Positions 1 through 64,000 of a stretch of 64,000 nt of DNA are shown here, one piece after another. The DNA lies in assembly GCF_000970305.1 (NCBI RefSeq), contig NZ_CP009517.1:1984001-2048000 (forward strand). The letters are read 5' to 3'. A program made the position numbers and the translations under genes. The notes below the pieces were generated by a model. That model was not told the DNA's origin. It ran no database searches and saw only the letters and a program-made list of their open reading frames with translations. How positions within the stretch are numbered: position 1 is the stretch's first letter; the number at the start of each line of letters is the position of its first letter. The stretch comes from Methanosarcina barkeri 3 (lineage in GTDB: Archaea > Halobacteriota > Methanosarcinia > Methanosarcinales > Methanosarcinaceae).

Positions 1-259
1 CATAATTTGCGTTAAAGACTTTCTTTGCCCTGGTAATCGCGAGATCCTCGGCAATGTCCACGAAATCACAGCCGCCATAGTACCGCTTTCCGGAATATCC
101 TTCAGCATACTTATTCGTCAGAATCGATCCCTGAGCTTCCATAACAGCTTTGCTCGCATAATTTTCAGATGCGATGAGGTTTAGTTTATATTCCTGGCGA
201 TCGGCTTCCTTTTTTATAGCCTCGAACAATTCCGGATCAATTTTTTCAATATAAGACAT
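1..259 (-). CDS. glyA: Serine hydroxymethyltransferase, N-terminal part (cut by window edge)
   Basis: Cytoplasmic PLP enzyme interconverting serine and glycine with transfer of the C1 unit to a pterin. The first 86 residues are visible. They start [20 protein letters not shown] and contain the family hallmarks [18 protein letters not shown] and [17 protein letters not shown], which belong to the PLP/substrate-binding region of GlyA. The ATG at 257-259 is preceded on the minus strand by AGGTGACAGTA, a good ribosome binding site. The C-terminus lies outside the window. The neighbouring purN is a folate-type formyltransferase, consistent with a tetrahydrofolate C1 pathway as reported for Methanosarcina barkeri. 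Identification is from the conserved N-terminal motif. Confidence 0.95.
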
Positions 260-668
260 TACTGTCACCTGTAACCTGTTCCTTTAAAATTCTTCAAAAT
301 CAAGAGTTTTTGTAGCTTGGATTAATGGATTGATTAACGCTAACATGTGCACGTATACAGGAGTTGCCTTCCAGATTGGAAAGTTACTCAAGAGGTCGGC
401 GTTCAGCAATAAAATCGCCGAATAATGGGGAGTATAATTAAACAGACTCTATAACCTTCCTGATGGGGTTTTTCATTCTGAAGTTTCAAAAATTCCGGCA
501 AAAAGCTCCTGAACTTGAAGATAGGAGATTTCGAAACCCGAAAAGCCCTTATGGTCTATATGGTTTCGCGGAATACCTATAAGTTTGGAATATTTATAAC
601 TATCAGGGATTAAAGAAGTTATTAATCAGTAAAATCTGTTCCGGTTTTATATGATATTAAGCGTTTGC
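260..668. other. Intergenic region between purN and glyA
   Basis: About 400 bases with no convincing gene. It carries the glyA ribosome binding site next to the start and an AT-rich TATA-like stretch on the minus strand near 588-598. No repeat or strong hairpin was recognised. Confidence 0.5.
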
Positions 669-1277
669 TCAATTTCCGGTTACTACATTTCTACCCTCAA
701 TTTTAAGTTTACCCTCGGTAAAAAGCCTGACTGCTTCAGGATAAATAACATGTTCTTGCTCCAGAATTCTGGCAGTAAGGGTTTCTTCGGTATCCCCTGT
801 AAGCACAGGTACGCACTTCTGGATGATTATCGGTCCCGAGTCCAATCCTTCGTCAACAAAATGCACTGTACAACCTGCAACTTTTACCCCGTATTCGAAA
901 GCCTGCTTCTGGGCGTGAAGTCCTTTGAAGGCAGGAAGAAGAGAAGGATGAATGTTCATAATTCTGTTCCTGTAAGCTATAATTATTTCATTTCCTAAAA
1001 GCCTGAAGTAACCTGCAAGCAAAAGAAGGTCGATATCATATTGGCTCAAAACATTCAGAATAGCCCTATCATATTCATCCCGGTCATACTCGCCCGGATC
1101 AAGAAAAACCGCGTCTATCCCGTGATTTCTTGCACGTTCGAGCGCGTACGCATTTGCCTTATTGGAAATAACCACATTAACTGTAGCATTCTTTATGTAA
1201 CCCTTCTGAATGCTGTCCATAATTGCCTGGAGATTCGAACCCCTTCCAGAAACCAGCACTGCAATTTTTACAGTCAT
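669..1277 (-). CDS. purN: Phosphoribosylglycinamide formyltransferase (folate type)
   Basis: Third step of purine synthesis: transfers formyl from 10-formyl-tetrahydrofolate to GAR, in the cytoplasm. 202 residues, the usual size for PurN. N-terminal nucleotide-binding motif LVSGRGSNLQA (residues 8-18). The catalytic triad of the GART family is intact: N108 and H110 in MNIHPSLLPAFKG, and D146 in VDEGLDSGPII. An upstream TTG in frame would add one residue, but the ATG at 1275-1277 is preferred. No clear Shine-Dalgarno is seen. A TATA-like TAATATAG about 25-30 bases upstream would fit a nearly leaderless transcript. Lies downstream of nothing co-transcribed; glyA follows on the same strand after 409 bases. 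Confidence 0.95.
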   Translation of the reverse strand: MTVKIAVLVSGRGSNLQAIMDSIQKGYIKNATVNVVISNKANAYALERARNHGIDAVFLDPGEYDRDEYDRAILNVLSQYDIDLLLLAGYFRLLGNEIIIAYRNRIMNIHPSLLPAFKGLHAQKQAFEYGVKVAGCTVHFVDEGLDSGPIIIQKCVPVLTGDTEETLTARILEQEHVIYPEAVRLFTEGKLKIEGRNVVTGN

Positions 1278-1599
1278 CAAAGCTTTTAGATTGAAACAGT
1301 GCTATATTAGGGTTTTGGAACAACCGTTGCGCCGGTTGATCACGCCTATAGGGTTAAGGGGATAAGGTTGTCAAATTCAAATGCTGAATCGCTTTTGGTA
1401 AAGCCTTTTTGAAAAGGGTATTTGAACAATTATTGCACTGGTTGATCAAAACCGTTGCGCCGGTTGATCACGCCGTTACTCGAGGTTTTCGCTCAAGCCT
1501 TTTTTGAAAAGGCTTGCGGGAAAGCAGTTTCTTGAAAAGGCTTGTGAGCAAGCAGTATTTTGAAGAGGCTTATTGGACTAGGACAGTGGAAACTCGATT
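1278..1599. repeat. Intergenic repeat block (REP-like hairpins)
   Basis: Holds two copies of a GC-rich repeat with core AACCGTTGCGCCGGTT (1322-1346 and 1450-1474), whose AACCG and CGGTT arms pair. It also holds a perfect hairpin CAAGCCTTTT / GAAAAGGCTTG at 1494-1516, followed by degenerate copies of the GAAAAGGCTTG motif to about 1575. The same repeats recur at 4124-4224. They contrast with the AT-rich surroundings. No gene is seen here. Confidence 0.75.
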
Positions 1600-2583
1600 T
1601 TACTTCTCGTCGTGAGTTTCTCTACGTTCTTCTATAAAGTTAAGGAGTTCTTGAGAATCACTTATTCTGTCAAGTTCCTTTTTCTCTATCATAACAGTAT
1701 TTTCTACGGATTTTATTTTTGAGTGTCCATTGATGATAAATACGGATTGGGTCTCAGTGACGCAGGAGATACTGCTCATTAAATGAGCTCTTTTGACCAC
1801 GGTCGTATTGAATTCGCTGACTCCTGTAAGGATAACTGAGGATTTATCCCGTGAAATGGCCTTGAAAGGAGCCTGGGCAGTAGGAAGGACGTCATAGCCA
1901 AGCATGGAAATTGTGTTAAGTATCAAGTCTTCCGGTAAAAGCGTAGAGGGTTTATCCTGGATTTCGGTAATGGACTCTGCTTTCTTCCTGGGCTTTCTGC
2001 TCCCACAGGATTTCAGGATGTCTATGGGCTTTGCAAGCTCAACCCCAAAGATGTCCTCTAGCTGGAGTACGACATCTATCGACGCATCCATGCCTTCTTC
2101 TTCGTACTTACTAATCGTTCTCCTTGAAACCCCTACCATGGCAGCAAGAGTCCCAAGAGACATTGACTGACCCATCCTGGCTTTTTTAAGGATATCTCCT
2201 TCTATGGAGACATATAACCCACCCGGAGCTGCTGAGACTAGAGGAGGAACATTTTCAATAAAGTAATCGAAAAGAGTCTGTACATTTAAGGCGAGAATAT
2301 CATAACGCATATACACAACGCTATCTTCAAGCATCTGATCTCTGGTCTTTGCCCCCACGACAATAGCAGAGCCTCCAAGGTATTCGGCCAGGTACTTCAT
2401 CTCCCTGGCAGTTTCTTCATTCAGGCCGTCAATGTTAAATAAAACCTTGCAAAGTAATAGTGTTTCGTCTTTCCGTGCGGCAACGTCAAAGCTCCTCGGA
2501 CGAATATTGCAGCGATCGGAGAGTGCAAAACCTGCACGTGCCAATACATCGATAATTTGATGTATGAGAACCTCTTTTGTCAT
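1600..2583 (-). CDS. Archaeal HTH-type transcriptional regulator (XRE-like HTH)
   Basis: 327-residue DNA-binding protein of the conserved archaeal family annotated as putative HTH-type transcriptional regulatory protein. An N-terminal domain with a restriction-endonuclease-like look (DVAARKDETLLLCKVLFN, about 33-50) is followed by a Cro/XRE helix-turn-helix at about 138-180 (LGTLAAMVGVSRRTISKYEE) and a C-terminal domain. Targets are unknown. The ATG at 2581-2583 has no Shine-Dalgarno. A TATA box (TATATATA) lies only 28-37 bases upstream, so the mRNA is probably leaderless. It is divergent from tiaS with a 151-base gap. Confidence 0.85.
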   Translation of the reverse strand: MTKEVLIHQIIDVLARAGFALSDRCNIRPRSFDVAARKDETLLLCKVLFNIDGLNEETAREMKYLAEYLGGSAIVVGAKTRDQMLEDSVVYMRYDILALNVQTLFDYFIENVPPLVSAAPGGLYVSIEGDILKKARMGQSMSLGTLAAMVGVSRRTISKYEEEGMDASIDVVLQLEDIFGVELAKPIDILKSCGSRKPRKKAESITEIQDKPSTLLPEDLILNTISMLGYDVLPTAQAPFKAISRDKSSVILTGVSEFNTTVVKRAHLMSSISCVTETQSVFIINGHSKIKSVENTVMIEKKELDRISDSQELLNFIEERRETHDEK

Positions 2584-2608
2584 TCCAGTATCAATCTCTG
2601 TTTGAACA

Positions 2609-2620
2609 TCTATATATATT
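2609..2620 (-). promoter_or_regulatory. TATA box for the HTH regulator gene
   Basis: An alternating TA run (TATATATA, flanked by A-rich sequence on the minus strand) is placed 28-37 bases before the ATG at 2583. In archaea the start site lies about 25 bases after the TATA box, so transcription would begin at or next to the start codon. Confidence 0.5.
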
Positions 2621-2734
2621 TTTCTTTACTTTTGACAATCTTCACAGTAGAAAAAAACGTCGGAGAGTAGCGAAAACTGTAATTGTCCGAAACGCATCTG
2701 GGAAATTAAAAGGTAAAAACTGGAACTAAAAAAA

Positions 2735-4021
2735 ATGATTATCGGAATTGACGATACCGACTCAAACGAAGGAATGTGCACAACATATCTGGGAGCTCTG
2801 CTGCTGGAAGAACTTCAGGTCTACGGAGCTATTGAGACTCTTCCACTTCTTATACGCCTGAATCCGACTATTCCCTATAAAACAAGAGGAAATGCTGCAG
2901 TAGCGCTGAGACTCAAGACTGACTGCCCTGAAAAAGTAATTGCTCACGTTGTTTCCAGAATAGAAGAATTTGCACGTATGGAATGCGAAAAAACTAATCC
3001 CGGCGTGGTTTTTATCCCGGAAAAAGCTTACGGAAAGCTCAAACCCATCCTCAGAAACTTTCTGGAGAAAGCCGTAAAGGACGTGATCGAAATAGAGGAA
3101 GCAAAAAGTCTTATCTCGGAATCCAAGGTTCCTTCGAAGGGCTTTAAAAACGGAAGAGGATTGATAGGTGCCCTTGCAGCATGTGGGGCTATGCTTAACC
3201 TCGAGGATTGGGACCACACTTTTGAGTATCTGGCATACAGGAAAAAAGAAAAATGGGGAACCCCACGCGAGATCGAAAAGGAAAGTTTCTTTGAGGCTGA
3301 TAGGAAGACTTATCCTGATACCTGGGACACCGTGGACCTTAAAAACAGACTTATTGTCTGTGTACCCCACTCGGCCGATCCCGTGCTTTTCGGGATTAGG
3401 GGGAAAAGCCCAGCCATAGTTACAAAAGCTGCGTCCCTTATCATGGCTGAACCTGTTGAACGTTTTGCCATATATAGAACAAATCAGGGTACTGACATGC
3501 ACCTGCTTTCCGCAGAAAGTCTTGCAGAAATAAGAGATATGCATTCTTACAGGCTCGAAGGCACAGTTTCCGCAGTTCCGAGAACTATTCATGGAGGACA
3601 TGTTATTTTTCCAGTCCAGGATAAAGAAGGAAACGGAATTGACTGCGCAGCCTTCGAACCCACAAAAAACTTCCGCCTGCTCATAAGGAAGCTCAGGCCT
3701 GGAGATAGAATTGTAGTATCTGGAAGTGTAAACTCTGGAACCCTCAACATCGAAAAAATAGAGATAAAAAAACTAGCTCCCCTTTACAGGGAAGAAAACC
3801 CTATATGTCCAACCTGCGGAAAACATATGAAATCATCAGGTAAAACCCAGGGCTTCCGCTGTAAAAAATGCGGAACCCAGGCTGCCTCAAAAGTCCTGTG
3901 TGAAGTAAAAAGAAACCTCACAGCAGGATTATATGAAGTACCACCCTGCGCCCGCCGACATCTTGCAAAACCCCTGGTAAGGGAACAGAGGTATGACATA
4001 GAGATTAACCCTGCCCGCTAA
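2735..4021 (+). CDS. tiaS: tRNA(Ile2) 2-agmatinylcytidine synthetase TiaS
   Basis: Modifies C34 of the CAU-anticodon tRNA-Ile with agmatine, using ATP, so that it reads AUA codons; essential in archaea. 428 residues, normal for the family. Seen: N-terminal MIIGIDDTDSNEGMCTTYLG (TiaS signature), the central kinase/ferredoxin-like region, an OB-fold domain (about 275-350, GTVSAVPRTIHGGHVIF and following) and a C-terminal zinc ribbon at about 357-380 with two CxxC pairs (CPTCGKH and CKKCG). Start chosen at the ATG that opens the signature; the leader is AT-rich with a weak AAAAGGT ribosome site about 25 bases up. Transcribed divergently from the HTH regulator. Confidence 0.95.
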   Translation: MIIGIDDTDSNEGMCTTYLGALLLEELQVYGAIETLPLLIRLNPTIPYKTRGNAAVALRLKTDCPEKVIAHVVSRIEEFARMECEKTNPGVVFIPEKAYGKLKPILRNFLEKAVKDVIEIEEAKSLISESKVPSKGFKNGRGLIGALAACGAMLNLEDWDHTFEYLAYRKKEKWGTPREIEKESFFEADRKTYPDTWDTVDLKNRLIVCVPHSADPVLFGIRGKSPAIVTKAASLIMAEPVERFAIYRTNQGTDMHLLSAESLAEIRDMHSYRLEGTVSAVPRTIHGGHVIFPVQDKEGNGIDCAAFEPTKNFRLLIRKLRPGDRIVVSGSVNSGTLNIEKIEIKKLAPLYREENPICPTCGKHMKSSGKTQGFRCKKCGTQAASKVLCEVKRNLTAGLYEVPPCARRHLAKPLVREQRYDIEINPAR

Positions 4022-4259
4022 AGAAAAAAAGACTAAAAAAGCCCTCTTAAAAACTCAAAAACATAGAAAGTTTTCTTATTCCTAAATCAGTCGTCAGTCC
4101 GCTTGACCGCAACCGTTGACCCGAAACCGTTGCGCCGGTTTGTCACGCCTATAGGGTTTGGGGATAAGTTCCTCAAATCCAAATGTTACTGGGGTTTTCG
4201 CTCAAGCCTTTTTGAAAAGGCTTGCGGTAAAGCAATTTTTGAAAAGGCTTGCGGGTAGC
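4022..4259. repeat. Repeat-bearing region between convergent tiaS and nadE
   Basis: Contains a third copy of the GC-rich repeat (AACCGTTGCGCCGGTT at 4125-4140) with longer similarity to the copy at 1322-1395. A perfect hairpin at 4203-4224 (CAAGCCTTTTT / GAAAAGGCTTG) follows. Lying between two gene 3' ends, the hairpin may help to end both transcripts, though it is not followed by a long T run. Confidence 0.65.
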
Positions 4260-5027
4260 TCAGCTGAGTGGTACCTGGGGAGCACTTCTTTTATGCTCAC
4301 TTTTCTCTATACGGTTTATGACTGAATTCAACTGTTCTACAGAAATCTCTAGAGTGTTCAGAATAGTTTCAGGGTCTTCGTACTGTTCAAGCTTTTTGAG
4401 TACCTCGTCTACTTTTAAGTAGGAGATTCCAAGTTCGGCTTCATCTGTTTGACCTGCCCAGAGGCCTGCTGAGGGTTTTTTCGTGATAATAGATTCAGGA
4501 ACTCCTAGTCTGCGAGAAAGCTCCCATACATCGGTTTTGTAAAGTCCGCCTATGGGTTCGAGATCAACGCCTCCATCTCCATATTTCGTGAAGTAGCCAA
4601 GTAAGATCTCGGTTTTATTACCGGTTCCTATGACCATACGGTTCATCCGGTTTGCATGGAAGTAGAGGAGAGACATCCTGATTCGTGCTTTCAGGTTGCC
4701 CATGGAGAGACGGTCTGCAGATTCACTTTCAGGGATTGCAGCCATGAAAGCTGAGATAATTCCTGAAATGTCAATAGTCTGAAACTCAATTCCCAACCAG
4801 TCTGCAAGAGTTTTTGCGTCTTTGCTGTCTTCAGAAGGGGTAAGGCTGGATTCGGGCATGTGGATTCCAAACACTTTATCTTTCCCCAGAGCTTTTACGG
4901 TGAGCGTTGCGGCAAGGGCTGAGTCTATTCCTCCACTAATGCCTATAACAGCTCCGTCTACACCTGCTTTACGGATTTCGTTCCGGATAAAGTCAATAAT
5001 TTTGTTCTGCTCAATTTCAAGATTCAT
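4260..5027 (-). CDS. nadE: NH3-dependent NAD+ synthetase
   Basis: Last step of NAD synthesis: amidates deamido-NAD using ATP and ammonia. 255 residues from the preferred start, no glutaminase domain. The PP-loop motif ISGGIDSALAA lies at about residues 29-39. Substrate motifs LGYFTKYGDGGVDLEPIGGLYKTDVW and KKPSAGLWAGQTDE are present (given here as family hallmarks). Three in-frame ATGs sit exactly 30 bases apart (5085-5087, 5055-5057, 5025-5027), because a 30-bp unit containing AAGGAATTGACAG plus ATG is duplicated. The last ATG begins the conserved domain (MNLEIEQNKIIDFIR) and has an AAGGA site, so it is chosen. Use of the earlier ATGs would add 10 or 20 repetitive residues. Confidence 0.92.
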   Translation of the reverse strand: MNLEIEQNKIIDFIRNEIRKAGVDGAVIGISGGIDSALAATLTVKALGKDKVFGIHMPESSLTPSEDSKDAKTLADWLGIEFQTIDISGIISAFMAAIPESESADRLSMGNLKARIRMSLLYFHANRMNRMVIGTGNKTEILLGYFTKYGDGGVDLEPIGGLYKTDVWELSRRLGVPESIITKKPSAGLWAGQTDEAELGISYLKVDEVLKKLEQYEDPETILNTLEISVEQLNSVINRIEKSEHKRSAPQVPLS

Positions 5028-5087
5028 GCTGTCAATTCCTTGGTGCTTGTCAGGCATACTGTCAATTCCTTGGTACTCGTCAGGCAT

Positions 5088-5692
5088 ACAATTTAAGATG
5101 CCTCAAGATCCTGAAAATTAAAGATCCTGGAGTGTAGTAGAATCGAAAGACGTCAGATTTAAATCACTATTCAAGTTTAAGTGACTATTTTGAGAATTAA
5201 ACAGCTTTATACACAGAAGTTCCAGATATATAAAACCTCAGAGAAAAAAAATAGAGCTATGATAAACTTATTTAATAAATGGAAGTTATAGAGAGTAATA
5301 TATGCCTGGTAATATAATATAAATAACTGATTATCGGATGTACTTATAACCAACCAGTAACTGATTATCAAAAGTACCTCTAAACAATAACTAATTATCA
5401 TGTACCTATAACCGACAAATTATTATCCGGATAAGGTTACAGGCTATAAAGGGGTTTCTCTGGATAGGAAGGCTGGACAGAAAACTCAAGACATAAAAAT
5501 TCCATTACAGACCCTCTGGGGTTAAAATCTACCTGATCAAAGGCATTGAAATAAAAAGACGGCTAATATACAAACAGGTAGTTCCATAATGTACAATCCG
5601 AAGAAATCGGAAAAAATCTGGTACCCATATATTTTATGCGATTCTTAAAATAAAAGTTATAATCAAAAAGACAACTATTTTCGGGATGATCT
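5088..5692. other. Long intergenic region upstream of cdc48, with direct repeats
   Basis: About 600 AT-rich bases with no gene. At roughly 5324-5410 three imperfect direct repeats share TAACTGATTATC (third copy TAACTAATTATC), each followed by a GTAC-containing segment. A probable TATA box for cdc48 lies at 5627-5635. Confidence 0.6.
5627..5635 (+). promoter_or_regulatory. TATA box for cdc48
   Basis: ATATATTTT, 58-66 bases before the cdc48 ATG, would give a leader of roughly 30-35 bases. It is the best archaeal TATA match in the region. Placement is inference. Confidence 0.4.
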
Positions 5693-8020
5693 ATGGAAGA
5701 AATACAGTTGAAGGTTGAAAAAGCATATCCTATCGACCTTGGAAGAGGAATTATCCGACTTGACCCTACAACTTTGCTGAAGCTTCAGCTCTCGCCAGGC
5801 GACATCGTGGAAATAAGAGGTAAGAAAAAGACCACGGCAAAGGTGTGGAGAGCTGACAGGCAGGACTGGGACCAGGGACTCGTGAGAATTGATAACTTCA
5901 TCCGGCAAAATGCAGGAGTTTCCATAGGAGAGAAGGTAACCATCAAAAAGGTTGAAGCCCCGGAAGCAAAAAAGCTTGTTCTGGCGCTTCCTGAAAGCAT
6001 GACACAGGGGGGACCTGAACTTCAGTTCGGGGAACATGCAAATGAAATCATAAAAAGGCATATTCTCAAAAGACCAGTTTTCAGGGGAGACATAATTCCT
6101 ATAATAAATTCAATGTCTCAACCAATGACAGAATCCCTTACTACAAGCCAGGTAATTCCTCTGGTTGCTGTTGAGACTGATCCTGCAAATACAATTGTCC
6201 TTGTTACGGAAGCAACACTTATCGAACTGCGTAAAAAGCCGGTGCAGGGATACGAAAAAGCAACCCGAGGCGTAACTACCTATGAAGACATAGGAGGCCT
6301 CGGGGATGAAATTATGCGTGTCCGGGAAATGATAGAGCTGCCCATGAAGCATCCAGAACTTTTCGGCCACCTGAATATCGAACCTCCGAAAGGAGTCATT
6401 CTCTATGGCCCACCCGGAACCGGGAAAACCCTGATTGCAAAAGCCGTAGCCAATGAATCAGGAGCAAGTTTCCATTATATTGCAGGCCCTGAAATCGTAG
6501 GGAAATTCTATGGAGAAAGTGAAGAAAGGCTCAGGAAGATCTTCGAAGAAGCAACTCAGGATGCTCCATCGGTCATTTTCATTGATGAAATCGACTCTAT
6601 TGCTCCAAAAAGAGAGAATGTAACAGGAGAAGTGGAAAGACGTGTGGTTGCCCAGCTCCTGACCCTGCTTGATGGAATGGTAGAAAGAGGGCAGGTTGTG
6701 GTTATAGGAGCCACAAACCGTGTGGATGCGATTGATCCGGCACTCAGAAGACCAGGCCGTTTTGACAGGGAAATACATATCGGTGTGCCTGATACCAAGG
6801 ACAGGTATGAAATCCTGCAGATCCATACCAGGGGCATGCCTATAGAAAGAGATGAGGAAACTGAGGAGATCGGAAAAGCCGAAACCGAAGTAGATGAGGC
6901 TACCCTGGAGAGGGAGAGAAAAGAAAAAGCAGACAAATACCTGATGTATCTGGCTGAAAGAACCCAGGGATTTGTAGGTGCAGATCTGCTGGCTCTCGTG
7001 CAGGAGGCTGCCATGCGGTGCCTCAGGGAAAATCTGCCTGACCTTGACCTTGAAAAGGAAGCAATTCCACCTGAGAGGCTGGAAAAAATCGTTGTAACCA
7101 AGAAAAACTTTGAAGATGCACTGACTGAGGCAGAACCTTCGGCTCTTAGAGAAATTTATGTAGAAATGCCCACAGTTGGATGGAATGATGTGGGAGGGCT
7201 CGATGAAGCAAAGCAGTCCATTATTGAGGCTGTGGAATGGCCCATCAGAAATCCGGAAAAGTTCATTCACATGGGCATAAAAGCTCCAAGAGGAATCCTG
7301 CTTTACGGTCCTCCAGGAACCGGAAAGACCCTGATAGCCAAGGCTGTTTCCAAGGAGTCAAATGCAAACTTCATAAGCGTCAAAGGGCCTGAGATTTTCT
7401 CAAAGTGGCTTGGAGAATCGGAAAAAGCTATACGTGAAACCTTCAGGAAAGCCAGGCAGGTCGCTCCCTGTGTGATTTTCTTTGACGAAATTGATTCGAT
7501 TGCTTCTATGCCAGGAATGGAATCCACGGACAGCCGCACTTCAGAGAGAGTGCTTAACCAGCTCCTGACCGAGATGGATGGGCTTGAATCCCTAAGAGAT
7601 GTGGTAGTTATTGCCGCAACCAATCGTCCTAATCTGCTGGACCCTGCAATTCTGCGTCCAGGACGCTTTGACAGGCTGGTTTTCATTGGTTCTCCTGACT
7701 GGAAAGGCAGGCTCAAGATCTTCAGGATCCATACAAAAGACACACCCCTTGCTGAAGATGTGAACCTTGAAACCCTTGCAAATGAAACTGAGGGTTACGT
7801 AGGTGCCGATATCGAATCCGTGTGTAGGGAAGCCGTAATGATTGCCCTGAGGGAGAACTTCGATATAGAATCTGTAGAAATGAGACACTTCAGGGAAGCT
7901 CTGAAGAAGGTAAAACCCACTATTACGGAAAATATTGCTCAGTTCTACGAAAAAATCGAGGCACAGTTCAAAGGAGGCCAGAGGCTCACAGATACATCTG
8001 GATACATCGGTTACAGGTAA
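5693..8020 (+). CDS. cdc48: Cdc48/VAT-type AAA+ ATPase (VCP-like unfoldase)
   Basis: Hexameric double-ring ATPase that unfolds proteins, probably feeding the 20S proteasome, in the cytoplasm. 775 residues. Domains: N-domain double-psi barrel and CDC48_2 (about 1-190); D1 with Walker A GPPGTGKT at 239-246, Walker B FIDEID and an arginine-finger region RRPGRFDRE; D2 with Walker A GPPGTGKT at 539-546, Walker B FFDEID and RPGRFDR. An acidic insert (EERETEE-like, about 385-410) sits in D1. The C-terminus ends GYIGYR, with a penultimate tyrosine reminiscent of the HbYX proteasome-docking tail, although Gly replaces the usual hydrophobic residue. Start ATG has a GGGATGATCT site. Monocistronic by spacing. 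Confidence 0.96.
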   Translation: MEEIQLKVEKAYPIDLGRGIIRLDPTTLLKLQLSPGDIVEIRGKKKTTAKVWRADRQDWDQGLVRIDNFIRQNAGVSIGEKVTIKKVEAPEAKKLVLALPESMTQGGPELQFGEHANEIIKRHILKRPVFRGDIIPIINSMSQPMTESLTTSQVIPLVAVETDPANTIVLVTEATLIELRKKPVQGYEKATRGVTTYEDIGGLGDEIMRVREMIELPMKHPELFGHLNIEPPKGVILYGPPGTGKTLIAKAVANESGASFHYIAGPEIVGKFYGESEERLRKIFEEATQDAPSVIFIDEIDSIAPKRENVTGEVERRVVAQLLTLLDGMVERGQVVVIGATNRVDAIDPALRRPGRFDREIHIGVPDTKDRYEILQIHTRGMPIERDEETEEIGKAETEVDEATLERERKEKADKYLMYLAERTQGFVGADLLALVQEAAMRCLRENLPDLDLEKEAIPPERLEKIVVTKKNFEDALTEAEPSALREIYVEMPTVGWNDVGGLDEAKQSIIEAVEWPIRNPEKFIHMGIKAPRGILLYGPPGTGKTLIAKAVSKESNANFISVKGPEIFSKWLGESEKAIRETFRKARQVAPCVIFFDEIDSIASMPGMESTDSRTSERVLNQLLTEMDGLESLRDVVVIAATNRPNLLDPAILRPGRFDRLVFIGSPDWKGRLKIFRIHTKDTPLAEDVNLETLANETEGYVGADIESVCREAVMIALRENFDIESVEMRHFREALKKVKPTITENIAQFYEKIEAQFKGGQRLTDTSGYIGYR

Positions 8021-8221
8021 AATTACAGGTATAATCATGTAAGGGTTACTGGTAAATTACAGATAAACTACAGGTAAGAATTTAATCCAGTAACTCTTTA
8101 GAAGAGTAGTTTTAAAAGGAAAAAGTTTTAAAGATCCTGGTTTCAAATGGAATAAAATATCCAAAGTGGAAAGCCAGCTTTACCCAAACCGATAACATAC
8201 TGCGAACGGAGATACGATAAA

Positions 8222-8476
8222 ATGTCGAAGGAATTTGCAAAGAACCTCTTTAACAAGCAGGTAATGGCTACCGACGGAACAGAAATAGGAACATTGAGTA
8301 ACGTTGTAGTCGAGATTAAAGGGGGAAATATTATTGACATGGTGGTTGCCCCTAATGTCAATTTAGACACTTCCAGGTACAGGAAAGCGGATAACTTTAT
8401 CCTCATTCCTTTCGATTCCGTAAGTGCCATTAAAGACTATATAATAATAGATAAGATGAAAGCAAAGACAAGCTAA
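8222..8476 (+). CDS. PRC-barrel domain protein
   Basis: 84-residue single PRC-barrel domain, a small beta-barrel fold found in photosynthetic reaction centre H subunits, RimM and many small archaeal proteins. Seen: MSKEFAKNLFNKQVMATDGT, then EIGTLSNVVVEIKGGNI and a C-terminal ILIPFDSVSAIKDYIII, the usual strand pattern. No membrane segment, so cytoplasmic. The archaeal role is unknown; RNA or protein interaction is possible. ATG at 8222 follows a GGAGATACGATAAA ribosome site. Lies 201 bases after cdc48 and ends before a clear hairpin terminator. Confidence 0.88.
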   Translation: MSKEFAKNLFNKQVMATDGTEIGTLSNVVVEIKGGNIIDMVVAPNVNLDTSRYRKADNFILIPFDSVSAIKDYIIIDKMKAKTS

Positions 8477-8486
8477 AATCTAAAGA

Positions 8487-8516
8487 GGAAGGGAACGAAA
8501 AATTCCTTTCCTTTCT
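8487..8516 (+). terminator. Hairpin terminator after the PRC-barrel gene
   Basis: GGAAGGGAA (8487-8495) pairs with TTCCTTTCC (8503-8511), with one mismatch in the middle, and is followed by TTTCT. It is 10 bases after the stop codon. Confidence 0.55.
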
Positions 8517-8969
8517 GACATTACATTTGTTTTCTTATTACATTTGTTTTCTTATTTTTCATTAAACAGAGGAACTCTCCTTTTAGTTCCTCCTGCTTTC
8601 GTTAAAACTTGCTTTCGTTAAAACTCCTTTCGTTAAAATTTGCCTTTGTTAAAAGAATTTTTTATTTTAGTGTAATTTTTTCGACCCAAAAGGGCTTTTC
8701 TAATTACAGTTTTAACCACAATTTTCCTTTTAGCAAGGAAGTAAATGGAAAAATAAGTTATTCAATTGTTTTTCGCAGTAAAATTACTGGGTTTGATATT
8801 TTTAAAATTATGCACTTAATTTTCAGTGTTAGAAATGCCTTATTTTTGTGTATAAAGTGTGCTATTAACTATAACAAATTAAAAAGAGATCTGCAACACT
8901 AAAAATTGTTTTTGGGATAAATGTCAACTAGCTATAATATCAACTAACTATAATATCAACCAACTAATA
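8517..8969. other. AT-rich intergenic region with short direct repeats
   Basis: No convincing gene. Short tandem motifs: CTTATTACATTTGTTTT twice near 8517-8555, GCTTTCGTTAAAACT-like units four times near 8597-8655, and CTATAATATCAAC repeated near 8931-8962. Confidence 0.5.
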
Positions 8970-9267
8970 GTGCACGACCCAAATGTAGCTCTAATTGGAA
9001 AACAACAACTGAATAAAGAAAGATACTTGTTAAAAAATTAAACCCGGAAATAGTAGTAATACCTATAATTTAATGCAAACTAATAAATTTGGGTTGACCA
9101 GGAGAAATGGATACTTCTAAAATACGACACATATGATAAGAATGGCAATCTTACAATGACTTACAGGTTCAGGATCTAAAGTAAATACTGGAATTCCTGG
9201 TTTTGAATTTGTTTTTGAAATCCCGTTTGAGGCAAAAATAATTGATCATGTTAAGTGCATTCTTTAA
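8970..9267 (+). pseudogene. Decayed LolA-like (outer-membrane lipoprotein-sorting family) C-terminal fragment
   Basis: Reading across frames gives a continuous protein-like series: VHDPNVALIGKQQLNKERYL, then KIKPGNSSNTYNLMQTNK, then IWVDQEKWILLKYDTYDKNG, NLTMTYRF, and finally VNTGIPGFEFVFEIPFEAK and IIDHVKCIL with a stop at 9265-9267. The WVDxExW...YDxxGN and NTGIPxxxFxFEIP patterns are typical of archaeal LolA-like/DUF4367-type secreted proteins. At least three frameshifts break it (near 9034, 9088 and 9175), and the N-terminal half is missing. It is therefore a remnant. Family assignment is from memory of the motif and should be checked by a translated search. Confidence 0.65.
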
Positions 9268-9300
9268 TATTGCATAATTTATAATGGGAAGTGATGATCA

Positions 9301-9510
9301 TTGAACAAAATTGATAAATGCCTAAATAAAAATAAAAATTTATATTATATTTCACGACTGATTATTTTTTTTCTTGCATCAAGTATTATTACGGGATATA
9401 TGCATAGTGACATAATATATGGAATAAAAAATGGGATTATTACTGTAGTCGGACTAACAATTTTTATAATTTTTTATGAAAGGCACAGAAACAAAAAAAG
9501 AAATGTTTGA
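9301..9510 (+). CDS. Small two-TM membrane protein (DUF2061-like)
   Basis: 69 residues from a TTG start preceded by GGGAAGTGAT. Two hydrophobic segments are seen (about 18-34, ISRLIIFFLASSIITGY, and 44-60, NGIITVVGLTIFIIFYE), joined by a short loop and ending in a basic tail (ERHRNKKRNV). The pattern S-R-x13-ITGY...YERHRN resembles small DUF2061 membrane proteins, whose function is unknown. Confidence is limited because the start is TTG and the sequence is very AT-rich. It stands alone between a pseudogene and a regulator on the other strand. Confidence 0.5.
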   Translation: MNKIDKCLNKNKNLYYISRLIIFFLASSIITGYMHSDIIYGIKNGIITVVGLTIFIIFYERHRNKKRNV

Positions 9511-9742
9511 CGCATGATTGGACTTGAATGTGCATTCAAAAAAATATTCAAGAACTGAATATATCCTATTTTCCAGAGTAAAATTTCCGCATTTTCCGTA
9601 GATGAGAAAACAATCAAAGTACTGAGATTGATGGGGAAAAATACAAAGAAAATTATGTGTGAAAAATAGTGTGAAAGTAGGATTCAAAAAAGATTTATAA
9701 GATTTACTATAAAATAATTTTATCAAGATTTAGTTTCCTGAA

Positions 9743-10126
9743 TTACTGTTTACGTTTCAAAAAGGACTTCGAGAGCTGTTCTCTTTGTTTTGCTTCCCAA
9801 ATTTTCTGTTCAATAACTTTATTTTCTCTATAAATTTTTTCAATTGATTTAATATAATTTTTTCCATTTTCACTTATTTCATAAGTGCCGTGGTGTGTTT
9901 TTTCCACCAGATTGCTATCTTTTAATTCGGCTAAATGATTGGCCAGCGCCGATTTTTTAATATCCATCCGTTCAAGAAGCATTTGGAATGTCGAAGGTCC
10001 GTTTAAAAGAAGGACTAGAATCGTAAACCGGTTAATATGGGCGATTGTTTTTAAAATAGAAACGATATCACCGGAAGAACTAATTAGAAATTCTTGTGAT
10101 GGATCCAAGTCGCTTTTTTTATCCAT
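9743..10126 (-). CDS. Winged-helix (ArsR-like) transcriptional regulator
   Basis: 127 residues. A winged helix-turn-helix spans about 25-95: ILKTIAHINRFTILVLLLNG (helix 1-2), FQMLLERMDIKKSALANHLA (recognition helix region) and the wing LVEKTHHGTYEISENGKNYI. A basic helical tail follows. The pattern resembles archaeal ArsR/HTH_20 regulators; no metal-binding cysteines are present, so the ligand is unknown. No ribosome site, but an AT-rich TATA-like stretch lies 22-34 bases upstream, suggesting a leaderless mRNA. A perfect palindrome at 10216-10230 is a candidate operator. It is divergent from the GyrI-TrmO fusion gene and could control it. Confidence 0.8.
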   Translation of the reverse strand: MDKKSDLDPSQEFLISSSGDIVSILKTIAHINRFTILVLLLNGPSTFQMLLERMDIKKSALANHLAELKDSNLVEKTHHGTYEISENGKNYIKSIEKIYRENKVIEQKIWEAKQREQLSKSFLKRKQ

Positions 10127-10601
10127 GACTAAGTTGTTTTTTTAATTAAATAAATATTTTTTCTAAACTAATACCTTGAGATATTTTATTCTTGACATGT
10201 TGTTCATAAAAACATGGAATATTATTCCATTAAAGAGTGAATTTTTAATATCATGAATTCCAACCTCTATATACAATTATTTTGCTTACGCATTTGAAAC
10301 CCAAACCAAGCACAAACTAAAAGCAAATCAAACAAAATAAAAAATAATAAACAACAACCACATAATGAAAAACGATCAAAAGTAATGATAAAAGATCAAA
10401 CATAATGGGAAGCAATTAAAAATAATGATAAATGGTCAAACATACGAGCAACGATCAAACACAAGATAACAAACGGATACATATTTTAAACATTTTCCAA
10501 CACAATAAATAACGAATTAATACATATTTATGCAGCTTTCAGTTTTTATCTACTGGTTTTTCAGTTCATTGCGTAAGTAAAAAGTTAGAGGAGAACTTAA
10601 C
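10127..10601. other. Divergent intergenic region with a palindrome and direct repeats
   Basis: No gene. A perfect 15-base palindrome TGGAATATTATTCCA lies at 10216-10230. From about 10370 to 10460 there are loose direct repeats built on GATCAAAC and AATGATAAA, phased at roughly 20-25 bases. Both could be regulatory for the flanking divergent genes. Confidence 0.5.
10216..10230. promoter_or_regulatory. Candidate operator palindrome
   Basis: TGGAATATTATTCCA reads the same on both strands. It is 90 bases upstream of the winged-helix regulator start and 370 bases upstream of the divergent gene. A dimeric winged-helix protein would bind such a site. That this regulator binds it is inference. Confidence 0.4.
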
Positions 10602-11567
10602 GTGGAAATCAAACTGAAAATCGTGGAAGAACATCAAGTAGCTAGTATTTCTCATGAAGGTTCGGTAGAGGACATGGGAGAAATAATCGGAGAATTAGCA
10701 GGATGGATCAAACAAAAAGGACTCCTAATTACTCAACCCCCTTTTTCGGTATATTACACTAGCCCAACTGAAGTACCGCCAGAAAAAATGAAATATGAGG
10801 TTGGAGTACCCTTTCAGGGAGATGCATACGGCGATGAGAGAGTAAAAGTAAAAATTATGCCAAAACACAAAATTGTATCAGCTATCCACAAAGGTCCCTA
10901 TGAAGAAATAGGTTCAGTGTACGCTGAGGTGATGCAGTACATTATTGAAAGTGGTCATGAGATGATTGGAGCTCCGCGAGAAGTTTACATTAACACTCCG
11001 GGGGAAGTTCCTGATGAAGAGCTCCTGACAGAAGTTATATTTCCTGTTATAAGTTTAGAAAATTGTGCAGATTCAAGCAACTATTCAAGTTTAAGAGGAC
11101 AACCTGAAGAGCCCGCAAAACAGGAAAATGCCATTAAGATTTCGCCAATCGGATATGTAAGGAAAGATGGCATGAAGACATCCCTGGAAATTATTGACAA
11201 ATACATTCCCGGCTTAAAAGAACTAAATAATTTCAGTCATGTAATCGTGCTCTGGTGGGCAAGTATGATTGACAACAGTGAACATCGGAATGTGCTTCAG
11301 GTCTATCCTCCATACTCACTGGACAGACTAACCGGAATATTTGCAACTCGTGCGGAATATCGTCCAAATCCCATATCAATAACAACATGCAAAATAGAAG
11401 ACATTAACGAAAAAGAAGGGATCGTACATGTGTCCAATCTTGATGCTTGCGATGGAACCCCTATTATAGATTTAAAAGCTTATTTCCCCTCGTTTGACAG
11501 GGTGGAAAAGCCAGAAATCCCCAGATGGCTTTCTTTCCTCTGGCCAGATTGGGCTTATGGCCAGTAA
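10602..11567 (+). CDS. Fusion of GyrI-like effector-binding domain and TrmO-type tRNA methyltransferase
   Basis: 321 residues from a GTG start with an AGAGGAGAAC ribosome site. Residues 1-151 are a GyrI-like/AraC effector-binding (SOUL-type) domain: two alpha-beta repeats with YYTSPTEVPPEKMKYEVGVP and YINTPGEVPDEELLTEVIFP. Residues about 176-315 are a TrmO domain (formerly UPF0066, TsaA/YaeB). It has ISPIGYVRKDG, ELNNFSHVIVLWWA, GIFATRAEYRPNPIS and LDACDGTPIIDLKAYFP. TrmO uses SAM to N6-methylate t6A37 of tRNA. A linker of about 25 residues separates them. The fusion is unusual: it joins a small-molecule sensor-like fold to a tRNA modifier. Adjacent to a second GyrI-like gene and a divergent regulator. 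Confidence 0.88.
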   Translation: MEIKLKIVEEHQVASISHEGSVEDMGEIIGELAGWIKQKGLLITQPPFSVYYTSPTEVPPEKMKYEVGVPFQGDAYGDERVKVKIMPKHKIVSAIHKGPYEEIGSVYAEVMQYIIESGHEMIGAPREVYINTPGEVPDEELLTEVIFPVISLENCADSSNYSSLRGQPEEPAKQENAIKISPIGYVRKDGMKTSLEIIDKYIPGLKELNNFSHVIVLWWASMIDNSEHRNVLQVYPPYSLDRLTGIFATRAEYRPNPISITTCKIEDINEKEGIVHVSNLDACDGTPIIDLKAYFPSFDRVEKPEIPRWLSFLWPDWAYGQ

Positions 11568-11604
11568 GGATAAAAACAAGTAGTTAATAGGGGTTAACTT
11601 AAAG

Positions 11605-11640
11605 TGTACTATCGAGAAGTACATTTTTTGTTTCTTTTTT
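11605..11640 (+). terminator. Intrinsic terminator after the GyrI-TrmO gene
   Basis: TGTACT (11605-11610) pairs with AGTACA (11618-11623) around a 7-base loop and is followed by TTTTTTGTTTCTTTTTT. It lies 38 bases after the stop codon and only a few bases before the next gene's ribosome site. Confidence 0.7.
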
Positions 11641-11653
11641 CGGAAGAATGCAT

Positions 11654-12190
11654 ATGGCTACCAATAACTTTCCAAAACCCTTGAAAATAAAAATCATTGA
11701 TGAAGGACCCTTGAGATTAATAGGTTGCGTCTATTACGGCAACCCGTTTCATTTAAAAGAAGAATGGAACGTAGAAAATGAAATTGGACTACTCTGGAAG
11801 CGCTTTTATGGCCTGTATGAGAAATCTGGTGAAAAACTTGAAAATACAGTGAATGACGTTACTTATGAGGCACATGTCCAACCAGATGACTATGATGAAA
11901 CTGGAAAATTTTACGTATATGTAGGCCTTGAAGTCAAGAAAATCGATGAAATGCCCCTTGAGATGTTTTGCAAGATTTTTCCCTCCACTGGTTACGCAGT
12001 GTTCACCTTCAAAGGAAGAGAAATGTTCAGAGGAGGAGAATTCATCTGGAAAGAGTGGCTGCCTGATTCTGAATACGAAGAAGCCTATCCCTATTTGATA
12101 TTAGCTTATCATAAAAACCGTTACTTTGGACTGGATAACGAAAACTCAGAAGTTGAGTATTATATTCCTATAAAATCAAAAAAGGGCTAA
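11654..12190 (+). CDS. GyrI-like small-molecule-binding (effector-binding) protein
   Basis: 178 residues from the second ATG, which has GGAAG eight bases upstream; the first ATG (11648) is too close to that site. Single GyrI-like/integron-associated effector-binding domain: LRLIGCVYYGNPFH, EIGLLWKRFYGLYEKS, YVYVGLEVKKIDEMPLEM and GGEFIWKEWLPDSEYEEA. The final helix EEAYPYLILAYHKNRYFGLD and acidic YIPI end match the family. These domains bind drugs or hydrophobic ligands; the ligand here is unknown. No HTH, so it is a stand-alone binding domain. Follows the GyrI-TrmO fusion on the same strand, but a terminator separates them. Confidence 0.82.
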   Translation: MATNNFPKPLKIKIIDEGPLRLIGCVYYGNPFHLKEEWNVENEIGLLWKRFYGLYEKSGEKLENTVNDVTYEAHVQPDDYDETGKFYVYVGLEVKKIDEMPLEMFCKIFPSTGYAVFTFKGREMFRGGEFIWKEWLPDSEYEEAYPYLILAYHKNRYFGLDNENSEVEYYIPIKSKKG

Positions 12191-12620
12191 TTTTTCGGTA
12201 TTCTTAGGTCTCTTAGTTTTCTTTTTTTATATTTAACTAAAGTCTGCCGTCCCTTTTTTGAAGACCAAAAAAGGTGTAATTTAATATTTGAAAAACATAA
12301 GAAACCTTCAAATCAAAATTGTACTGACTTACCTTCTGCAAACAATAGAATATATCTCAAAAACCACTCAAAAATCCGGTAAAGGAAATAATAACCCGAT
12401 AGTTTAATTTGGTCAGAAATTAATCACTGAAAAACGAAACTGATAAATTATATTATCGTCAACGGTTACTGGGAAGTTTTCCATTCCCACAGCAAGCTAG
12501 CAAGGTATTTGAGTGAAATAAAAAGTAAGATTAAAAACTTAGACGATATTATCAAGTTGTGGAATCCAAAATGATTCTGAGACAGCTTTGTTGATATATT
12601 TTTAGACATTCTTTTCTACA
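12191..12620. other. Intergenic region with a possible coding remnant
   Basis: T-rich tract after the GyrI-like gene near 12215-12240, then AT-rich sequence. One frame from 12431 to 12574 is open without an ATG and reads protein-like (for example GYWEVFHSHSKLARYLSEIK). It may be a gene remnant, but no family was recognised. Confidence 0.35.
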
Positions 12621-13151
12621 TTAAAGTTTACTTTGTCTATATCTTTTTATTAACCAGTATAAAGTCAAAATAACTATAACTACCATTCCTATAATTTCAG
12701 GAATGAAAGCACGCGAGAACTCAAGCTCAAAAGACTTTTCTAACATATTGGATAAATATTCTATTCCTGTGTAGTCAGAGTGATCTTTAGGAAAACTTAA
12801 TCCGAGGAATGGCCAAAATAAAGTTGCAGGTTTTGCCCACATCTGGTCTTCCATAAGGTGAAAAAATGACCCTGAAGCAAGGGAGAGAACTTTGATATCT
12901 CTTTTTTTATTATACAAGTACAAACCTATCAGGAAAAGAACAAAGAATAACAATAAGGTATGCCCTATAATACGTCCATTTTCAAACGTAGAAGCAAAGA
13001 TAACTCTGCCTAGAGGTTTATCTATTAAGTCAGGAAGAAGAGCTCCAATAGCCAGATATCTTGGATCTATGATAGTTCTTATCCGTGGTACAAAAATTCC
13101 AAGTCCAAAAAATATCCCTAATGTAACCCCAATATGTCCAAAAAGAAGCAT
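12621..13151 (-). CDS. YdjM-like (DUF457) membrane-bound metal-dependent hydrolase family protein
   Basis: 176 residues with four hydrophobic segments. Family hallmarks: an N-terminal histidine (LLFGHIGVTLG), GALLPDLIDKPLG (about 37-49), GRIIGHTLLLF (about 58-69) and the histidine/acid motif FHLMEDQMW (about 96-104). These conserved H and D residues define the YdjM/LexA-binding inner-membrane family; the enzymatic activity is unproven. An in-frame TTG directly before the ATG is disregarded. No ribosome site. A TATA box (CTATATAAAAG on the minus strand, 13172-13182) is 21-31 bases upstream, which points to a leaderless mRNA. Monocistronic. Confidence 0.82.
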   Translation of the reverse strand: MLLFGHIGVTLGIFFGLGIFVPRIRTIIDPRYLAIGALLPDLIDKPLGRVIFASTFENGRIIGHTLLLFFVLFLIGLYLYNKKRDIKVLSLASGSFFHLMEDQMWAKPATLFWPFLGLSFPKDHSDYTGIEYLSNMLEKSFELEFSRAFIPEIIGMVVIVILTLYWLIKRYRQSKL

Positions 13152-13171
13152 CAAATATTAAACATTTCTTC

Positions 13172-13182
13172 TTTTATATAGA
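13172..13182 (-). promoter_or_regulatory. TATA box for the YdjM-like gene
   Basis: CTATATAAAAG on the minus strand, 21-31 bases before the ATG at 13151. The spacing predicts transcription start at the start codon. Confidence 0.5.
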
Positions 13183-13252
13183 AACAACGCCTGTTTTGTA
13201 AGGTTGAAAATGAAAATAATTGCTCAATTAGAAAGTAGCTATGCCAGCAAAA

Positions 13253-13402
13253 GAAACATCAAGCCCGTGTGATGTCAAGCTTATGTGATGTCAAGCTTAT
13301 GTGATGTCAAGCTTATGTGATGTCAAGCTTATGTGATGTCAAGCTTATGTGATGTCAAGCTTATGTGATGTCAAGCTTATGTGATGTCAAGCTTATGTGA
13401 TT
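13253..13402. repeat. 16-bp minisatellite, eight perfect copies
   Basis: Unit GTGATGTCAAGCTTAT. Eight identical copies run from 13269 to 13396, with one degenerate copy before (13253-13268) and a partial one after. The unit is 16 bp, not a multiple of three, and contains AAGCTT. There are no spacers, so it is not CRISPR. Perfect identity suggests recent slippage expansion. Confidence 0.95.
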
Positions 13403-13456
13403 TGAACAAATGTTCCTAAATTTTGGCTATATTGTGCCGGATGAGTGAATGCAAAC

Positions 13457-13480
13457 TACCCACTCAAAAAGTGAAGAGCC
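13457..13480 (-). repeat. Dispersed element TACCCACTC...GAAGAGCC
   Basis: Plus-strand sequence TACCCACTCAAAAAGTGAAG then AGCC. Closely related to 29976-29998 and to the left end of the MITE-like insertion at 53018-53041 (there in the opposite orientation). Possibly a solo end of the same mobile family. Confidence 0.5.
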
Positions 13481-13711
13481 GCTTTTTCTATTGAATTGTT
13501 CCTGGGAATACTCAATGCGCTTTTTTTCAAAAGTCAAACTTGGATAAATTGAAAATAAATGTTTACGCCCGAATGACACTCCCATAACAATTATAAAGGA
13601 GACTGTATAGAATAATTAAAAATTAATAAATGAGAGGTGTCAAAAAATACTTAAAAAGAACTGCAAATACGATAATTGAACAGTCTATTCTTATAACTGG
13701 TGGTATGATCT

Positions 13712-13888
13712 CTGAAAAAATATAATTCAGCAAGTATCCATGAACGTAAAGAGTTGAAATGTTTTGAAGAGGCGTGGCAAAACTGGCTTGCGTGCGACAA
13801 TGAATACGCTCGAAGGGATGTTGAAATGATGGAGACTGAGGGCGAAAATTATTTTAATCTGGTTTCAATTGTGGCTACTAAGTTGTAA
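13712..13888 (+). pseudogene. Short open frame lacking an ATG (possible small gene or remnant)
   Basis: 59 codons including stop. Reads LKKYNSASIHERKELKCFEE, then AWQNWLACDNEYARRDVEMM and ETEGENYFNLVSIVATKL. The amphipathic, charged composition looks like real protein, unlike the AT-rich surroundings. The frame opens with CTG at 13712 after a stop, with GGTGGTATGATCT upstream as a possible ribosome site. Either the original ATG mutated to CTG or the start is elsewhere. No family recognised. Confidence 0.4.
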
Positions 13889-13999
13889 GTTTAAAATCTT
13901 TTGAAAAACTCTCTCCTGATCTTTTGGCTCAGTTATATAACATAATTTTTGCCTGCCTTGCAGCTAATAAATACACACGATTAAGGGAATGAGAACCGT

Positions 14000-14680
14000 A
14001 TGCGAGTTTTTGAAAGACCTGGACCAGTTAACACAGATGAGGTTGTTAACTTTGTTAGAGAAAAATCAAATCTTGTAGAATATATTGTTGTTGCTTCCAT
14101 AACTGGAGAAAGTGCTGTAAAAATTGCCCGAAATATTACCAATAAGACCATAATTTGTGTTACCTGTCCTCAGGGTATGTATTGGGAAATAGATCAAATG
14201 GAAAAAGATGTTTTTAGTGATATTCCTGAGCTGGAGGATATAAAAAATAACTGGGTACAGGAGGGATTACACCGTGTTCCGATGAACATTACCGAAAAAA
14301 ACAGAGTTGTACTGGATCAACTTGATGTAAAAATAGTTAAGGGAACAATTCCTTTTTTCGGACCTAGTTTTTCTATGAGATTGCATCTCCACCAGGTCAC
14401 ATCCCTCGATATTATAGCAAAAACACTTGAACTAATTTCTCCGGGGACTCTAGTGTGCTTAGAAAGTGTATTGATGTCAACTGACGCTGGAGTTATTCCT
14501 GAAGGAGAGCTTGTGCTAGCATGTGCAGGTACCGAGAGAGGGCTCGATACTGCATGGATAATGAGAAGTTGTGCCTCGGCAAATATGTTTCACCCCTCAA
14601 AAGGGTTCAGGTTTGTTGAGTTACTGGCAAAGCCTGGAATTGCTTTGCAACCTGATATAAATATTGAATATTTGAGATAA
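14000..14680 (+). CDS. Pyruvate kinase C-terminal (alpha/beta) domain protein
   Basis: 226 residues. The N-terminal part matches the stand-alone pyruvate-kinase alpha/beta (PK_C) fold: NTDEVVNFVREKSNLVEYIV, VASITGESAVKIARNI and TIICVTCPQGMYWEI. A C-terminal extension (about 130-226) has LVCLESVLMSTDAGVIPEGE and LACAGTERGLDTAWIMR, which resembles conserved archaeal stand-alone PK_C proteins. It lacks the catalytic TIM barrel, so it is not pyruvate kinase; in the enzyme this fold binds allosteric effectors. The ATG follows AAGGGAATGAGAACCGT. Single gene with unknown role. Confidence 0.8.
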   Translation: MRVFERPGPVNTDEVVNFVREKSNLVEYIVVASITGESAVKIARNITNKTIICVTCPQGMYWEIDQMEKDVFSDIPELEDIKNNWVQEGLHRVPMNITEKNRVVLDQLDVKIVKGTIPFFGPSFSMRLHLHQVTSLDIIAKTLELISPGTLVCLESVLMSTDAGVIPEGELVLACAGTERGLDTAWIMRSCASANMFHPSKGFRFVELLAKPGIALQPDINIEYLR

Positions 14681-14755
14681 AGGATCAATCGTACACAGAT
14701 AACTCGAAATCATCTGACAGCCAACATAAGTACATTTCTCGCTATGTAGATAGTG

Positions 14756-14833
14756 TTATCAATAGTAGGAAATAGCCGTTACAGATCAGTAGTAGGAAAT
14801 ATCATTCCAGATCAGTAGTAGAACATAGCATTC
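14756..14833. repeat. Three imperfect 26-bp tandem repeats
   Basis: Unit CAGATCAGTAGTAGGAAATA plus TCATTC at 14782-14807 and 14808-14833; an older diverged copy lies at 14756-14781. They lie just upstream of the PhzF gene and may be part of its leader. Confidence 0.75.
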
Positions 14834-14864
14834 CAGAAACCATCATTTCAGGAGAGAATTCACT

Positions 14865-15644
14865 ATGAGGATCTACCAGGTAGACGCATTCACAGAAAAA
14901 CCGTTTTCGGGAAATCCAGCAGGAATATGTGTTCTAAATGAGAAGCCGGAAGAGAAACTAATGCAGAACATAGCTCGTGAGATGAACCTGTCTGAGACTG
15001 CGTTTCTTGTTAAAGAAGGTGAGAAGTACAATCTGAGATGGTTTACCCCAAACGCAGAAGTCGATCTGTGCGGACATGCAACATTAGCAAGTGCTCACAT
15101 TCTATGGGAAAAAGGATACTTAAGAAAGGACATAGAGGCAAAGTTCAGCACAAAAAGCGGTTTATTGACAGCAAAAATGAGTGATGGATGGATTGAACTA
15201 AATTTTCCGGCACTACCTGAAGAAAAAACAGAACCTTCAGTAGAGTTATTGGAAGCGCTTGGAACTCAAGCAACCTACGTTGGGAAGAATAAGTTTGATT
15301 ATCTGGTAGAAGTTGAGTCGGAAGAGATAGTCACAACGATGAAGCCAGATTTCATGAAACTTTTGAAATTGCCGACAAGAGGAGTAATTGTTACAAGCAG
15401 AGCCAAGGAGTATGACTTTGTGTCAAGATTTTTTGCGCCGCAAATAGGTGTATTGGAAGATCCAGTTACAGGATCGGCTCACTGCTGTTTGGGACCCTAC
15501 TGGCAAAAAAAGCTGAACAAAGATGAGTTTATTGCATCCCAAGCTTCGAAACGCGGAGGTATCCTGAGAGTAAAACTTGCCGGTGACAGGGTTTTAATTG
15601 TAGGAAAAGCAGTAACAGTGCTGGAAGGAGAACTATTGATATAA
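14865..15644 (+). CDS. PhzF-family isomerase/epimerase
   Basis: 259 residues, typical PhzF length, two-lobed diaminopimelate-epimerase-like fold. Seen: N-terminal MRIYQVDAFTEKPFSGNPAG, the catalytic glutamate E44 in MNLSETAFLV, VDLCGHATLASAHILW, and the C-terminal mirror motif EDPVTGSAHCCLGPYW. PhzF proteins catalyse proton shifts without cofactors; the physiological substrate in methanogens is not known. Good ribosome site TTCAGGAGAGAATTC before the ATG. Monocistronic. Not evidence for phenazine synthesis, because no other phz gene is present. Confidence 0.92.
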   Translation: MRIYQVDAFTEKPFSGNPAGICVLNEKPEEKLMQNIAREMNLSETAFLVKEGEKYNLRWFTPNAEVDLCGHATLASAHILWEKGYLRKDIEAKFSTKSGLLTAKMSDGWIELNFPALPEEKTEPSVELLEALGTQATYVGKNKFDYLVEVESEEIVTTMKPDFMKLLKLPTRGVIVTSRAKEYDFVSRFFAPQIGVLEDPVTGSAHCCLGPYWQKKLNKDEFIASQASKRGGILRVKLAGDRVLIVGKAVTVLEGELLI

Positions 15645-15774
15645 AAATAAGAGACTTCAGGCGTAACAATAAATGACGGAGCACCAGAATCTGAGCTATC
15701 GTACAAAATAGACCTGGAATATGAATATTTTTGATTTAGCAAAATAATTTTATTTGACAGGAGTCTGCTAATTA

Positions 15775-16518
15775 ATGAGAGTAGATAGTATAAACCACTG
15801 GGATATTGCTGCTGAAACTTATAGTGAAGAAAACAATCAGGGAAGAAATTTTCATTCTCAAATATACCTGGCTGCTGTCAATGAGTTATTAGGAAATGTA
15901 AAAGGAAAACGTGTTCTCGATGCAGGATGCGGTGACGGCTTCTTTTCGTTAGAACTTGCACGAAAAGGAGCGTTAGTTAAAGCTGTTGACGGTTCAGATG
16001 CTATGTTAAACATAGCAAAACGCAAGCATGTCCACCATAATCTTCAATATTACAATATGAACTTGACCAGGAAGTTAACTTTTGAAGATAGGTTCTTTGA
16101 CATTGTTGTGGCCAATATGTTACTGATGGATATTCCTGAGATTAACTCATTTGTTTCTGAAGTAGCCAGAGTATTAAAAAAGCCTGGAACTTTTATTTTC
16201 TCAGTAACACATCCATGCTTCTTTTTAAGTGATTGGGAGGAAAACAAAAATAACATTAAAGTGTATAAAAAAATTGGGAACTATCTGGATGAAAGAGTAG
16301 AAGAACTAAACTTTTGGGGCAAAACACTACATTATCATAGACCTTTATCAAGGTACATAGAAGCAGTTGAAAAAGCAGGAATGTACGTAAGTTCACTTAG
16401 AGAACCAGTCCCTTCAAGAGAGTCAATAGAACTGTACCCTGAACAGGAGTATCATTATAGAATTCCCTCATTTTTAGTGATGAGGGCAAAATCGATAGAA
16501 GCTTCTGACTTTACCTAA
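15775..16518 (+). CDS. Class I SAM-dependent methyltransferase
   Basis: 247 residues. Motif I VLDAGCGDGFFSLELARKGA at about 43-62 binds SAM; motif II region LVKAVDGSDAMLNIAKRK; motif IV FDIVVANMLLMDI; post-motif VARVLKKPGTFIFSVTHPCF. UbiE/COQ5-like small-molecule methyltransferase; substrate unknown. AGGAG lies about 12 bases before the ATG. It is the first of three unrelated methyltransferases within 4 kb. Downstream genes are on the same strand but with gaps of over 100 bases, so an operon is not evident. Confidence 0.88.
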   Translation: MRVDSINHWDIAAETYSEENNQGRNFHSQIYLAAVNELLGNVKGKRVLDAGCGDGFFSLELARKGALVKAVDGSDAMLNIAKRKHVHHNLQYYNMNLTRKLTFEDRFFDIVVANMLLMDIPEINSFVSEVARVLKKPGTFIFSVTHPCFFLSDWEENKNNIKVYKKIGNYLDERVEELNFWGKTLHYHRPLSRYIEAVEKAGMYVSSLREPVPSRESIELYPEQEYHYRIPSFLVMRAKSIEASDFT

Positions 16519-16677
16519 GGGTTCAGAAGGGCCTGGAATGTAGAGAAGGGATAGCAAACACGACAAACCGAACTACTGGCGCGTTTAGTGTGATTTTCAA
16601 AGAATCAAGCACTGCGATGATAATCGATATTAATGAAAAAAATGTGAGTTTTATTTACTTACAGGAAGGGGAATTGA

Positions 16678-17172
16678 ATGGAAGTATATGGTGGTCTTCA
16701 GTTTGAAAGGTTTACGGAAGAGGATGTTGATATCCTTACACCCGTAATGAAAAGTGCGTTTGATGAGGATACTCAAAGGCATTTGAATAAGCCAACCGGG
16801 GGTCCTGATGGCTATGATAACGGAGATTTTCTACGCAAATATGCTCTAAATCCTGCTTCTCAAGCATATAAAATTTCTAAAGACGATAAACCTATCGGTG
16901 CTGTAATAGTCTGGATAAGAGAAAATAATGTAAACTTCTTAGGGAATATTTTTATTGATCCGAAGTTACAGGATAAAGGACTGGGGTTGATAATTTGGAA
17001 ATTCATAGAATCAAAATATCCCGATGCTGTAAAATGGTACACAGATACGCCAGGTTTTTCCAGAAGAAACCATAATTTTTACGTAAATAAATGTGGATTT
17101 AAGATTGTAAAAATCAAAAATCCCAGAGACAAATACAATGGAACTTATATTCTGGAAAAGCAGATGAAATAA
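16678..17172 (+). CDS. GNAT-family N-acetyltransferase
   Basis: 164 residues. The acetyl-CoA-binding core is visible: NNVNFLGNIFIDPKLQDKGL and GLGLIIWKFIESKYPDA (motif A, QDKGLG), followed by a C-terminal FYVNKCGFKIVKIK (motif B, the usual NCGF end). The N-terminal half (FERFTEEDVDILTPVMKSAF) fits the first helices. Substrate unknown. Start ATG preceded by ACAGGAAGGGGAATTGA, a strong ribosome site. Seven-base-scale gap patterns are absent; the next gene begins 52 bases downstream and may be co-transcribed. Confidence 0.88.
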   Translation: MEVYGGLQFERFTEEDVDILTPVMKSAFDEDTQRHLNKPTGGPDGYDNGDFLRKYALNPASQAYKISKDDKPIGAVIVWIRENNVNFLGNIFIDPKLQDKGLGLIIWKFIESKYPDAVKWYTDTPGFSRRNHNFYVNKCGFKIVKIKNPRDKYNGTYILEKQMK

Positions 17173-17224
17173 TTATTATTTGTTGTGTTTTCCAATATTT
17201 CAAGTATTTTTCAGGAGAATAAGT

Positions 17225-17749
17225 ATGGATGTAAAAATGAAAGGCATCGTAAGAGTTGTACCATACGATCACGAGTGGAAAAACGAATTTTTGAAAATAA
17301 AAGCAATGATCGTTGATTGCGCCGGTGACCTTATAGTTGGTGTTGAGCATGTCGGAAGCACAGCAGTTGAAGGTCTTGCTTCAAAACCTATTATTGACAT
17401 TGACGTAGTCATTGATTCATATGATGTTTTTCCGGCTGTAAAAGACAGACTTTCAAAGACAGGATTTGAACACGAAGGAAATCTGGGTGTTGAAGGCAGA
17501 GAGGCTTTTAAAAGAACCTTTATGGACGATTTCATGCCTTACCACATGTACGTATGTCCAAAAGACGGTAAAGGTTATCTTGAGCATATAGCTTTTCGCG
17601 ATTACTTAAGGGATCATCCGGAAGCTGTGAAAGCTTATGGGGAACTCAAAGTGAGATTAGCTGAACAGTTCAGAACTGACATTACATCTTATGTAAATGC
17701 TAAGCACGAATTTGTACAAAGCATCCTTAGGAATGTAAATAAAAAATAA
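17225..17749 (+). CDS. GrpB family (UPF0157) nucleotidyltransferase-fold protein
   Basis: 174 residues. GrpB signature: VRVVPYDHEWKNEFLKIKAM, GVEHVGSTAVEGLASKPIID and DIDVVI (about 50-60), then FKRTFMDDFMPYHMYVCPKD and HIAFRDYLRDHPEAVKAYGE. The GS-D-D arrangement places it in the nucleotidyltransferase-fold superfamily; function is unknown (in some bacteria fused to CoaE). The ATG at 17225 has TTCAGGAGAATAAGT immediately upstream; an upstream in-frame TTG at 17180 would run through the ribosome site and is rejected. Lies 52 bases after the GNAT gene. Confidence 0.88.
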   Translation: MDVKMKGIVRVVPYDHEWKNEFLKIKAMIVDCAGDLIVGVEHVGSTAVEGLASKPIIDIDVVIDSYDVFPAVKDRLSKTGFEHEGNLGVEGREAFKRTFMDDFMPYHMYVCPKDGKGYLEHIAFRDYLRDHPEAVKAYGELKVRLAEQFRTDITSYVNAKHEFVQSILRNVNKK

Positions 17750-18010
17750 CAATATCATTTATCAGTTTATTAAAATTGTAAATAGAATTGTAAATAGAAA
17801 TTGGTATATTCCCACATTGATTTGTATTTGATGCTTTTTACAAAGTTGGTTCTAAAATCCTCCCGCTCGAATTATTAAGAATATCTCAGAATTGTTTTTG
17901 TGATTTGTTTTGTGGTTAGAATCTTAATTGACTATTCTTAATTGACTATCCAAAATGCAAGATCAAAAGAAAATAGTTTTGAGTTTTTAGGTCGTATTTA
18001 CTATTAGAAA

Positions 18011-18042
18011 GGATGATTTGTGGGAGAAGGGATGATTTGTGG
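18011..18042 (+). repeat. Duplicated ribosome-site/GTG segment
   Basis: GGATGATTTGTGG occurs at 18011-18023 and again at 18030-18042. The second copy supplies the GTG start of the methyltransferase; the first GTG is out of frame and ends after nine codons. Confidence 0.75.
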
Positions 18043-18827
18043 AAACTGATTATAACGAACTGGCAAAAAAGTATGATTTAACAAGAAAAGAGAACATAGA
18101 CACAATAAATCGATTTTTCGAAAATATTTCTTTTTATGAAGGAACAAACATACTTGATTTTGGTTGTGGAACTGGGAATTTCACCTGTGCTCTGAAGCGG
18201 ATAACAAACGCTAATGTGTATGGGGTTGAACCGGCTGATGAGATGAGACAAAGAGCCATTGACAAAAGTGAGGATATCGTTTTCAAAAAAGGCAACCATG
18301 AAAAAATACCATTTAGGGACAACTTTTTCGACTTTATATATATGACTGATGTAATACATCATATACCGGACATTGGTGTAATGTTTAAAGAGCTGAATAG
18401 AGTACTTAAACAGGGCGGCTCTCTCTGTATTGTTACCGAATCCCATAAACAAATAGAATCGAGGTTCTGGGTAAAATATTTTCCAACAATTGTAGAAGTG
18501 GAAAAGAAAAGATATCCAGATATTCCTGAAATTATAGAATGTGCAAGTAATAACGGTTTTATGATCTCTATGAAAGACGTTACAGATATAGATTATAAGC
18601 ACGTAATCTCTCAAAAATTTTTAATATTAGTAGAAAATAAAGGATATTCTATGTTTCATTTAATCAGTGAAAACGACTATGAATGTGGTCTTGCCGATTT
18701 AAGAAATGATTATAATAAACAAATTGAAATTGAGTACAACCACGGAGAGACACTTCTGTGGTTAAAAAAATCGTTTAAGGATTTTGAAATTCTGTCAGTT
18801 CCTGACTTATTGGATTCGATCAGCTAA
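18039..18827 (+). CDS. Class I SAM-dependent methyltransferase
   Basis: 262 residues from a GTG start. Motif I ILDFGCGTGNFTCALKRI at about 38-55; NVYGVEPADEMRQRAIDKSE (motif II); FDFIYMTDVIHHIPDIGVMF (motif IV, HHI as in Methyltransf_11); LNRVLKQGGSLCIVTESH. A C-terminal extension of about 100 residues is charged and has no recognised domain. Substrate unknown. The start lies within a duplicated GGATGATTTGTGG segment, with AGAAGGGATG as the likely ribosome site. Followed after 130 bases by another, unrelated methyltransferase. Confidence 0.86.
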   Translation: METDYNELAKKYDLTRKENIDTINRFFENISFYEGTNILDFGCGTGNFTCALKRITNANVYGVEPADEMRQRAIDKSEDIVFKKGNHEKIPFRDNFFDFIYMTDVIHHIPDIGVMFKELNRVLKQGGSLCIVTESHKQIESRFWVKYFPTIVEVEKKRYPDIPEIIECASNNGFMISMKDVTDIDYKHVISQKFLILVENKGYSMFHLISENDYECGLADLRNDYNKQIEIEYNHGETLLWLKKSFKDFEILSVPDLLDSIS

Positions 18828-18957
18828 TAGCGGCTTCACATAAAGGTGAGGGTTAAGACAAAAAGTAGGTAGAGTATAAAGTGTTATTTGAGTATGTGTA
18901 AAGAAAGGCTCGCTATAGTCCTTAACAAGGTACTGGCACCGCCAGGAAGTAGGGCAC

Positions 18958-19788
18958 ATGTTTGTCAAAAAATTGATGCATAATAAGGAGAGCTACATAA
19001 GTGATGTGCTTGATTATTATAGCAGCTACGATGAAGAAGCAAGATTATGCAAAAGTAATGTACATAAGACTGAATACTTAACGACAATTCATTATTTTGA
19101 TAAAATTATCTCACCTGGCTCGAAAATATTGGATTTAAGTGCTGGTACAGGAAAATATTCATTTTATTTAGCGAATAAGGGTCATATTGTAACGGCAGGA
19201 GACGTAGTTCCCAGGTTTATTGATATAATTGAAGAAAAAAATAAAAATTCAGCAGTGAAAGTTAATACTTATTTAGGAGATGCTAGGAACTTAGTTCATT
19301 TCAATTCGAATATTTTCGATGTAGTTCTGTGTATGGGGCCATTATACCACCTGAAGGAAAAGGCAGATAGGAAGGAGACTATCAAAGAATGCCTTCGGGT
19401 GTTAAAAAAGGGAGGAATCTGTGCTTTTGCGTATATTAACAGATTTGCCTCATATGTGCTCGAACTTAACAGGAAGGACAGATCAGCAGAATGGAAAACA
19501 TTAGATGATATAATAAACAATGGTTGTAGCCCAGATGAAAAAATGCGCAGTTTTTATTTTTCATACCCTCAGGAAATTGAAAGTTTAATGTCCGAGCATA
19601 ACATAGAGAAAGTTTTTCATATTGGAGTTGATGGAATAGGATATCAAGTGGCTGCAAAAATATGTGACATGAAGAAAGAAGAATATGATCTATGGTGGGC
19701 CCATCACCTGACAACATGTGAAAATGAGTCTTTGTTAGGTTATAGCCTTCATGGGCTTTTCATCGGGAGAAAAAAAACGAATTCGTGA
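18958..19788 (+). CDS. Class I SAM-dependent methyltransferase
   Basis: 276 residues. Motif I ILDLSAGTGKYSFYLANKGH at about 60-79 (Ser-Ala-Gly in place of the usual Gly-Cys-Gly), GDVVPRFIDIIEEK, FDVVLCMGPLYHLKEKADRK (motif IV), ECLRVLKKGGICAFAYINRF. The LCMGPLYHL signature is common among archaeal/bacterial class I methyltransferases of unknown substrate. C-terminal YDLWWAHHLTTCENESLLG is also typical of that group. Start ATG at 18958 follows GGAAGTAGGGCAC; an internal ATG at 18976 is an alternative. Confidence 0.86.
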   Translation: MFVKKLMHNKESYISDVLDYYSSYDEEARLCKSNVHKTEYLTTIHYFDKIISPGSKILDLSAGTGKYSFYLANKGHIVTAGDVVPRFIDIIEEKNKNSAVKVNTYLGDARNLVHFNSNIFDVVLCMGPLYHLKEKADRKETIKECLRVLKKGGICAFAYINRFASYVLELNRKDRSAEWKTLDDIINNGCSPDEKMRSFYFSYPQEIESLMSEHNIEKVFHIGVDGIGYQVAAKICDMKKEEYDLWWAHHLTTCENESLLGYSLHGLFIGRKKTNS

Positions 19789-19887
19789 GTTAGTTTATAA
19801 GGATGAACTGTCTTTTTCTGCGAAACGCTGTTAACAAATAGTCTCATTAGAAAAACATTTATCCCTTTGTGTCTTTTTCATTCTTTG

Positions 19888-19977
19888 TTTAGCTACCCTT
19901 TGTTTAGCTATCCTTTATTTAGCTATCCTTTGTTTAGTTATCCTTTGTTTAGCTATCCTTTATTTAGCTATCCTTTG
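19888..19977. repeat. 15-bp minisatellite, six copies
   Basis: Unit TTTAGCTATCCTTTG with few variants (TTTAGCTACCCTTTG, final A, one TTTAGTT). Six copies, then a partial one at 19978. Intergenic; no spacers. Confidence 0.9.
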
Positions 19978-20107
19978 TTTACTTAAACTTATTACTGTTA
20001 TTATTGGATAGTTGATAGGCAACATGTCAGGCAGATTGTAATGCCGACCATAACAAAAAATTTTGGAAAAAACTGCAGCAAACTTGGATCTCAATCTTGG
20101 TAAGAAA

Positions 20108-20644
20108 ATGATTAGCCGAATACATATTCTGGGAGCGTCAGGTTCGGGTACTACTACTCTGGCTAAAGCACTAGCAAAAGAGCTAAGGTATAAGCATTTT
20201 GATACGGATGATTATTATTGGATTCCATCAGAAATACCGTTTACCAGGCCCAGGCCTATTGAAGCGCGGCAGTCCCTTTTAAAGAAAGATCTGAAGAAAC
20301 ATGACAGCTGGATTTTATCAGGATCACTATGCGGATGGGGAGATATATTTATCCCGCATTTCGAGCTGGTTATTTACCTATGGATACCTCAAGATATTCG
20401 AATTAGCAGGCTGGTAAAAAGAGAAAAGGAGAGATACGGCTCAGCTATTGAACCTGGAGGAAACAGGCATGAGTTATCTAGTGAATTTATAAAGTGGGCT
20501 GAAAAGTATGATGAAGCCGATGTAGAAATAAGAAGCAAAAGACTTCACGAAATCTGGCTTTCCAGATTGGAGTGCCCGATACTAAGAATTGAGAAAGATA
20601 TGACCGTAAAAGAACGTGTGAATATTGTCATGAGTATAATTTGA
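20108..20644 (+). CDS. P-loop NTPase / adenylate-kinase-like small kinase
   Basis: 178 residues. N-terminal Walker A GASGSGTTTLAKAL (about 8-21), with Thr in place of the usual Lys at the GxGKT lysine position (GSGTTT), as in the FlaR/topology-modulation-like kinases. Then DTDDYYWIPSEIPFTRPRP (substrate-binding DxDxxxW), a lid-like RLVKREKERYG (about 100-115) and a C-terminal helix. This pattern matches AAA_18/nucleoside-kinase-like proteins; substrate unknown. The ATG at 20108 has GGTAAGAAA directly upstream; an earlier TTG at 20063 would add 15 residues and is less likely. Confidence 0.78.
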   Translation: MISRIHILGASGSGTTTLAKALAKELRYKHFDTDDYYWIPSEIPFTRPRPIEARQSLLKKDLKKHDSWILSGSLCGWGDIFIPHFELVIYLWIPQDIRISRLVKREKERYGSAIEPGGNRHELSSEFIKWAEKYDEADVEIRSKRLHEIWLSRLECPILRIEKDMTVKERVNIVMSII

Positions 20645-20801
20645 TGAACACATGGCTTGTGTTAGCGACCAGTATATAGCAAACTAGAAAAGGTTTATTC
20701 CTCGTTCATTCCCCGTTATTTTTATTTAAAAAGAGATATAAATGTAAGTGATTTAGCTTAATAAAAGGATCAGATCAAATCCTTTGTTTGTAACATACCG
20801 T

Positions 20802-20942
20802 TTATTTGGGTCTTTTACTTTCATCGGGTTCCTCTTCTATATTTATTTGTTCTGCCGTATCTTCTCTTTTTTCATCTATTGATTCTAGTTTTTCCAGTAA
20901 TTCTTTTTCTTTATTATCATTCTTAACTTTTTTTGCTGGCAT
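20802..20942 (-). CDS. Small highly charged protein, 46 residues
   Basis: Reads MPAKKVKNDNKEKELLEKLE followed by SIDEKREDTAEQINIEEEPD and ESKRPK. Basic N-terminus, acidic C-terminus, heptad-like leucine/isoleucine positions in the middle suggest a short coiled coil. No cysteines or membrane segment. The evidence that it is real is the perfect ribosome site GAGGTGA seven bases before the ATG and the sharp compositional difference from its AT-rich flanks. No family recognised; function unknown. Isolated on the minus strand. Confidence 0.72.
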   Translation of the reverse strand: MPAKKVKNDNKEKELLEKLESIDEKREDTAEQINIEEEPDESKRPK

Positions 20943-21175
20943 TGTTTCACCTCAATAGTTTTATGTCTGCTAAAGTAATAAATATACTGAAATGCTTACT
21001 GATACTGAATTGCTTTTGTTAGTACAAACCTGCATATGTTAAGTAGAAAATATGTTAAATAGAAAATTAATAGCATAAAATATTATGATATTTTTTTGCA
21101 ATTACTGTTTTTATATTGTCTCAACTTGAGAATAAGGAGTACAAGTTCTCTATAAGTTGTTTATTGATTTAACAT
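20943..21175. other. AT-rich intergenic region
   Basis: Holds the ribosome site and likely promoter of the small minus-strand gene. Nothing else recognised. Confidence 0.4.
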
Positions 21176-21311
21176 GGCAGTGTGCCGAAAGTTCTGTAAA
21201 TTCAAAGTCGAATTTTTGTATACTGAACAAAATTCAGCTCTCTTGCTAGGGGATTTTCAAACCACAAACTTTATAAGATTTATAATTTTACAGAAAAAGT
21301 GGCACACTGCC
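21176..21311. mobile_element. MITE-like element with terminal inverted repeats
   Basis: 136 bp. Left end GGCAGTGTGCC then TTCTGTAAATT; right end AATTTTACAG then GGCACACTGCC, its inverted complement. Outer 11 bases match perfectly, then after five mismatched bases another nine match (TTCTGTAAA). Inside is AT-rich with no transposase. The 63-codon frame that starts in the left end is a by-product. No clear target duplication is seen. Most likely a non-autonomous derivative of an insertion sequence. Confidence 0.7.
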
Positions 21312-21459
21312 CACAAGATTTGTGTTGGATTAAAAATCGATAGCAGAAAAAATTATGAAATATGAACTTTTAATGAGGAAACTGGGATTGATAATACCTT
21401 GAATTAAAAAAGGGCACCGAAGAAGAAATCAGTCGTTATATCGAATAATCTTACGTAAA

Positions 21460-22031
21460 TTAGGAGAGGTACTTGCGAGAGTTGTGTATTAGCAACAATA
21501 CTATCAAAACAAATCCAGTTGTAAGCACAACAGCTACAACACGATGCTGCGAAAAATGATTAAATAGAGATGTGAGTGCAAGTCCAATAAGAGTAACTGC
21601 AATTACATAATAATTTTTTTGCCTTGAGATATCGAGATATAATCTCAAATTATTATTTACCAATTCATTATATTCCCTATATACTATCATGCCCCCTCTT
21701 CTTACTAGCTTTCTATGGTGAAATATTGCCAGCACATTAATAATTGAGATTAAAAAAGCCATAAATAAGCAAAGAAAAGAAAAAAAACATGATAAGAACG
21801 AAGAGCTTCACTGATATTAGGGGTTAATCTGCCATTAGGGGATAGTTTGCTTAAAAAAAAGGTAAGAGCTGTGATAGTGAAACCAAATGTTGTAATTATC
21901 AGGGTTATCAGCGAATAATATCTATCCAAAATTTTGGATTGCTCGTAGAATAAATCTTTCTCAACATTTCTTTGCATAATTTGGATTTGATCCTCTACCT
22001 TTTTATCAACTAAGGTTTCGTCCTCTACCAT
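21460..22031 (-). pseudogene. Four-helix membrane protein split by a frameshift (or two overlapping frames)
   Basis: The upstream frame (21750-22031, ATG at 22031) encodes an acidic N-terminus (MVEDETLVDKKVEDQIQIMQ), a segment LFYEQSKILDRYYSLITLII and one membrane helix, then stops. The downstream frame (21460-21762) encodes the rest: helix FLISIINVLAIFHH, a basic loop, then two more helices (YYVIAVTLIGLALTSLF, VVAVVLTTGFVLIVLLLIH). Adding one T in the T-run near 21775-21790 joins them into about 190 residues with four membrane helices. That topology resembles small RipA-type or similar bacterial/archaeal membrane proteins, but the family is not recognised. It may be a true mutation, a homopolymer error or a coupled gene pair. 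Confidence 0.65.
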
Positions 22032-22284
22032 ATCGTTGCCCCCACTCTAAATTTTCGGATCTTCTTTAGCTTGACTTGGTTAATACATCCTGAAAAAAGA
22101 ATCCCGAAAGAGCGTTTATCAAACAATATACCCTTCAATGCTGCTTATTTTCAGCTCGGCAAATCCTGTTGAAATGATATTCATGAGTATTTATATATTT
22201 GTAATAATAAAAGAGTATTTTCATGTAAGATTCAAAGTCACAGAGAAGAACTTTAGAAGTAGTTATTGACAGGTAAGTAAGAAG
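22032..22284. other. Intergenic region
   Basis: AT-rich, no gene or repeat recognised. The last 40 bases (ttattgacaggtaagtaag region) resemble the leader of the transglutaminase-like gene at 22872. Confidence 0.4.
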
Positions 22285-22380
22285 ATGCACACTGAAAGCA
22301 ATAATATTGAGGATCGCCTCAAAATATTGCTTACATCATTTAGAATTGAAAAAAGAAAACAGCACAACCGGCTAACGTAA
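22285..22380 (+). pseudogene. Truncated duplicate of the transglutaminase-like gene start
   Basis: ATG then MHTESNNIEDRLKILLTSFR and IEKRKQHNRLT before a stop. The first residues match MYTESDNLQNYLKK of the gene at 22872 and the leader before it also matches (TTATTGACAGGTAAG versus TTATTGATAGGCGAG). After about 15 codons the similarity is lost. It is a remnant of a tandem duplication or of an older copy. Confidence 0.6.
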
Positions 22381-22871
22381 ACATTTAAACATCAGCAAGT
22401 TAGGATATTTCTATTTATAAGCCAGTTAAAATATAAGTATATATAAATAGAAAAATGCAAAAGCGGATCGATTAATTAGATAAAAAATTTAGAATGTTTA
22501 ATTAAGAAAAAAGTTATAAGAGATATAATTAGGATAATGGTAATTGAAATTAGGCAATTATTAAAAACAAAGATTTTGAAACTTTTATTTTATTTATGTC
22601 TCTGAGTAAGGTATTAAATTCCCATATTACTCTTTTAAAGCTGCATATTTTAAAAAAAGCTCATTCTAAATCAATTCTGTTCCTGAATTCATAAAGTTTC
22701 ACAACTGTTCTTATGTTCAGAAACTCGATTGACTATTCGAAATACAAAATCCAGAAGAGCAGTCTGAGTTTCGGAATCAATTCACAGGCAATTTTAGAAA
22801 AGTAGTTTTCCTTATCATACTTAAATTTCATATAGAAAGGCCTTTTAGTACTTATTGATAGGCGAGTAAAA
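22381..22871. other. AT-rich intergenic region
   Basis: About 490 bases without a gene. Near 22725-22780 a segment (CGATTGACTATTCGAAATAC) resembles one at 17935-17955 upstream of another accessory gene. Confidence 0.4.
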
Positions 22872-23486
22872 ATGTACACTGAAAGCGATAATCTTCAGAA
22901 TTACCTCAAAAAGAGTGAGGTTATAGACTTTGATAACAAGCTGATCGTTGATAAGTGCCTTGAGTTGCAGAAAGGCATAGATGATGAAATCACCTTAATT
23001 AAAAAAGTTTATGAATTTGTCCGGGATGAGATTCATCATTCAGGTGATATTGGAGAAATGAGCGTTACCTGTAAGGCATCAGAGGTTCTGGAAGCCGGCC
23101 ACGGAATATGTTGTGCCAAAGCTCATCTGTTTGCAGCCATGTTAAGATATTTCGGGGTGCCTGCTGGGTTCTGTTATCAGAAACTTTCTTCAAGTCGTGA
23201 TGCTAACGTAAAATTCTTGCACGGCTTAAATGCTGTATATTTAAAAGATCCGGATAAATGGATAAGATTAGATGCGAGAGGCAATAAGCCAGGCCGTGAT
23301 GCTCAGTTTTCCAGATACGAGGAAAAGATTTCCAAGAAAGTAAATAAAGAACTCGGGGAAGAAGATAGTCCCGTGATCTTCGCAGAGCCCAATCAGACTG
23401 TTATTGAAATATTAAAGACAAGTAAAGATATGAAAGAATTATGGGACCAATGGGATCTTGGGCTGAGGGATTTATTTCGCACTTAA
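22872..23486 (+). CDS. Transglutaminase-like cysteine protease-fold protein
   Basis: 204 residues. The Cys-His-Asp triad of the transglutaminase-like superfamily is present: C80/C81 in EAGHGICCAKAHLFAAMLRY, H117 in KFLHGLNAVYL and D134 in WIRLDARGN. No signal peptide, so cytoplasmic. Such archaeal/bacterial proteins are probably peptidases or transferases; the substrate is unknown. Start ATG with AGGCGAG upstream. A truncated copy of its start lies 590 bases upstream. Followed by a two-domain GNAT gene after 94 bases. Confidence 0.88.
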   Translation: MYTESDNLQNYLKKSEVIDFDNKLIVDKCLELQKGIDDEITLIKKVYEFVRDEIHHSGDIGEMSVTCKASEVLEAGHGICCAKAHLFAAMLRYFGVPAGFCYQKLSSSRDANVKFLHGLNAVYLKDPDKWIRLDARGNKPGRDAQFSRYEEKISKKVNKELGEEDSPVIFAEPNQTVIEILKTSKDMKELWDQWDLGLRDLFRT

Positions 23487-23580
23487 GAATTAACTCAAAG
23501 TTGGAAAACCGCTTTCCATTCACCCGTTAGAAAATGGCTCTGGACTTCGATTCTTAGTAGAGAAACGATAGAGGTGAAGC

Positions 23581-24585
23581 ATGAAACTTGAAATTCAATT
23601 CGATCAGTTAAATAAAAAATATGTGAATGCAGCAGCGGATTTAATTATATCTGCATATATAGAAGAAAAAACAGCGATTCCTTTTTTGCCATACAAAGAT
23701 GAACACTTATATTTTCTCAGAAAGTTAATTAAGAACTTATTTAACAATGGAACAGGCATTGTTGCTGTCAGAAATGAGGAACTAATCGGGTTTATCGCCG
23801 GATTTGAAGTTGAAGAACTGTTCGGGAAATGTAAAGGAATTTATAGTCCTCTATATGGGCATGGCGGGAAAAAAGAATGTAGAAGCATGATTTATCAGGA
23901 GTTATATATGCATGTAGCTGAAAAATGGGTAAAACAAGCATTTTTTACCCACGCATTAACATTTTTTGCACATGACAGAGAAACTATTGATTTATGGTTT
24001 TGGCAGGGATTTGGCCTGCGCTGTGTAGACTCTATTTGTGAATCAAAAAACATTCCTGGAAAAAATCTTTCTCCTGAAAATAACTCTTCCCCTGAAAATA
24101 ATCCCTCTAAAATTGTAATTAAAAAAGCCAATGAGCTTGATGTACCAGCTTTAGCAAATATTCATAGACAGCATAACATGTATTACAGAAACTCACCTAT
24201 TTTCATGCCCAGAATAAATGAGGACCCGGTTCAAGATTTAACTGATTGGCTTAAAAAAGCTAACCATCATTTATGGGCAGCTTATCAAGATGAAAAACCT
24301 TTGGGGTATATAAGAATTCAACCAGATGCTGAAACTTTTGTTTCGGAACATATAGACATTATGAACATAACCGGTGCATACGTTCTGGAGAGTGAAAGAA
24401 AAGCAGGTATAGGAACTATGCTATTGGGAGCAGTACAGGAGTGGCTTTTAAAAAACGGATATAATCTTTGCGGAGTAGATTTCGAATCCATAAATATTAC
24501 GGGAAGCAGGTTTTGGAATAAGCATTTTATTCCTTATGCATATAGCATGGTTAGACGGATTGATGAGAGAATTTCAATAAGTTAA
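23581..24585 (+). CDS. Two-domain GNAT acetyltransferase
   Basis: 334 residues, two GNAT-like halves joined by a low-complexity linker rich in PENNSSPENN (about 160-175). The C-terminal half is canonical: IVIKKANELDVPALANIHRQ, then ITGAYVLESERKAGIGTMLL (motif A, RKAGIGTMLLGAV) and VDFESINITGSRFWNKHFIP. The N-terminal half (AADLIISAYIEEKTAIPFLP, GIVAVRNEELIGFIAGFEVE) keeps the fold but its acetyl-CoA motif is degraded (CRSMIYQELYMHVAEKW). Substrate unknown. Excellent ribosome site GATAGAGGTGAAGC. Confidence 0.86.
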   Translation: MKLEIQFDQLNKKYVNAAADLIISAYIEEKTAIPFLPYKDEHLYFLRKLIKNLFNNGTGIVAVRNEELIGFIAGFEVEELFGKCKGIYSPLYGHGGKKECRSMIYQELYMHVAEKWVKQAFFTHALTFFAHDRETIDLWFWQGFGLRCVDSICESKNIPGKNLSPENNSSPENNPSKIVIKKANELDVPALANIHRQHNMYYRNSPIFMPRINEDPVQDLTDWLKKANHHLWAAYQDEKPLGYIRIQPDAETFVSEHIDIMNITGAYVLESERKAGIGTMLLGAVQEWLLKNGYNLCGVDFESINITGSRFWNKHFIPYAYSMVRRIDERISIS

Positions 24586-24598
24586 TTCCAAAATAAAG

Positions 24599-24718
24599 AT
24601 GGAAATAAAATCATCCTGTTTTAGCGTGTTTGCACCAATAGCAGTGGAGCCGGAATACCAGAACAGAGGGATCGAACTAATATTAATTTTTTCGAAACTT
24701 TTTAAATCCAGCCATTAG
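24599..24718 (+). pseudogene. GNAT acetyltransferase fragment
   Basis: 39 codons. The part FAPIAVEPEYQNRGIELILI has the GNAT motif A pattern (V-x-P-x-Y-Q-x-x-G-I) but everything before and after is missing, and the 3' end runs into the next gene on the other strand. Probably the relic of another GNAT gene or of a duplicated 3' part. Confidence 0.6.
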
Positions 24719-25382
24719 ATTCAAGAAATTCAATAGCTTCTACGGTTCCATCACCAAATGAGGCATCTGTCACGTAATTGGCAGCCTCTTTTATCTTTTC
24801 GTCTCCGTTTGCGACAGCAATTCCAAAGCCTGAAGCTTCAAACATCTCTACGTCGTTTTCCGAATCTCCTATAGCTACGAAATCTTCAGCTTCAAGCCCC
24901 ATCATGCCTGCAAGTTTCTGGAGGCCGACCCCTTTGTTAATTTTCGTGCTCTTGAGATGGATGGCATATTTCGTATCAACCATTTCGATGTCCAGACTCT
25001 GGGTTTTGAGAAGAGCTCTGGCTTTTTCGAGATCAAAGTCCCTTCTGAGGGCAATCTCGGTTTTTCGGTATAAAGGGTCAAGTTTGGTGAGCTTGAAATA
25101 TTCGGAAAGAAAAGAATAGGCTTTCTCACATTCCTCAAGGCTTTCTTCAAAAGTGCCCTGCAAATCGAAGCGAACAGTAACAGCCCCTCCGTTTTCTGCG
25201 ATTACAGCTCCTTCCAGGCCGATAAGCCTTGAGGCTGTCCTTGCATAACACAGAGTATTTCCTGTAGCAAGCACGACAGGAATTTTAAGAGAACGAATCT
25301 TTTTCATGGCCCCCAGATGAAGTTCCCTTTTCTCGCAGGTGATTGTACCGTCAATGTCGGCAACGATAGCTTTGAATTTCAT
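24702..25382 (-). CDS. Phosphoglycolate phosphatase, archaeal HAD-IIB type
   Basis: 226 residues. HAD hydrolase that removes phosphate from 2-phosphoglycolate; Mg-dependent, cytoplasmic. Motif I VADIDGTIT (nucleophile D9, acid D11), motif II VLATGNT, the cap domain (about 80-155), motif III lysine in INKGVGLQKL and motif IV VAIGDSENDVEMFEASGFGI. Length and motif spacing match the archaeal family; other Cof-type sugar phosphatases are possible. The ATG at 25382 has an AGATAAAATG-like leader but no clear ribosome site. Next to radA on the same strand, separated by a hairpin. Confidence 0.9.
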   Translation of the reverse strand: MKFKAIVADIDGTITCEKRELHLGAMKKIRSLKIPVVLATGNTLCYARTASRLIGLEGAVIAENGGAVTVRFDLQGTFEESLEECEKAYSFLSEYFKLTKLDPLYRKTEIALRRDFDLEKARALLKTQSLDIEMVDTKYAIHLKSTKINKGVGLQKLAGMMGLEAEDFVAIGDSENDVEMFEASGFGIAVANGDEKIKEAANYVTDASFGDGTVEAIEFLESNGWI

Positions 25383-25398
25383 AAAAAAGATTGGGTAA

Positions 25399-25423
25399 GG
25401 GTAGATAAAATGTTTCCCTACCC
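25399..25423 (-). terminator. Possible terminator between radA and the phosphatase gene
   Basis: GGGTAG (25399-25404) pairs with CTACCC (25418-25423). On the minus strand the hairpin is followed, after a few bases, by TCTTTTTTAT. It lies downstream of radA and directly before the phosphatase start. Confidence 0.4.
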
Positions 25424-25548
25424 GCTTTGAATATGCCTATCATTTACGTATTGTTTACTTCAATGACACTTTCTTCTTTATACGCTTACTTCTTGATACG
25501 CTTGCTTCTTACTTTTACTGTATTTCACAGCTATTTCACAGCTACATT

Positions 25549-26526
25549 TCACTGGTCTGTGAGTCCGGCTGTAGTGACTGCGATAACAGCTTCTCCTTCT
25601 GGCAGGTTGGGAGAGTCCACCAGACGTATAATTCTTTTGTCTCCTTTGGATTTCCTCAGGTATAGCCTGAAAGTTGCTGTGTGTCCGACTACGTGGCCTC
25701 CGACAGGTCTTGTGGGATCACCGAAGAAAGCATCGGGTTTTGCCATTACCTGATTTGTTACAACCACGCAGGCATTGAATAAGTCCCCGAAGCGGAGCAG
25801 GCCGTGCATGTGCTTGTTGAGTTTTTGCTGCCGGTCAGCAAGGGTTCCCCTTCCCACATATTCAGCCCTGAAGTGAGCCATAAGCGAGTCAACAATCAGC
25901 AGACGAACGGGCTTTCCCATATCCCGAAGCTCGTTTGCAAGATCTGTTGCAGATTCGACAAGAAGGATCTGGTGATTGGAATTGTATGCTCTGGCGACAT
26001 GGATATTCTGGAGGAACTCTTCTGGATCAAGTTCCATGCCGTATTTCTCGGAAAGCCCTTTTACCATCTGGGCAATCCTTTCAGGTCTGAAAGTGTTTTC
26101 AGTGTCTATAATGATAACCGAACCGTTAAGCCCTCCATGTTCCCTGTCCATCTGGACATTAACTGCAAGCTGGTGGGCCAGTTGGGTCTTTCCTGAGCCG
26201 AATTCTCCGTACAGTTCGGTAATTGCCTGGGTTTCTATGCCCCCACCCATCATTTCATCAAATTCGGTACAACCGGTCGTCAGCTTGCCTACCATTTTCC
26301 GCCTTTCAAGCACGATGTCGCCGGTCTCAAAACCTCCTATATCAGCAGCTTGCCTTGCGGCATTGATGATTTTTGCAGCCGTTGATTCCCCGATTTCGGC
26401 TGTAGTTGCAAGTTCAGAAGGAGAGGCAACAGCCACTGCTTCAATAGTATTAAATCCAGCTTCTTTGAGTTTTTCTGCGGTTGCAGGGCCAACTCCGGGC
26501 AGCTCTTCGAGTGCTATTTCGCTCAT
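25549..26526 (-). CDS. radA: DNA repair and recombination protein RadA
   Basis: Archaeal RecA/Rad51 recombinase that forms filaments on single-stranded DNA and catalyses strand exchange. 325 residues from the chosen start [21 protein letters not shown]-terminal helix-hairpin-helix (1-60), Walker A GEFGSGKT at 107-114, Walker [13 protein letters not shown] (about 203-214), and the L2 region [20 protein letters not shown]. No intein. The ATG at 26526 has TTAGGAGAATTTGTA upstream; an in-frame ATG 57 bases earlier (26583) would cross this site and is rejected. Confidence 0.96.
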
Positions 26527-27343
26527 TACAAATTCTCCTAAGATGCACATGTTTGTATAAGGTGCATAACAGTTGCTCCACAATGGTTTTGAAGGTATAA
26601 ATAACTAGAGGAAGCGAGGTGAAAGTGTTTTACACCGCCTCTGAAACACGGTTATATTGCCGGGAAACCTGGCAAATAGAGGAGAAAAAGAAGAAGGTTT
26701 TTCTAGCACTTACATTTAAAAAACTAGCGCAAAACAGAGGAAAAAGAAGAGAAAAGAAAAAAGAAGAAATTAGGTTTTGTCAAAATTGATGAAAAGGCAT
26801 TAAAAGCGAAAAAATAGTTTAAAATGGCTTATTTAATCAAAAAATTGCACTTAGTACCTTTAAGTAACAACGCAAAATATAGATGAACATATAATTTAGT
26901 GATAAAAGGTTAATTAATGCTATATACTATTGATAAATTAGTACTTTATGTGATCTTTTTTTACAAATTGAATAAATATATAAATATTAATTATGTGTTG
27001 AAAATTTGAATAGGGCATTTTTCCTTATTACATAACTAAAAAGTACCATAGTTAAAATTATTGGCATTCCATTAAATCAAATTTAAACTGAGTTAAACAG
27101 ATTTTTTACAAAATAGATATTTTTTACCTAATGTTGTTGAAAAATAAGGAAACCTGCAAAAATGGTGGAGCCTTAAATGAGAAGAAAATGAGAAGAGAAA
27201 AGAGAGGAAAAAAAGAAGAAAAGAAAAAAGAAGACAAAAGAAGGAAAGTAGAAAAAAGAAGAAAAGAAAGAGAGTGAGCAAAAATTCCCAAAATACCGGA
27301 AAAAAACCAAAAATTCTTTTTACTTGGTGGATTATCACCAATC
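26527..27343. other. Long AT-rich intergenic region with polypurine tracts
   Basis: About 800 bases between divergent radA and coaD. Two purine-only stretches are notable: a loose one near 26680-26770 and a long one at 27176-27277 (about 100 bases of G and A with few exceptions). The rest is very AT-rich. The frames that cross it are compositional and not genes. Confidence 0.55.
27324..27341 (+). promoter_or_regulatory. Hairpin overlapping the coaD ribosome site
   Basis: TTGGTG (27324-27329) pairs perfectly with CACCAA (27336-27341), two bases before the coaD ATG. The 5' arm contains GGTGG, the only ribosome-site-like sequence for this gene, so the hairpin could control translation. Confidence 0.45.
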
Positions 27344-27829
27344 ATGCCAAAGGTCGCAGTCGGCGGTACGTTTCAGTATTTTCATGACGGTCACGCCAAA
27401 CTGATTGAAAAAGCATTTGAAATAGCAAAGGATGGAAAAGTCCACATAGGACTTACCTCGGACGAGATGCTAAGCAAAAGTCACAGCGTCGATAATTATG
27501 AGAAAAGGAGAACCTTGCTGCTGCAGTACATAAAAGAAATGGGAATTCCGGATGACAGATATGAAATCACAAAGCTGAATGATCCTTACGGCCCTGCTCT
27601 CGAAGAGGACTTCGATTACATAATTGTCTCTCCTGAGACTTATCCGGTCGCTCTCAAGATGAACCGTATCAGGGAAGAAAAAGGAAAGAAGCCCCTTAAA
27701 ATTGAATACGTTGAATATGTAATGGCTGAAGATGGAAGCCCGATCTCCTCGACAAGGATTGCAAACGGAGAGATTGACAGGCATGGTAAACTGAAAAAGA
27801 ACATTAAGCATTGTAACACTAAGAACTGA
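27344..27829 (+). CDS. coaD: Phosphopantetheine adenylyltransferase, archaeal type
   Basis: Transfers AMP to 4'-phosphopantetheine to give dephospho-CoA. 161 residues; the archaeal/eukaryotic-like family. Nucleotidyl-transferase signature HDGH (H14-H17) in GGTFQYFHDGHAKLI, and the ISSTRI motif (about 131-136) that closes the active site. Cytoplasmic. The ATG at 27344 is the only sensible start: the conserved MPKVAVGGTF begins there. GGTGG in a small hairpin is the likely ribosome site. Followed after 155 bases by a conserved hypothetical gene. Confidence 0.94.
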   Translation: MPKVAVGGTFQYFHDGHAKLIEKAFEIAKDGKVHIGLTSDEMLSKSHSVDNYEKRRTLLLQYIKEMGIPDDRYEITKLNDPYGPALEEDFDYIIVSPETYPVALKMNRIREEKGKKPLKIEYVEYVMAEDGSPISSTRIANGEIDRHGKLKKNIKHCNTKN

Positions 27830-27906
27830 GCACCAAGAACTGAGCATTAAGTATTTACTACTATTAAACAGTTAGACTCTCCATTACGATTATATTAAAT
27901 TAGCTA

Positions 27907-27970
27907 TAAGTCAGGACAGAACTAAGTCAGGACAGAACTAAGTCAGGACAGAACTAAGTCAGGACAGAAC
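27907..27970. repeat. 16-bp minisatellite, four perfect copies
   Basis: Unit TAAGTCAGGACAGAAC at 27907, 27923, 27939 and 27955, all identical. It ends 14 bases before the ATG of the next gene, so copy number sets the leader length there. A shorter direct repeat (AAGAACTGAGCA) is present twice at 27823-27850. Confidence 0.95.
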
Positions 27971-27984
27971 TATGAAGTGATAAT

Positions 27985-28317
27985 ATGCCCAGAGAATTTA
28001 CACAGAAGGACATTGAGATTTTTAACAAGCTTGCTCCTGAAGCCAGAGGAAGTATAACTTCCAGGGAAGCAGGACACCAGTTTCCCTTTATCCTGCGACC
28101 GGTCTCACATAAGTTTGCAGAATCTTCTGAAGATTTTAGAAAAAGACTGGAGAGGCTAAACCCCGAAGAACTTGATTATCTTGTAGGGCTTGCCCTTGAA
28201 GGAAAGGAGGATGTTCAGTCCCTGGACGAAGATTTTGAAGAGCTAGTTACAGTTGTTACCGAAAAGCTGTCCCCTGAGAGGGCAAAGCAGCTAAAGGACT
28301 TTGTGGGAATTTTCTGA
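27985..28317 (+). CDS. Conserved hypothetical protein, 110 residues
   Basis: Not recognised beyond a conserved archaeal hypothetical. All-helical, highly charged: MPREFTQKDIEIFNKLAPEA, a central ITSREAGHQFPFILRPVSHK and a helical C-terminus with LNPEELDYLVGLALEGKEDV. No cysteines, signal or membrane helix, so cytoplasmic. Normal codon use and a GAAGTGATA ribosome site support it as real. The next gene (endonuclease IV-like) begins 14 bases after its stop, so the two are probably one operon, which hints at a DNA-repair or nucleic-acid role. Confidence 0.8.
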   Translation: MPREFTQKDIEIFNKLAPEARGSITSREAGHQFPFILRPVSHKFAESSEDFRKRLERLNPEELDYLVGLALEGKEDVQSLDEDFEELVTVVTEKLSPERAKQLKDFVGIF

Positions 28318-28331
28318 TAGGATAGTTAAAA

Positions 28332-29165
28332 ATGACCTCGAAAGATCTGCTTTTCGGAACCGGAGGAGTTCCGAGAAGCACAAAAGGAACAAGCAGCATA
28401 TCAGGAATCAAACGGATCAGGGAGCTTGGCCTTGATTGTATGGAGCTTGAGTTTGTCCAGGGAGTGCGCATGGGCGAAAAAGGGGCGAAAAACGTTCTGG
28501 AAACTGCAAATAAAGAAGAAGTAGCCCTGAGTGTCCATGCCCCCTATTACATCAACCTGAATTCTTATGAAGAAGAAAAATTAAAAGCTAGCCTGGAAAG
28601 GATTTACGAGGCAGCAAAAGTAGGCAGCCTCTGCGGAGCCGAATCGATTGTACTGCATGCCGGATTTTACCAGAAAAGTACCAAAAAGCACACCTTTGAG
28701 AATATATCAAAAGCCCTGAAAGAGCTTACCGGACAACTCAGGGACGAAGGAATCCAGGCAGTCCTGCGTCCTGAAACTATGGGTAAGCGTACGCAGTTCG
28801 GAACGCTTGAAGAAGTGCTTGCATTGAGTGCCGAAATTGAAGGCGTTATGCCTTGCCTTGATTTTTGCCATCTGCACGCAAGAGAAGGTAAAGAAAACTC
28901 TTACTCCGAGTTTACGGAAATTCTATCAAGAGTGGAAGAAAGCCTTGGAAAACAAGGGCTTTCGAATATGCACATGCATATCTCAGGAGTCGAATACGGC
29001 ACGAACGGAGAAAAGAGACACCTAACTTTAAAAGAATCTGACTTAAATTATCCCGAACTTATGAAAGTCTTAAAAGAATTCAAAGCTCAAGGAAGAGTAA
29101 TACTTGAGAGCCCTATTCTTGAAGAAGACGCGCTTATGCTGAGAAAGCTTTATAACGAGATATAA
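28332..29165 (+). CDS. Endonuclease IV-like AP endonuclease (TIM barrel)
   Basis: 277 residues. AP endonuclease family 2 TIM-barrel: LLFGTGGVPRST (N-term), VALSVHAPYYINLNS (metal His), AESIVLHAGFYQ (His), VLRPETMGKRTQFGTLEEVL (Glu), MPCLDFCHLHAREG (Asp and His), MHMHISGVEYG (His-x-His-type site) and VILESPILEEDALML (Glu). The zinc ligands of Nfo are all matched by position. Likely cleaves DNA at abasic sites. Co-transcribed with the upstream hypothetical gene by spacing (14 bases). Confidence 0.87.
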   Translation: MTSKDLLFGTGGVPRSTKGTSSISGIKRIRELGLDCMELEFVQGVRMGEKGAKNVLETANKEEVALSVHAPYYINLNSYEEEKLKASLERIYEAAKVGSLCGAESIVLHAGFYQKSTKKHTFENISKALKELTGQLRDEGIQAVLRPETMGKRTQFGTLEEVLALSAEIEGVMPCLDFCHLHAREGKENSYSEFTEILSRVEESLGKQGLSNMHMHISGVEYGTNGEKRHLTLKESDLNYPELMKVLKEFKAQGRVILESPILEEDALMLRKLYNEI

Positions 29166-29394
29166 TTTTGATTTTATATCTTTTTAAAATTTCCTGGGCG
29201 CTCATAAACCAAAAAGATATATCAAAATTCCGGATAAAATTAACACAAAATTTTTATTTTTTGCTTAAAGCCTTTAGATAAAAACTTACAGGTAAAAAGA
29301 GATTAATATGTACTTGGCGTTGCAAGCACATATAGTTAAGTAATGTTTAAAGACGCATTCTTAACAAATACAAAGCAACGGCAATTCCCATATT

Positions 29395-29679
29395 TTATTG
29401 AATTCCGCTCCAACTGTATTGTTTACCACTATACTCGTGCTCGCCCTTTGACTTCCTGTGCTTTGCTAAATACTTTTCTTTGTGTTTAATCACCAGGTAG
29501 ACACCAGCCAGGCCCACAAGAGTGTAGATCAACCGTGAGATTAAGGATCTCTTCCCAAATATAGCTGCTACCAGATTAAAGTTCAGTAGCCCTACAAGAC
29601 CCCAGTTAAGAGCTCCTACAATCGTTAACAGCTTAGACGGAACATACAGATTATCCGGTATATTATGCATTTTATGCAT
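29395..29679 (-). CDS. DUF378 family membrane protein
   Basis: 94 residues from the ATG at 29677-29679, which has GGAGG nine bases upstream; an earlier in-frame ATG at 29697 has no site. Two membrane helices: LLTIVGALNWGLVGLLNFNL (about 11-30) and LIYTLVGLAGVYLVI (about 42-56), with a positively charged C-terminus. The ALNWGLVGL motif is the DUF378 signature; function is unknown. Isolated, with 310 bases of noncoding sequence upstream. Confidence 0.85.
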   Translation of the reverse strand: MHKMHNIPDNLYVPSKLLTIVGALNWGLVGLLNFNLVAAIFGKRSLISRLIYTLVGLAGVYLVIKHKEKYLAKHRKSKGEHEYSGKQYSWSGIQ

Positions 29680-29697
29680 CTTTCCAAACCTCCCCAT

Positions 29698-30007
29698 TGA
29701 AATAGAGCATTCACAAAAAACAGATCATTTTTTCTGACTGGAAGATTCCAGACTTTCAGATGATCCAGTTACTTGCTCTAGTAAACACAATGTTGGAGCT
29801 AAAATGTTATGAATCTATTCCTTAACCCGGATATCTGGTGTAAAAAGAATGAATTTCTATATACCCATTGATTGAAGCGTACTCAAAATAAGCTGGTTAA
29901 TTAACTTCTTCTCATCGGAGGATAACTGTTTACATAGCCTATAAGGAGTATTGCCAATATGAGGAAGTTAGCAAATACCCACTAGAAAGCAAAGAGCCTT
30001 TGTTTAC
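29698..30007. other. Intergenic region with one dispersed element
   Basis: No gene. A copy of the TACCCACT...AAAGAGCC element lies at 29976-29998, just downstream of the cbiO stop, so it may act as a 3' element for that operon. Confidence 0.45.
29976..29998. repeat. Dispersed element TACCCACT...AAAGAGCC
   Basis: Sequence TACCCACTAGAAAGCAAAGA then GCC. Related to 13457-13480 and to the left end of the insertion at 53018. Confidence 0.5.
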
Positions 30008-31369
30008 TCACACTTTAAGCGTTTCATGGCTGTCACCTGTCTCTTCGAGCCATTCACAGCCTTCGTCTCGGTTAACAACTCCAACGGTAAACTCTATTCC
30101 GCTTGTTTCCACATATTCCTTTATTCTCTTAAAGGCATGGTCTACCATCCCGCCAGCTGTAAGGATAAGGCAACGTTTTCCACAAAGTGCTGTCAGGATA
30201 GTTTTGTCTATAACACCTGAGGAAATATCCAACCTGATTCCGTCCTGTTCAGCAAGAATTTTACTTTTCTTACCCATTGCTCCAACAAAAATAATTTCTC
30301 CTTCCTTAAGGATTTGTTTTAATTCTGACAGGGAATAGTTGTCAGTATCATAAATCAGGATTCCACCGGCTTTGATTCCCTTACGTTTTAACTCAACAAT
30401 AGCCCTTCCGTCTGGATGAATATGCAGTACGGTAGCGTTAACAGCCTCATAAGGAGAGTGAGTCGCATATTGCCCGTACATAATCCCTAAGTTCAGATTG
30501 TCTCCTTCTTTGACTCCTGGAGGGACATCAACCCATATAAGATCAATAGGTTTTAAAGTATTGACAAGTTCGGGTATGGTTTTTGGGGAATTATCACCAG
30601 ATGCAAGCCCCCTCCTTTCGATTTCATGGTAGATCTCAAGGGTGGTAGGCTGACGGAGTCCCGCTTTTTTGAGGAGTTCGGGTTCTTTGAAAACCTCCGC
30701 CGGTGTGCCCTGTCCTATGATTTTGCTGTTTGACAGGAGGAACACATAGTCGGACCAGCGATATGCAAGGTCCACATCATGCGTAGAGATAATAATAGTG
30801 CTCCCAAACTGGTTAAATTCGTTAAGCAAATCCATTATTTCATCGGCGCCAACAGGATCCAGGTTTGAGAGAGGTTCGTCAAGGATAATCACTTCAGGCT
30901 CCATCGCCATAATTCCGGCAATTGCAACTCGCTTTTTCTGCCCTCCGCTGAGGTGATGGGGAGGTTTGTCCTTCAAGCGAGAGAGTCCTACCTGCTCAAG
31001 AGCTTTCTGCACGCATGAGTCTACCCTTTCTTTTGAATAACCCAGGTTCGCTGGCCCGAAAGCTACATCCTGGTATACCGTGGGGGCAAATATCTGGTCA
31101 TCGGAGTTTTGAAAAACTATTCCTATGGATTTCCTGATGTCCCTTAATGACTTTGAATCATACTTGAATGGAACGCCGTGAAAAAGAACATCTCCCTGAG
31201 CTGGTTTAAGCGTCCCGTTTAAAAGCAGGAAAAGTGTAGACTTACCTGAACCATTCTGTCCTACAAAAGCAACCTTTTTTCCTTTTTTAATTTCAAGATT
31301 CAGATCCTGAACAGCCACTGTTCCGTCAGGGTAAATATATTTAAGATCCCTGGCTTCAAGAATAATCAT
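30008..31369 (-). CDS. cbiO: Cobalt/nickel ECF transporter ATPase CbiO with C-terminal extension
   Basis: ATPase of a cobalt (or nickel) energy-coupling-factor importer, on the cytoplasmic face. 453 residues, against about 270-290 for ordinary CbiO. The first 280 are a full ABC domain: Walker [10 protein letters not shown] (37-45), Q-loop [10 protein letters not shown], signature LSGGQKKR (140-147), Walker B VIILDEP and H-loop STHD. The last about 170 residues are an added domain ([20 protein letters not shown], then [20 protein letters not shown] and [20 protein letters not shown]) that I do not recognise; it might be regulatory or metal-sensing. Starts 11 bases after cbiQ. Confidence 0.92.
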
Positions 31370-31380
31370 AATCTTTTACC

Positions 31381-32163
31381 TCAGACAATAGATACGTTTT
31401 TTGTTAGATAAAGAAGTGCAAAAGTAAGGAAAAAATAGGCTGAAGTAAGAAGCAGTTCAAGGGCTCCTACAGGCCTGTGCACTTCGAAAAGAGCCATTTT
31501 TCCATCATAACATCTTGAATTCATGGCAAGAAAGAGTTTGTCTCCCTGTTCCCAGGAGCGGACGAAAAGAGTACTCGCAAGCATACCCAGTGAATGAATA
31601 GACCGTCTGAAACTCGAGTACCCTAGCCTTACACTCTGGGCATACCTGATAGCAAGTGCCATGTCAAGAAAGACGAAGATATAACGGTAAATCAACATGG
31701 AGAGTTCTATAAAAACCTCAGGAAGCCTGGAAGCTTTAAGCACTGCAAAAAGCTCGATCATCGGTGTTGTCAGCGCCAGGAAATAGAGGCAGCACATACC
31801 GCTGATCGATCTTGCAAGTACGAGAAGGGCAAGTTCAAGCCCGTCTTTCCTTACCGTTAGGGGATACCCCATAAGTTTGAAGGACATTAATTCCTGCCCC
31901 GAACCTGAGAAAAAGGCAATTATAAGGATACCAACTACTGCAAAACCTACCGGTGCAAGCAAAAGTTTCAGGTACAATTTTAAAGGAGCTCGGCCGAGAG
32001 CAACTGATGTAAAGCTCATACATAGGGCTATGAAAAGAGGAGGAAACGGAGATGTGGAAGAAACTCCGACAAGTAGCCCGAAAAGGACTATTGTCAGTTT
32101 TAACCAGTTGTTTCTATGCCTTAAAGGGCTCATAAGGGCGTAGTCATCAAGAATATTGGTCAT
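31381..32163 (-). CDS. cbiQ: Cobalt/nickel ECF transporter transmembrane protein CbiQ
   Basis: 260-residue T-component of the CbiMNQO importer. Five to six membrane helices (for example LKLTIVLFGLLVGVSSTSPF, LLAPVGFAVVGILIIAFFSG). Two conserved Ala-Arg-Gly-like coupling motifs are represented by LVLARSISGMCCLYFLALTT and MALAIRYAQSVRLGYSSF. The signature RSWEQGDKLFLAMNSRCYDG near the C-terminus is typical of CbiQ. Start ATG at 32163 with a weak GGGTTCCC site. Separated from cbiN by 112 bases containing a strong hairpin, unlike the tight cbiQ-cbiO junction. Confidence 0.93.
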   Translation of the reverse strand: MTNILDDYALMSPLRHRNNWLKLTIVLFGLLVGVSSTSPFPPLFIALCMSFTSVALGRAPLKLYLKLLLAPVGFAVVGILIIAFFSGSGQELMSFKLMGYPLTVRKDGLELALLVLARSISGMCCLYFLALTTPMIELFAVLKASRLPEVFIELSMLIYRYIFVFLDMALAIRYAQSVRLGYSSFRRSIHSLGMLASTLFVRSWEQGDKLFLAMNSRCYDGKMALFEVHRPVGALELLLTSAYFFLTFALLYLTKNVSIV

Positions 32164-32231
32164 AGGGAACCCACAGATTGGTGAATGAGACTAAAAATGG
32201 ATATTAAAAATAAAAAGCAAAAGATAAAAAC

Positions 32232-32254
32232 TTTCCTCCCATTGAGGGAGGAAA
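32232..32254 (-). terminator. Hairpin between cbiN and cbiQ (attenuator or processing site)
   Basis: TTTCCTCCC (32232-32240) pairs perfectly with GGGAGGAAA (32246-32254) around a 5-base loop. On the minus strand it is followed by GTTTTTATCTTTTGC and more T-rich sequence, as in an intrinsic terminator. It lies 22 bases after cbiN and would reduce cbiQO relative to cbiMN. Confidence 0.65.
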
Positions 32255-32275
32255 CAAACATGGTGGAAGAAAAGA

Positions 32276-32617
32276 TTATAGAGAGTGTCTGTCACCCTCG
32301 GATTTACTTTTTCCTTTGTATCCTAGCTTATTTTCATAGTTTTTTTTGGCCCTGTAATAGCCAAAGAAGTATCCGATAACTCCTGCACCTATGGCTGCCT
32401 GCAGAGCAAAAAGCAAGCTTTCAATTTCGCCGCTTGGAGGTTCCCAGATAGGCTCTGCTATAGGTTTGTAAGTCCCGCCTGTAATTTCCTCAATAACACC
32501 CTCAGGTTTGTCGTCAGCTCCGCCATATTCGGCATTTGTGGTCGAAGATATGTAAATAAACTGAGCTACAAATATAAGGAGGATAGCAAGTACAATAAGC
32601 TCCAGTTTTCTACTCAT
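32276..32617 (-). CDS. cbiN: Cobalt/nickel transport protein CbiN
   Basis: 113-residue small membrane subunit of the metal importer. N-terminal helix (MSRKLELIVLAILLIFVAQF), an exported loop with TNAEYGGADDKPEGVIEEIT and YKPIAEPIWEPPSGEIESLL, and a second helix (FALQAAIGAGVIGYFFGYYR) with a basic cytoplasmic tail. Two helices and an acidic loop are the CbiN pattern; it helps CbiM load the metal. Overlaps cbiM by four bases (ATGA), so translation is coupled. A hairpin lies just downstream. Confidence 0.93.
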   Translation of the reverse strand: MSRKLELIVLAILLIFVAQFIYISSTTNAEYGGADDKPEGVIEEITGGTYKPIAEPIWEPPSGEIESLLFALQAAIGAGVIGYFFGYYRAKKNYENKLGYKGKSKSEGDRHSL

Positions 32618-33321
32618 GCAGAAAGCCCCCTGATCTTTCGGACAACGGAATCTTCAAGTACCTTCATTTCAACAAGGATATCACTTTTTACCTCAATTAC
32701 ATATTTGAAGAGCAAAGCACTGACAGCACCTTCTATTATTGCCAGGGGCACCTGGGTAATTGCGAAGATTGCAACAAACTTGCTGAACGAACTGAGGAAA
32801 CCTGCAACGGAAAGTACGTCTCCTGCAGGAAATGCAAGAGCAAGCTCGGTAGAAGTTACAATATAAGTAGCCCAGTCTCCAAAGGTCGCAGCCAGAAATA
32901 CAACTAAATAGAAGTTAAGTTTGGCCTTCATTCCAGCCTTATAGATAAGGTACGACACTACCGGACCCACAATGCCCATAGAGAAGACATTTGCCCCCAG
33001 GGTTGTCAAGCCACCATGTGCAAGGAAGAGAGCTTGATAGATAAGTACAATTGTTGAGAGAACCGCAGTAATAGCAGGCCCAAACATAATTGCACCAATG
33101 CCTGTTCCTGTAGGGTGAGAACAGCTTCCGGTAACCGAAGGCATTTTCAGTGAAGAAAGTACGAAAATAAATGCACCTGCAACGGCAAGTAAAGGTAAAA
33201 TTTCTCGTTTTTCTTTCACTAACTTGTTCAGTTTGTAAATACCTAATGCAATAACTGGTATTGATATTGCAAACCACACTATACACCAAATAGCAGGTAA
33301 AAACCCTTCCATTATATGCAT
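32614..33321 (-). CDS. cbiM: Cobalt/nickel transport protein CbiM (substrate-binding subunit)
   Basis: 235 residues from the chosen start. The mature N-terminus MHIMEGFLP is the metal-binding Met-His element of CbiM/NikM, so the ATG at 33319-33321 is required; the site GGTGATCC is upstream. An in-frame start 36 bases earlier would destroy this. Seven membrane helices; GSCSHPTGTGIGAIMFGP and LAHGGLTTLGANVFSMGIVG carry the conserved histidines that bind the metal. Whether it prefers cobalt or nickel cannot be told from the sequence. First gene of cbiMNQO. Confidence 0.94.
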   Translation of the reverse strand: MHIMEGFLPAIWCIVWFAISIPVIALGIYKLNKLVKEKREILPLLAVAGAFIFVLSSLKMPSVTGSCSHPTGTGIGAIMFGPAITAVLSTIVLIYQALFLAHGGLTTLGANVFSMGIVGPVVSYLIYKAGMKAKLNFYLVVFLAATFGDWATYIVTSTELALAFPAGDVLSVAGFLSSFSKFVAIFAITQVPLAIIEGAVSALLFKYVIEVKSDILVEMKVLEDSVVRKIRGLSA

Positions 33322-34228
33322 TGGATCACCATAAATAATGAAGATATATAAGAGCAAATACAGTAAATAAAGTAAATGGGTAATATCAAGTAAATATTAT
33401 TGAGATAAAGACAAGTTAAATTGCGTTGATTTATATATATAAGTTGCGGTGACAGAAAAAGAGGGGCGTGAGCACTTATAAGCTAAATTTAAATGTAATA
33501 ATATTTGGAAGGTAATAAGAGATTTAAAGCAGAACAAGCTAACTTGAAGCAGTGATATGCAAAGATTCAAGAATATATTTATTTCTTTCGATTTATGCAA
33601 TTCAGTACTGCGACTCCGATATAAGTTTATAAAACTTGACTTTTTAATAAGCCCAAAGATCATATATTTCTCCAGGATAAGGAGTTAATTTTAGAATCGA
33701 AGCACAACACCTGCATCTCTGGTGCTGATGTTTTCAGGGTTATTGTCGTGGTGGCATCATCGGGCTGAACTCATCCGGAATTCAAAAAAAGAAGTTTTTA
33801 CTTAAATAGCTAATAATCATGAGCCAAAAACCGTATTTTATTTATTTAATTCTCTATTCTCCAAGTGTTTAAGATATTCTGCAGAATCATTGGTCTATTA
33901 GTTTTAGAAGTTTCTGATTTTGAAATTAAGAATCAGAATCAAGAGTATTTAATCTCATTTTAAAACTCGATAACTGCTTCTATGTGAATTCCTAAGAATA
34001 AATATTTCAAAACAAATTGGTAAATCAGACATATGGGTTATTTTTCACTCAGAGTGCGTCTTGATTCATGATATACTGTACAGGATAGAGGTACGTAACG
34101 GCACAAAACAGGTTATTGGAGTTATCTGCAGGATATTTTACTGCTAGCACATAACGTATCGACTATAAAAACAGTAGAAGTAACTATATTTATTCATATG
34201 TAAAGTTCTAGGATTTGCGGCATATTAG
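33322..34228. other. Long intergenic region upstream of cbiM
   Basis: About 900 AT-rich bases without a gene. A palindromic TTATATATATAA at 33431-33442 is the most likely TATA box for cbiM. A short direct repeat AGTAAATAAAGTAAAT lies near 33360. No cobalamin-riboswitch motif was found. Confidence 0.5.
33431..33442 (-). promoter_or_regulatory. TATA box, probable cbiMNQO promoter
   Basis: TTATATATATAA, 110-121 bases upstream of the cbiM start, implies a leader of roughly 85 bases. Being palindromic it does not fix direction by itself. Confidence 0.45.
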
Positions 34229-34240
34229 ATGAGGGATGAC

Positions 34241-34804
34241 ATGCATAAAACGATTTACTTCTTATTCTTAAGCACGTTGCTTTTTCTGGTATTTTCACCA
34301 GGCGTACTGGCAGAAGAAAATAAGATAAACGTAACTTATATTTCATTTTCGCCAAGTGATGCCCTGGAGTTAGCCAGCCAAAAAAATTTGTACAACGAAT
34401 TTATAGAATACACATATATCCCTGCATATAATTTCACCACATATGATGCAAGTGATGAGCTGCTTGCAGCAGGAAAGAATGGATTCTTGGAGACGCAGGA
34501 TGTAATCCTCTGCCAAATGCTTGATAAATCCGTATATGCTTCAATGGATAAAAGTTTCAAAGCAGCTTCTGATAATGGAACCTCACTTATGGCAATTCAA
34601 TCCTCAGATACGCCTTCTTATTTTGCTTATGATTCTAACGGTTCTTTTGATGACCCGATCTGCAACTACTACAATAACATGAGCACTGAAGGAGACGGAC
34701 TCGATAATGCAGAAGATCTATTGATATACCTTGTAACAGAAGGTCGTGTCCTTGGGTTATTTACTTCTTTTAATGAAAGCGTTGTAAAAGTTGAAAACTA
34801 TTGA
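34241..34804 (+). CDS. Short exported protein resembling the N-terminal domain of CobN-like chelatase
   Basis: 187 residues from the ATG with GAGGGATGAC five bases upstream; an earlier ATG (34229) lacks a site. Signal peptide at 1-22 (HKTIYFLFLSTLLFLVFSPG), then a mixed alpha-beta domain. The stretch TQDVILCQMLDKSVYASMDK followed later by YYNNMSTEGDGLDNAEDLLI and YLVTEG parallels the region MDIIYINMLSPSTAQKLTPT ... YEQDNLKNLVFCIASD in the CobN-like protein at 61721. This suggests the CobN N-terminal fold without the remaining chelatase. It may be a truncated gene or a genuine single-domain protein. Probably lies outside the membrane. Confidence 0.6.
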   Translation: MHKTIYFLFLSTLLFLVFSPGVLAEENKINVTYISFSPSDALELASQKNLYNEFIEYTYIPAYNFTTYDASDELLAAGKNGFLETQDVILCQMLDKSVYASMDKSFKAASDNGTSLMAIQSSDTPSYFAYDSNGSFDDPICNYYNNMSTEGDGLDNAEDLLIYLVTEGRVLGLFTSFNESVVKVENY

Positions 34805-35168
34805 ACTTATAATAAAAAATTATTTACTTTATTTCAGCCAGATAATCCGTAACTTACTTCAGTAAACACCAGTGTAATTCTGGCTATAATAGAAACTTAC
34901 TGGGAAAGATAACATTTATTACCCAAATAATCAGACTTAAATAATAATATCTAAATTCTTTTTTAAATCCGCTAAGAACCTATTGAAACTCACCTTTTTG
35001 GAATAGCTGGGCGCAGATTTTGATGAATTCCTCTGCAAATAGACTTTTAATAACTTATCCCTGGAATTCATTCAAACCTCAGACTTTTCGAGTAGAAGAC
35101 TCTCCCGGCATCCTTCTAGAACTCATGAGCGGAAACTAACATGAATTTATATAGGAAGATGATAACTT
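34805..35168. other. Intergenic region
   Basis: AT-rich, no gene seen. TTTATATA at 35146-35153 is close to the next start and may be a TATA-like sequence. Confidence 0.35.
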
Positions 35169-37070
35169 TTGAAAGAGAAGAGAATATTCATATTAACTGC
35201 TGTTTTTGTACTGTTAATCCTTATATCAAACTCTGCGTCTGCAGCTACTCTCTGTGTGAAGGAAGGAGGAGGTACGGGAGAATACGGAAGCCTGCAGGAA
35301 GCCATAAATGCCGCTGCTGAAGGGGATGTTATCCTCGTCGGTGAAGGAAGATACTGTGAAAATGTACTTGTAAATAAATCTCTAGATATAATTGCCAATA
35401 ATCCATGCCCTAATAAAACAGTCATTACTGCTCTGGACTCTGAACACCCTGTGTTTCATGTGGTTTCCGATTCCGTGAATATCAGTGGATTTACTTTAAA
35501 AGGAACGAATTTAACATATGGAGTGTACCTAGACTGCGTTTCGGAAAACAAAATCAGCAATAACTATATTTCAGGAAACTGGAGAAGTATTGTACTGAGA
35601 GATTCATGTAAGAACTCTCTGGAAAACAATTACTTGTCTAACAGTGACAATGGAATCTGGCTTGAAAGCTCAGGACAAAACTCTATAAAAAACAACAAAG
35701 TAGATTCTAATCGTCATTACGGTTTCTATTTGAACGCGTCCGAAAATAATACCCTTCAAAATGACTGCGCGTTTAACGGAGCAATGGGAATTTATATGGA
35801 AAACTCTTCCGGATGTCAAGTTATTGACTCGGAAACTTCAAACAACTTTTACGGGATCTACCTTACAGGCTCTGGAGAAAGCCTGCTCGAAAACAACACT
35901 GCAGACTCAAATGAGATGTACGGCATATACCTCGGAAACTCGAATGAAAGCACTCTGGAAGGAAATCGTGTAAATTCAAATATGTGGGGGATTTATCTCG
36001 ACTCAAGCTTCAATGTGCTTAAAAACAACACAATGTCTGGAAATAACAGGAATTTTGGTGCTTATACCTATCACTACACTGGAGATATGAATAATACAAT
36101 TGACACCAGCAACACTGTTGATGGAAAATTCATATACTATCTTGTAGGGGTTTCTAACCGGACTCTTGATTCGGATTCAAATGCAGGAGTTGTCTATTGC
36201 ATTAACTGCGAAAATATTACCCTGAAAGACCTGACCCTTGAAAACAACAGTTTCGGAATTTACCTGTACAATACTCAAAACTCAAAGCTTGAAGGAAATA
36301 ATATTTCAAACAACGAACATGGAGTTTACCTCGGGAAATGTTCGGTAGTAACTCTTAGGGGCAATGAAGTCAATTCGAATGAAGGTGATGCCTTCATCTT
36401 AAGCAACTGCAGGAACTGCCTTGCAGAAAAGAACAATGCCTCGAACAATATGGCAGGTATCTGGCTCTGTGATATCAGCAGAGACAATATCCTCAAAGAA
36501 AACACAGTTACTTCGAGCAGCTGGTGTTGCATTGACCTTGGGGACACAAGCTGCAACAACACTCTGGAAGGAAATACTCTTTCCGGAGCCTATGAAGGAA
36601 TTTACCTGTACGGAGCCAGTGAGAAAAATACTTTGAACAATAATACTATTACAGCCAGCTCCTATGGATTATTTACGGAAGGCTGTAGTAACAATACGAT
36701 TTCAGGAAACAGTATTTCGGGGAATGACGTCGGATTATCTCTTAACCTGAACTGGACCGATGGGACAAACTCGGATTACAATACCGTCTATAACAACTAT
36801 TTTAATAACAGCAAAAATGCCGAAGATTACGGAACAAATACCTGGAACATTTCAAAAACCGAAGGTGAAAATATCGTCGGAGGACCTTACCTGGGCGGAA
36901 ATTTCTGGGCTTCTCCGAAAGGAGATGGCTTTTCAGAAACAGCCTCGGATAAGGATGGAGACATGATTGCGGACCTGCCGTACAATATAACGGAAACGAA
37001 CTATGATTATCTCCCTCTTGTATTCGAAAAACCTCTAGAAAAAACTGAAAATAAGGATGAAAAAAAGTGA
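35169..37070 (+). CDS. Exported NosD-like parallel beta-helix protein
   Basis: 633 residues from a TTG start with AGGAAGATG upstream. Signal peptide 1-24 (RIFILTAVFVLLILISNSAS). The rest is a right-handed beta-helix built from repeating NosD/PbH1 rungs of 22-24 residues rich in Asn and Gly (NSLENNYLSNSDNGIWLESS, NSTLEGNRVNSNMWGIYLDS, SKLEGNNISNNEHGVYLGKC). The end YNITETNYDYLPL is the standard C-terminal NosD cap. Surface carbohydrate-binding or polysaccharide-modifying role is likely; no catalytic residues identified. Ends in a lysine/glutamate-rich tail beside a purine repeat tract. Confidence 0.9.
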   Translation: MKEKRIFILTAVFVLLILISNSASAATLCVKEGGGTGEYGSLQEAINAAAEGDVILVGEGRYCENVLVNKSLDIIANNPCPNKTVITALDSEHPVFHVVSDSVNISGFTLKGTNLTYGVYLDCVSENKISNNYISGNWRSIVLRDSCKNSLENNYLSNSDNGIWLESSGQNSIKNNKVDSNRHYGFYLNASENNTLQNDCAFNGAMGIYMENSSGCQVIDSETSNNFYGIYLTGSGESLLENNTADSNEMYGIYLGNSNESTLEGNRVNSNMWGIYLDSSFNVLKNNTMSGNNRNFGAYTYHYTGDMNNTIDTSNTVDGKFIYYLVGVSNRTLDSDSNAGVVYCINCENITLKDLTLENNSFGIYLYNTQNSKLEGNNISNNEHGVYLGKCSVVTLRGNEVNSNEGDAFILSNCRNCLAEKNNASNNMAGIWLCDISRDNILKENTVTSSSWCCIDLGDTSCNNTLEGNTLSGAYEGIYLYGASEKNTLNNNTITASSYGLFTEGCSNNTISGNSISGNDVGLSLNLNWTDGTNSDYNTVYNNYFNNSKNAEDYGTNTWNISKTEGENIVGGPYLGGNFWASPKGDGFSETASDKDGDMIADLPYNITETNYDYLPLVFEKPLEKTENKDEKK

Positions 37071-37212
37071 GAGAAAAAATGAGAGAAAAAGTGAGAAAAA
37101 GTGAGATAAGAAGCGAGAAAAAGTGAGAGAAAAAGCGAGAAAAAGTGAGAGAAAAAGCGAGAAAAAGCGAGAAAAAGTGAGAGAAAAAGCGAGAAAAAGT
37201 GAGAGAAGAACA
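37061..37212. repeat. Purine-only tandem repeat tract
   Basis: About 150 bases of the unit GAGAAAAAGT or GAGAAAAAGC in roughly 10-18 base periods. Begins at the last codons of the beta-helix gene and ends before the ribosome site of the exported corrinoid-fold gene. Polypurine mirror repeats can form triplex DNA. Confidence 0.8.
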
Positions 37213-37268
37213 GGTAAGTCTGGATAAAAAAAGAGAAAAAAGCCTATATAAAGAAAGGAGATAAAAAC

Positions 37269-37817
37269 ATGTACGGGAAAAATTTCAATTTATTGGTTCT
37301 GTTAATCCTGGGTATAATTGTTTCACAACTAGTCTTTCCGGTGTCAGGTGAAGCTTCTTGCAAACAGGAGAATGAGAGTAACGGAACTGTCATAATCGGC
37401 ACTGTTGAAGGGGATTCACATACTTTTGTGAAAGATAGCGTTGCTACTGCGCTTGAGAATGAAGGTTTTGAAGTAATTGATCTTGGAAACGGCGTATCAG
37501 CTGAAAGTTTTGCTGCAAGCGCAAAAGAAGAGAAAGCTGATTTTGTGTTCAGTTTTGCCTCTATGAGCACTACAATGATCCACCAGATCCAGATTGAAGA
37601 GCAGCTCAAGGCTGCAGGTATCCGTGATAAAGTTATAACAGGTGTAGGAGGATCGCTTGTAACTCAGGCCTGGGCTGACCAGATAGGAACCGACATATAT
37701 GTTTCTGGCCCGGAAGATGTCGTTTCCAAAGCAAAATTGGCTTTACTGAAAAGTAACAATAACGCTCTGAAAGCCAGTGTTCCAGCCAATGAAAATGCCA
37801 GTTGCAAAAATCCTTAA
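37269..37817 (+). CDS. Exported corrinoid (B12)-binding-domain protein
   Basis: 182 residues. Hydrophobic signal (about 6-25, NLLVLLILGIIVSQLVFPVS); C31 lies in EASC, a weak lipobox candidate. Residues about 40-155 are a Rossmann-like B12-binding domain as in MtaC/MttC corrinoid proteins: GTVEGDSHTFVKDSVATALE, GFEVIDLGNGVSAE, a DFVFSFASMSTTM stretch and VITGVGGSLVTQAWADQIGT. The cobalt-ligating histidine H51 is present (D49-S-H51) but the DxHxxG glycine is Val54, and the SxL motif is changed (FAS). There is no N-terminal helical bundle. An exported corrinoid domain is unusual. Start ATG has a strong GGAGATAAAAAC site. Confidence 0.8.
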   Translation: MYGKNFNLLVLLILGIIVSQLVFPVSGEASCKQENESNGTVIIGTVEGDSHTFVKDSVATALENEGFEVIDLGNGVSAESFAASAKEEKADFVFSFASMSTTMIHQIQIEEQLKAAGIRDKVITGVGGSLVTQAWADQIGTDIYVSGPEDVVSKAKLALLKSNNNALKASVPANENASCKNP

Positions 37818-37862
37818 AGGATAAATTTCCAGTTATAAAATCTTTGTAGGGATGATTTTGAG

Positions 37863-37890
37863 AGGAAGGAGTTTTCCTTCCTTCCAGTCT
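37863..37890 (+). terminator. Terminator-like hairpin after the exported corrinoid-fold gene
   Basis: AGGAAGG (37863-37869) pairs with CCTTCCT (37876-37882), loop AGTTTT, 45 bases after the stop. Followed by only a short T-rich stretch. Confidence 0.5.
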
Positions 37891-37990
37891 TTGGTTATGT
37901 CAATAAGTTATTGAAAATTGTAATCAAAAGACTCTTTTTATATGTTTTCAAAAATGAAGGTGTACTTGTTTTTCATATTTGATCAATAAA

Positions 37991-38144
37991 TCATGGACAA
38001 GAATTCATGGACAAGAATTCATGGACAAGAATTCATGGACAAGAATTCATGGACAAGAATTCATGGACAAGAATTCATGGACAAGAATTCATAGACAAGA
38101 ATTCATGGACAAGAATTCATAGACAAGAATTCATAGACACGATT
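37991..38144. repeat. 14-bp minisatellite, ten copies plus one degenerate
   Basis: Unit TCATGGACAAGAAT; ten copies from 37991 to 38130 (two with TCATAGA) and an eleventh degenerate TCATAGACACGATT. Contains GAATTC across junctions. Intergenic, no spacers. Confidence 0.95.
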
Positions 38145-38392
38145 AGATAACCGCTAATGGCGTAATTCCTGAAGTAAACATATTAAAAAGAAGTTACTGA
38201 CTTGTTTGAGATATATTACTGACTTTAATACACTCAGTGTTGAAGTTGAAAGAAGCTCTTAATTTGTTATAAATCAAATTGTTTCACAAACTCACAATGT
38301 AAGTTTACAATATAAGGTTTCTACAAAACCAAAAGTTGTGCGGAAAACTATTGAAATTTCAAAACGGAATTGGTTTTCAACCTGGTAAAAAA

Positions 38393-38445
38393 GGCTAAAG
38401 GATTGTTTTGCCAGGTTTTATTTATGGTTTCTCAACCCTTTAACC
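38393..38445 (-). terminator. 3' stem-loop, copy 1
   Basis: GGCTAAAGGATTG (38393-38405) pairs with CAACCCTTTAACC (38433-38445) with two mismatches. It lies just beyond the last PKD remnant and belongs to a family of three (also 45495-45547 and 49269-49321) at the same position behind each PKD gene. Confidence 0.5.
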
Positions 38446-38468
38446 TTGATTTTTTATCGTTTTTCAAT

Positions 38469-38736
38469 CTAAGGCTTATTCACTTTCAGAATATGTCCCA
38501 GATTTGTATTTGCAGTTACTTTTGTGTAATTTATTGTTGTCGTACTGCTGCTTACAGCATTGGTAACTGTAAATGTGACCTTATATTTTCCTCCCTTGAA
38601 ATGCAGATGCTCTGAATTCGTTTCTTTTGAACTCGTTCTGCCTCCAAAACTCCATTTCATACGGTAGAAAACTCTGTTATAGTCAGTAAATCCTACTGTT
38701 AACTGAGCTTTTTCAGAGATTGGAGCTGCAGAAAAC
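38469..38736 (-). pseudogene. Frameshifted last PKD domain of the adjacent giant protein
   Basis: After the stop of the giant gene, another frame continues as KFSAAPISEKAQLTVGFTDY, then MKWSFGGRTSSKETNSEHLH and KYKVTFTVTNAVSSSTTTIN. This is a PKD domain, but the core motif SFGDG is changed to SFGGR. One extra T at the junction (VA followed by TAAG) shifted the frame. It is a decayed terminal domain, no longer part of the protein. Confidence 0.8.
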
Positions 38737-41700
38737 TTAAGCAACTGTTTTTGTTACAACTTTTATATAGTCGGTTTTTGTTACCGTGTTACGTCCTGCA
38801 GCATTCTTTACTGTCAAGTTAACAGTATATGTTCCTGCTTTACTATACTTATGAGTCGGATTCTCGACAAATGACTTTGATCCGTCTCCAAAGTCCCAGA
38901 TCCAGCCAGAAGCTGTACCTGTGCTTGTATCAGTAAATTTAACGTTCAATGGTGCTTTTCCAGACGTAATACTGCTGGTGAAGTTTGCAGCAGGTTTTGA
39001 TATGATTTTTATATATTCCGTTTTTGTTACTGTGTCACGTCCTGCAGCATTCTTTACTGTTAAGCTAACAGTATATGTTCCTGCCTTGGAATACTTATGA
39101 ACTGGATTTTCGACGAATGACCTTGACCCATCTCCAAAGTCCCAGATCCATCCAGAAGCTGTACCTGTACTTGTGTCAGTAAATTTAACGTTCAATGGCG
39201 CTTTTCCGGACGTAACACTGCCGGTAAAGTTTGCAGCAGGTTTTGATATCACTTTTATATAATCGGTTTCTGTTGCAGTGTTGCTGCCTTTAGCATTGGT
39301 AACTGTAAGTGTCACCGTATACTTTCCGGCTTTGGAATACTTATGCTTTGGATTCTGCTGAGTTGAAGTTGTCCCGTCTCCAAAACTCCATTTCCATTTA
39401 GTCGGTGTTCCTGTACTTGTGTCAGTAAAGGCAACTGTTAATGGCGTTTTTCCTGAAGCAGGAGAGGCTGAAAAAGCAGCTACTGGCTTTGCTGGAGATG
39501 AACCAGTAACTTTAATGTATCCGGTTTTTACTTCAGAATCACTCCCACCAGATCCGGTTACCGTAAGGTTTACAGTGTACGTGCCTGCAGTACCGTAAGT
39601 ATACGAAGGGTTCCGCTTGGAGCTGTCTACATTACCATCATTATTGAAGTCCCATGCATACGAAGATACGGTGCCAGTTGAAGCGTCTGTAAACTGAACG
39701 TCAAGAGGAGCAGTGCCACTGGTCACATTGACTGTGAAATTTGCAACCGGTGAGATAGAAGAGTCCTTGAAGGCATAGACTTTCTGGTCGCCTCCTATAC
39801 TGAAAAGCATCCCGTCTGAAAGTGCAGGAGAAGAACCGGCATAGGGAGCATGCCAGACAATATCACCAGTGAAAGCGTCCAGAGCATAAAGGTTTTCATA
39901 ACCGAAGTACCCAGATCCTTCGCTTCCCACGTAAACGAGCCCATCTGCAACAGCTACCGAGCAAGTCCAACCTCCGATCCCTCCGTTATCTGTTGTCTTT
40001 GAAGGTGTTGACCAGACAGGTGAACCTGTAGTCGCATTGAAGCAGTAAGTTTGCAAATTGCTATAGCCACTTGCTCCTCCGCAAACATAGACATTTCCAT
40101 AGGCAAAAGCAGGAGTTGAATCTGATCTTTCAATGGTCTGTCTCCAGATTATCTTACCGTCAACTGCGTTTAAGGCAAGAAGATCTCCATTTCCATAGAA
40201 ACTGTAAGTTGTCAGGTAAAGGATGCCGTCCTTGTAAGCCGGAGAACCGCATAAACTCTCAACGATATTATTAGTGTGCCATAGCTGTTTTCCGGTTGTT
40301 GCATCCACACAGTAAGCATGCCCTTGGTAGGAAGAGCCGTATTCCCAGCTTGTCAGGTAAAATTTCCCATCCGCATAGGCAGGTACTGACTGAGCGTCTC
40401 CTCTTACTTTAAAACTCCAGAGCAGATCTCCGGTGTACTCATCAAGACAGTAATAACGGCTTCCGTCCCAATCGTTGAAGATCACCTTACCGTCAGCAAT
40501 AGCAGGCCCACTACCGACCACACCTTGAGATCCATGCGTATCGTCAAAGCTCCAGAGTTTTTCTCCTGTTTTTGCATTGTAACAGCCAAGTTCAGGCCCA
40601 GTGGCCGTAAATACCATGCCGTTATCGTAAGCAGGAGAGGCCCAGGAACCGTATACGGTTGCAGGAATGCTGACTTTCCAGGTTATGTCTCCTGAAGACT
40701 CGTCAAGGGCAACTAACTGGGGAATATCGTCTGTGCTATCGCTCATTGATCCAGGACCGCATATAACAAAGACTTTTCCTCCGGCAATTACCGGGGAAGA
40801 ACTGCTAATAGCATCAATGTCTTTACTTACCCATTCAGTCCGGTTTGTTTTGGGCCCGCTTTCAGAATAGCCAAGATGGTCTACTTTCCCGTGGAACTGG
40901 AACCAGGAGTCCTCAGGGATAGTTTCATTTTCCTGTTCTTTAACATAATTGGAGAAAGGAAGCACTAGCGGATACTTGTCGGCTCCTGCATCAGCAGTAT
41001 AAGCCGTATTCCCTATTCCATCTCCATTTGAATCTTTTCCGGTATAGTCATCGTAGTAATTACCCATATACCCTGTCAGTTTTGCTCCATTCCATACATA
41101 TTCAACGGGTTCGGAACTCTGGAAGAATGAACCTGACCCTCCGGATATATGATCGCTTGAACCTCCCATTTTCCTGCCGTTGTTGTTAATGAAGGTATTC
41201 TGGTAGATCCTGTTGCCTCCTGTGCTATCAAGAACGGCTGCAAAGTCCCAGCAATTGGAGATGTTATTTTTCAGAAGAGTATTTCCAATCTCCTTTAACC
41301 ATACACCTTCAGCGCAGTCATCGATCAGGTTATCCTCTATCAGAGTACCTTCTGCCGAAATACTGATCGCAAAGCACATCTCTTCGGTCCCTGTGATTTT
41401 AAAACCGCTGAACTCCACATTGTCAGCGCTGATAGTTACGCCGGAAACGTCTTTGAAACCCGAGGCTTTCAGGACAGGGGCCCCGATACCTTTAAGGGTC
41501 AGAGTCTTGTTAACGGTCAAAACTTCCGGATATTCTCCAGAATAAACCTGTATTATATCCCCTGAATTTGCTGCATTAATAGCTGCCTGTATGGACTCCC
41601 CATCTTTGACCTGCCAGGTAGTTGGTGCTTTGTTTCCATAGATATAGTCTTTGGCAACTTTCGTATCTTCACCGTTCTCGTTTTTAGCGGTGAGGGTTAC

Positions 41701-43290
41701 GGTATAGTTTCCGGCTGTGATATAGGTATGAACCGGATTTACTTCGGTTGAAGTGTTTCCGTCTCCGAAATCCCAGAAGAATTTATTGGCGTTGAAGGAC
41801 GTATCCCTGAAGGAAACAATCAATGGGAAGGAACCTGTCTGTTTGTCCGAACTGAAGTTTGCCACCGGAGAAAGGGCTTCGCCCTGTCCTATGCAGTACA
41901 GGTACCCGTTATCAGTTCCGTAGTAGACCTTGTCTTCGGAAAGAGCTGCACCCTGTAAGGTATATGCAGAATCTGCAGGTGGGTTGTAGTGCCAGGCAAG
42001 AGTTCCATCAGGATTCAGGCAGTAAATAGAACCGTCGACGATGGCTTCAGTGAAATAAATATAAGGTTTTCCATTTTTGACTGAAACAACAGGAGAAGAC
42101 TTTATACCTCCGCTGACTGGTGTTTCCCAGATTACCGCTCCATCGGAATCATTCAGGCAGAACATGGACCCGGATTCCCCGTGTTCACCGTGCCCCACGT
42201 AAACCCTGCCTTTATATACGACCGGAGTTGAGGTTGAAAATCCTATTGAGGCTGCCCAACCGCTGTTAAGGAACTGGCCTGTGTCAGGGTTAAAACCTAC
42301 TTTGAAACAGTAGCCTTTTTCCTGCCCTCTTTCGGAGGATGTGTACAGGGCCCCGTCAGCATAGGTTACAGAACTTCTGAACATTCCAGGATCTGTTAGT
42401 GCAAAGGATACGTCTGAACTCTTACTGAAATCAACCTCATCTACAAAGGTACCGGTGTCTTTTTCGAGACAAACCAGTTTACCTTCGAATACAGGGTAGA
42501 CCAGGTAGTTCCCAACAACTACTGCCCCACTCCAGATAAAGCCGGAAGTTTTTGTATTTTCGTGCTTCCAGATTAAATTCCCGCTGTCATCGTAACAGTA
42601 GTAGTATTTAGTCCCGTTTCCTCCTTCAAGACCGTCTCCGATGTATAGCTTATGGTCATAATAGGTAATGGGACACTCAAAGCTGCTGTCTGTTACATGT
42701 GTTTTCCATAGTTTATTTCCAGTTTCTGGATCAAGAGCATAGAGATCTCCTTCAAGGGTAGGGACAAAGAGTTTTCCATCTCCCAGAGCAGGAGTCGCTG
42801 TCTGTACCAGACCACCACCAAGTTCCTTTGACCAGATAAGAGATCCGGTATCTTTGTTAAAAGCCCAGACAGAGGCATTGCCTGAAGTTACGAAAATTTT
42901 GTTTCCTGAAATCAGTGGCGGGACATTGACACCCCCGCTCCCACAGGGTTCCTGTTTTGAAGAAGTCAGGCTCTGCCAGATGATTTTTGGATCCCTGGTT
43001 GGAGCAGAGCTAAAAGTGTACCCGCTATTGGAGCTGTCCTTCTGGAACTCCAACCATTCGGATTCAGAGCTTGCTTCTTTTACCGTGGTATAGTCAGTGT
43101 TTACTTCGGAATCGTTCCCTGTTGAATTGGCAACTGTAAGATTGACGGTGTAATTATCGGCTGTACCAGCTGGATCTATTCTGATCTCTGCTGCAAAACA
43201 AGGTACAACCTCAAACAAGCTGAAAAATGTTATAACTAATAACGTTATGGATATAATCCTGTTAATTTTCAATTCTTTGTACTTTATCAA
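38737..43290 (-). CDS. Giant exported protein: two PQQ-type beta-propellers, beta-helix and PKD domains
   Basis: 1517 residues from a TTG start with TGAGGTATAAAA upstream. Signal peptide about 1-33 (IISITLLVITFFSLFEVVPC). Order: PKD remnant (about 35-75), propeller 1 (80-470, PQQ repeats with GxxxWAFNKDTGSLIW and CLEKDTG), PKD (472-550, WDFGDGNTS), NosD beta-helix (550-790), propeller 2 (797-1173, repeated ALDxxTGxxxW), and four C-terminal PKD domains (1176-1517, YxWDFGDGxxS). No membrane anchor or sortase motif is visible. Likely an S-layer-associated or adhesin-type protein. The reading frame once extended through one further PKD (see 38469-38736). Confidence 0.93.
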   Translation of the reverse strand: MIKYKELKINRIISITLLVITFFSLFEVVPCFAAEIRIDPAGTADNYTVNLTVANSTGNDSEVNTDYTTVKEASSESEWLEFQKDSSNSGYTFSSAPTRDPKIIWQSLTSSKQEPCGSGGVNVPPLISGNKIFVTSGNASVWAFNKDTGSLIWSKELGGGLVQTATPALGDGKLFVPTLEGDLYALDPETGNKLWKTHVTDSSFECPITYYDHKLYIGDGLEGGNGTKYYYCYDDSGNLIWKHENTKTSGFIWSGAVVVGNYLVYPVFEGKLVCLEKDTGTFVDEVDFSKSSDVSFALTDPGMFRSSVTYADGALYTSSERGQEKGYCFKVGFNPDTGQFLNSGWAASIGFSTSTPVVYKGRVYVGHGEHGESGSMFCLNDSDGAVIWETPVSGGIKSSPVVSVKNGKPYIYFTEAIVDGSIYCLNPDGTLAWHYNPPADSAYTLQGAALSEDKVYYGTDNGYLYCIGQGEALSPVANFSSDKQTGSFPLIVSFRDTSFNANKFFWDFGDGNTSTEVNPVHTYITAGNYTVTLTAKNENGEDTKVAKDYIYGNKAPTTWQVKDGESIQAAINAANSGDIIQVYSGEYPEVLTVNKTLTLKGIGAPVLKASGFKDVSGVTISADNVEFSGFKITGTEEMCFAISISAEGTLIEDNLIDDCAEGVWLKEIGNTLLKNNISNCWDFAAVLDSTGGNRIYQNTFINNNGRKMGGSSDHISGGSGSFFQSSEPVEYVWNGAKLTGYMGNYYDDYTGKDSNGDGIGNTAYTADAGADKYPLVLPFSNYVKEQENETIPEDSWFQFHGKVDHLGYSESGPKTNRTEWVSKDIDAISSSSPVIAGGKVFVICGPGSMSDSTDDIPQLVALDESSGDITWKVSIPATVYGSWASPAYDNGMVFTATGPELGCYNAKTGEKLWSFDDTHGSQGVVGSGPAIADGKVIFNDWDGSRYYCLDEYTGDLLWSFKVRGDAQSVPAYADGKFYLTSWEYGSSYQGHAYCVDATTGKQLWHTNNIVESLCGSPAYKDGILYLTTYSFYGNGDLLALNAVDGKIIWRQTIERSDSTPAFAYGNVYVCGGASGYSNLQTYCFNATTGSPVWSTPSKTTDNGGIGGWTCSVAVADGLVYVGSEGSGYFGYENLYALDAFTGDIVWHAPYAGSSPALSDGMLFSIGGDQKVYAFKDSSISPVANFTVNVTSGTAPLDVQFTDASTGTVSSYAWDFNNDGNVDSSKRNPSYTYGTAGTYTVNLTVTGSGGSDSEVKTGYIKVTGSSPAKPVAAFSASPASGKTPLTVAFTDTSTGTPTKWKWSFGDGTTSTQQNPKHKYSKAGKYTVTLTVTNAKGSNTATETDYIKVISKPAANFTGSVTSGKAPLNVKFTDTSTGTASGWIWDFGDGSRSFVENPVHKYSKAGTYTVSLTVKNAAGRDTVTKTEYIKIISKPAANFTSSITSGKAPLNVKFTDTSTGTASGWIWDFGDGSKSFVENPTHKYSKAGTYTVNLTVKNAAGRNTVTKTDYIKVVTKTVA

Positions 43291-43549
43291 TTTTATACCT
43301 CATTAAGAATCGGTTTTAAATATTGTCTTTGTAAATTTTCGGTGATTATACAGAAGAAACGGCATTTATAAATCCGGAAAAAAGCTGAATACAAAAAATA
43401 CGGCTCTATTTTTGAAAAAATGTAGCCTTTCAGGTAAAAATTTTTATAACTCATCAAAATTTTTGCTGAAGGACTTGCCTGACTTTCCAATTTTTGGGGA
43501 AAATTTCAGGCATAGAGCTGTATAAAAAATAAGTGATTGTAGTTTTTTT
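43291..43549. other. 5' noncoding region of the giant propeller gene
   Basis: AT-rich, no gene seen. A TGAGGT ribosome site immediately precedes the TTG start. The first roughly 300 bases lack the leader sequence shared by the three PKD genes downstream; only the part beyond 43540 matches. Confidence 0.5.
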
Positions 43550-43670
43550 GAAGACCTCCTATGTTTTTATGGGGTTAGCGATTGTCTGGGCGGAAGAGTC
43601 GGGCCGCATTTCATATTTTGTGATGCGGTCGGATCAGGCTTCGGACCTTTTGAAGTGCTCAGAGCAACCG
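43550..43670 (+). ncRNA. Putative structured RNA element, copy 1
   Basis: About 121 nt. Hairpin 1: CCTAT (43556-43560 region) with AUGGG after a T-rich loop. Helix 2: CGATTG then TCTGGGC pair with GCTCAGA and CAACCG at the 3' end. Hairpin 3: CCGCAT (43604-43609) pairs with ATGCGG (43623-43628). Hairpin 4: CTTC pairs with GAAG before the closing strand. The same layout recurs in four other copies with compensatory changes. G-U pairs favour the plus strand, which is opposite to the flanking gene. No known RNA family recognised. Confidence 0.55.
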
Positions 43671-44157
43671 ATTTTATAGGTTATTTGATATATGCTGACG
43701 AAAATTACTATTTCCTGAACTTTCATTTTGGTTGTGACACTTATACTCAGTTACAGACATCAATATACAAATTTAAACGCTACAGGGATCAGTTCTAACT
43801 TCCCTGGCACCATTTGAACTTTTTTGAGTATAAATCTAATAAATATTGACATAAAGGTGATGTTGTATGAATTTTTATGTCTTTACTGACTACAAGTTGC
43901 AACTCCATGTTGGAGTAATTTTTTCTTCTGAAAGTCCACGTTTATCTGAACTACCTGATTAAATTAATTATATACAATTTAACTAAGTTTGTTTACTATT
44001 TCTACAAATAAAAATCTTCGGCTAATAATTATTACCTTCTTGGATAATGACTTCCATATTTGTTTCAAAAAGAATAAAAGCCTGAATCAAAAGATCTTAC
44101 TTTATGAAATGATTACGTTCAGATTATTTTTCAAAAAAGTTAAGAAGGGGCTCCCCT
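43671..44157. repeat. Duplicated noncoding segment shared by several surface genes
   Basis: The sequence from the structured element to the 3' end of the transcobalamin-like gene recurs almost unchanged at 48763-49215 (partly) and 57220-57708. Small frames within it, conserved between copies, follow from the duplication and are not treated as genes. Confidence 0.75.
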
Positions 44158-44913
44158 TCAGGAGGATTGTATCAGTTCAATAACGTTGTCTGCTTCATTA
44201 ATAATGTATTCTGCTTCTTCGGAAGAAAGATTGCCCCTATTTTCCTGCCTTTGGACAATATTCTTAAAGCACTGGAGTTTAATGATGGCTATCTGATCCC
44301 GGCCATTTTCCAGTGAATAAACTACACTTTCAAGGCTTGCTGTAAGAATACATTTTGTTAGAGGGGGAGTGTTAAGATTATCAATGTATCCCTGGAGATC
44401 TTCAATAGATGCTAATGCATCTTCAACTTCTACTTTTATATCAACAATATATGACGCATTTGCTGTATCCACAATGGCCTCATTAGCTGTATATTCGTAA
44501 GGAGCATACAGGAATGTAACCTGATCACCGTCTTTAATTACGTTCTGACTGAGTCCCAGTGGAGCAAGCTCACCGTTTATGTAAACAAACCATGATGTAC
44601 TTGCTCCATAATTATCTTGTACTCCGTTAATATCAGTAAGGTAAAAAGAACCATAGTCCTCATAGTACTCGTCAGATGCATTATATGTGAATCCGCTTGT
44701 CTCATCACTTGAAGCCGCATCAAGTACACCATGGTCTGTCAGGGTCTCCACCTGATAACTGGCAGAAAGATTGTTTGATGGAACGAAAGTAAATGTACCG
44801 TCTTCCAACTCGACAGTTCCATTAAAGATTTCAGCAGGTTGTGCTGCCGCCGTACCAATCATTATTGCACTGAGAAGTGCAATTAAGAATATACATGTTA
44901 TTTTATTTTTCAT
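44158..44913 (-). CDS. Exported DUF4430 (transcobalamin-C-like) protein
   Basis: 251 residues from the ATG with AGAGGAATAAAT upstream; an earlier in-frame ATG at 44994 lacks a site and would put 27 polar residues before the signal. Signal peptide MKNKITCIFLIALLSAIMIG then TAAAQPA. Residues about 30-145 form the DUF4430 domain, related to the beta-domain of transcobalamin: SFYLTDINGVQDNYGASTSW, FVYINGELAPLGLSQNVIKD and GDQVTFLYAPY. A C-terminal helical segment (about 150-251) has no recognised family. Binding of cobalamin is plausible from the fold but unproven. A truncated copy lies at 57709. Confidence 0.8.
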   Translation of the reverse strand: MKNKITCIFLIALLSAIMIGTAAAQPAEIFNGTVELEDGTFTFVPSNNLSASYQVETLTDHGVLDAASSDETSGFTYNASDEYYEDYGSFYLTDINGVQDNYGASTSWFVYINGELAPLGLSQNVIKDGDQVTFLYAPYEYTANEAIVDTANASYIVDIKVEVEDALASIEDLQGYIDNLNTPPLTKCILTASLESVVYSLENGRDQIAIIKLQCFKNIVQRQENRGNLSSEEAEYIINEADNVIELIQSS

Positions 44914-45494
44914 ATTTATTCCTCTTCCAAAATATATGCATGGCAAAAGAAAAAACTCATTAAGTGTTTTATCCTTATACTTCAACCCACACATGTTTAC
45001 TTATTTACTATTTTTTATATATAACTCCATTAATTTAGATCATAAGTGTTAGCAATAAGAGTAAAACTATTTTGATTGCAGTTTTCAAAGAGTATACATC
45101 AATATTTTTTTGGCAATACCCCTAATTTCTTGTAAATTTAATGTCAAATTTTCGTGTACGATCAGGCAGTATTGCAAATTTGCTGTAAATTTGAAGTCAA
45201 GTTTTTGTGTGTTCGATGGAGAATTGATCCACTTATATGAAATTTTTTATCCAATAACATTTTGAAAGGTATGACTTTACAGAGAAATCGGTGCATTATG
45301 ATCAATTAGCAAATTTTTCTGTAAAATTGTAAATTTTTCAAATGTAAGCAGTTAGATAATCTAACATCAAAAGAACTGAGATATGAAACGAGACAGTTAA
45401 TTTAAATGAACTTAAAAAAGTTAAGAAACCTGATCATAATGCCAGTCGTTGAAAAACAAGAACTGAAGACTGGCTTTCAACCCTAGCAAAACAA
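44914..45494. other. Intergenic region
   Basis: About 580 AT-rich bases, no gene seen. A segment TTGCAAATTTGCTGTAAATT and similar direct partial repeats lie near 45130-45200. Confidence 0.45.
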
Positions 45495-45547
45495 GGCTAA
45501 AGAGGTTGTTTTGCCAGATTTATCAATGATCTCTCAACCTTTTAGCC
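45495..45547 (-). terminator. 3' stem-loop, copy 2
   Basis: GGCTAAAGAGGTTG (45495-45508) pairs with CAACCTTTTAGCC (45535-45547), about 34 bases after the stop of the gene to its right; on the minus strand TTGTTTTG follows. Confidence 0.55.
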
Positions 45548-45580
45548 TTGGATCTCTTTTATCGTTTTTTAATTAAATGT

Positions 45581-48061
45581 TTATTCGTTTTCAGAATACG
45601 TCCCAGATTTCGTATTTGTTGTCACTTTTATGTAGTCGGTTTTTGCTACCGTGTTCCTGCCTACAACGTTCTTTACTGTCAAGTTAACAGTATATGTTCC
45701 TGCCTTGGAATACTTATGAGTCGGATTCTCGATAAATGACTTTGATCCGTCTCCAAACTCCCAGATCCAGCCAGAAGCCGTACCTGTACTTGTATCAGTA
45801 AATTTAACATTTAATGGTGCTTTTCCTGACGTTACACTGCTGGTGAAATTTGCAACAGGTTTTGATATTACGCTTATAAGTTCTGTTTTGGTTACTGTGT
45901 TACGTCCTGCAGCGTTCTTTACTGTCAAGTTAACAGTATATGTTCCAGCCTTAGAATATTTATGAATCGGATTCTCGACAAATGATCTTGATCCGTCTCC
46001 AAAATCCCAGATCCAGCCAGTAGGAATTCCTGTGCTTGCATCAGTAAATTTAACGTTCAATGGAGCTTTTCCTGACGTTACACTGCTGGTAAAGTTTGCA
46101 GCAGGTTTTGAGATCACTTTTACATAATCGGTTTCTGTAATCGTATTACTACCCTTAGCATTGGTAACAGTGAGTGTTACCGTATACTTTCCTGCTTTAG
46201 AATACTTATGCTTTGGATTCTGGATTGTGGACGATGTTCCGTCTCCAAAACTCCATTTCCATTTAGTAGGCATGTTACTACTCTTGTCAGTAAAAGCAAC
46301 TGTTAATGGTGTTTTTCCTGAAGCAGAAGATGCTGAAAAAGCAGCTACTGGCTTTCCGGGAGATGAAACAATGACTTTAATGTACCCGGTTTTTACTTCA
46401 GAATCGCTTCCACCAGGTCCGGTTACAGTGAGGTTGACAGTGTACGTGCCGGCAGTACCGTAAGTATAGGAAGGGCTTTGTTCGGTGCTATCTACAATGC
46501 CATCGTTATTAAAATCCCATGAATACGATGAGATATTGCCAGTTGACTGGTCTGTAAACTTGACAGTAAGAGGAGCAGTACCGTTCGTCACATCAGCTAG
46601 AAATGCAGAAATTGGCGGTTCAGAAGGTGTTGAGTTTTCAGAAACAGTGATATAGTCAGTCTTTACAGTGCTGTTGCTGTCAATGGAATTTGTGACTGTA
46701 AGGCTAACAGTGTAGTTGCCTGCGTCAATATAGGTATATACAGGGTTTTGTTCCGTACTGTCAACAGTACCGTCGTTATCAAAATCCCATGAATAAGAAG
46801 AGACATTACCGGTTGAAGTATCAGTGAAGTTGACAGTAAGAGGAGCGTCTCCAGAAGTCGGTGTTGCTGTAAAATCAGCAATTGGAGCGGAAGTAATCGG
46901 TAGTGCTTCAATTATTATATCATTTCCGTCAACTGTGATTTTACCCATAAGGGGTGCAGTGTCACTTCCGGAACCAATTGCATAAGGAGTATCACAGATT
47001 CCGTTGTTATCAGCATCTGCGCCTGTGTAGTCGTTATAGTAGTTGCCTAGAGAGGAGGTGTAGGACTCGTTTTTGTAGCTGTACTTTACAGTGCTACTGA
47101 TATACTGGACGGAGCCGGCCGGTGAACCGTCATTGATGTTGACGGTGTTGTTAATGAAGTTGTTGTGGTAAACCTTATTGCCAGTGCCAGTTTTTCCGCT
47201 TTTCAAGTTAAAAGTAATCCCTACAGAATTGGAGTCAAAGGTGTTTCCAGTAATAATATTGCCATTACTTTTAGGATCTATAAGTAAACCTCCATAACCA
47301 TCAGCACTGGTACAGTGTGAAATGACATTATCACTGAATGTTATGTCGTTTCCTCCCTTGCCAATACTAACTGCATAGTTAGAAGTAACGTTTGTAAAGG
47401 TGTTACCTGTAATCACACCGCCGTTATTTACCCTGCCCGCATAACAATAACAATTATCAAACTGGTTTTCGGTAAGGATCAGTTTCCCTTGGACATTATC
47501 AACACCGCATGAAGAGGATCCGTTAACGAAAACATTATTTGAATATTCAACATTATTCAGGATAATTGAACTTAAATACACACCTTTGAATATACAGTTT
47601 CTGATTATAACATTGGTAGAGTCATAATCTGATCCACGGATTTCAACCCATCTCGTAGTGGACGATGAAAAGCTTATGTTCTCAATCAGGATATCATGGG
47701 CAGTTTCAATATTAGATAAGTCAAAATTTAGCGCATTGTAATCAATAAAATTAAAGGTTACTTTATCTGCACCTGCACCTATAAAAGATAGAGGTTTGTC
47801 GGATATAAATAAAACCTGATTTATGTCATACGTTCCAGGGTTGAAGTATAAGACATCTCCAGCCTGTGCTTCATTAATTTTTGAGAGAATATTATCTCCA
47901 GGATTGACATCAATAGTTTGTGCCGAAGCAGAACCAACAAAGGCAAACAACAGGATAAGGAATATACTTAAAACAAGGCCATGTTTGGCAATATTTTGTA
48001 TTCTGTTTTGTGCTTTATTTTGGGCTCTATTTTTTGTCATACTTTTTATAATTGTTTTCAT
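45581..48061 (-). CDS. Exported beta-helix/PKD repeat surface protein (paralogue A)
   Basis: 826 residues. Unusual polar N-terminus (MTKNRAQNKAQNRIQNIAK) precedes the signal core GLVLSIFLILLFAFVGSASA. Residues about 49-385: beta-helix rungs (INEAQAGDVLYFNPGTYDIN, NVIIRNCIFKGVYLSSIILN) ending in a NosD cap GNYYNDYTGADADNNGI. Then five PKD domains from about 390 to 820 (motif WDFDNDGTVDSTEQNPVYTY, later WSFGDGTSS, WDFGDGSRS, WEFGDGSKS). Outside of the cell; adhesion or matrix role likely. Ribosome site GGAGTAACAAT. Its leader (about 1.1 kb) is shared with paralogues B and C. Confidence 0.92.
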   Translation of the reverse strand: MKTIIKSMTKNRAQNKAQNRIQNIAKHGLVLSIFLILLFAFVGSASAQTIDVNPGDNILSKINEAQAGDVLYFNPGTYDINQVLFISDKPLSFIGAGADKVTFNFIDYNALNFDLSNIETAHDILIENISFSSSTTRWVEIRGSDYDSTNVIIRNCIFKGVYLSSIILNNVEYSNNVFVNGSSSCGVDNVQGKLILTENQFDNCYCYAGRVNNGGVITGNTFTNVTSNYAVSIGKGGNDITFSDNVISHCTSADGYGGLLIDPKSNGNIITGNTFDSNSVGITFNLKSGKTGTGNKVYHNNFINNTVNINDGSPAGSVQYISSTVKYSYKNESYTSSLGNYYNDYTGADADNNGICDTPYAIGSGSDTAPLMGKITVDGNDIIIEALPITSAPIADFTATPTSGDAPLTVNFTDTSTGNVSSYSWDFDNDGTVDSTEQNPVYTYIDAGNYTVSLTVTNSIDSNSTVKTDYITVSENSTPSEPPISAFLADVTNGTAPLTVKFTDQSTGNISSYSWDFNNDGIVDSTEQSPSYTYGTAGTYTVNLTVTGPGGSDSEVKTGYIKVIVSSPGKPVAAFSASSASGKTPLTVAFTDKSSNMPTKWKWSFGDGTSSTIQNPKHKYSKAGKYTVTLTVTNAKGSNTITETDYVKVISKPAANFTSSVTSGKAPLNVKFTDASTGIPTGWIWDFGDGSRSFVENPIHKYSKAGTYTVNLTVKNAAGRNTVTKTELISVISKPVANFTSSVTSGKAPLNVKFTDTSTGTASGWIWEFGDGSKSFIENPTHKYSKAGTYTVNLTVKNVVGRNTVAKTDYIKVTTNTKSGTYSENE

Positions 48062-48641
48062 ATTGTTACTCCATTATTTTTCATGTTGTCAAATAAGAAG
48101 GTAGGGATATGTTTGCTGTCTCCAGATTTTTAGGTTCAATCTATTAAGTTGGTGAATCTCCAGACATTTACATGGCAGATGAATTAGCTATAGAAACAGG
48201 TCTATCCGTATCCAGTGTTGTTAATAAGTACTCCAGCAATTACAGACAGCTATGACCTTATTTATGACAATAACACCTGCTAATACCTGCAATTTATGGA
48301 GCTAACACCATTCCAGAGATTCCTGTCGTTTCCAATACGGCTCAAACAAAAAACAAAAATTAAAAATATGTCCTCAAGTAAAAATACTTCAATACTCATC
48401 AAAATTTTATTGAAGATGAAACTGACTTACAAGTTATTTGAAAAACGTTTCACGTAAGAGCCACATAACCCACATTCTGCAGAACATGTACACGTAGAAG
48501 TTACTTACCCATTTACCCAAAATTATCCATTAAAGAATGGGCAGTTTTTTAAATAACTGATATTTTGGGAAAATAGATAGTATTTTTGTGTGCATCTGCG
48601 GAAAATAGGATTAAAGAAAAATAAGTTATTTCAGTTTTTTT
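48062..48641. repeat. Duplicated 5' region of surface gene A
   Basis: Nearly identical to 51800-52382 and 56516-57099. Contains the GGAGTAAC ribosome site, and a conserved stretch CGTTTCACGTAAGAGCCACA. It must hold the promoter, but no single TATA box stands out. Confidence 0.8.
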
Positions 48642-48762
48642 GAAGACCTCCTATGTTTTTATGGGGTTAACGGTTGTCTGGGCGGGAGAATCAGACCACA
48701 TTTCATATTTTGTGATGTGGTCGGATCAGGCTTCGGACCTTTTGAAGTGCTCAGAGCAACCG
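48642..48762 (+). ncRNA. Putative structured RNA element, copy 2
   Basis: As copy 1 but helix 2 begins CGGTTG (perfect pairing with CAACCG) and hairpin 3 is GACCACAT (48694-48701) with ATGTGGTC (48715-48722), a compensatory G-C to A-T change against copy 1. Confidence 0.55.
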
Positions 48763-49268
48763 ATTTTATAGGTTATTTGAAATATATACTGAACAAAGTT
48801 ACTATTTTCTGAACTTTCATTTTGGTTGTAATACTTATATTCAGTTACAGACATTAATATTACAAATTTAAACACTGTAGGAACCAGTTGTAACTTCCCT
48901 GGCACCATTTGAACTTTTTGAGTTTAAATCTAAAAAATATTGACATAAAGGTGATATTGTATGAATTTTTACGTCTTTACTGAATACAAGTTGCAACTCC
49001 ATGTTGGAGTAATTTTTTCTTCTGAAAGTCCAAGTTTATCTGAACTATCTAATTAAATTAATTATATACAATTTAACTAAGTTTGTTTACTATTTCTACA
49101 AATAAAAATCTTCGGCTAATAATTATTATCTTCTTGGATAATGACTTCCATATTTGCTTCAAAAAGAATAAAAGCCTGAATCAAAGTACTTTACTTTTAT
49201 AAAATGATTACTTTTCAGATTAGTTTTCAAACAAGTTAAGAAGAGTCTCCTCCTTCCTAGTAAAACAA
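48763..49268. repeat. Duplicated noncoding segment, diverging toward the 3' end
   Basis: Matches 43671-44157 and 57220-57708 until about 49215, where it ends close to the next PKD gene terminator. The transcobalamin-like gene that follows in the other copies is absent here. Confidence 0.65.
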
Positions 49269-49321
49269 GACTAAAGAGGTTGTTTTGCCAGATTTATCGA
49301 TAATCTCTCAACCTTTTAGCC
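49269..49321 (-). terminator. 3' stem-loop, copy 3
   Basis: GACTAAAGAGGTTG (49269-49282) pairs with CAACCTTTTAGCC (49309-49321), behind the stop of paralogue B. Confidence 0.55.
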
Positions 49322-49375
49322 TTGATTTTTTATCGTTTTTCAATCTAAAGTTTAGTCATTTTCAGATTATATCTC

Positions 49376-51799
49376 TTATTTTGTATTTGTTGTCACTTTT
49401 ATGTAATCGGTTTTTGTTGTCGTACTGATGCCTGCAGCATTTGTTGATGTCAGTGTCACTGTATAACTTCCGGTTTTAGAATACTTATGTTTTGGATTCT
49501 GGATTGTCGACGATGTTCCGTCTCCAAAACTCCACTTCCATTTAGTTGGTGAACCTGTGCTTGCGTCAGTAAAGGCAACCGTTAATGGCGTTTTTCCTGA
49601 CGTTGGAGTTGCAGAGAATTCAGCAACCGGTTTTGCTGTCACTTTTATATATTCTGTTTTTGTTACCGTGTTACGTCCTGCAGCATTCTTTACTGTCAAA
49701 TTAACAGTATATGTTCCTGCTTTAGAATACTTATGAACCGGATTCTCAACAAATGACCTTGATCCGTCTCCAAATTCCCAGATCCAGCCAGAAGGTGTAC
49801 CTGTGCTTGTGTCAGTAAACTTAACGTTCAATGGAGCTTTTCCTGAAGTAACACTGCTGGTGAAGTTTGCAACCGGTTTTGCTATCACTTTTATATAGTC
49901 TGTCTCTGTTACCGTGTTACTGCCTTTAGCATTGGTAACTGTAAGTGTTACCGTATACTTTCCTGCTTTAGAATACTTATGCTTTGGATTCTGGATTGTG
50001 GAAGACGCTCCGTCTCCAAAATTCCATTTCCATTTAGTAGGCATGTTACTACTCTTGTCAGTAAAAGCAACTGTTAATGGTATTTTTCCTGAAGAAGGAG
50101 ATACTGAAAAAGCAGCTACTGGCTTTGCTGGAGATGAACCAGTGACTTTAATATACCCGGTTTTTACTTCAGAATCGCTTCCACCAGGTCCGGTTACCGT
50201 GAGGTTTACAGTGTACGTGCCGGCAGTACTGTAGGTATAGGAAGGATTCTGTTCGGTGCTATCTATAATGCCATCGTTATTAAAGTCCCACGAATAAGAT
50301 GAGATATCGCCAGTTGACTGGTCTGTAAACTTGGCAGTAAGAGGAGCAGTACCAGAAGTCGGAGTAGCTGTGAAATTTGCAACAGGTGCTCCAGGCAGCG
50401 GTTCGCTTACAACAATGTAATCCGTCTTTACTTCAAAATCGTTTCCGTCTGCGTTAGAAACTGTAAGGTTGACAGTATAGTTACCAGCAGCAGTGTAAGT
50501 GTAAATTGGGTTCTGTTCAGTGCTGTCTACATTCCCATCGTTATCAAAATCCCATGAATAAGAAGAGACATTACCGGTTGAAGTATCAGTGAAGTTGACA
50601 GTAAGAGGAGCGTCTCCAGAAATCGGTGTTGCTGTAAAATCAGCAATTGGAGCGGAAGTACTTGGTGGTGCTTCAATTATTATATCATTTCCGTCAACTG
50701 TGATTTTACCCATAAGGGGTGCAGTGTCACTTCCGGAACCAATTGTGTAAGGAGTATCACCTATTCCGTTATTATCAGCATCTGCGCCTGTGTAGTCGTT
50801 ATAGTAGTTGCCTAGAGAGGAGGTGTAGGACTCGTTTTTGTAGCTGTACTTTACAGCGCTACTGATATACTGGACGGTACCAGCCGGCGAACCGTCATTG
50901 ATGTTGACGGCATTGTTAATAAAATTGTTGAGGTAGATCTTGTTGCCGGCACCAGGTATTCCATTTCCCTCCGTTCCGACATTTATTCCTTCAGAATTTG
51001 AATCAAAAGTGTTTTCAGTAATGATATTGTTTTTACTGTTTTTACTATCGCCAGATATTAGTATAGCTCCAAGGGTACAGTTTGAAAAAACATTGTCTTT
51101 TAATGTTAAGTAGTTGTTGCATTCCATTATTCTACATGCAGGAATTTCAGAAGTATTCGTAAAGGTGTTACCTGTAATATTACCACTAACGCGCATCATA
51201 TTCCAACTGACCTTATCCATCCGGTTTTCGGTAAAGGACAGCTTCTCAGCGGAAATACTGTTAGATATGTCATAGGCATATGGAGATATGAAAACATTAT
51301 TCGAAACATCAGCATTCTTCAGGTTACCTAGAGTTACACTACTCATTACACAGTTTTCAATTACAACATTGCTGTCACCGTAATCCGACCCGTAGACATT
51401 AAAACCATTAGAGAAACTAATATTTTCAACCCGAATGTCGGAAGCACTTTCATAATCGCCGTAATTAATAGATGTGGTTTTTCCAAGTACAGTTACCTTA
51501 TCTGCTCCTGAGCCTATTAGTGATACAGGTTTATCATTTATAGCCCAATTTCGGGTCATCTGATAAGTTCCAGGGTTGAAGTAGATGACATCTCCAGCCT
51601 GTGCTTCATTAAGGAGGATGGAGCGGACGTCATCACTAGGGTTGACCTCAATAGTTTGTGCCGATGCAGAGCCGATAAAGGCAAACAGCAGGATAAGGAA
51701 TATACTTAAAACAAGGCCATGTTTGGCAATATTTTGTATTCTGTTTTGTGCTTTATTTTGGGCTCTATTTTTTGTCATACTTTTTATAATTGTTTTCAT
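49376..51799 (-). CDS. Exported beta-helix/PKD repeat surface protein (paralogue B)
   Basis: 807 residues. Same layout as paralogue A: polar N-terminus, signal GLVLSIFLILLFAFIGSASA, beta-helix to about residue 375 (IEVNPSDDVRSILLNEAQAG and NVVIENCVMSSVTLGNLKNA) and five PKD domains from about 381 (WDFDNDGNVDSTEQNPIYTY, WNFGDGASS, WEFGDGSRS, WSFGDGTSS). The beta-helix differs from that of A but is nearly identical to that of paralogue C; the PKD part is shared with all. Ribosome site GGAGTAACAAT. Surface/adhesin role likely. Confidence 0.92.
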   Translation of the reverse strand: MKTIIKSMTKNRAQNKAQNRIQNIAKHGLVLSIFLILLFAFIGSASAQTIEVNPSDDVRSILLNEAQAGDVIYFNPGTYQMTRNWAINDKPVSLIGSGADKVTVLGKTTSINYGDYESASDIRVENISFSNGFNVYGSDYGDSNVVIENCVMSSVTLGNLKNADVSNNVFISPYAYDISNSISAEKLSFTENRMDKVSWNMMRVSGNITGNTFTNTSEIPACRIMECNNYLTLKDNVFSNCTLGAILISGDSKNSKNNIITENTFDSNSEGINVGTEGNGIPGAGNKIYLNNFINNAVNINDGSPAGTVQYISSAVKYSYKNESYTSSLGNYYNDYTGADADNNGIGDTPYTIGSGSDTAPLMGKITVDGNDIIIEAPPSTSAPIADFTATPISGDAPLTVNFTDTSTGNVSSYSWDFDNDGNVDSTEQNPIYTYTAAGNYTVNLTVSNADGNDFEVKTDYIVVSEPLPGAPVANFTATPTSGTAPLTAKFTDQSTGDISSYSWDFNNDGIIDSTEQNPSYTYSTAGTYTVNLTVTGPGGSDSEVKTGYIKVTGSSPAKPVAAFSVSPSSGKIPLTVAFTDKSSNMPTKWKWNFGDGASSTIQNPKHKYSKAGKYTVTLTVTNAKGSNTVTETDYIKVIAKPVANFTSSVTSGKAPLNVKFTDTSTGTPSGWIWEFGDGSRSFVENPVHKYSKAGTYTVNLTVKNAAGRNTVTKTEYIKVTAKPVAEFSATPTSGKTPLTVAFTDASTGSPTKWKWSFGDGTSSTIQNPKHKYSKTGSYTVTLTSTNAAGISTTTKTDYIKVTTNTK

Positions 51800-52382
51800 A
51801 TTGTTACTCCATTATTTTTCATGTTGTCAAATAAGAAGGTAGGAATATGTTTGCTGTCTCCAGATTTTTAGGTTCAATCTATTAAGTTGGTGAATCTCCA
51901 GACATTTACATGGCAGATGCATTAGCTATAGAAACAGGTCTATCCGTATCCAGTGTTGTTAATAAGTACTTCAGCAATTACAGGCAGCTATGACCTTATT
52001 TGTGACAATAATACCTGCTAATACCTGCAATTTATGGAGCTAACACCATTCCAGAGAGTCCTGTCGTTTCCAATACGGCTCAAACAAAAAACAAAAATTA
52101 AACATGTTCTTAAGAAAAAATACTTCAATACTCATCAAAATTTTTACTGAAAGACAAAACTGACTTACAAGTTATTTGAAAAACGTTTCACGTAAGAGCC
52201 ACATAACCCACATTCGGCAGAACATGTACACAGAAATAGAGATTACTTACCCATTTGCCCAAAATTATCCATTGAAGAATGGATAACTTTTGAAATGACT
52301 GATATTTTGAGAAATGGATAGTATTTTTGTGTGTATCTGCGGGAGGTGGGATATAAAGAAAAGTAAGTAGTTCCAGTTTTTT
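51800..52382. repeat. Duplicated 5' region of surface gene B
   Basis: Nearly identical to the regions upstream of paralogues A and C. Confidence 0.8.
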
Positions 52383-52506
52383 GAAGACCTCCTATGTTTT
52401 TATGGGGTTATCGATTGTCTGAGCGAAAGAGTCAAGCCGCATTTTTGGTTTCATGACTGCGGCAAAATCAGGTTTCAGACTTTTTGAAGTGCCAGGTCAA
52501 CTTGAC
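52383..52506 (+). ncRNA. Putative structured RNA element, copy 3 (most diverged of the PKD-linked copies)
   Basis: Hairpin 1 is kept. Hairpin 3 is now GCCGCA with TGCGGC, with a different loop, so the helix is maintained despite sequence change. Helix 2 is weaker: its 3' arm reads CCAGGTCAACTTGA. Confidence 0.45.
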
Positions 52507-53017
52507 TTTTAAGAGATTATTGGAACATATACGCAGGAAATTTATTGTTTCCTGAAATTTTACCCCGCAGATAACGTATTTGTAATCAGTTAATAGATTT
52601 GCACACAGCATAAATGGTATGGCGATTTTTTTAGCACGATCCAAACGTAATAACTATTGCAGTTTATAAATTTGTACATTAGCTGAATACAAATAACGAT
52701 TGTCAGATTGGGATAAACTTTCCTTCCTGAAGTCTAGGTTTTATCATGAATATCTGATGAAACTAATTATACGTGATAATCTAACTAATCGTTAAATATT
52801 TATATAAATATTAACTTATGACTAATTATTATTAGCTTTTCAGATAACAACTTGTTTTTACATTTATATAATTAAGACTGATTTTAAAATTGAGAAATTT
52901 TTAAATTTTTTCGTGTTTTTTGTTTCATTTGCTTCCTAGAATCCTCAGATTTGAGATTATTTTTTAATAAGGTATCGCCATTATCAAAAAAATCAACTTT
53001 AAATTACACGAAAAAAG
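52507..53017. other. Unique noncoding region, homologous in part to 60160-60240
   Basis: AT-rich, no gene. From about 52940 it resembles 60160-60235 (shared words GAGATT, TTTTTTAA, TATCAAAAA), which shows the ancestral site of the insertion that follows. Confidence 0.5.
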
Positions 53018-53200
53018 GCTCTTCGCTATTTCGAGTGGGTAACTTACAATGATTTCCTAAATGTCGAAGTAGTATATCCAAAATTAAAAATATTTCTGGT
53101 TGAAAATACATTTAAGCTTGATATTCTCTTATAGCTTAGCTACATTATAATTCAGCAATTAGTTTCAACCCACACAAAATAGCGAAAAACCCGAAAAAAG
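53009..53200. mobile_element. MITE-like insertion with 9-bp target duplication
   Basis: Insert 53018-53191 (174 bp) flanked by CGAAAAAAG at 53009-53017 and again at 53192-53200. Inverted ends: left TTCGCTATTTCGAGTGGGT (53022-53040), right ACCCACACAAAATAGCGAA (53168-53186), 17 of 19 complementary. No transposase. The homologous segment near 60223-60236 has a single CGAAAAAG and no insert, the empty site. Left end matches the dispersed elements at 13457 and 29976. Confidence 0.8.
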
Positions 53201-53845
53201 ATAAATTTTCCCATTTTGTCATATAATGCCTCCTCATTAGTCATCGGTTAAGGAATTTTCTTGCCTGAAAACTATCGATTTTGCACTTAATCCTGATCAA
53301 ACTTTAACCTTCTTCTATGAGATCGATGCCCTGTTCCATTTCAAAATCGGTTAAAATTTATACTGTTGCGGAAATGGAGGCAGTTTGCCACGAGTCCTCA
53401 CTTAACCGAAGATATAGAAATCATTTCATGAAACTCTACAATATAACCCAAATTTGACAGAATTCATTAATTGACAAAGTATTTTTCTACAAAAAACGTA
53501 TACTATTGACGCAGAATTTTTCGGAAAATGAAAATAGCAAAAAATCGAGAACAATGTATAGAAACATTAAATGTAGGGCAAAAACAGGAGCATGAAGCTC
53601 CTTTTTTCATTTTAATTTTTATTTTTCTGTCAAATTAGGGATATAAGAGTTCTATAAAGCCAAAAGTTTTGTAGTAAGCTATTGAAAACCGTAAAACGAA
53701 CGCTGGCTTTTTACTCTATTAAAATAAGGAAAAAGGGTTGTTTTGTCAGATTTGATAAATAATTTCCCCCACTGCCCATTCACTTTGATTTCTTTTATCG
53801 TTTTTCAATTAAGGATTTAATCGTTTTAGATTATATATTCAGTTT
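53201..53845. other. Noncoding region downstream of surface gene C
   Basis: AT-rich, no gene. Near 53726-53790 a diverged version of the 3' stem-loop segment seen behind the other PKD genes is recognisable, but its arms no longer pair well. Confidence 0.5.
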
Positions 53846-56515
53846 TTAGACTGCTGTCACTTTCATATAATTTGTTTTTGTTGTCGTACTGCTGCCTGCA
53901 GCATTTGTTGCCGTCAACGTGACAGTATAGTTTCCAGCTTTGGAATACTTATGCTTTGGATTCTGGAGTGTGGACGATGCACCGTCTCCAAAGTTCCATT
54001 TCCATTTACTTGGTGAACCTGTACTAGTGTCAGTAAAAGCAACCGTCAACGGGGACTTTCCTGAAGTAACACTGCTCGTGAAGTTTGCAACAGGTTTTGC
54101 TGTCACTTTTATATAATCGGTTTTTGTTACCGTGTTGCTGCCTACGGCGTTCTTTACTGTCAACTTAACAGTGTATGTTCCTGCTTTACTGTACTTATGA
54201 GTCGGATGCTCGACAAATGACTTCGATCCGTCTCCAAACTCCCAGATCCATGCAGCAGGTGTTCCTGTGCTTGTATCAGTAAATTTAACGTTCAATGGTG
54301 CTTTTCCTGAAGTAACACTGCTGGTAAAGTTTGAAACAGGCTTTGCTGTCACTTTTATATATTCCGTTTTTGTTACCTTGTTACTGCCTGCAGCATTCTT
54401 TACTGTTAAGTTAACAGTATATGTTCCTGCTTTACTGTACTTATGAGTTGGATTCTCGACAAATGACTTTGATCCGTCTCCAAACTCCCAGATCCAGCCA
54501 GAAGCCATACCTGTGCTTGTGTCAGTAAATTTAACGTTTAATGGCGCTTTTCCTGACGTAACACTGCTGGTGAAGTTTGCATCAGGTTTTGATATAACTT
54601 TTATATAATCGGTTTCTGTTATCGTATTACTACCCTTAGCATTGGCAACGGTGAGTGTTACCGTATACTTTCCTGCTTTGGAATACTTATGCTTTGGATT
54701 CTGGATTGTGGAAGACGCTCCGTCTCCAAAACTCCATTTCCATTTAGTAGGCATGTTACTACTCTTGTCGGTAAAAGCAACTGTTAATGGTGTTTTTCCT
54801 GAAGCAGAAGATGCTGAAAAAGCAGCTACTGGCTTTCCGGGAGATGAAACAGTGACTTTAATGTATCCGGTTTTTACTTCAGAATCGCTTCCATCAGCGT
54901 TGGAAACAGTAAGGTTGACAGTGTACGTGCCTGCCGTACCGTAAGTATACGAAGGACTCTGTTCGGTGCTATCTATAATGCCATCATTATCAAAGTCCCA
55001 TGAATACGATGAGATATTGCCAGTTGACTGGTCTGTAAACTTGACAGTAAGAGGAGCAGTACCGTTCGTCACATCAGCTAGAAATGCAGAAATTGGCGGT
55101 TCAGAAGGTGTTGAGTTTTCAGAAACAGTGATATAGTCAGTCTTTACAGTGCTGTTGATGCCAATGGCATTTGTGACTGTAAGGTTAACAGTGTAGTTGC
55201 CTGCGTCAATATAGGTATATACAGGGTTCTGTTCGGTGCTATCTATAATGCCATCGTTATTAAAGTCCCATGAATAAGAAGAGACATTACCAGTTGAAGT
55301 ATCAGTGAAGTTGACAGTAAGAGGAGCGTCTCCAGAAGTCGGTGTTGCTGTAAAATCGGCAATTGGAGAGGAAGTACTCGGTAGTGCTTCAATTATTATA
55401 TCATTTCCGTCAACTGTGATTTTACCCATAAGGGGTGCAGTGTCACTTCCGGAACCAATTGCATAAGGAGTATCACCTATTCCGTTATTATCAGCATCTG
55501 CACCTGTGTAGTCGTTATAGTAGTTGCCTAGAGAGGAGGTGTAGGACTCGTTTTTGTAGCTGTACTTTACAGCGTTACTGATATACTGGACGGAGCCGGC
55601 CGGCGAACCGTCATTGATGTTGACGGTGTTGTTAATGAAGTTGTTGAGGTAGATCTTGTTGCCGGCACCAGGTATTCCATTTCCCTCCGTTCCGACATTT
55701 ATTCCTTCAGAATTTGAATCAAAAGTATTTTCAGTAATGATATTGTTTTTACTGTTTTTACTATCGCCAGATATTAGTATAGCTCCAAGGGTACAGTTTG
55801 AAAAAACATTGTCTTTTAATGTTAAGTAATTGTTGCATTCACCTATCCAACATGTAGGAATTGAAGAAGTATTCGCAAAGGTGTTACCTGTAATATTACC
55901 ACTAACGCGCATCATATTCCAACCGACCTTATCCATCCGGTTTCCGATAAAGGTCAGCCTCTCAGCGGAAATACTGTTTTGTACATCATAGGCATATGGA
56001 GATATGAAAACATTATTCGAAACTTCAACATTCTTCAGGTTACCTAGCGATACACTACTCATGACACAATTTTCAATTACAACATTGCTGTCACCGTAAT
56101 CCGACCCGTAGATAGAAAAACCATTAGAGAAGCTAATATTTTCAACCCGAATGTCGGAAGCACTTTCATAATCGCCGTAATTAATAGATGTGGTTTTTCC
56201 AAGTACAGTTACCTTATCTGCTCCTGAGCCTATTAGTGATACAGGTTTATCATTTATAGCCCAATTTCGGGTCATCTGATAAGTTCCAGGGTTGAAGTAG
56301 ATGACATCTCCAGCCTGTGCTTCATTAAGGAGGATGGAGCGGACGTCATCACTAGGGTTGACCTCAATAGTTTGTGCCGATGCAGAGCCAACAAAGGCAA
56401 ACAGCAGGATAAGGAATATACTTAAAACAAGGCCATGTTTGGCAATATCTTGTACTCTGTTTTGTGCCTTATTTTGGGCCCTATTTTTTGTCATACTTTT
56501 TATAATTGTTGTCAT
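53846..56515 (-). CDS. Exported beta-helix/PKD repeat surface protein (paralogue C)
   Basis: 889 residues. Starts MTTIIKSMTKNRAQNKAQNR then signal GLVLSIFLILLFAFVGSASA, a beta-helix almost identical to that of paralogue B through residue 375, and six PKD domains from about 382 (one more than A or B: WDFNNDGIIDSTEQNPVYTY, WDFDNDGIIDSTEQ, WSFGDGASS, two WEFGDGSKS and a final WNFGDGASS). Blocks shared with A in one domain and with B in another indicate gene conversion. Surface role likely; no anchor seen. Ribosome site GGAGTAACAAA. Confidence 0.92.
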   Translation of the reverse strand: MTTIIKSMTKNRAQNKAQNRVQDIAKHGLVLSIFLILLFAFVGSASAQTIEVNPSDDVRSILLNEAQAGDVIYFNPGTYQMTRNWAINDKPVSLIGSGADKVTVLGKTTSINYGDYESASDIRVENISFSNGFSIYGSDYGDSNVVIENCVMSSVSLGNLKNVEVSNNVFISPYAYDVQNSISAERLTFIGNRMDKVGWNMMRVSGNITGNTFANTSSIPTCWIGECNNYLTLKDNVFSNCTLGAILISGDSKNSKNNIITENTFDSNSEGINVGTEGNGIPGAGNKIYLNNFINNTVNINDGSPAGSVQYISNAVKYSYKNESYTSSLGNYYNDYTGADADNNGIGDTPYAIGSGSDTAPLMGKITVDGNDIIIEALPSTSSPIADFTATPTSGDAPLTVNFTDTSTGNVSSYSWDFNNDGIIDSTEQNPVYTYIDAGNYTVNLTVTNAIGINSTVKTDYITVSENSTPSEPPISAFLADVTNGTAPLTVKFTDQSTGNISSYSWDFDNDGIIDSTEQSPSYTYGTAGTYTVNLTVSNADGSDSEVKTGYIKVTVSSPGKPVAAFSASSASGKTPLTVAFTDKSSNMPTKWKWSFGDGASSTIQNPKHKYSKAGKYTVTLTVANAKGSNTITETDYIKVISKPDANFTSSVTSGKAPLNVKFTDTSTGMASGWIWEFGDGSKSFVENPTHKYSKAGTYTVNLTVKNAAGSNKVTKTEYIKVTAKPVSNFTSSVTSGKAPLNVKFTDTSTGTPAAWIWEFGDGSKSFVEHPTHKYSKAGTYTVKLTVKNAVGSNTVTKTDYIKVTAKPVANFTSSVTSGKSPLTVAFTDTSTGSPSKWKWNFGDGASSTLQNPKHKYSKAGNYTVTLTATNAAGSSTTTKTNYMKVTAV

Positions 56516-57099
56516 ATTTTGTTACTCCATAATTTTTCATGTTGTCAAATAAGAAGGTAGGGATATGTTTGCTGTCTCCAGATTTTTAGGTTCAATCTAT
56601 TAAGTTGGTGAATCTCCAGACATTTACATGGCAGATGAATTAGCTATAGAAACAGGTCTATCCGTATCCAGTGTTGTTAATAAGTACTCCAGCAATTACA
56701 GACAGCTACGACCTAATTTATGACAATAACACCTGCTAATACCTGCAATTTATGGAACTAACACCATTCCAGAGATTCCTGTAATTTCCAACACGGCTCA
56801 AACAAAAACAAAAATTAAAAATATGTCCTCAAGCAAAAATACTTCAATACTCATCAAAATTTTATTGAAGATAAAACTGACTTACAAGTTATTTGAAAAA
56901 CGTTTCACGTAAGAGCCACATAACCCACATTCTGCCAGAACATATGCACAGAAGTAGAAACTACTTACCCATTTGCCCAAAATTATCCATTAAAGAATGG
57001 GCAGTTTTTTAAATAACTGATATTTTGAGAAAACGGATAGTATTTTTTGTGCATCTGCAGAAAGTAGAATTAAAGAAAAATAAGTTATTTCAGTTTTTT
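56516..57099. repeat. Duplicated 5' region of surface gene C
   Basis: Nearly identical to those of A and B; ribosome site GGAGTAACAAA. Confidence 0.8.
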
Positions 57100-57219
57100 G
57101 AAGACCTCCTATGTTTTTATGGGGTTAACGGTTGTCTGGGCGGGAGAATCAGGCCGCATTTCATATTTTGTGATGTGGTCAGATAGGCTTCGGACCTTTT
57201 GAAGTGCTCAGAGCAACCG
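57100..57219 (+). ncRNA. Putative structured RNA element, copy 4
   Basis: Helix 2 as in copy 2. Hairpin 3 is GCCGCAT with ATGTGGT: one strand matches copy 1 and the other copy 2, leaving G-U pairs if transcribed from the plus strand but C-A mismatches on the minus strand. Confidence 0.55.
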
Positions 57220-57708
57220 ATTTTATAGGTTATTTGAAATATATACTGAACAAAGTTACTATTTTCTGAACTTTCATTTGGTTGTGACACTTATACTCAG
57301 TTACAGACGTTAATATTAAGTTTAAACGCTACAGGGATCGGTTATAACTTCCCTGGCAGCGTTCGAACTTTTCAGGATTTAATTTAAATTTAAATATTGA
57401 CATGAAGGTGATATTGTATGAATTTTTACGTCTTTACTGACTACAAGTGCAACTCCTTATTGGAGTAATTTTTTTATTCTGAAAGTCCACGTTTATCTGA
57501 ACTATCTGATTAAATTAATTATATACAATTTAACTAAGTTTGTTTACTATTTCTACAAATAAAAATCTTCGGCTAATAATTATTATCTTCTTGGATAATG
57601 ACTTTCATATTTGTTTCAAAAAGAATGAAAGCCTGAATCAAAAGATCTTACTATATAAAATGATTATTTTTCTGATTATTTTTAAAAAAGTTAAGAAGGG
57701 TTTCCCCT
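57220..57708. repeat. Duplicated noncoding segment (copy of 43671-44157)
   Basis: Near-identical over about 490 bases to the sequence before the transcobalamin-like gene 3' end. It leads directly into that gene's truncated copy. Confidence 0.75.
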
Positions 57709-58047
57709 TCAGGAGGATTGTATCAGTTCAATAATGTGATCTGCTTCATTAATAATGTATTCCGCTTCTTCGGAAGAAAGATTGCACCTATTTTCCTGCC
57801 TTTAGACAATATTCTTAAAGCACTGGAGTTTAATGATGGCTATCTGGTCCCGATCATTTTCCAGTGAATAAACTACACTTTCAAGGCTTGCTGTAAGAAT
57901 ACATTTTGTTAGAGGAGGAGTGTCAAGGTTATCAATGTATCCCTGGAGATCCTCAATAGATGCTAATGCATCCTCAACTTCTACTCTTATATCAGCAACA
58001 TATGACGCATTTGATGTATCTACAATGACTTCGTTAGCTGTATATTT
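57709..58047 (-). pseudogene. Truncated copy of the transcobalamin-like gene
   Basis: C-terminal part only, about 110 codons, ending ELIQSS like the intact copy. It has a premature stop: CAA (Gln in NIVQRQEN of the intact gene) is TAA at 57802-57804. The DUF4430 domain is missing: the sequence jumps near 58047 to what corresponds to the leader of the intact gene, so an internal deletion of roughly 420 bases removed it. Confidence 0.88.
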
Positions 58048-58626
58048 TTCAGATTTTATTCATCTTCCAAACTACATTTGTGAAGAAAGGAAAAATATAT
58101 CAAAAATTTTATTTTTATACTCTTGTTTTCGTATATTTGTATATTCTAGTTTTATATCCATAAATTTTTGATTTATATAACAAATATGATTAAATATACG
58201 ATAATGTTACTTTCAATATCGATTATAGATTATTTACGAACCTAAATTCCGTTTAAACTAAATGATGAAATAAGAAACTGGAGACCTAATCTTATTCTTT
58301 TGAGTTACAGTTATCATCCAAAAAAAGCGGACTATATACTTTTGAAGATTATAGATAATAGCCTTCTTTAAATTTTATCTCCTCAAATTCCCTCATAAAT
58401 AACATTTACTTGCTATCGTTTTTGGAATAGCTCAAAATTATACAATTATTATTTTTGTTCGATAGTCAAAAAACAGAAGTGGGAGACCTTCAATAAAATC
58501 ACGAAGTTGGAAAGTTTAGGACATTTCAACATCATAGATTTGAAACAGTAGACTTTCCAGGGGAGGAGAAGGTATAGCTGGAATAGTTATTCTACGGATC
58601 ATTAAAGAAAAAAGAGGAATAGGATA
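58048..58626. other. Intergenic region
   Basis: AT-rich. The first 100 bases resemble the leader of the transcobalamin-like gene at 44914-45050. No gene. The ribosome site for the propeller gene (AGAGGAATAGGATA) lies at its end. Confidence 0.5.
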
Positions 58627-59907
58627 ATGAAAAATAAACATTTTTCAATGTTAGCATGCGTAATGGTAATGCTTGTGGCATTTTCATCGGTAGCAGCCGC
58701 AAGTAACTGGTCACAGTTCCAGAAAAATGAAAAACATACAGGTATAACAACCGATGACGGACCTGATGATGCCACTATTTCCATAAATGGGAACATCCCT
58801 GCCGGTAGTGGAATTGAGACTGTTCCTGTTATACTGGGTGACTATGTATATGTGGAAGGAGCAAGCAATCTCTACAAATATGAAAAATCTACACTTAATT
58901 ATGTAGCTGAGTGTAGCCCCGCTATAGTGACAGCAGGAGGAATCCAGAATGCTAACCCCGCTTCAGATGGCAACAATATCATTTATGTCGTGGACAGTGG
59001 CTTTGGTTCTAATCAACAAAAAATTACAGCTGTCTATGCCAACAACATGACTACGAAGTGGAGTACAAACTTTGCTCCGGCAGCACAGCAGTGTTCCTGT
59101 CCCGTCACATATTACAATGACAACGGCGTAGGAAAGCTTTTCGTAGGAACCGTCAACATGAGCGCGACCGACCCGGTTAACCTGAGCGATGATGGTACAT
59201 ATTTTGCTTTCTATGCAGATAATGGTACTGAGATTTGGAGTCGAGATAGCACAACGGGTGGTGGCTACTACTGGGCAGGCGCCGTAGTTGTGGGAGACTT
59301 TTTAGTATATCCTGACGATGCTGGGACATTGACATCTGTCTATATCTCCGATGGAACAAAAGTTGATGAGAAAGATCTGTCAAATAAACAGATACGATCA
59401 TCTGCTGCTTATAATACGGATGATCAGCTTATATATGTCGCTGGGAAAGACAAATATGCGCATGCCGTTGCAATTAATCCCAACACCGGTATGTTAGGCA
59501 CACACACAACAAGCTCCCAGATGGCATATAGTAGCACTTCAACGCCAGCATACAACGCGGCTGATGACAGGATTTATGTGGGGTGTGGCTCTATGGTTAA
59601 TGGTGGTTGTTTGTACTGTTTGAATGCTACCACTCTGACTACCATCTGGAGAGCGCCTCAGAATTCACTTATTGGTAATATCCAGTCCTCACCAGCAGTC
59701 GCCGATGACGGTATAAACAACCCGCTGATATTTGTTACAGGTAATGATGAAGATGGGCTTATATATCGCATAACAGATTCAGGTAGCAGCTATAGCATCA
59801 CATCCGTTGGACCACCAAATGCTACATATAGCCTTGCAGGCGTAGCAATATCCGACAATTATGCATACTTCGGAAATGACGATGGCTATCTTTACAAGGT
59901 TAATTAA
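58627..59907 (+). CDS. Exported PQQ-type beta-propeller protein
   Basis: 426 residues. Signal peptide 1-25 (MLACVMVMLVAFSSVAAAS), then a beta-propeller built from PQQ-like repeats: NWSQFQKNEKHTGITTDDGP (first blade start), YYWAGAVVVGDFLVYPDDAG, CGSMVNGGCLYCLNATTLTT and SLAGVAISDNYAYFGNDDGY. It is a stand-alone version of propeller 1 in the giant protein at 38737, with which it shares blade patterns such as SGAVVVGNYLVYP. No PKD domains or anchor. AGAGGAATAGGATA ribosome site. Ligand and role unknown; surface binding is likely. Confidence 0.9.
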   Translation: MKNKHFSMLACVMVMLVAFSSVAAASNWSQFQKNEKHTGITTDDGPDDATISINGNIPAGSGIETVPVILGDYVYVEGASNLYKYEKSTLNYVAECSPAIVTAGGIQNANPASDGNNIIYVVDSGFGSNQQKITAVYANNMTTKWSTNFAPAAQQCSCPVTYYNDNGVGKLFVGTVNMSATDPVNLSDDGTYFAFYADNGTEIWSRDSTTGGGYYWAGAVVVGDFLVYPDDAGTLTSVYISDGTKVDEKDLSNKQIRSSAAYNTDDQLIYVAGKDKYAHAVAINPNTGMLGTHTTSSQMAYSSTSTPAYNAADDRIYVGCGSMVNGGCLYCLNATTLTTIWRAPQNSLIGNIQSSPAVADDGINNPLIFVTGNDEDGLIYRITDSGSSYSITSVGPPNATYSLAGVAISDNYAYFGNDDGYLYKVN

Positions 59908-59916
59908 AAAGATATT

Positions 59917-59950
59917 GCAAAGGTGAAAACCTTTGCGTATTATTTTTTAT
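59917..59950 (+). terminator. Intrinsic terminator of the propeller gene
   Basis: GCAAAGG (59917-59923) pairs perfectly with CCTTTGC (59930-59936), followed by GTATTATTTTTTATTG. Confidence 0.8.
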
Positions 59951-60257
59951 TGAGATCAGTTCACAAAGAACTGTTCATTGTTTTAATAGAAGTTCAGTAT
60001 TTTAAGTTGAATATCCCGTAACAAGCTATAGAGATATTAGACTGAATAAAAGCTTATAGCTAACGATTCTTAGCTTGTTAGTTAATATCCTGCTTATTAA
60101 TTACAAAAAAGGAAAAGGCTTCCAAGTTTTATTTCATATTTTTCGCTCTATCAGCTAGAATCTTCAGGCTTGAGATTGTTTTTTAAATCAAGTAACGCCT
60201 TTATCAAAAATGAACGTTAAATCATGCGAAAAAGATATATTTCCCCATTTCGTTATA
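59951..60257. other. Intergenic region containing the empty site of the 53.0-kb insertion
   Basis: No gene. From about 60160 to 60240 it matches the sequence around the insertion at 53009-53200, with a single CGAAAAAG at about 60229 and no insert. Confidence 0.55.
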
Positions 60258-60372
60258 GACTTCCTCCTATGTTTTCATAGGGGTTAGGTTAGCCTGTGCG
60301 GAACCTGTATACTCCTTATAAGTGGCGTATTCAGGAAAGGAATTCGGACTCCTTGAAGTGGCAGGCTAACCG
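60258..60372 (+). ncRNA. Putative structured RNA element, copy 5 (best paired)
   Basis: Hairpin 1 CCTATG (60266-60271) with CATAGG (60276-60281), perfect. Helix 2 GGTTAGCCTG (60287-60296) with CAGGCTAACC (60362-60371), ten perfect pairs. Hairpin 3 CCTGTATAC (60304-60312) with GTATTCAGG (60327-60335), eight of nine. The primary sequence differs much from copies 1-4 while the pairing is kept or improved. Confidence 0.6.
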
Positions 60373-61720
60373 TCATCCGAGAAAAACGTGAAATTAAAGA
60401 GTATTTGAGACCCCAGAAAAGGGGCCTTTAATTGTCTTTCAGGTCTTTTTTGCGTTTTTTGAATTTTAAGGAAAATGTACGGAACTATTTTTCAGTGAGG
60501 TTCATAGATTATGCAGCTGATACCTGCTTTCAGTATCTTCTACATAAACTTGGCTGTGCTGGCTGTATCTGGTCTTTTTCATTTGGGTTGAACGAAGAGT
60601 TCTTAAGGAGGTATTATGGAAGGTATACTGCTTAACTCTTGTATTATCAGTTAGCAGGTGGTCATAATGAGTTAAACTGGTTTAACACCATTACTTCCAT
60701 TTTTCAGCACATCGGTTCCAAAGTACATCCACAAATCTGAAATTTTTGAATCTATCTATGAATCAATGGACTTCACATTAAAATGGATTTATTTTTGGAA
60801 CCTATACACTGTAATCTTAGTAACAGGATATAAGTCTAACAAAAACGATAATAAGTTTGATCTTTAAAGGCAACATTGAAAAATGATCTATGAAATTGTC
60901 TCTGATCCACGAAATTGTTTCTATTAATATTGTTCATATAAACTTGTCATAAGGAAAGAGGAACACAGTCAAAAAAACGTTTTTTGTAATTACTTTCTAT
61001 TAATTTGAATTATTCATAAATTATAATTATTTTCATTTTAAATAATACCTTAACGTAAGATATATTTATCTTGAATATCTGTCCCTTTTATTTTATACAA
61101 ACTTTTGACTTTGCTAATTTTCAACTTTGTAATTTTTATATTTTATTAACTTTTATATTTTGTTAATTTTTATATTTTGTTTTTTATAAGTATGAATTTT
61201 CAAAATATTTTATTTGTACTGCAAGTCCGCCTATTAAACCAATTATAATTCAATAAATAGCACTTTAGGAAATTCTTTGGCCTATTTCCTATTTATTGTT
61301 ACCTTATTGGCTAAAGATTATTACCCAAAATCTTAGTCTTTTATACAAGTAAACTAAAATTGAGCTGAAGTTACGTAATTGTTTACATATTGAGGTGAGG
61401 AATCGAGAACTTGTGAGGCTATTTTTCTTTAAAATGTTTTTTAATAACAGGTGTTAAATGATGTTTTTCTTTGCATTGAGAAGTAAAGTTTACTTTAGTT
61501 ACTTATATACAATGCTATTTCTCTTTCTTACTAATCTAATTTTTCATGTCTACTGATGAAGAATTGAAAAGTGAAAGAGTAAAGGATTTCTTGCAAAAAG
61601 CGTGCAGTCTCATAGTAATAATATCCTCACAACAACACATTTTAAATTATTTTTTAAATAATAGAAAGTCAATTATTTTGCGAAGTACTGAACGGTAAAT
61701 TATTTTCTGGAGTAGAGGTT
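60373..61720. other. Long AT-rich intergenic region before the CobN-like gene
   Basis: About 1.35 kb with no gene that can be supported. A frame at 60432-60635 has no family and no support. Near 61130-61190 a direct repeat based on TTTTATATTTTGTTAA occurs three times. The AGAGGTT ribosome site of the next gene is at its end. Confidence 0.5.
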
Positions 61721-64000
61721 ATGAATGAAAAGTCGAATAAAGAAATAAGTCTTTTGAACAAGAAAATTAAGGCTTCGATAATGGCATTCTTAATGTTTTT
61801 AATGCTATTTTCGATATCTTCGGCAGCTGGAAGCGTGGATCTTCAATATGAGCTTGTTGCCAGTACAACAAGTGATGCTGAAGGTAATTACCTGTTTTCC
61901 GACATTCCCGACGGAGATTATACGCTTATAGCTCTTTACAACGAGGACAAATGGCGCCGTGCCGATGAACAAATTCGGATTCAGAACGGAGCGGATCTTT
62001 CAGTGAACCTCGATACCTCAAGCAGGGATATCGATGAAAACGAATCGCAGGCTCTTTTTGAAATGTCTGGCAGTGAGGCTAACCCGTCTGGCAGTGCCAA
62101 AATTAGCGGATTCACTCGTCAGAAACAGATGAATGCTGACCCTATACCTCTAGGTTCAACAAAAGTTCTTTTGTTAAAGGAAACTGGAACGGAAGCTCAG
62201 GATAATTCCGGTGAGACTCAGAGTAACTCCAGTAAAACTCAGGATAATTCCGGTGAGACTCAGAGTAACTCCAGTGAAACTCAGGATAATTCCGGTGAGA
62301 CTCAAAGTAACTCCAGTAAAACTCAGGAGAACTCCAGCCAGATTCAGAGTAATTCCAGCCAGATTCAGAGTAATTCCAGCCAGATTCAGAGTAATTCCAG
62401 CAACAACCAGAATCTGAACATTGCAATAGTAACCGGATACAGGAGCCATGAGCTCCCTCTCAAAAACCTGATGGAAAAACTCAACAATGACAGCAGCTTA
62501 AACCTTACTCTTAACTGCTTTATGGCTGACTATGTGATGGAAAACGATGTTGACCTGAGCACGATGGACATAATATACATCAATATGCTCAGTCCTTCAA
62601 CAGCCCAGAAGCTTACACCAACAGTGGACAGTGCAATTACTAACGGGTGTGTGGTTATTGATGATGATACCCTTTTGAATGAGAGTATCCCGCTTCCTGA
62701 AGACCAGATTGAGAGCTACAGGGAAAAACTGAACAACTACTGGCTTAACGGGGCTTATGAACAGGATAATTTGAAAAATCTCGTATTCTGTATCGCCAGT
62801 GACTGCTGCGGCAGGTCTGACCTGCAGTACGAGGAGCCGCATACGCTTCCTGAAAGAGCGATCTATCACACGAACATGACAGGCTACTTTACCGATTCTC
62901 TGGATACCTACCTTGCATGGTATTCAAACCGAAGTGATGGAGGGCATGTATACGATCCTGCAAAGCCCACAGTTGCAATTACCATGTACCAGAGCTATTT
63001 CCCATTCCAGATTGAGCCAATTGATGCCTTGATCTCAAAACTGGAAGCAAAAGGCTACAATGTTATTGCCACATATGGATCCGATAACCTATCCTCAGGT
63101 GATTTTTTCAAGCAGGGGGATGAGGTTCTTGTAGATGCGATTATTTCATTTACGTACTTTGGCAACAAGTTTGATGCCGAAGATCTCGATGTACCTGTAA
63201 TTAACGGCATTATTGACAATTACATGAACAAAACCGAGTATGAAACCAACAGCAGACCGCTTCCTGCGGACAAGATGATGAAGCTCGACTTGCAGGAACT
63301 CTGGGGAGCTATTGACCCTATAATAATGGCTGCAACGGAAGTAGATCCCGAAACAGAGACCGAGACTTCGGTTTCCATAGATTACCAGGTAGACTGGCTT
63401 GTTGACCGCGTGGAAAGCTGGGTAAACCTTAGTGAAATTCCGGGGTCGGACAAAAAAGTTGCTATAATCTATTATAATCATGGAGGAGGTAAGGATAATA
63501 TAGGGGCTTCTTATCTCGATGTTATTCCAAGTTTGTCCAACCTTCTTGATGCTATGGCTAAAGACGGTTACGACCTGAATGAAAGCCAGTCCCTTAACGA
63601 GACCGAGCTCCTGAATTTGATGCTTACTCAGGGTATCAACATAGGAACCTGGGCTCCAGGGGAACTCCAGAAATTGGTTGATACCGGAAAAGTAGTTCTC
63701 CTTCCCGAAAGTACCTATGAGCAATGGTTCTCGGAATTACCTGAAGAGAGACAGCAGGAGGTCATTGACCAGTGGGGTCCGGCTCCTGGAAAGATCATGG
63801 TCTGGGAAAACGAGAGTGGAAAATACCTCGTAATTCCCAGAATCGAGGTAGGGGAAAATATTATTCTGGCTCCGCAGCCTTCAAGAGGCTGGCTTGATGA
63901 TAACGAAGCTCTTTATCATGACAAGGATTTACCTCCTCACCACCAGTACATTGCTTTCTACCTCTGGCTCCAGCATTCCAAGGAAGAAGGGGGATTCGGC
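61721..64000 (+). CDS. Exported CobN-like (cobaltochelatase/Mg-chelatase H) protein, N-terminal part
   Basis: 760 codons, open to the window edge, C-terminus missing. Signal anchor about 17-36 (ASIMAFLMFLMLFSISSA). Residues about 40-80 keep part of a carboxypeptidase-regulatory-like domain (TSDAEGNYLFSDIPDGDYTL). A linker of ten 7-residue repeats (TQDNSGE, TQSNSSK, IQSNSSQ) spans about 159-228. Then the CobN/BchH domain: LNIAIVTGYRSHELPLKNLM, MDIIYINMLSPSTAQKL, KPTVAITMYQSYFPFQIEPI and KVAIIYYNHGGGKDNIGASY. Cytoplasmic CobN inserts cobalt into a corrin ring; an exported version may act on tetrapyrroles outside. Ribosome site AGAGGTT before the ATG. Confidence 0.9.
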   Translation, partial: MNEKSNKEISLLNKKIKASIMAFLMFLMLFSISSAAGSVDLQYELVASTTSDAEGNYLFSDIPDGDYTLIALYNEDKWRRADEQIRIQNGADLSVNLDTSSRDIDENESQALFEMSGSEANPSGSAKISGFTRQKQMNADPIPLGSTKVLLLKETGTEAQDNSGETQSNSSKTQDNSGETQSNSSETQDNSGETQSNSSKTQENSSQIQSNSSQIQSNSSQIQSNSSNNQNLNIAIVTGYRSHELPLKNLMEKLNNDSSLNLTLNCFMADYVMENDVDLSTMDIIYINMLSPSTAQKLTPTVDSAITNGCVVIDDDTLLNESIPLPEDQIESYREKLNNYWLNGAYEQDNLKNLVFCIASDCCGRSDLQYEEPHTLPERAIYHTNMTGYFTDSLDTYLAWYSNRSDGGHVYDPAKPTVAITMYQSYFPFQIEPIDALISKLEAKGYNVIATYGSDNLSSGDFFKQGDEVLVDAIISFTYFGNKFDAEDLDVPVINGIIDNYMNKTEYETNSRPLPADKMMKLDLQELWGAIDPIIMAATEVDPETETETSVSIDYQVDWLVDRVESWVNLSEIPGSDKKVAIIYYNHGGGKDNIGASYLDVIPSLSNLLDAMAKDGYDLNESQSLNETELLNLMLTQGINIGTWAPGELQKLVDTGKVVLLPESTYEQWFSELPEERQQEVIDQWGPAPGKIMVWENESGKYLVIPRIEVGENIILAPQPSRGWLDDNEALYHDKDLPPHHQYIAFYLWLQHSKEEGGFG
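62195..62404 (+). repeat. 21-bp coding tandem repeat, ten units
   Basis: Heptapeptide units of the type TQDNSGE, TQSNSSK and IQSNSSQ within the CobN-like protein. Every unit is 21 bases, so the frame is kept. It forms a flexible Ser/Asn/Gln linker with many potential glycosylation sites (NSS). Confidence 0.92.

Follow-up and report, generated by a model that had tools for sequence, protein, structure and literature searches.

Rossmann-type corrinoid domains are known as components of methyltransferases, mutases and sensors inside the cell. The closest described counterpart of the protein reported here is MttC (PDB 7xcn; TIGR02370), with which it shares the core fold, the cobalt-ligand triad, the GG motif and 53–58% identity in the domain. 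According to the excerpts available of PMC9842639, the cobalt ligand of MttC is His107, backed by Asp105 and Thr158, an Arg130–Glu225 salt bridge ties MttC to MttB, and residues 2–84 form a helical cap. Unlike MttC, our protein lacks the cap, the docking Arg and the Leu of the SxL motif, carries a signal-type N-terminus and is accompanied by a beta-helix protein, not by a methyltransferase. The factor IIIm-binding protein of Moorella (1y80; 35% identity) has the same core domain, a likeness drawn from structure alone; its record title mentions no export. BtuG-type corrinoid capture in Bacteroides is comparable by its described role alone: these proteins are bacterial lipoproteins, and the likeness would lie in a cell-surface role, if our main reading is right (PMC6143338, excerpts).

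HmuS and BtuS of Bacteroidota resemble not the corrinoid protein but the CobN-type proteins encoded near it, in family (PF02514), signal-type N-terminus and C-terminal membrane anchor; BtuS1/2 are predicted to be exported and membrane attached (PMC6460266, excerpts). The neighbours described here differ in being archaeal and in adjoining, in some genomes, a cobalt transporter and not hmu genes. HmuS, a CobN-family member, has been reported to de-chelate heme, and in the part available of that paper the authors call the use of the archaeal homologs unclear (PMC12583661). The accessible text of PMC6460266 has heme-iron use in B. fragilis served by BtuS1/2 together with the importer FeoAB, a double mutant still freeing porphyrin, and that of PMC10846266 has two BtuS/CobN-like proteins made by M. 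barkeri responding to iron and sulfur source. A search of open-licence PMC papers yielded no description of a corrinoid protein that is exported. The corrinoid proteins named in the available part of PMC4350412 are of the MtaC type only, and the available parts of PMC9012536 and PMC9084895 contain nothing on the protein reported here.

The corrinoid-domain protein and its predicted structure

The window (the whole stretch of DNA analyzed, 64,000 nucleotides of the Methanosarcina barkeri 3 genome) includes a gene for a protein in which a B12-binding domain follows a signal-type N-terminus and short linker and precedes a short tail (Table 1). The Pfam profile PF02310 covers residues 40–150 with 75.5 bits (cut-off 32.1), and the open frame, at 199 aa, is the shortest among the 13 PF02310 matches of the host genome. 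Its top PDB sequence match is MttC (7xcn, E 6.6e-36). The initial annotation had likened the domain to both MtaC and MttC; it is the second likeness that stands, as identity is about 53–58% to MttC-type relatives and 26–29% to those of the MtaC type (L005, L006, L008). Against the TIGR02370 (pyl_corrinoid) profile the protein scores 115 bits, below the cut-off of 215.3, in an alignment that starts at profile position 75, and the full consensus DxHxxG – SxL – GG is not present, V54, F96 and S98 departing from it while GG is kept. As both the curated PF02310 profile and the fold apply, we place the protein in the superfamily, though among its divergent members.

Table 1. Features of the window, and related genes at other loci (L numbers).
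Feature	Coordinates	Strand	Basis or remark
cbiM, cbiN, cbiQ and ABC ATPase (cbiO position), cobalt transporter	30008..33357	-	Pfam CbiM, CbiN, CbiQ, ABC_tran
Possible CobN C-terminal anchor remnant (weak)	33649..33792	+	tblastn E 0.002-0.007, three CobN queries
Putatively exported N-terminal CobN-type chelatase fragment, 191 aa	34229..34804	+	directly upstream of the gene pair
Putatively exported NosD/beta-helix partner, 633 aa	35169..37070	+	constant upstream neighbour
Putatively exported cap-less corrinoid (B12-binding) domain protein	37269..37817	+	ATG start, 182 aa; PF02310, PDB match, model
Signal-type N-terminus, residues 1-30 (approximate end)	37269..37358	+	hydropathy in 11/11 orthologs; model helix 4-22
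B12-binding Rossmann-type domain, residues 39-160	37383..37748	+	H51 codon 37419-37421; Pfam, alignment, model
Putatively exported, C-terminally anchored CobN-type chelatase, 1580 aa	61721..64000, past window end	+	PF02514
Cation-efflux-type genes	L047:10354-11562, L049:16474-17706, L080:14052-15254	-, +, -	PF01545, scanned for L047 only

An AlphaFold2 model was built from an alignment of eight rows, three of them exported proteins, and reaches block-mean pLDDT values of 93–98 over residues 41–160. It superposes on holo-MttC (7xcn) with Z 24.9 and 1.0 Å over 126 residues and on 1y80 with Z 24.6 and 0.9 Å over 125 residues; Foldseek concurs. The structure prediction that had been proposed as a check of the initial annotation gives a corrinoid-type fold, and the structural outcome named as refuting did not arise. 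The helical cap, already noted as absent in that annotation, was found neither in the sequence nor in the model, in which residues 1–38 are a signal-type helix and linker; it is likewise lacking in all 11 orthologs.

The signal peptide that had been called at the N-terminus is supported by a basic residue followed by a hydrophobic core and a small-residue end. The 15-residue Kyte–Doolittle mean is 2.95, vs. 0.69–1.30 in three cytosolic paralogs, and hydropathy detects such a core in 11/11 orthologs; judged in this way, the segment could also be an uncleaved anchor. N-x-S/T sequons occur in the linker or tail of every ortholog, eight of them in that of genome G075, which we take to be M. acetivorans, and the G078 ortholog has one additional sequon within the domain. 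A hydrophobic N-terminus together with sequons would fit export and N-glycosylation. As a general feature, the lipoprotein type was discarded, since some of the 11 orthologs lack the Cys near the signal end. At the DNA level, tandem repeats flank the gene (37058–37207, 6.8 copies of a 22-base unit; 37991–38139, 10.6 copies of a 14-base unit), and an Rfam scan of the window returned no RNA, including the cobalamin riboswitch, at the gathering score.

Origin, selection and motif changes

When 111 Methanosarcinaceae genomes were searched, 11 orthologs were obtained at 203–381 bits, all from Methanosarcina; non-orthologs did not exceed 135.5 bits among the matches listed. Of the 30 Methanosarcina genomes, 11 thus carry the gene; among the remaining 19, some are incomplete. 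A profile made of the 11 rows recovers the same 11 proteins among 237 genomes of the class at 328–369 bits, and the next match, with up to 14 candidates scored per genome, scores 165 bits, its alignment beginning at model position 30. In relatives L011–L015, read by eye, the domain is preceded by a long cap-like stretch, and the N-terminus is not of the signal type. The 11 exported proteins group as one clade (100/100) in a tree of 42 corrinoid domains, on a stem of 0.79 among MttC-type proteins. Domain dN/dS is below 0.5 in 55/55 ortholog pairs (median 0.12). The single clade, its long stem and the low dN/dS point to one origin, a burst of change and subsequent constraint. Domain dN/dS also disposes of a chance or decaying ORF. 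One pair, G079–G086, is an outlier with a whole-gene dN/dS of 0.76 at a dS of 0.08; the G086 protein is C-terminally shortened.

To locate the changes, the 11 exported rows were compared with the 21 MttC-like rows among 31 cytosolic ones (L001–L003, L005, L006, L008, L011 and L013–L015 being left out; L012 and L043, both included, are identical), and all 31 were tallied alongside. In the 7xcn alignment, His107, Asp105, Thr158 and Arg130 of MttC, with the roles given in the excerpts of PMC9842639, correspond to H51, D49, T102 and N74 of the window protein. The cobalt-ligand triad H51, D49 and T102 is invariant in the 11 exported rows, and so are both glycines of the GG motif (G127, G128); the retention of H51 had been recognized from the outset, and D49 accompanies it throughout. 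Position 74, the MttB-docking Arg site in the same excerpts, is N, D, E or S in every exported row and Arg or Lys in 21/21 MttC-like rows.

At the remaining consensus positions the orthologs are not uniform. The SxL stretch, initially described as replaced, reads F96-A97-S98 in the window protein. Its last residue is Ser in 11/11 exported rows and Leu in 31/31 cytosolic rows, so that this replacement holds for the family; position 96 is still Ser in six orthologs and Phe in five. Likewise, the reported Gly-to-Val exchange is real in the window protein but is not a family feature: position 54 is Val in two orthologs (that of the window's genome and that of G101) and Gly in the other nine. Combined, G54/S96 occurs in six orthologs, G54/F96 in three and V54/F96 in two. 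The V54, F96 and L98S changes may weaken or alter binding of the nucleotide tail. With triad and GG kept and both docking Arg and SxL Leu lost, the pattern suggests that the grip on cobalt is retained and the parts serving methyl transfer are gone.

Overall, the MttC-like rows share 78 conserved columns, of which 21 are altered in every exported row. The altered columns amount to 12/28 in the corrinoid-end loops vs. 9/50 elsewhere (Fisher p 0.03). This weak enrichment gives p 0.04 and 0.12 at two other thresholds, and the loop limits used for it were set by hand from predicted secondary structure.

A constant beta-helix partner and a variable cobalt context

In all 11 carriers a beta-helix gene (NosD and Beta_helix families) lies directly upstream on the same strand, and close orthologs of it (E <=1e-120) are confined to the 11 of 30 genomes that carry the corrinoid gene. 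The gene pair is the unit of inheritance. The gap between both genes is about 200 bases in the window and in G101, vs. 17–63 in the others. In the four carriers with cytochrome-c maturation genes (L053, L054, L055, L056) a DUF2111-PAS-GAF gene is directly upstream of the pair on the same strand; its product may be a regulator or a heme sensor.

Genes related to cobalt accompany the pair in part of the carriers. In the window it stands between the cobalt transporter genes and the CobN-type gene that begins at 61721. The CobN fragment of the window shares 66–77% identity with the N-termini of full-length CobN neighbours, and its dN/dS of 0.20–0.29 in five of six pairs indicates purifying selection. 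As a stand-alone fragment it is kept in four genomes (G000, G101, G077, G076), the rest of CobN being gone. The pair has a CobN gene next to it in G078, G079 (on both sides) and G086, and in G076 one lies about 2 kb from it, in two frames. Counting genes and fragments, CobN is nearby in 7 of the 11 carriers, which are all seven without cytochrome-c maturation genes; if fragments are excluded, the count falls to four (G076, G078, G079, G086), with CobN next to the pair or no more than a few kb from it. cbiM is within the examined stretch of five (G000, G101, G076, G077, G078). Neither CobN nor cbiM was found in the examined stretches of the four Ccm-positive carriers, and a cobalt context common to all carriers was therefore dropped. 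The cobalt and CobN neighbours may reflect lineage hitch-hiking. In the pair-less genomes G099 and G103, an ortholog of the window's CobN gene (89–94% identity) is divergent from cbiM at a distance of about 1 kb. By analogy, recovery of cobalt would be the joint task of the corrinoid-binding protein, the CobN-type protein and the cobalt importer.

Further observations concern the same neighbourhoods. The CobN gene at the window's end has a full-length counterpart with a C-terminal membrane segment at L080:1722-6464. Genes for DUF2162 and MotA/ExbB are found beside CobN genes at L051 and L052, with DUF2149 also at L052; in G079 the pair lies between two full-length CobN-type genes for putatively exported proteins (L051:2038-7275 and L051:10842-16151), the DUF2162 and MotA/ExbB genes being upstream. 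In two relatives a cation-efflux-type gene lies between cbiN and cbiQ, and in the window's genome it has apparently been displaced to about 2.058 Mb. The window also encodes, on the minus strand, three large surface-type proteins in a row (45581–48061, 49376–51799 and 53846–56515) with near-identical N-termini and PKD-like repeats.

Possible functions

Most likely, the gene encodes an extracytoplasmic corrinoid-binding protein, a neofunctionalised offspring of MttC. Its single origin, evolutionary constraint, fold and ligand triad are established by computation, as are the signal-type N-terminus, the constant partner and the gene context; its location, ligand and use we infer. An MttC-type gene would, on a single occasion, have lost its helical cap and gained a signal peptide, docking on a methyltransferase being given up. 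The resulting soluble protein would be sent across the membrane and hold a corrinoid in the base-off/His-on form by His51, backed by Asp49 and Thr102. Working as a pair with the presumably secreted beta-helix protein encoded just upstream, it would capture extracellular corrinoids and hand them over; in one lineage, exported CobN-type chelatases of the HmuS/BtuS kind and the CbiMNQO importer would recover the corrinoid or its cobalt. To this explanation as a whole, an exported His-on corrinoid binder paired with a beta-helix protein for capture and hand-over, we assign a probability of about 0.5. The initial annotation had reasoned that an exported domain implies binding or another ligand. Of its reading, predicted export, the corrinoid fold and a role outside methyl transfer are supported; as the whole ligand triad is kept, a corrinoid is favoured over another ligand.

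The invariant triad bears on several alternatives at once. It is specific to cobalt corrinoids and so speaks against an alternative that we regard as improbable, namely that the ligand, at least in the window's lineage, is some tetrapyrrole that is not a complete cobamide (for example F430 or a corrinoid lacking the tail). V54 and F96 may there fill the pocket of the nucleotide tail, which we assume to be lined by positions 54, 96 and 98. The stepwise series from G54/S96 through G54/F96 to V54/F96, on top of L98S in all orthologs, would suit such a ligand, and the changed positions fall within the printed cobalamin-binding consensus DXHXXG-SXL-GG (PMC4915002, excerpts). If the domain held no cofactor and served as a reused scaffold, for instance as the beta-helix protein's partner at the surface or in glycan binding, the altered MttC-like columns and the constancy of the beta-helix protein would follow; the invariance of D49, H51, T102, G127 and G128 would be hard to explain, and we give this option an equally low chance. 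The same triad, intact as cobalt redox cycling demands, is what could still be said for an ordinary cytoplasmic methyltransferase corrinoid protein with a mis-read N-terminus. This is highly improbable: the cap is absent and the docking Arg, identified from excerpts of PMC9842639, is lost in all 11 proteins, their N-termini are hydrophobic and their flanks carry sequons, and no cognate methyltransferase gene or family was found among the Pfam-scanned neighbours (part of the ORFs in the examined stretches).

A different alternative arises from the C-terminal tail. In G075, G082, G083 and G084 the protein ends in CG[NS]CH plus one residue, and genes for CcmE (PF03100) and Cytochrom_C_asm (PF01578) are present in these same four carriers and in no others of the 11 (among the 19 pair-less genomes, five have both and three have one). 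Non-overlapping ORFs of the window and ten loci, 61,961 residues in all, contain no further CxxCH, and the motif is kept while the surrounding tail varies. With CxxCH, a signal-type N-terminus and Ccm genes, the four proteins would qualify as candidate c-type cytochromes; the window protein does not. The protein might accordingly be fed by the cytochrome system and act as a redox protein of two tetrapyrroles, the domain holding a corrinoid and the CxxCH a covalent heme c; where Ccm and the heme site are lacking, the corrinoid part would act alone. We hold this to be unlikely, if worth keeping in mind: the four carriers form one clade in a domain tree from which the tail was excluded (99/95) and the match of CxxCH with Ccm is for this reason a single evolutionary contrast, and the CGxC-H tail could also be a metal-ion site or a thiol pair. 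Presuming that locus tags run along the chromosome, we set the gene apart from the cytochrome genes catalogued in M. acetivorans. Five c-type cytochrome genes are listed for that species in PMC6703419, and in the part available the exported corrinoid gene is seemingly not among them.

Speculatively, and with low confidence, the observations might be joined further. Cytochrome-c-making Methanosarcina would then combine an exported corrinoid domain and covalent heme c in one small extracellular protein, and with the beta-helix partner and, in relatives, CobN and the cobalt importer, this would amount to an archaeal extracellular system reducing, holding and stripping corrinoids for cobalt. If true, it would add an uncounted c-type cytochrome candidate, presumably in M. 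acetivorans.

For an extracytoplasmic corrinoid binder, the reading that we prefer, the locus offers a handle on a question posed in print, in the part available of PMC12583661, namely the role of archaeal HmuS/CobN-type chelatases. With a conserved exported corrinoid domain, the management of corrinoids by methanogens would extend beyond the cell, into surroundings in which cobalt and cobamides are either shared or contested.

Follow-up and report, generated by a model that had tools for sequence, protein, structure and literature searches.

We identified, in a 64,000-nucleotide stretch of the Methanosarcina barkeri 3 genome (hereafter the window), five copies of an approximately 120-nt structured element located beside genes of large surface proteins, whose first hairpin (H1) and long closing helix (P1) are under selection. 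Our preferred interpretation, held with moderate confidence, is that these copies belong to a lineage-restricted family of small-RNA genes on the + strand, each lying head-to-head with the gene of a giant surface protein. The copies were located by alignment, repeat search and a covariance model (R1) built from relatives and then run on genomes, and they represent two subtypes, named A (c1-c4) and B (c5):

43554-43674, + strand: copy 1 (c1), type A structured RNA (R1 model 116.5 bits, E 3.8e-23)
48646-48766, + strand: copy 2 (c2), type A structured RNA (R1 model 117.8 bits, E 2e-23)
52387-52507, + strand: copy 3 (c3), type A structured RNA, more diverged (R1 model 102.6 bits, E 4.5e-20)
57104-57223, + strand: copy 4 (c4), type A structured RNA (R1 model 113.6 bits, E 1.7e-22)
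60262-60376, + strand: copy 5 (c5), type B structured RNA (R1 model 92.8 bits, E 6.6e-18)

All five copies had been reported in an earlier note made from the DNA letters, and the model matches establish them as real, each lying within a few bases of where that note had placed it. They are also the only copies returned by DNA and model searches of the entire 4.56-Mb genome, and the conserved stretch TTTCGGACCTTTTGAAGTG occurs four times in the window at three mismatches or fewer, against 0.02 occurrences expected. The hairpins quoted in the earlier note are found in the copies: CCGCAT/ATGCGG of c1 is replaced by CCACAT/ATGTGG in c2, a genuine compensatory change for which c4 supplies the intermediate, CCGCAT/ATGTGG. 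Two of its details had to be corrected. Copy 5, said to share little primary sequence with the others, is homologous to them by sequence: its first 41 nt are 76% identical to those of copy 1, and it has TTCGGAC and TTGAAGTG in common with the other copies (in RNA form, UUCGGAC and UUGAAGUGGCAG, common to copy 5 and the type A copies). The proposed CTTC/GAAG hairpin is without covariation support because UUC/GAA hardly varies, and an AGGU/ACCU helix (AAGGA/UCCUU in copy 5), which overlaps it, fits the copies at least as well.

On the + strand, the element folds into the H1 hairpin, CCUAUG-UUUU-CAUAGG, followed by P1, which is made up of CGGUUGGUCUG paired with CAGACCAACCG and of an inner GCG/YGY segment. 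Two hairpins lie inside P1, one of them variable (CCGCAU/AUGCGG in copy 1) and the other short, formed around UUCGG. The selection acting on H1 and on P1, inner segment included, was assessed with a phylogeny-aware null, in which the inferred substitutions were re-placed on the tree while their number in paired columns was kept (300 nulls). P1 and H1 together show 10 double-sided, pair-keeping changes on single branches, as compared with 2.1±1.4 expected, and a proportion of paired cells of 90.3%, as compared with 83.3±1.2%; in both cases, none of the 300 nulls reaches the observed value. The earlier statement that paired positions change together is thus borne out for these helices by compensatory changes beyond phylogeny. 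Sliding the partner by 1-3 columns lowers the pairing from 87% to 25-47%; because the alignment had been fitted to the model, this control is circular in part. An unguided, R-scape-like test of all pairs across the copies gave nothing significant, as the copies are too clustered by subtype, and the covariation evidence therefore covers the named helices only. Folding thermodynamics alone was not taken as proof of function.

The covariance model revealed 46 A/B-type copies in 6 of 31 Methanosarcina genomes, including that of M. spelaei MC-15, and no copy in the 25 other Methanosarcina genomes, among which M. mazei is presumably represented. DNA and model searches of other genomes across the family, the order and the class returned no copy either, and the RNA family is lineage-restricted to part of Methanosarcina. 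One of the genomes (G084) carries 16 model hits within a 110-kb stretch. A third subtype, C, first noticed by eye and then weakly detected by the A/B model, with which it gives weaker scores, comprises about a dozen copies, none of them in the window. H1, the UUCGGACCUU motif and the GCGGAA core are common to type C and the rest of the family, and the H1 of type C terminates at the Shine-Dalgarno sequence of MNKHTLKIF-type surface genes located on the opposite strand. The elements are arranged in tandem in the gene-sense direction.

Comparison with Rfam 15 gave no match at or above the gathering threshold for the window and six cluster loci, in agreement with the earlier note, which had not recognised the family, and c1, c5 and two further loci, scanned permissively, gave only chance-level, biologically absurd matches. 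A cobalamin riboswitch, considered due to the CobN-like and DUF4430 neighbours described below, was rejected, as the Rfam cobalamin models gave nothing even when E values up to 10 were admitted. The H/ACA, C/D and ribozyme ideas were also put aside, being without Rfam support, with the H/ACA and C/D boxes sought by eye only. No published description of a structured RNA with these surface genes was found in the openly readable literature, which was the scope of our search. We rate the element as a new RNA family of a known kind, that of a regulatory small RNA or leader.

Domain scans of the neighbouring proteins detected PQQ propellers, PKD and NosD/β-helix domains, confirming the location of the copies beside surface-protein genes:

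38737-43290, − strand: divergent surface gene of copy 1 (PQQ propellers, PKD, NosD), start 263 nt from copy 1
44158-44994, − strand: DUF4430 protein gene of the same island (domain scan)
45581-48061, − strand: surface gene divergent from copy 2 (NosD, PKD); 584 nt between its start and the copy
49376-51799, − strand: surface gene divergent from copy 3 (PKD repeats); 587 nt between its start and the copy
53846-56515, − strand: surface gene divergent from copy 4 (NosD, PKD); 588 nt between its start and the copy
58627-59907, + strand: gene of a 426-aa PQQ-propeller protein (domain scan)
61721-64000, + strand: CobN/Mg-chelatase-like gene running off the window, with a signal-like segment at the N-terminus; same strand as copy 5, which lies 1.3 kb upstream

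These genes are of the same broad kind as the PKD/beta-propeller families of M. acetivorans surface proteins, the repeats of which have been described (PMC2447325). Across the family, 33 of the 38 type A copies are divergent from a large ORF that begins at a median distance of 454 nt, and the A/B and C copies keep one orientation relative to the genes. Type B is found 1.3-1.4 kb upstream of the CobN-like gene, on the same strand, in four genomes, an arrangement that does not hold everywhere. With a cut-off of E<1e-20, relatives of the 426-aa PQQ protein are confined to the six genomes of the 31 that carry the RNA, and occur in all six; the RNA and the PQQ island are linked by this co-occurrence, to which shared ancestry prevents the assignment of a simple probability. 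The DUF4430 neighbour has a wider distribution than the RNA.

The + strand is probably the transcribed one, as suggested by the following promoter-like signals:

43515-43553, + strand: conserved block before copy 1, AGAGCTGTATAAAAAATAAG...TTTTTTTGAAG, possible promoter (conservation across type A copies)
43521-43526, + strand: TATAAA in the block upstream of copy 1 (motif position)
52352-52357, + strand: TATAAA in the equivalent block upstream of copy 3 (motif position)
60227-60240, + strand: BRE/TATA-like CGAAAAAGATATAT, ~25-35 nt upstream of copy 5 (flank listing; kept in most type B copies)

A weaker TTAAAG is present in the upstream block at 48611 (copy 2) and 57070 (copy 4). The 50 nt located 5' of the type A RNA on the + strand have a conservation of 0.76, equal to that of the RNA, the outer flanks reaching 0.50-0.64. 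On the + side, 6 of the 8 B copies have a TATA-like 8-mer matching at 7 positions or more, on the − side none does (0/8), and at least four Ts directly follow P1 on the + side in 24/38 type A copies and on the − side in 1/38, the figure for flank windows being 25%; these promoter and T-run counts are not independent, the copies being related. No T-run was seen after P1 in the type B copies, and TATA scans for types A and C performed no better than shuffled sequences. Base-pair statistics do not settle the strand. G·U cells outnumber A·C cells by 118 to 33, a count that seemed decisive initially; at the level of events, the G·U minus A·C difference falls within a composition- and tree-preserving null (33/200), with P1 leaning toward the − strand and H1 and inner P1 toward the + strand. 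As composition and phylogeny removed most of the signal, this count was dropped as proof of strand. Folding z-scores also failed to decide, being equal on both strands for type A and favouring the − strand for type B. The + strand assumed in the earlier note is thus favoured by the promoter-like block and the T-run and left unsettled by the pairing statistics.

The main rival explanation, which first looked compelling from type C and which we now regard as possible though unlikely, places the RNA on the surface-gene strand: one or more tandem domains (B-A-C) would be part of a long 5' untranslated region, the last hairpin of which, CCCUAUGAAAAAAUAGGAG, would hide the Shine-Dalgarno sequence of the type C-bearing genes, in the manner of a translational riboswitch or a protein-binding leader. 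Type C indeed terminates in AUAGGAG, leaving about 10 nt to the start codon of the MNKHTLKIF-type surface genes, and its gene-strand hairpin pairs CCUAU with AUAGG of the Shine-Dalgarno, a likeness to translational riboswitches and structured 5' leaders. The tandem arrangement along the gene-sense direction, the lean of P1 G·U/A·C events toward the gene strand and the relatively better folding of type B on that strand point the same way. However, no Rfam riboswitch was matched, and the AGGAG-containing hairpin is kept in types A and B though no start codon follows it there. Leaders of 0.5-1.5 kb would be required, neither a T-run nor a promoter-like block lies at the right side of B on the gene-sense strand, and in the H1 of type A a U·G pair of the + strand becomes a C·A mismatch on the gene strand. 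As for a riboswitch or leader on the + strand, one of the roles listed in the earlier note, c1-c4 have no adjacent + gene.

The excess of compensatory changes in P1 over the phylogenetic null also argues against a second explanation, namely a DNA-level element or a duplicated intergenic relic (a divergent promoter, an operator or a recombination site) copied together with the surface genes and devoid of RNA function. We consider it improbable: the copies do sit in tandemly duplicated gene units, whose flanks are also alike to several hundred nucleotides, but conservation peaks over the folded part and the 50 nt upstream and not over the whole unit, and a DNA palindrome would need no 120-nt nested fold with two variable inner hairpins. 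Much the least probable, to the point of being nearly negligible, is that the copies are part of an IS or MITE, either its ends or its cargo, a mobile unit being another of the listed roles. The element is multicopy and patchy across species, but no transposase domain was found among the window and cluster proteins scanned, all five copies of this genome are in the window, and the family is confined to a single kind of locus, the PQQ/PKD/CobN islands, with a fixed orientation to the genes. A viral carrier was rejected as well, the sole IMG/VR pattern match, on a viral contig, being a chance occurrence inside a chaperonin gene. Among the roles listed earlier, a small RNA fits best.

According to the small-RNA interpretation, the transcript would start near GAAGACCUCC, fold as H1 followed by P1 around the two hairpins, and end at the oligo-T; by analogy with sRNA162 of M. 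mazei and the gene that it faces, it may regulate the adjacent surface genes. sRNA162 is encoded in the opposite orientation 150 nt before the start of MM2442, its 5' end is antisense to the MM2442 leader, and it also masks, in trans, the ribosome-binding site of another gene (PMC3510493, Nucleic Acids Res 2012). Type A has the same divergent placement upstream of a protein gene (33/38), and type C overlaps a leader in antisense. In contrast, when compared by description, sRNA162 is a single RNA of M. mazei, whereas the present family is multicopy and tied to surface genes.

For type C, an antisense action would be the most likely one, its RNA being complementary to the leader and Shine-Dalgarno of the overlapped gene, and the type C-bearing leader could also be paired in trans by A-type RNAs encoded in the same array. 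The RNA-to-leader complementarity between type C-bearing genes and the neighbouring A RNA reaches a mean z of -3.5, since C is the antisense homologue of A. For the four type A copies of the window, complementarity to the leaders of their own genes is at chance level (z -0.1 to -0.9), and antisense pairing was rejected for them. Trans targets sought in this genome through the complement of the UUCGGACCUUUUGAAG motif were not retained either, the counts being those of the reversed-pattern control, with the exception of the copies themselves. An antisense mechanism is plausible for the part of the family where type C exists, and not for the window copies; in the window, it would be as likely that a protein binds the structure or that transcription in the shared intergenic region is affected.

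A further, speculative idea, to which we give little credence, is that within one island the three RNA types (A, B and C) cross-talk as an antisense network, which would choose the giant surface protein to be translated from a set of up to about a dozen, with every A-type RNA complementary to the leaders of all type C-bearing paralogues. If true, such a network would be an archaeal RNA-based system of surface-protein choice. To our knowledge, few archaea-specific structured RNA families and few archaeal small RNAs with a defined target have been described. If the family regulates the island in which it resides, it would reveal how the choice between large alternative surface proteins is made in a methanogen.

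Type A copies of the structured RNA (the type to which copies 1–4 belong) are bordered by conserved hairpins, which are found at L085 and L097, two loci with the RNA in other genomes, and in the window at about 43478–43513. The upstream hairpin has the form GCCTGACTTTCC...GGAAAATTTCAGGC and the downstream one CAGGAAA...TTTCCTG, with CGGAAA...TTTCCG as an example from L085. The variation within these bordering hairpins seems compensatory, and they could act as terminators or operators.

Copy 5 is separated from the CobN-like gene by a 1.3-kb gap (60376–61721) that contains no ORF of at least 80 aa, and a similar gap is present in three other genomes. The CobN-like gene itself contains a 21-nt tandem repeat (62150–62422), the product of which is a run of (K/E)TQxNS(G/S)-type heptapeptides that separates the N-terminal segment from the chelatase domain. 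In another RNA-bearing Methanosarcina genome (G084, locus L084, 18544–19956), an intact ORF covers the C-terminal part of a CobN-like protein only, suggesting that this copy is broken.

Along the tandem surface genes (45557–56815), the 246-nt PKD repeats and the promoter-proximal stretches reach 96–98% mutual identity, a level of sequence similarity which suggests that they were recently duplicated or underwent gene conversion. Next to two RNA copies are the remains of the DUF4430 gene (44158–44994):

57712–58047, minus strand, by copy 4: 112-aa fragment, 89% identity, containing a stop
about 49013–49312, by copy 2: 300-nt repeat, 72%

The unit of duplication was probably composed of the DUF4430 gene, the RNA, and a surface gene.
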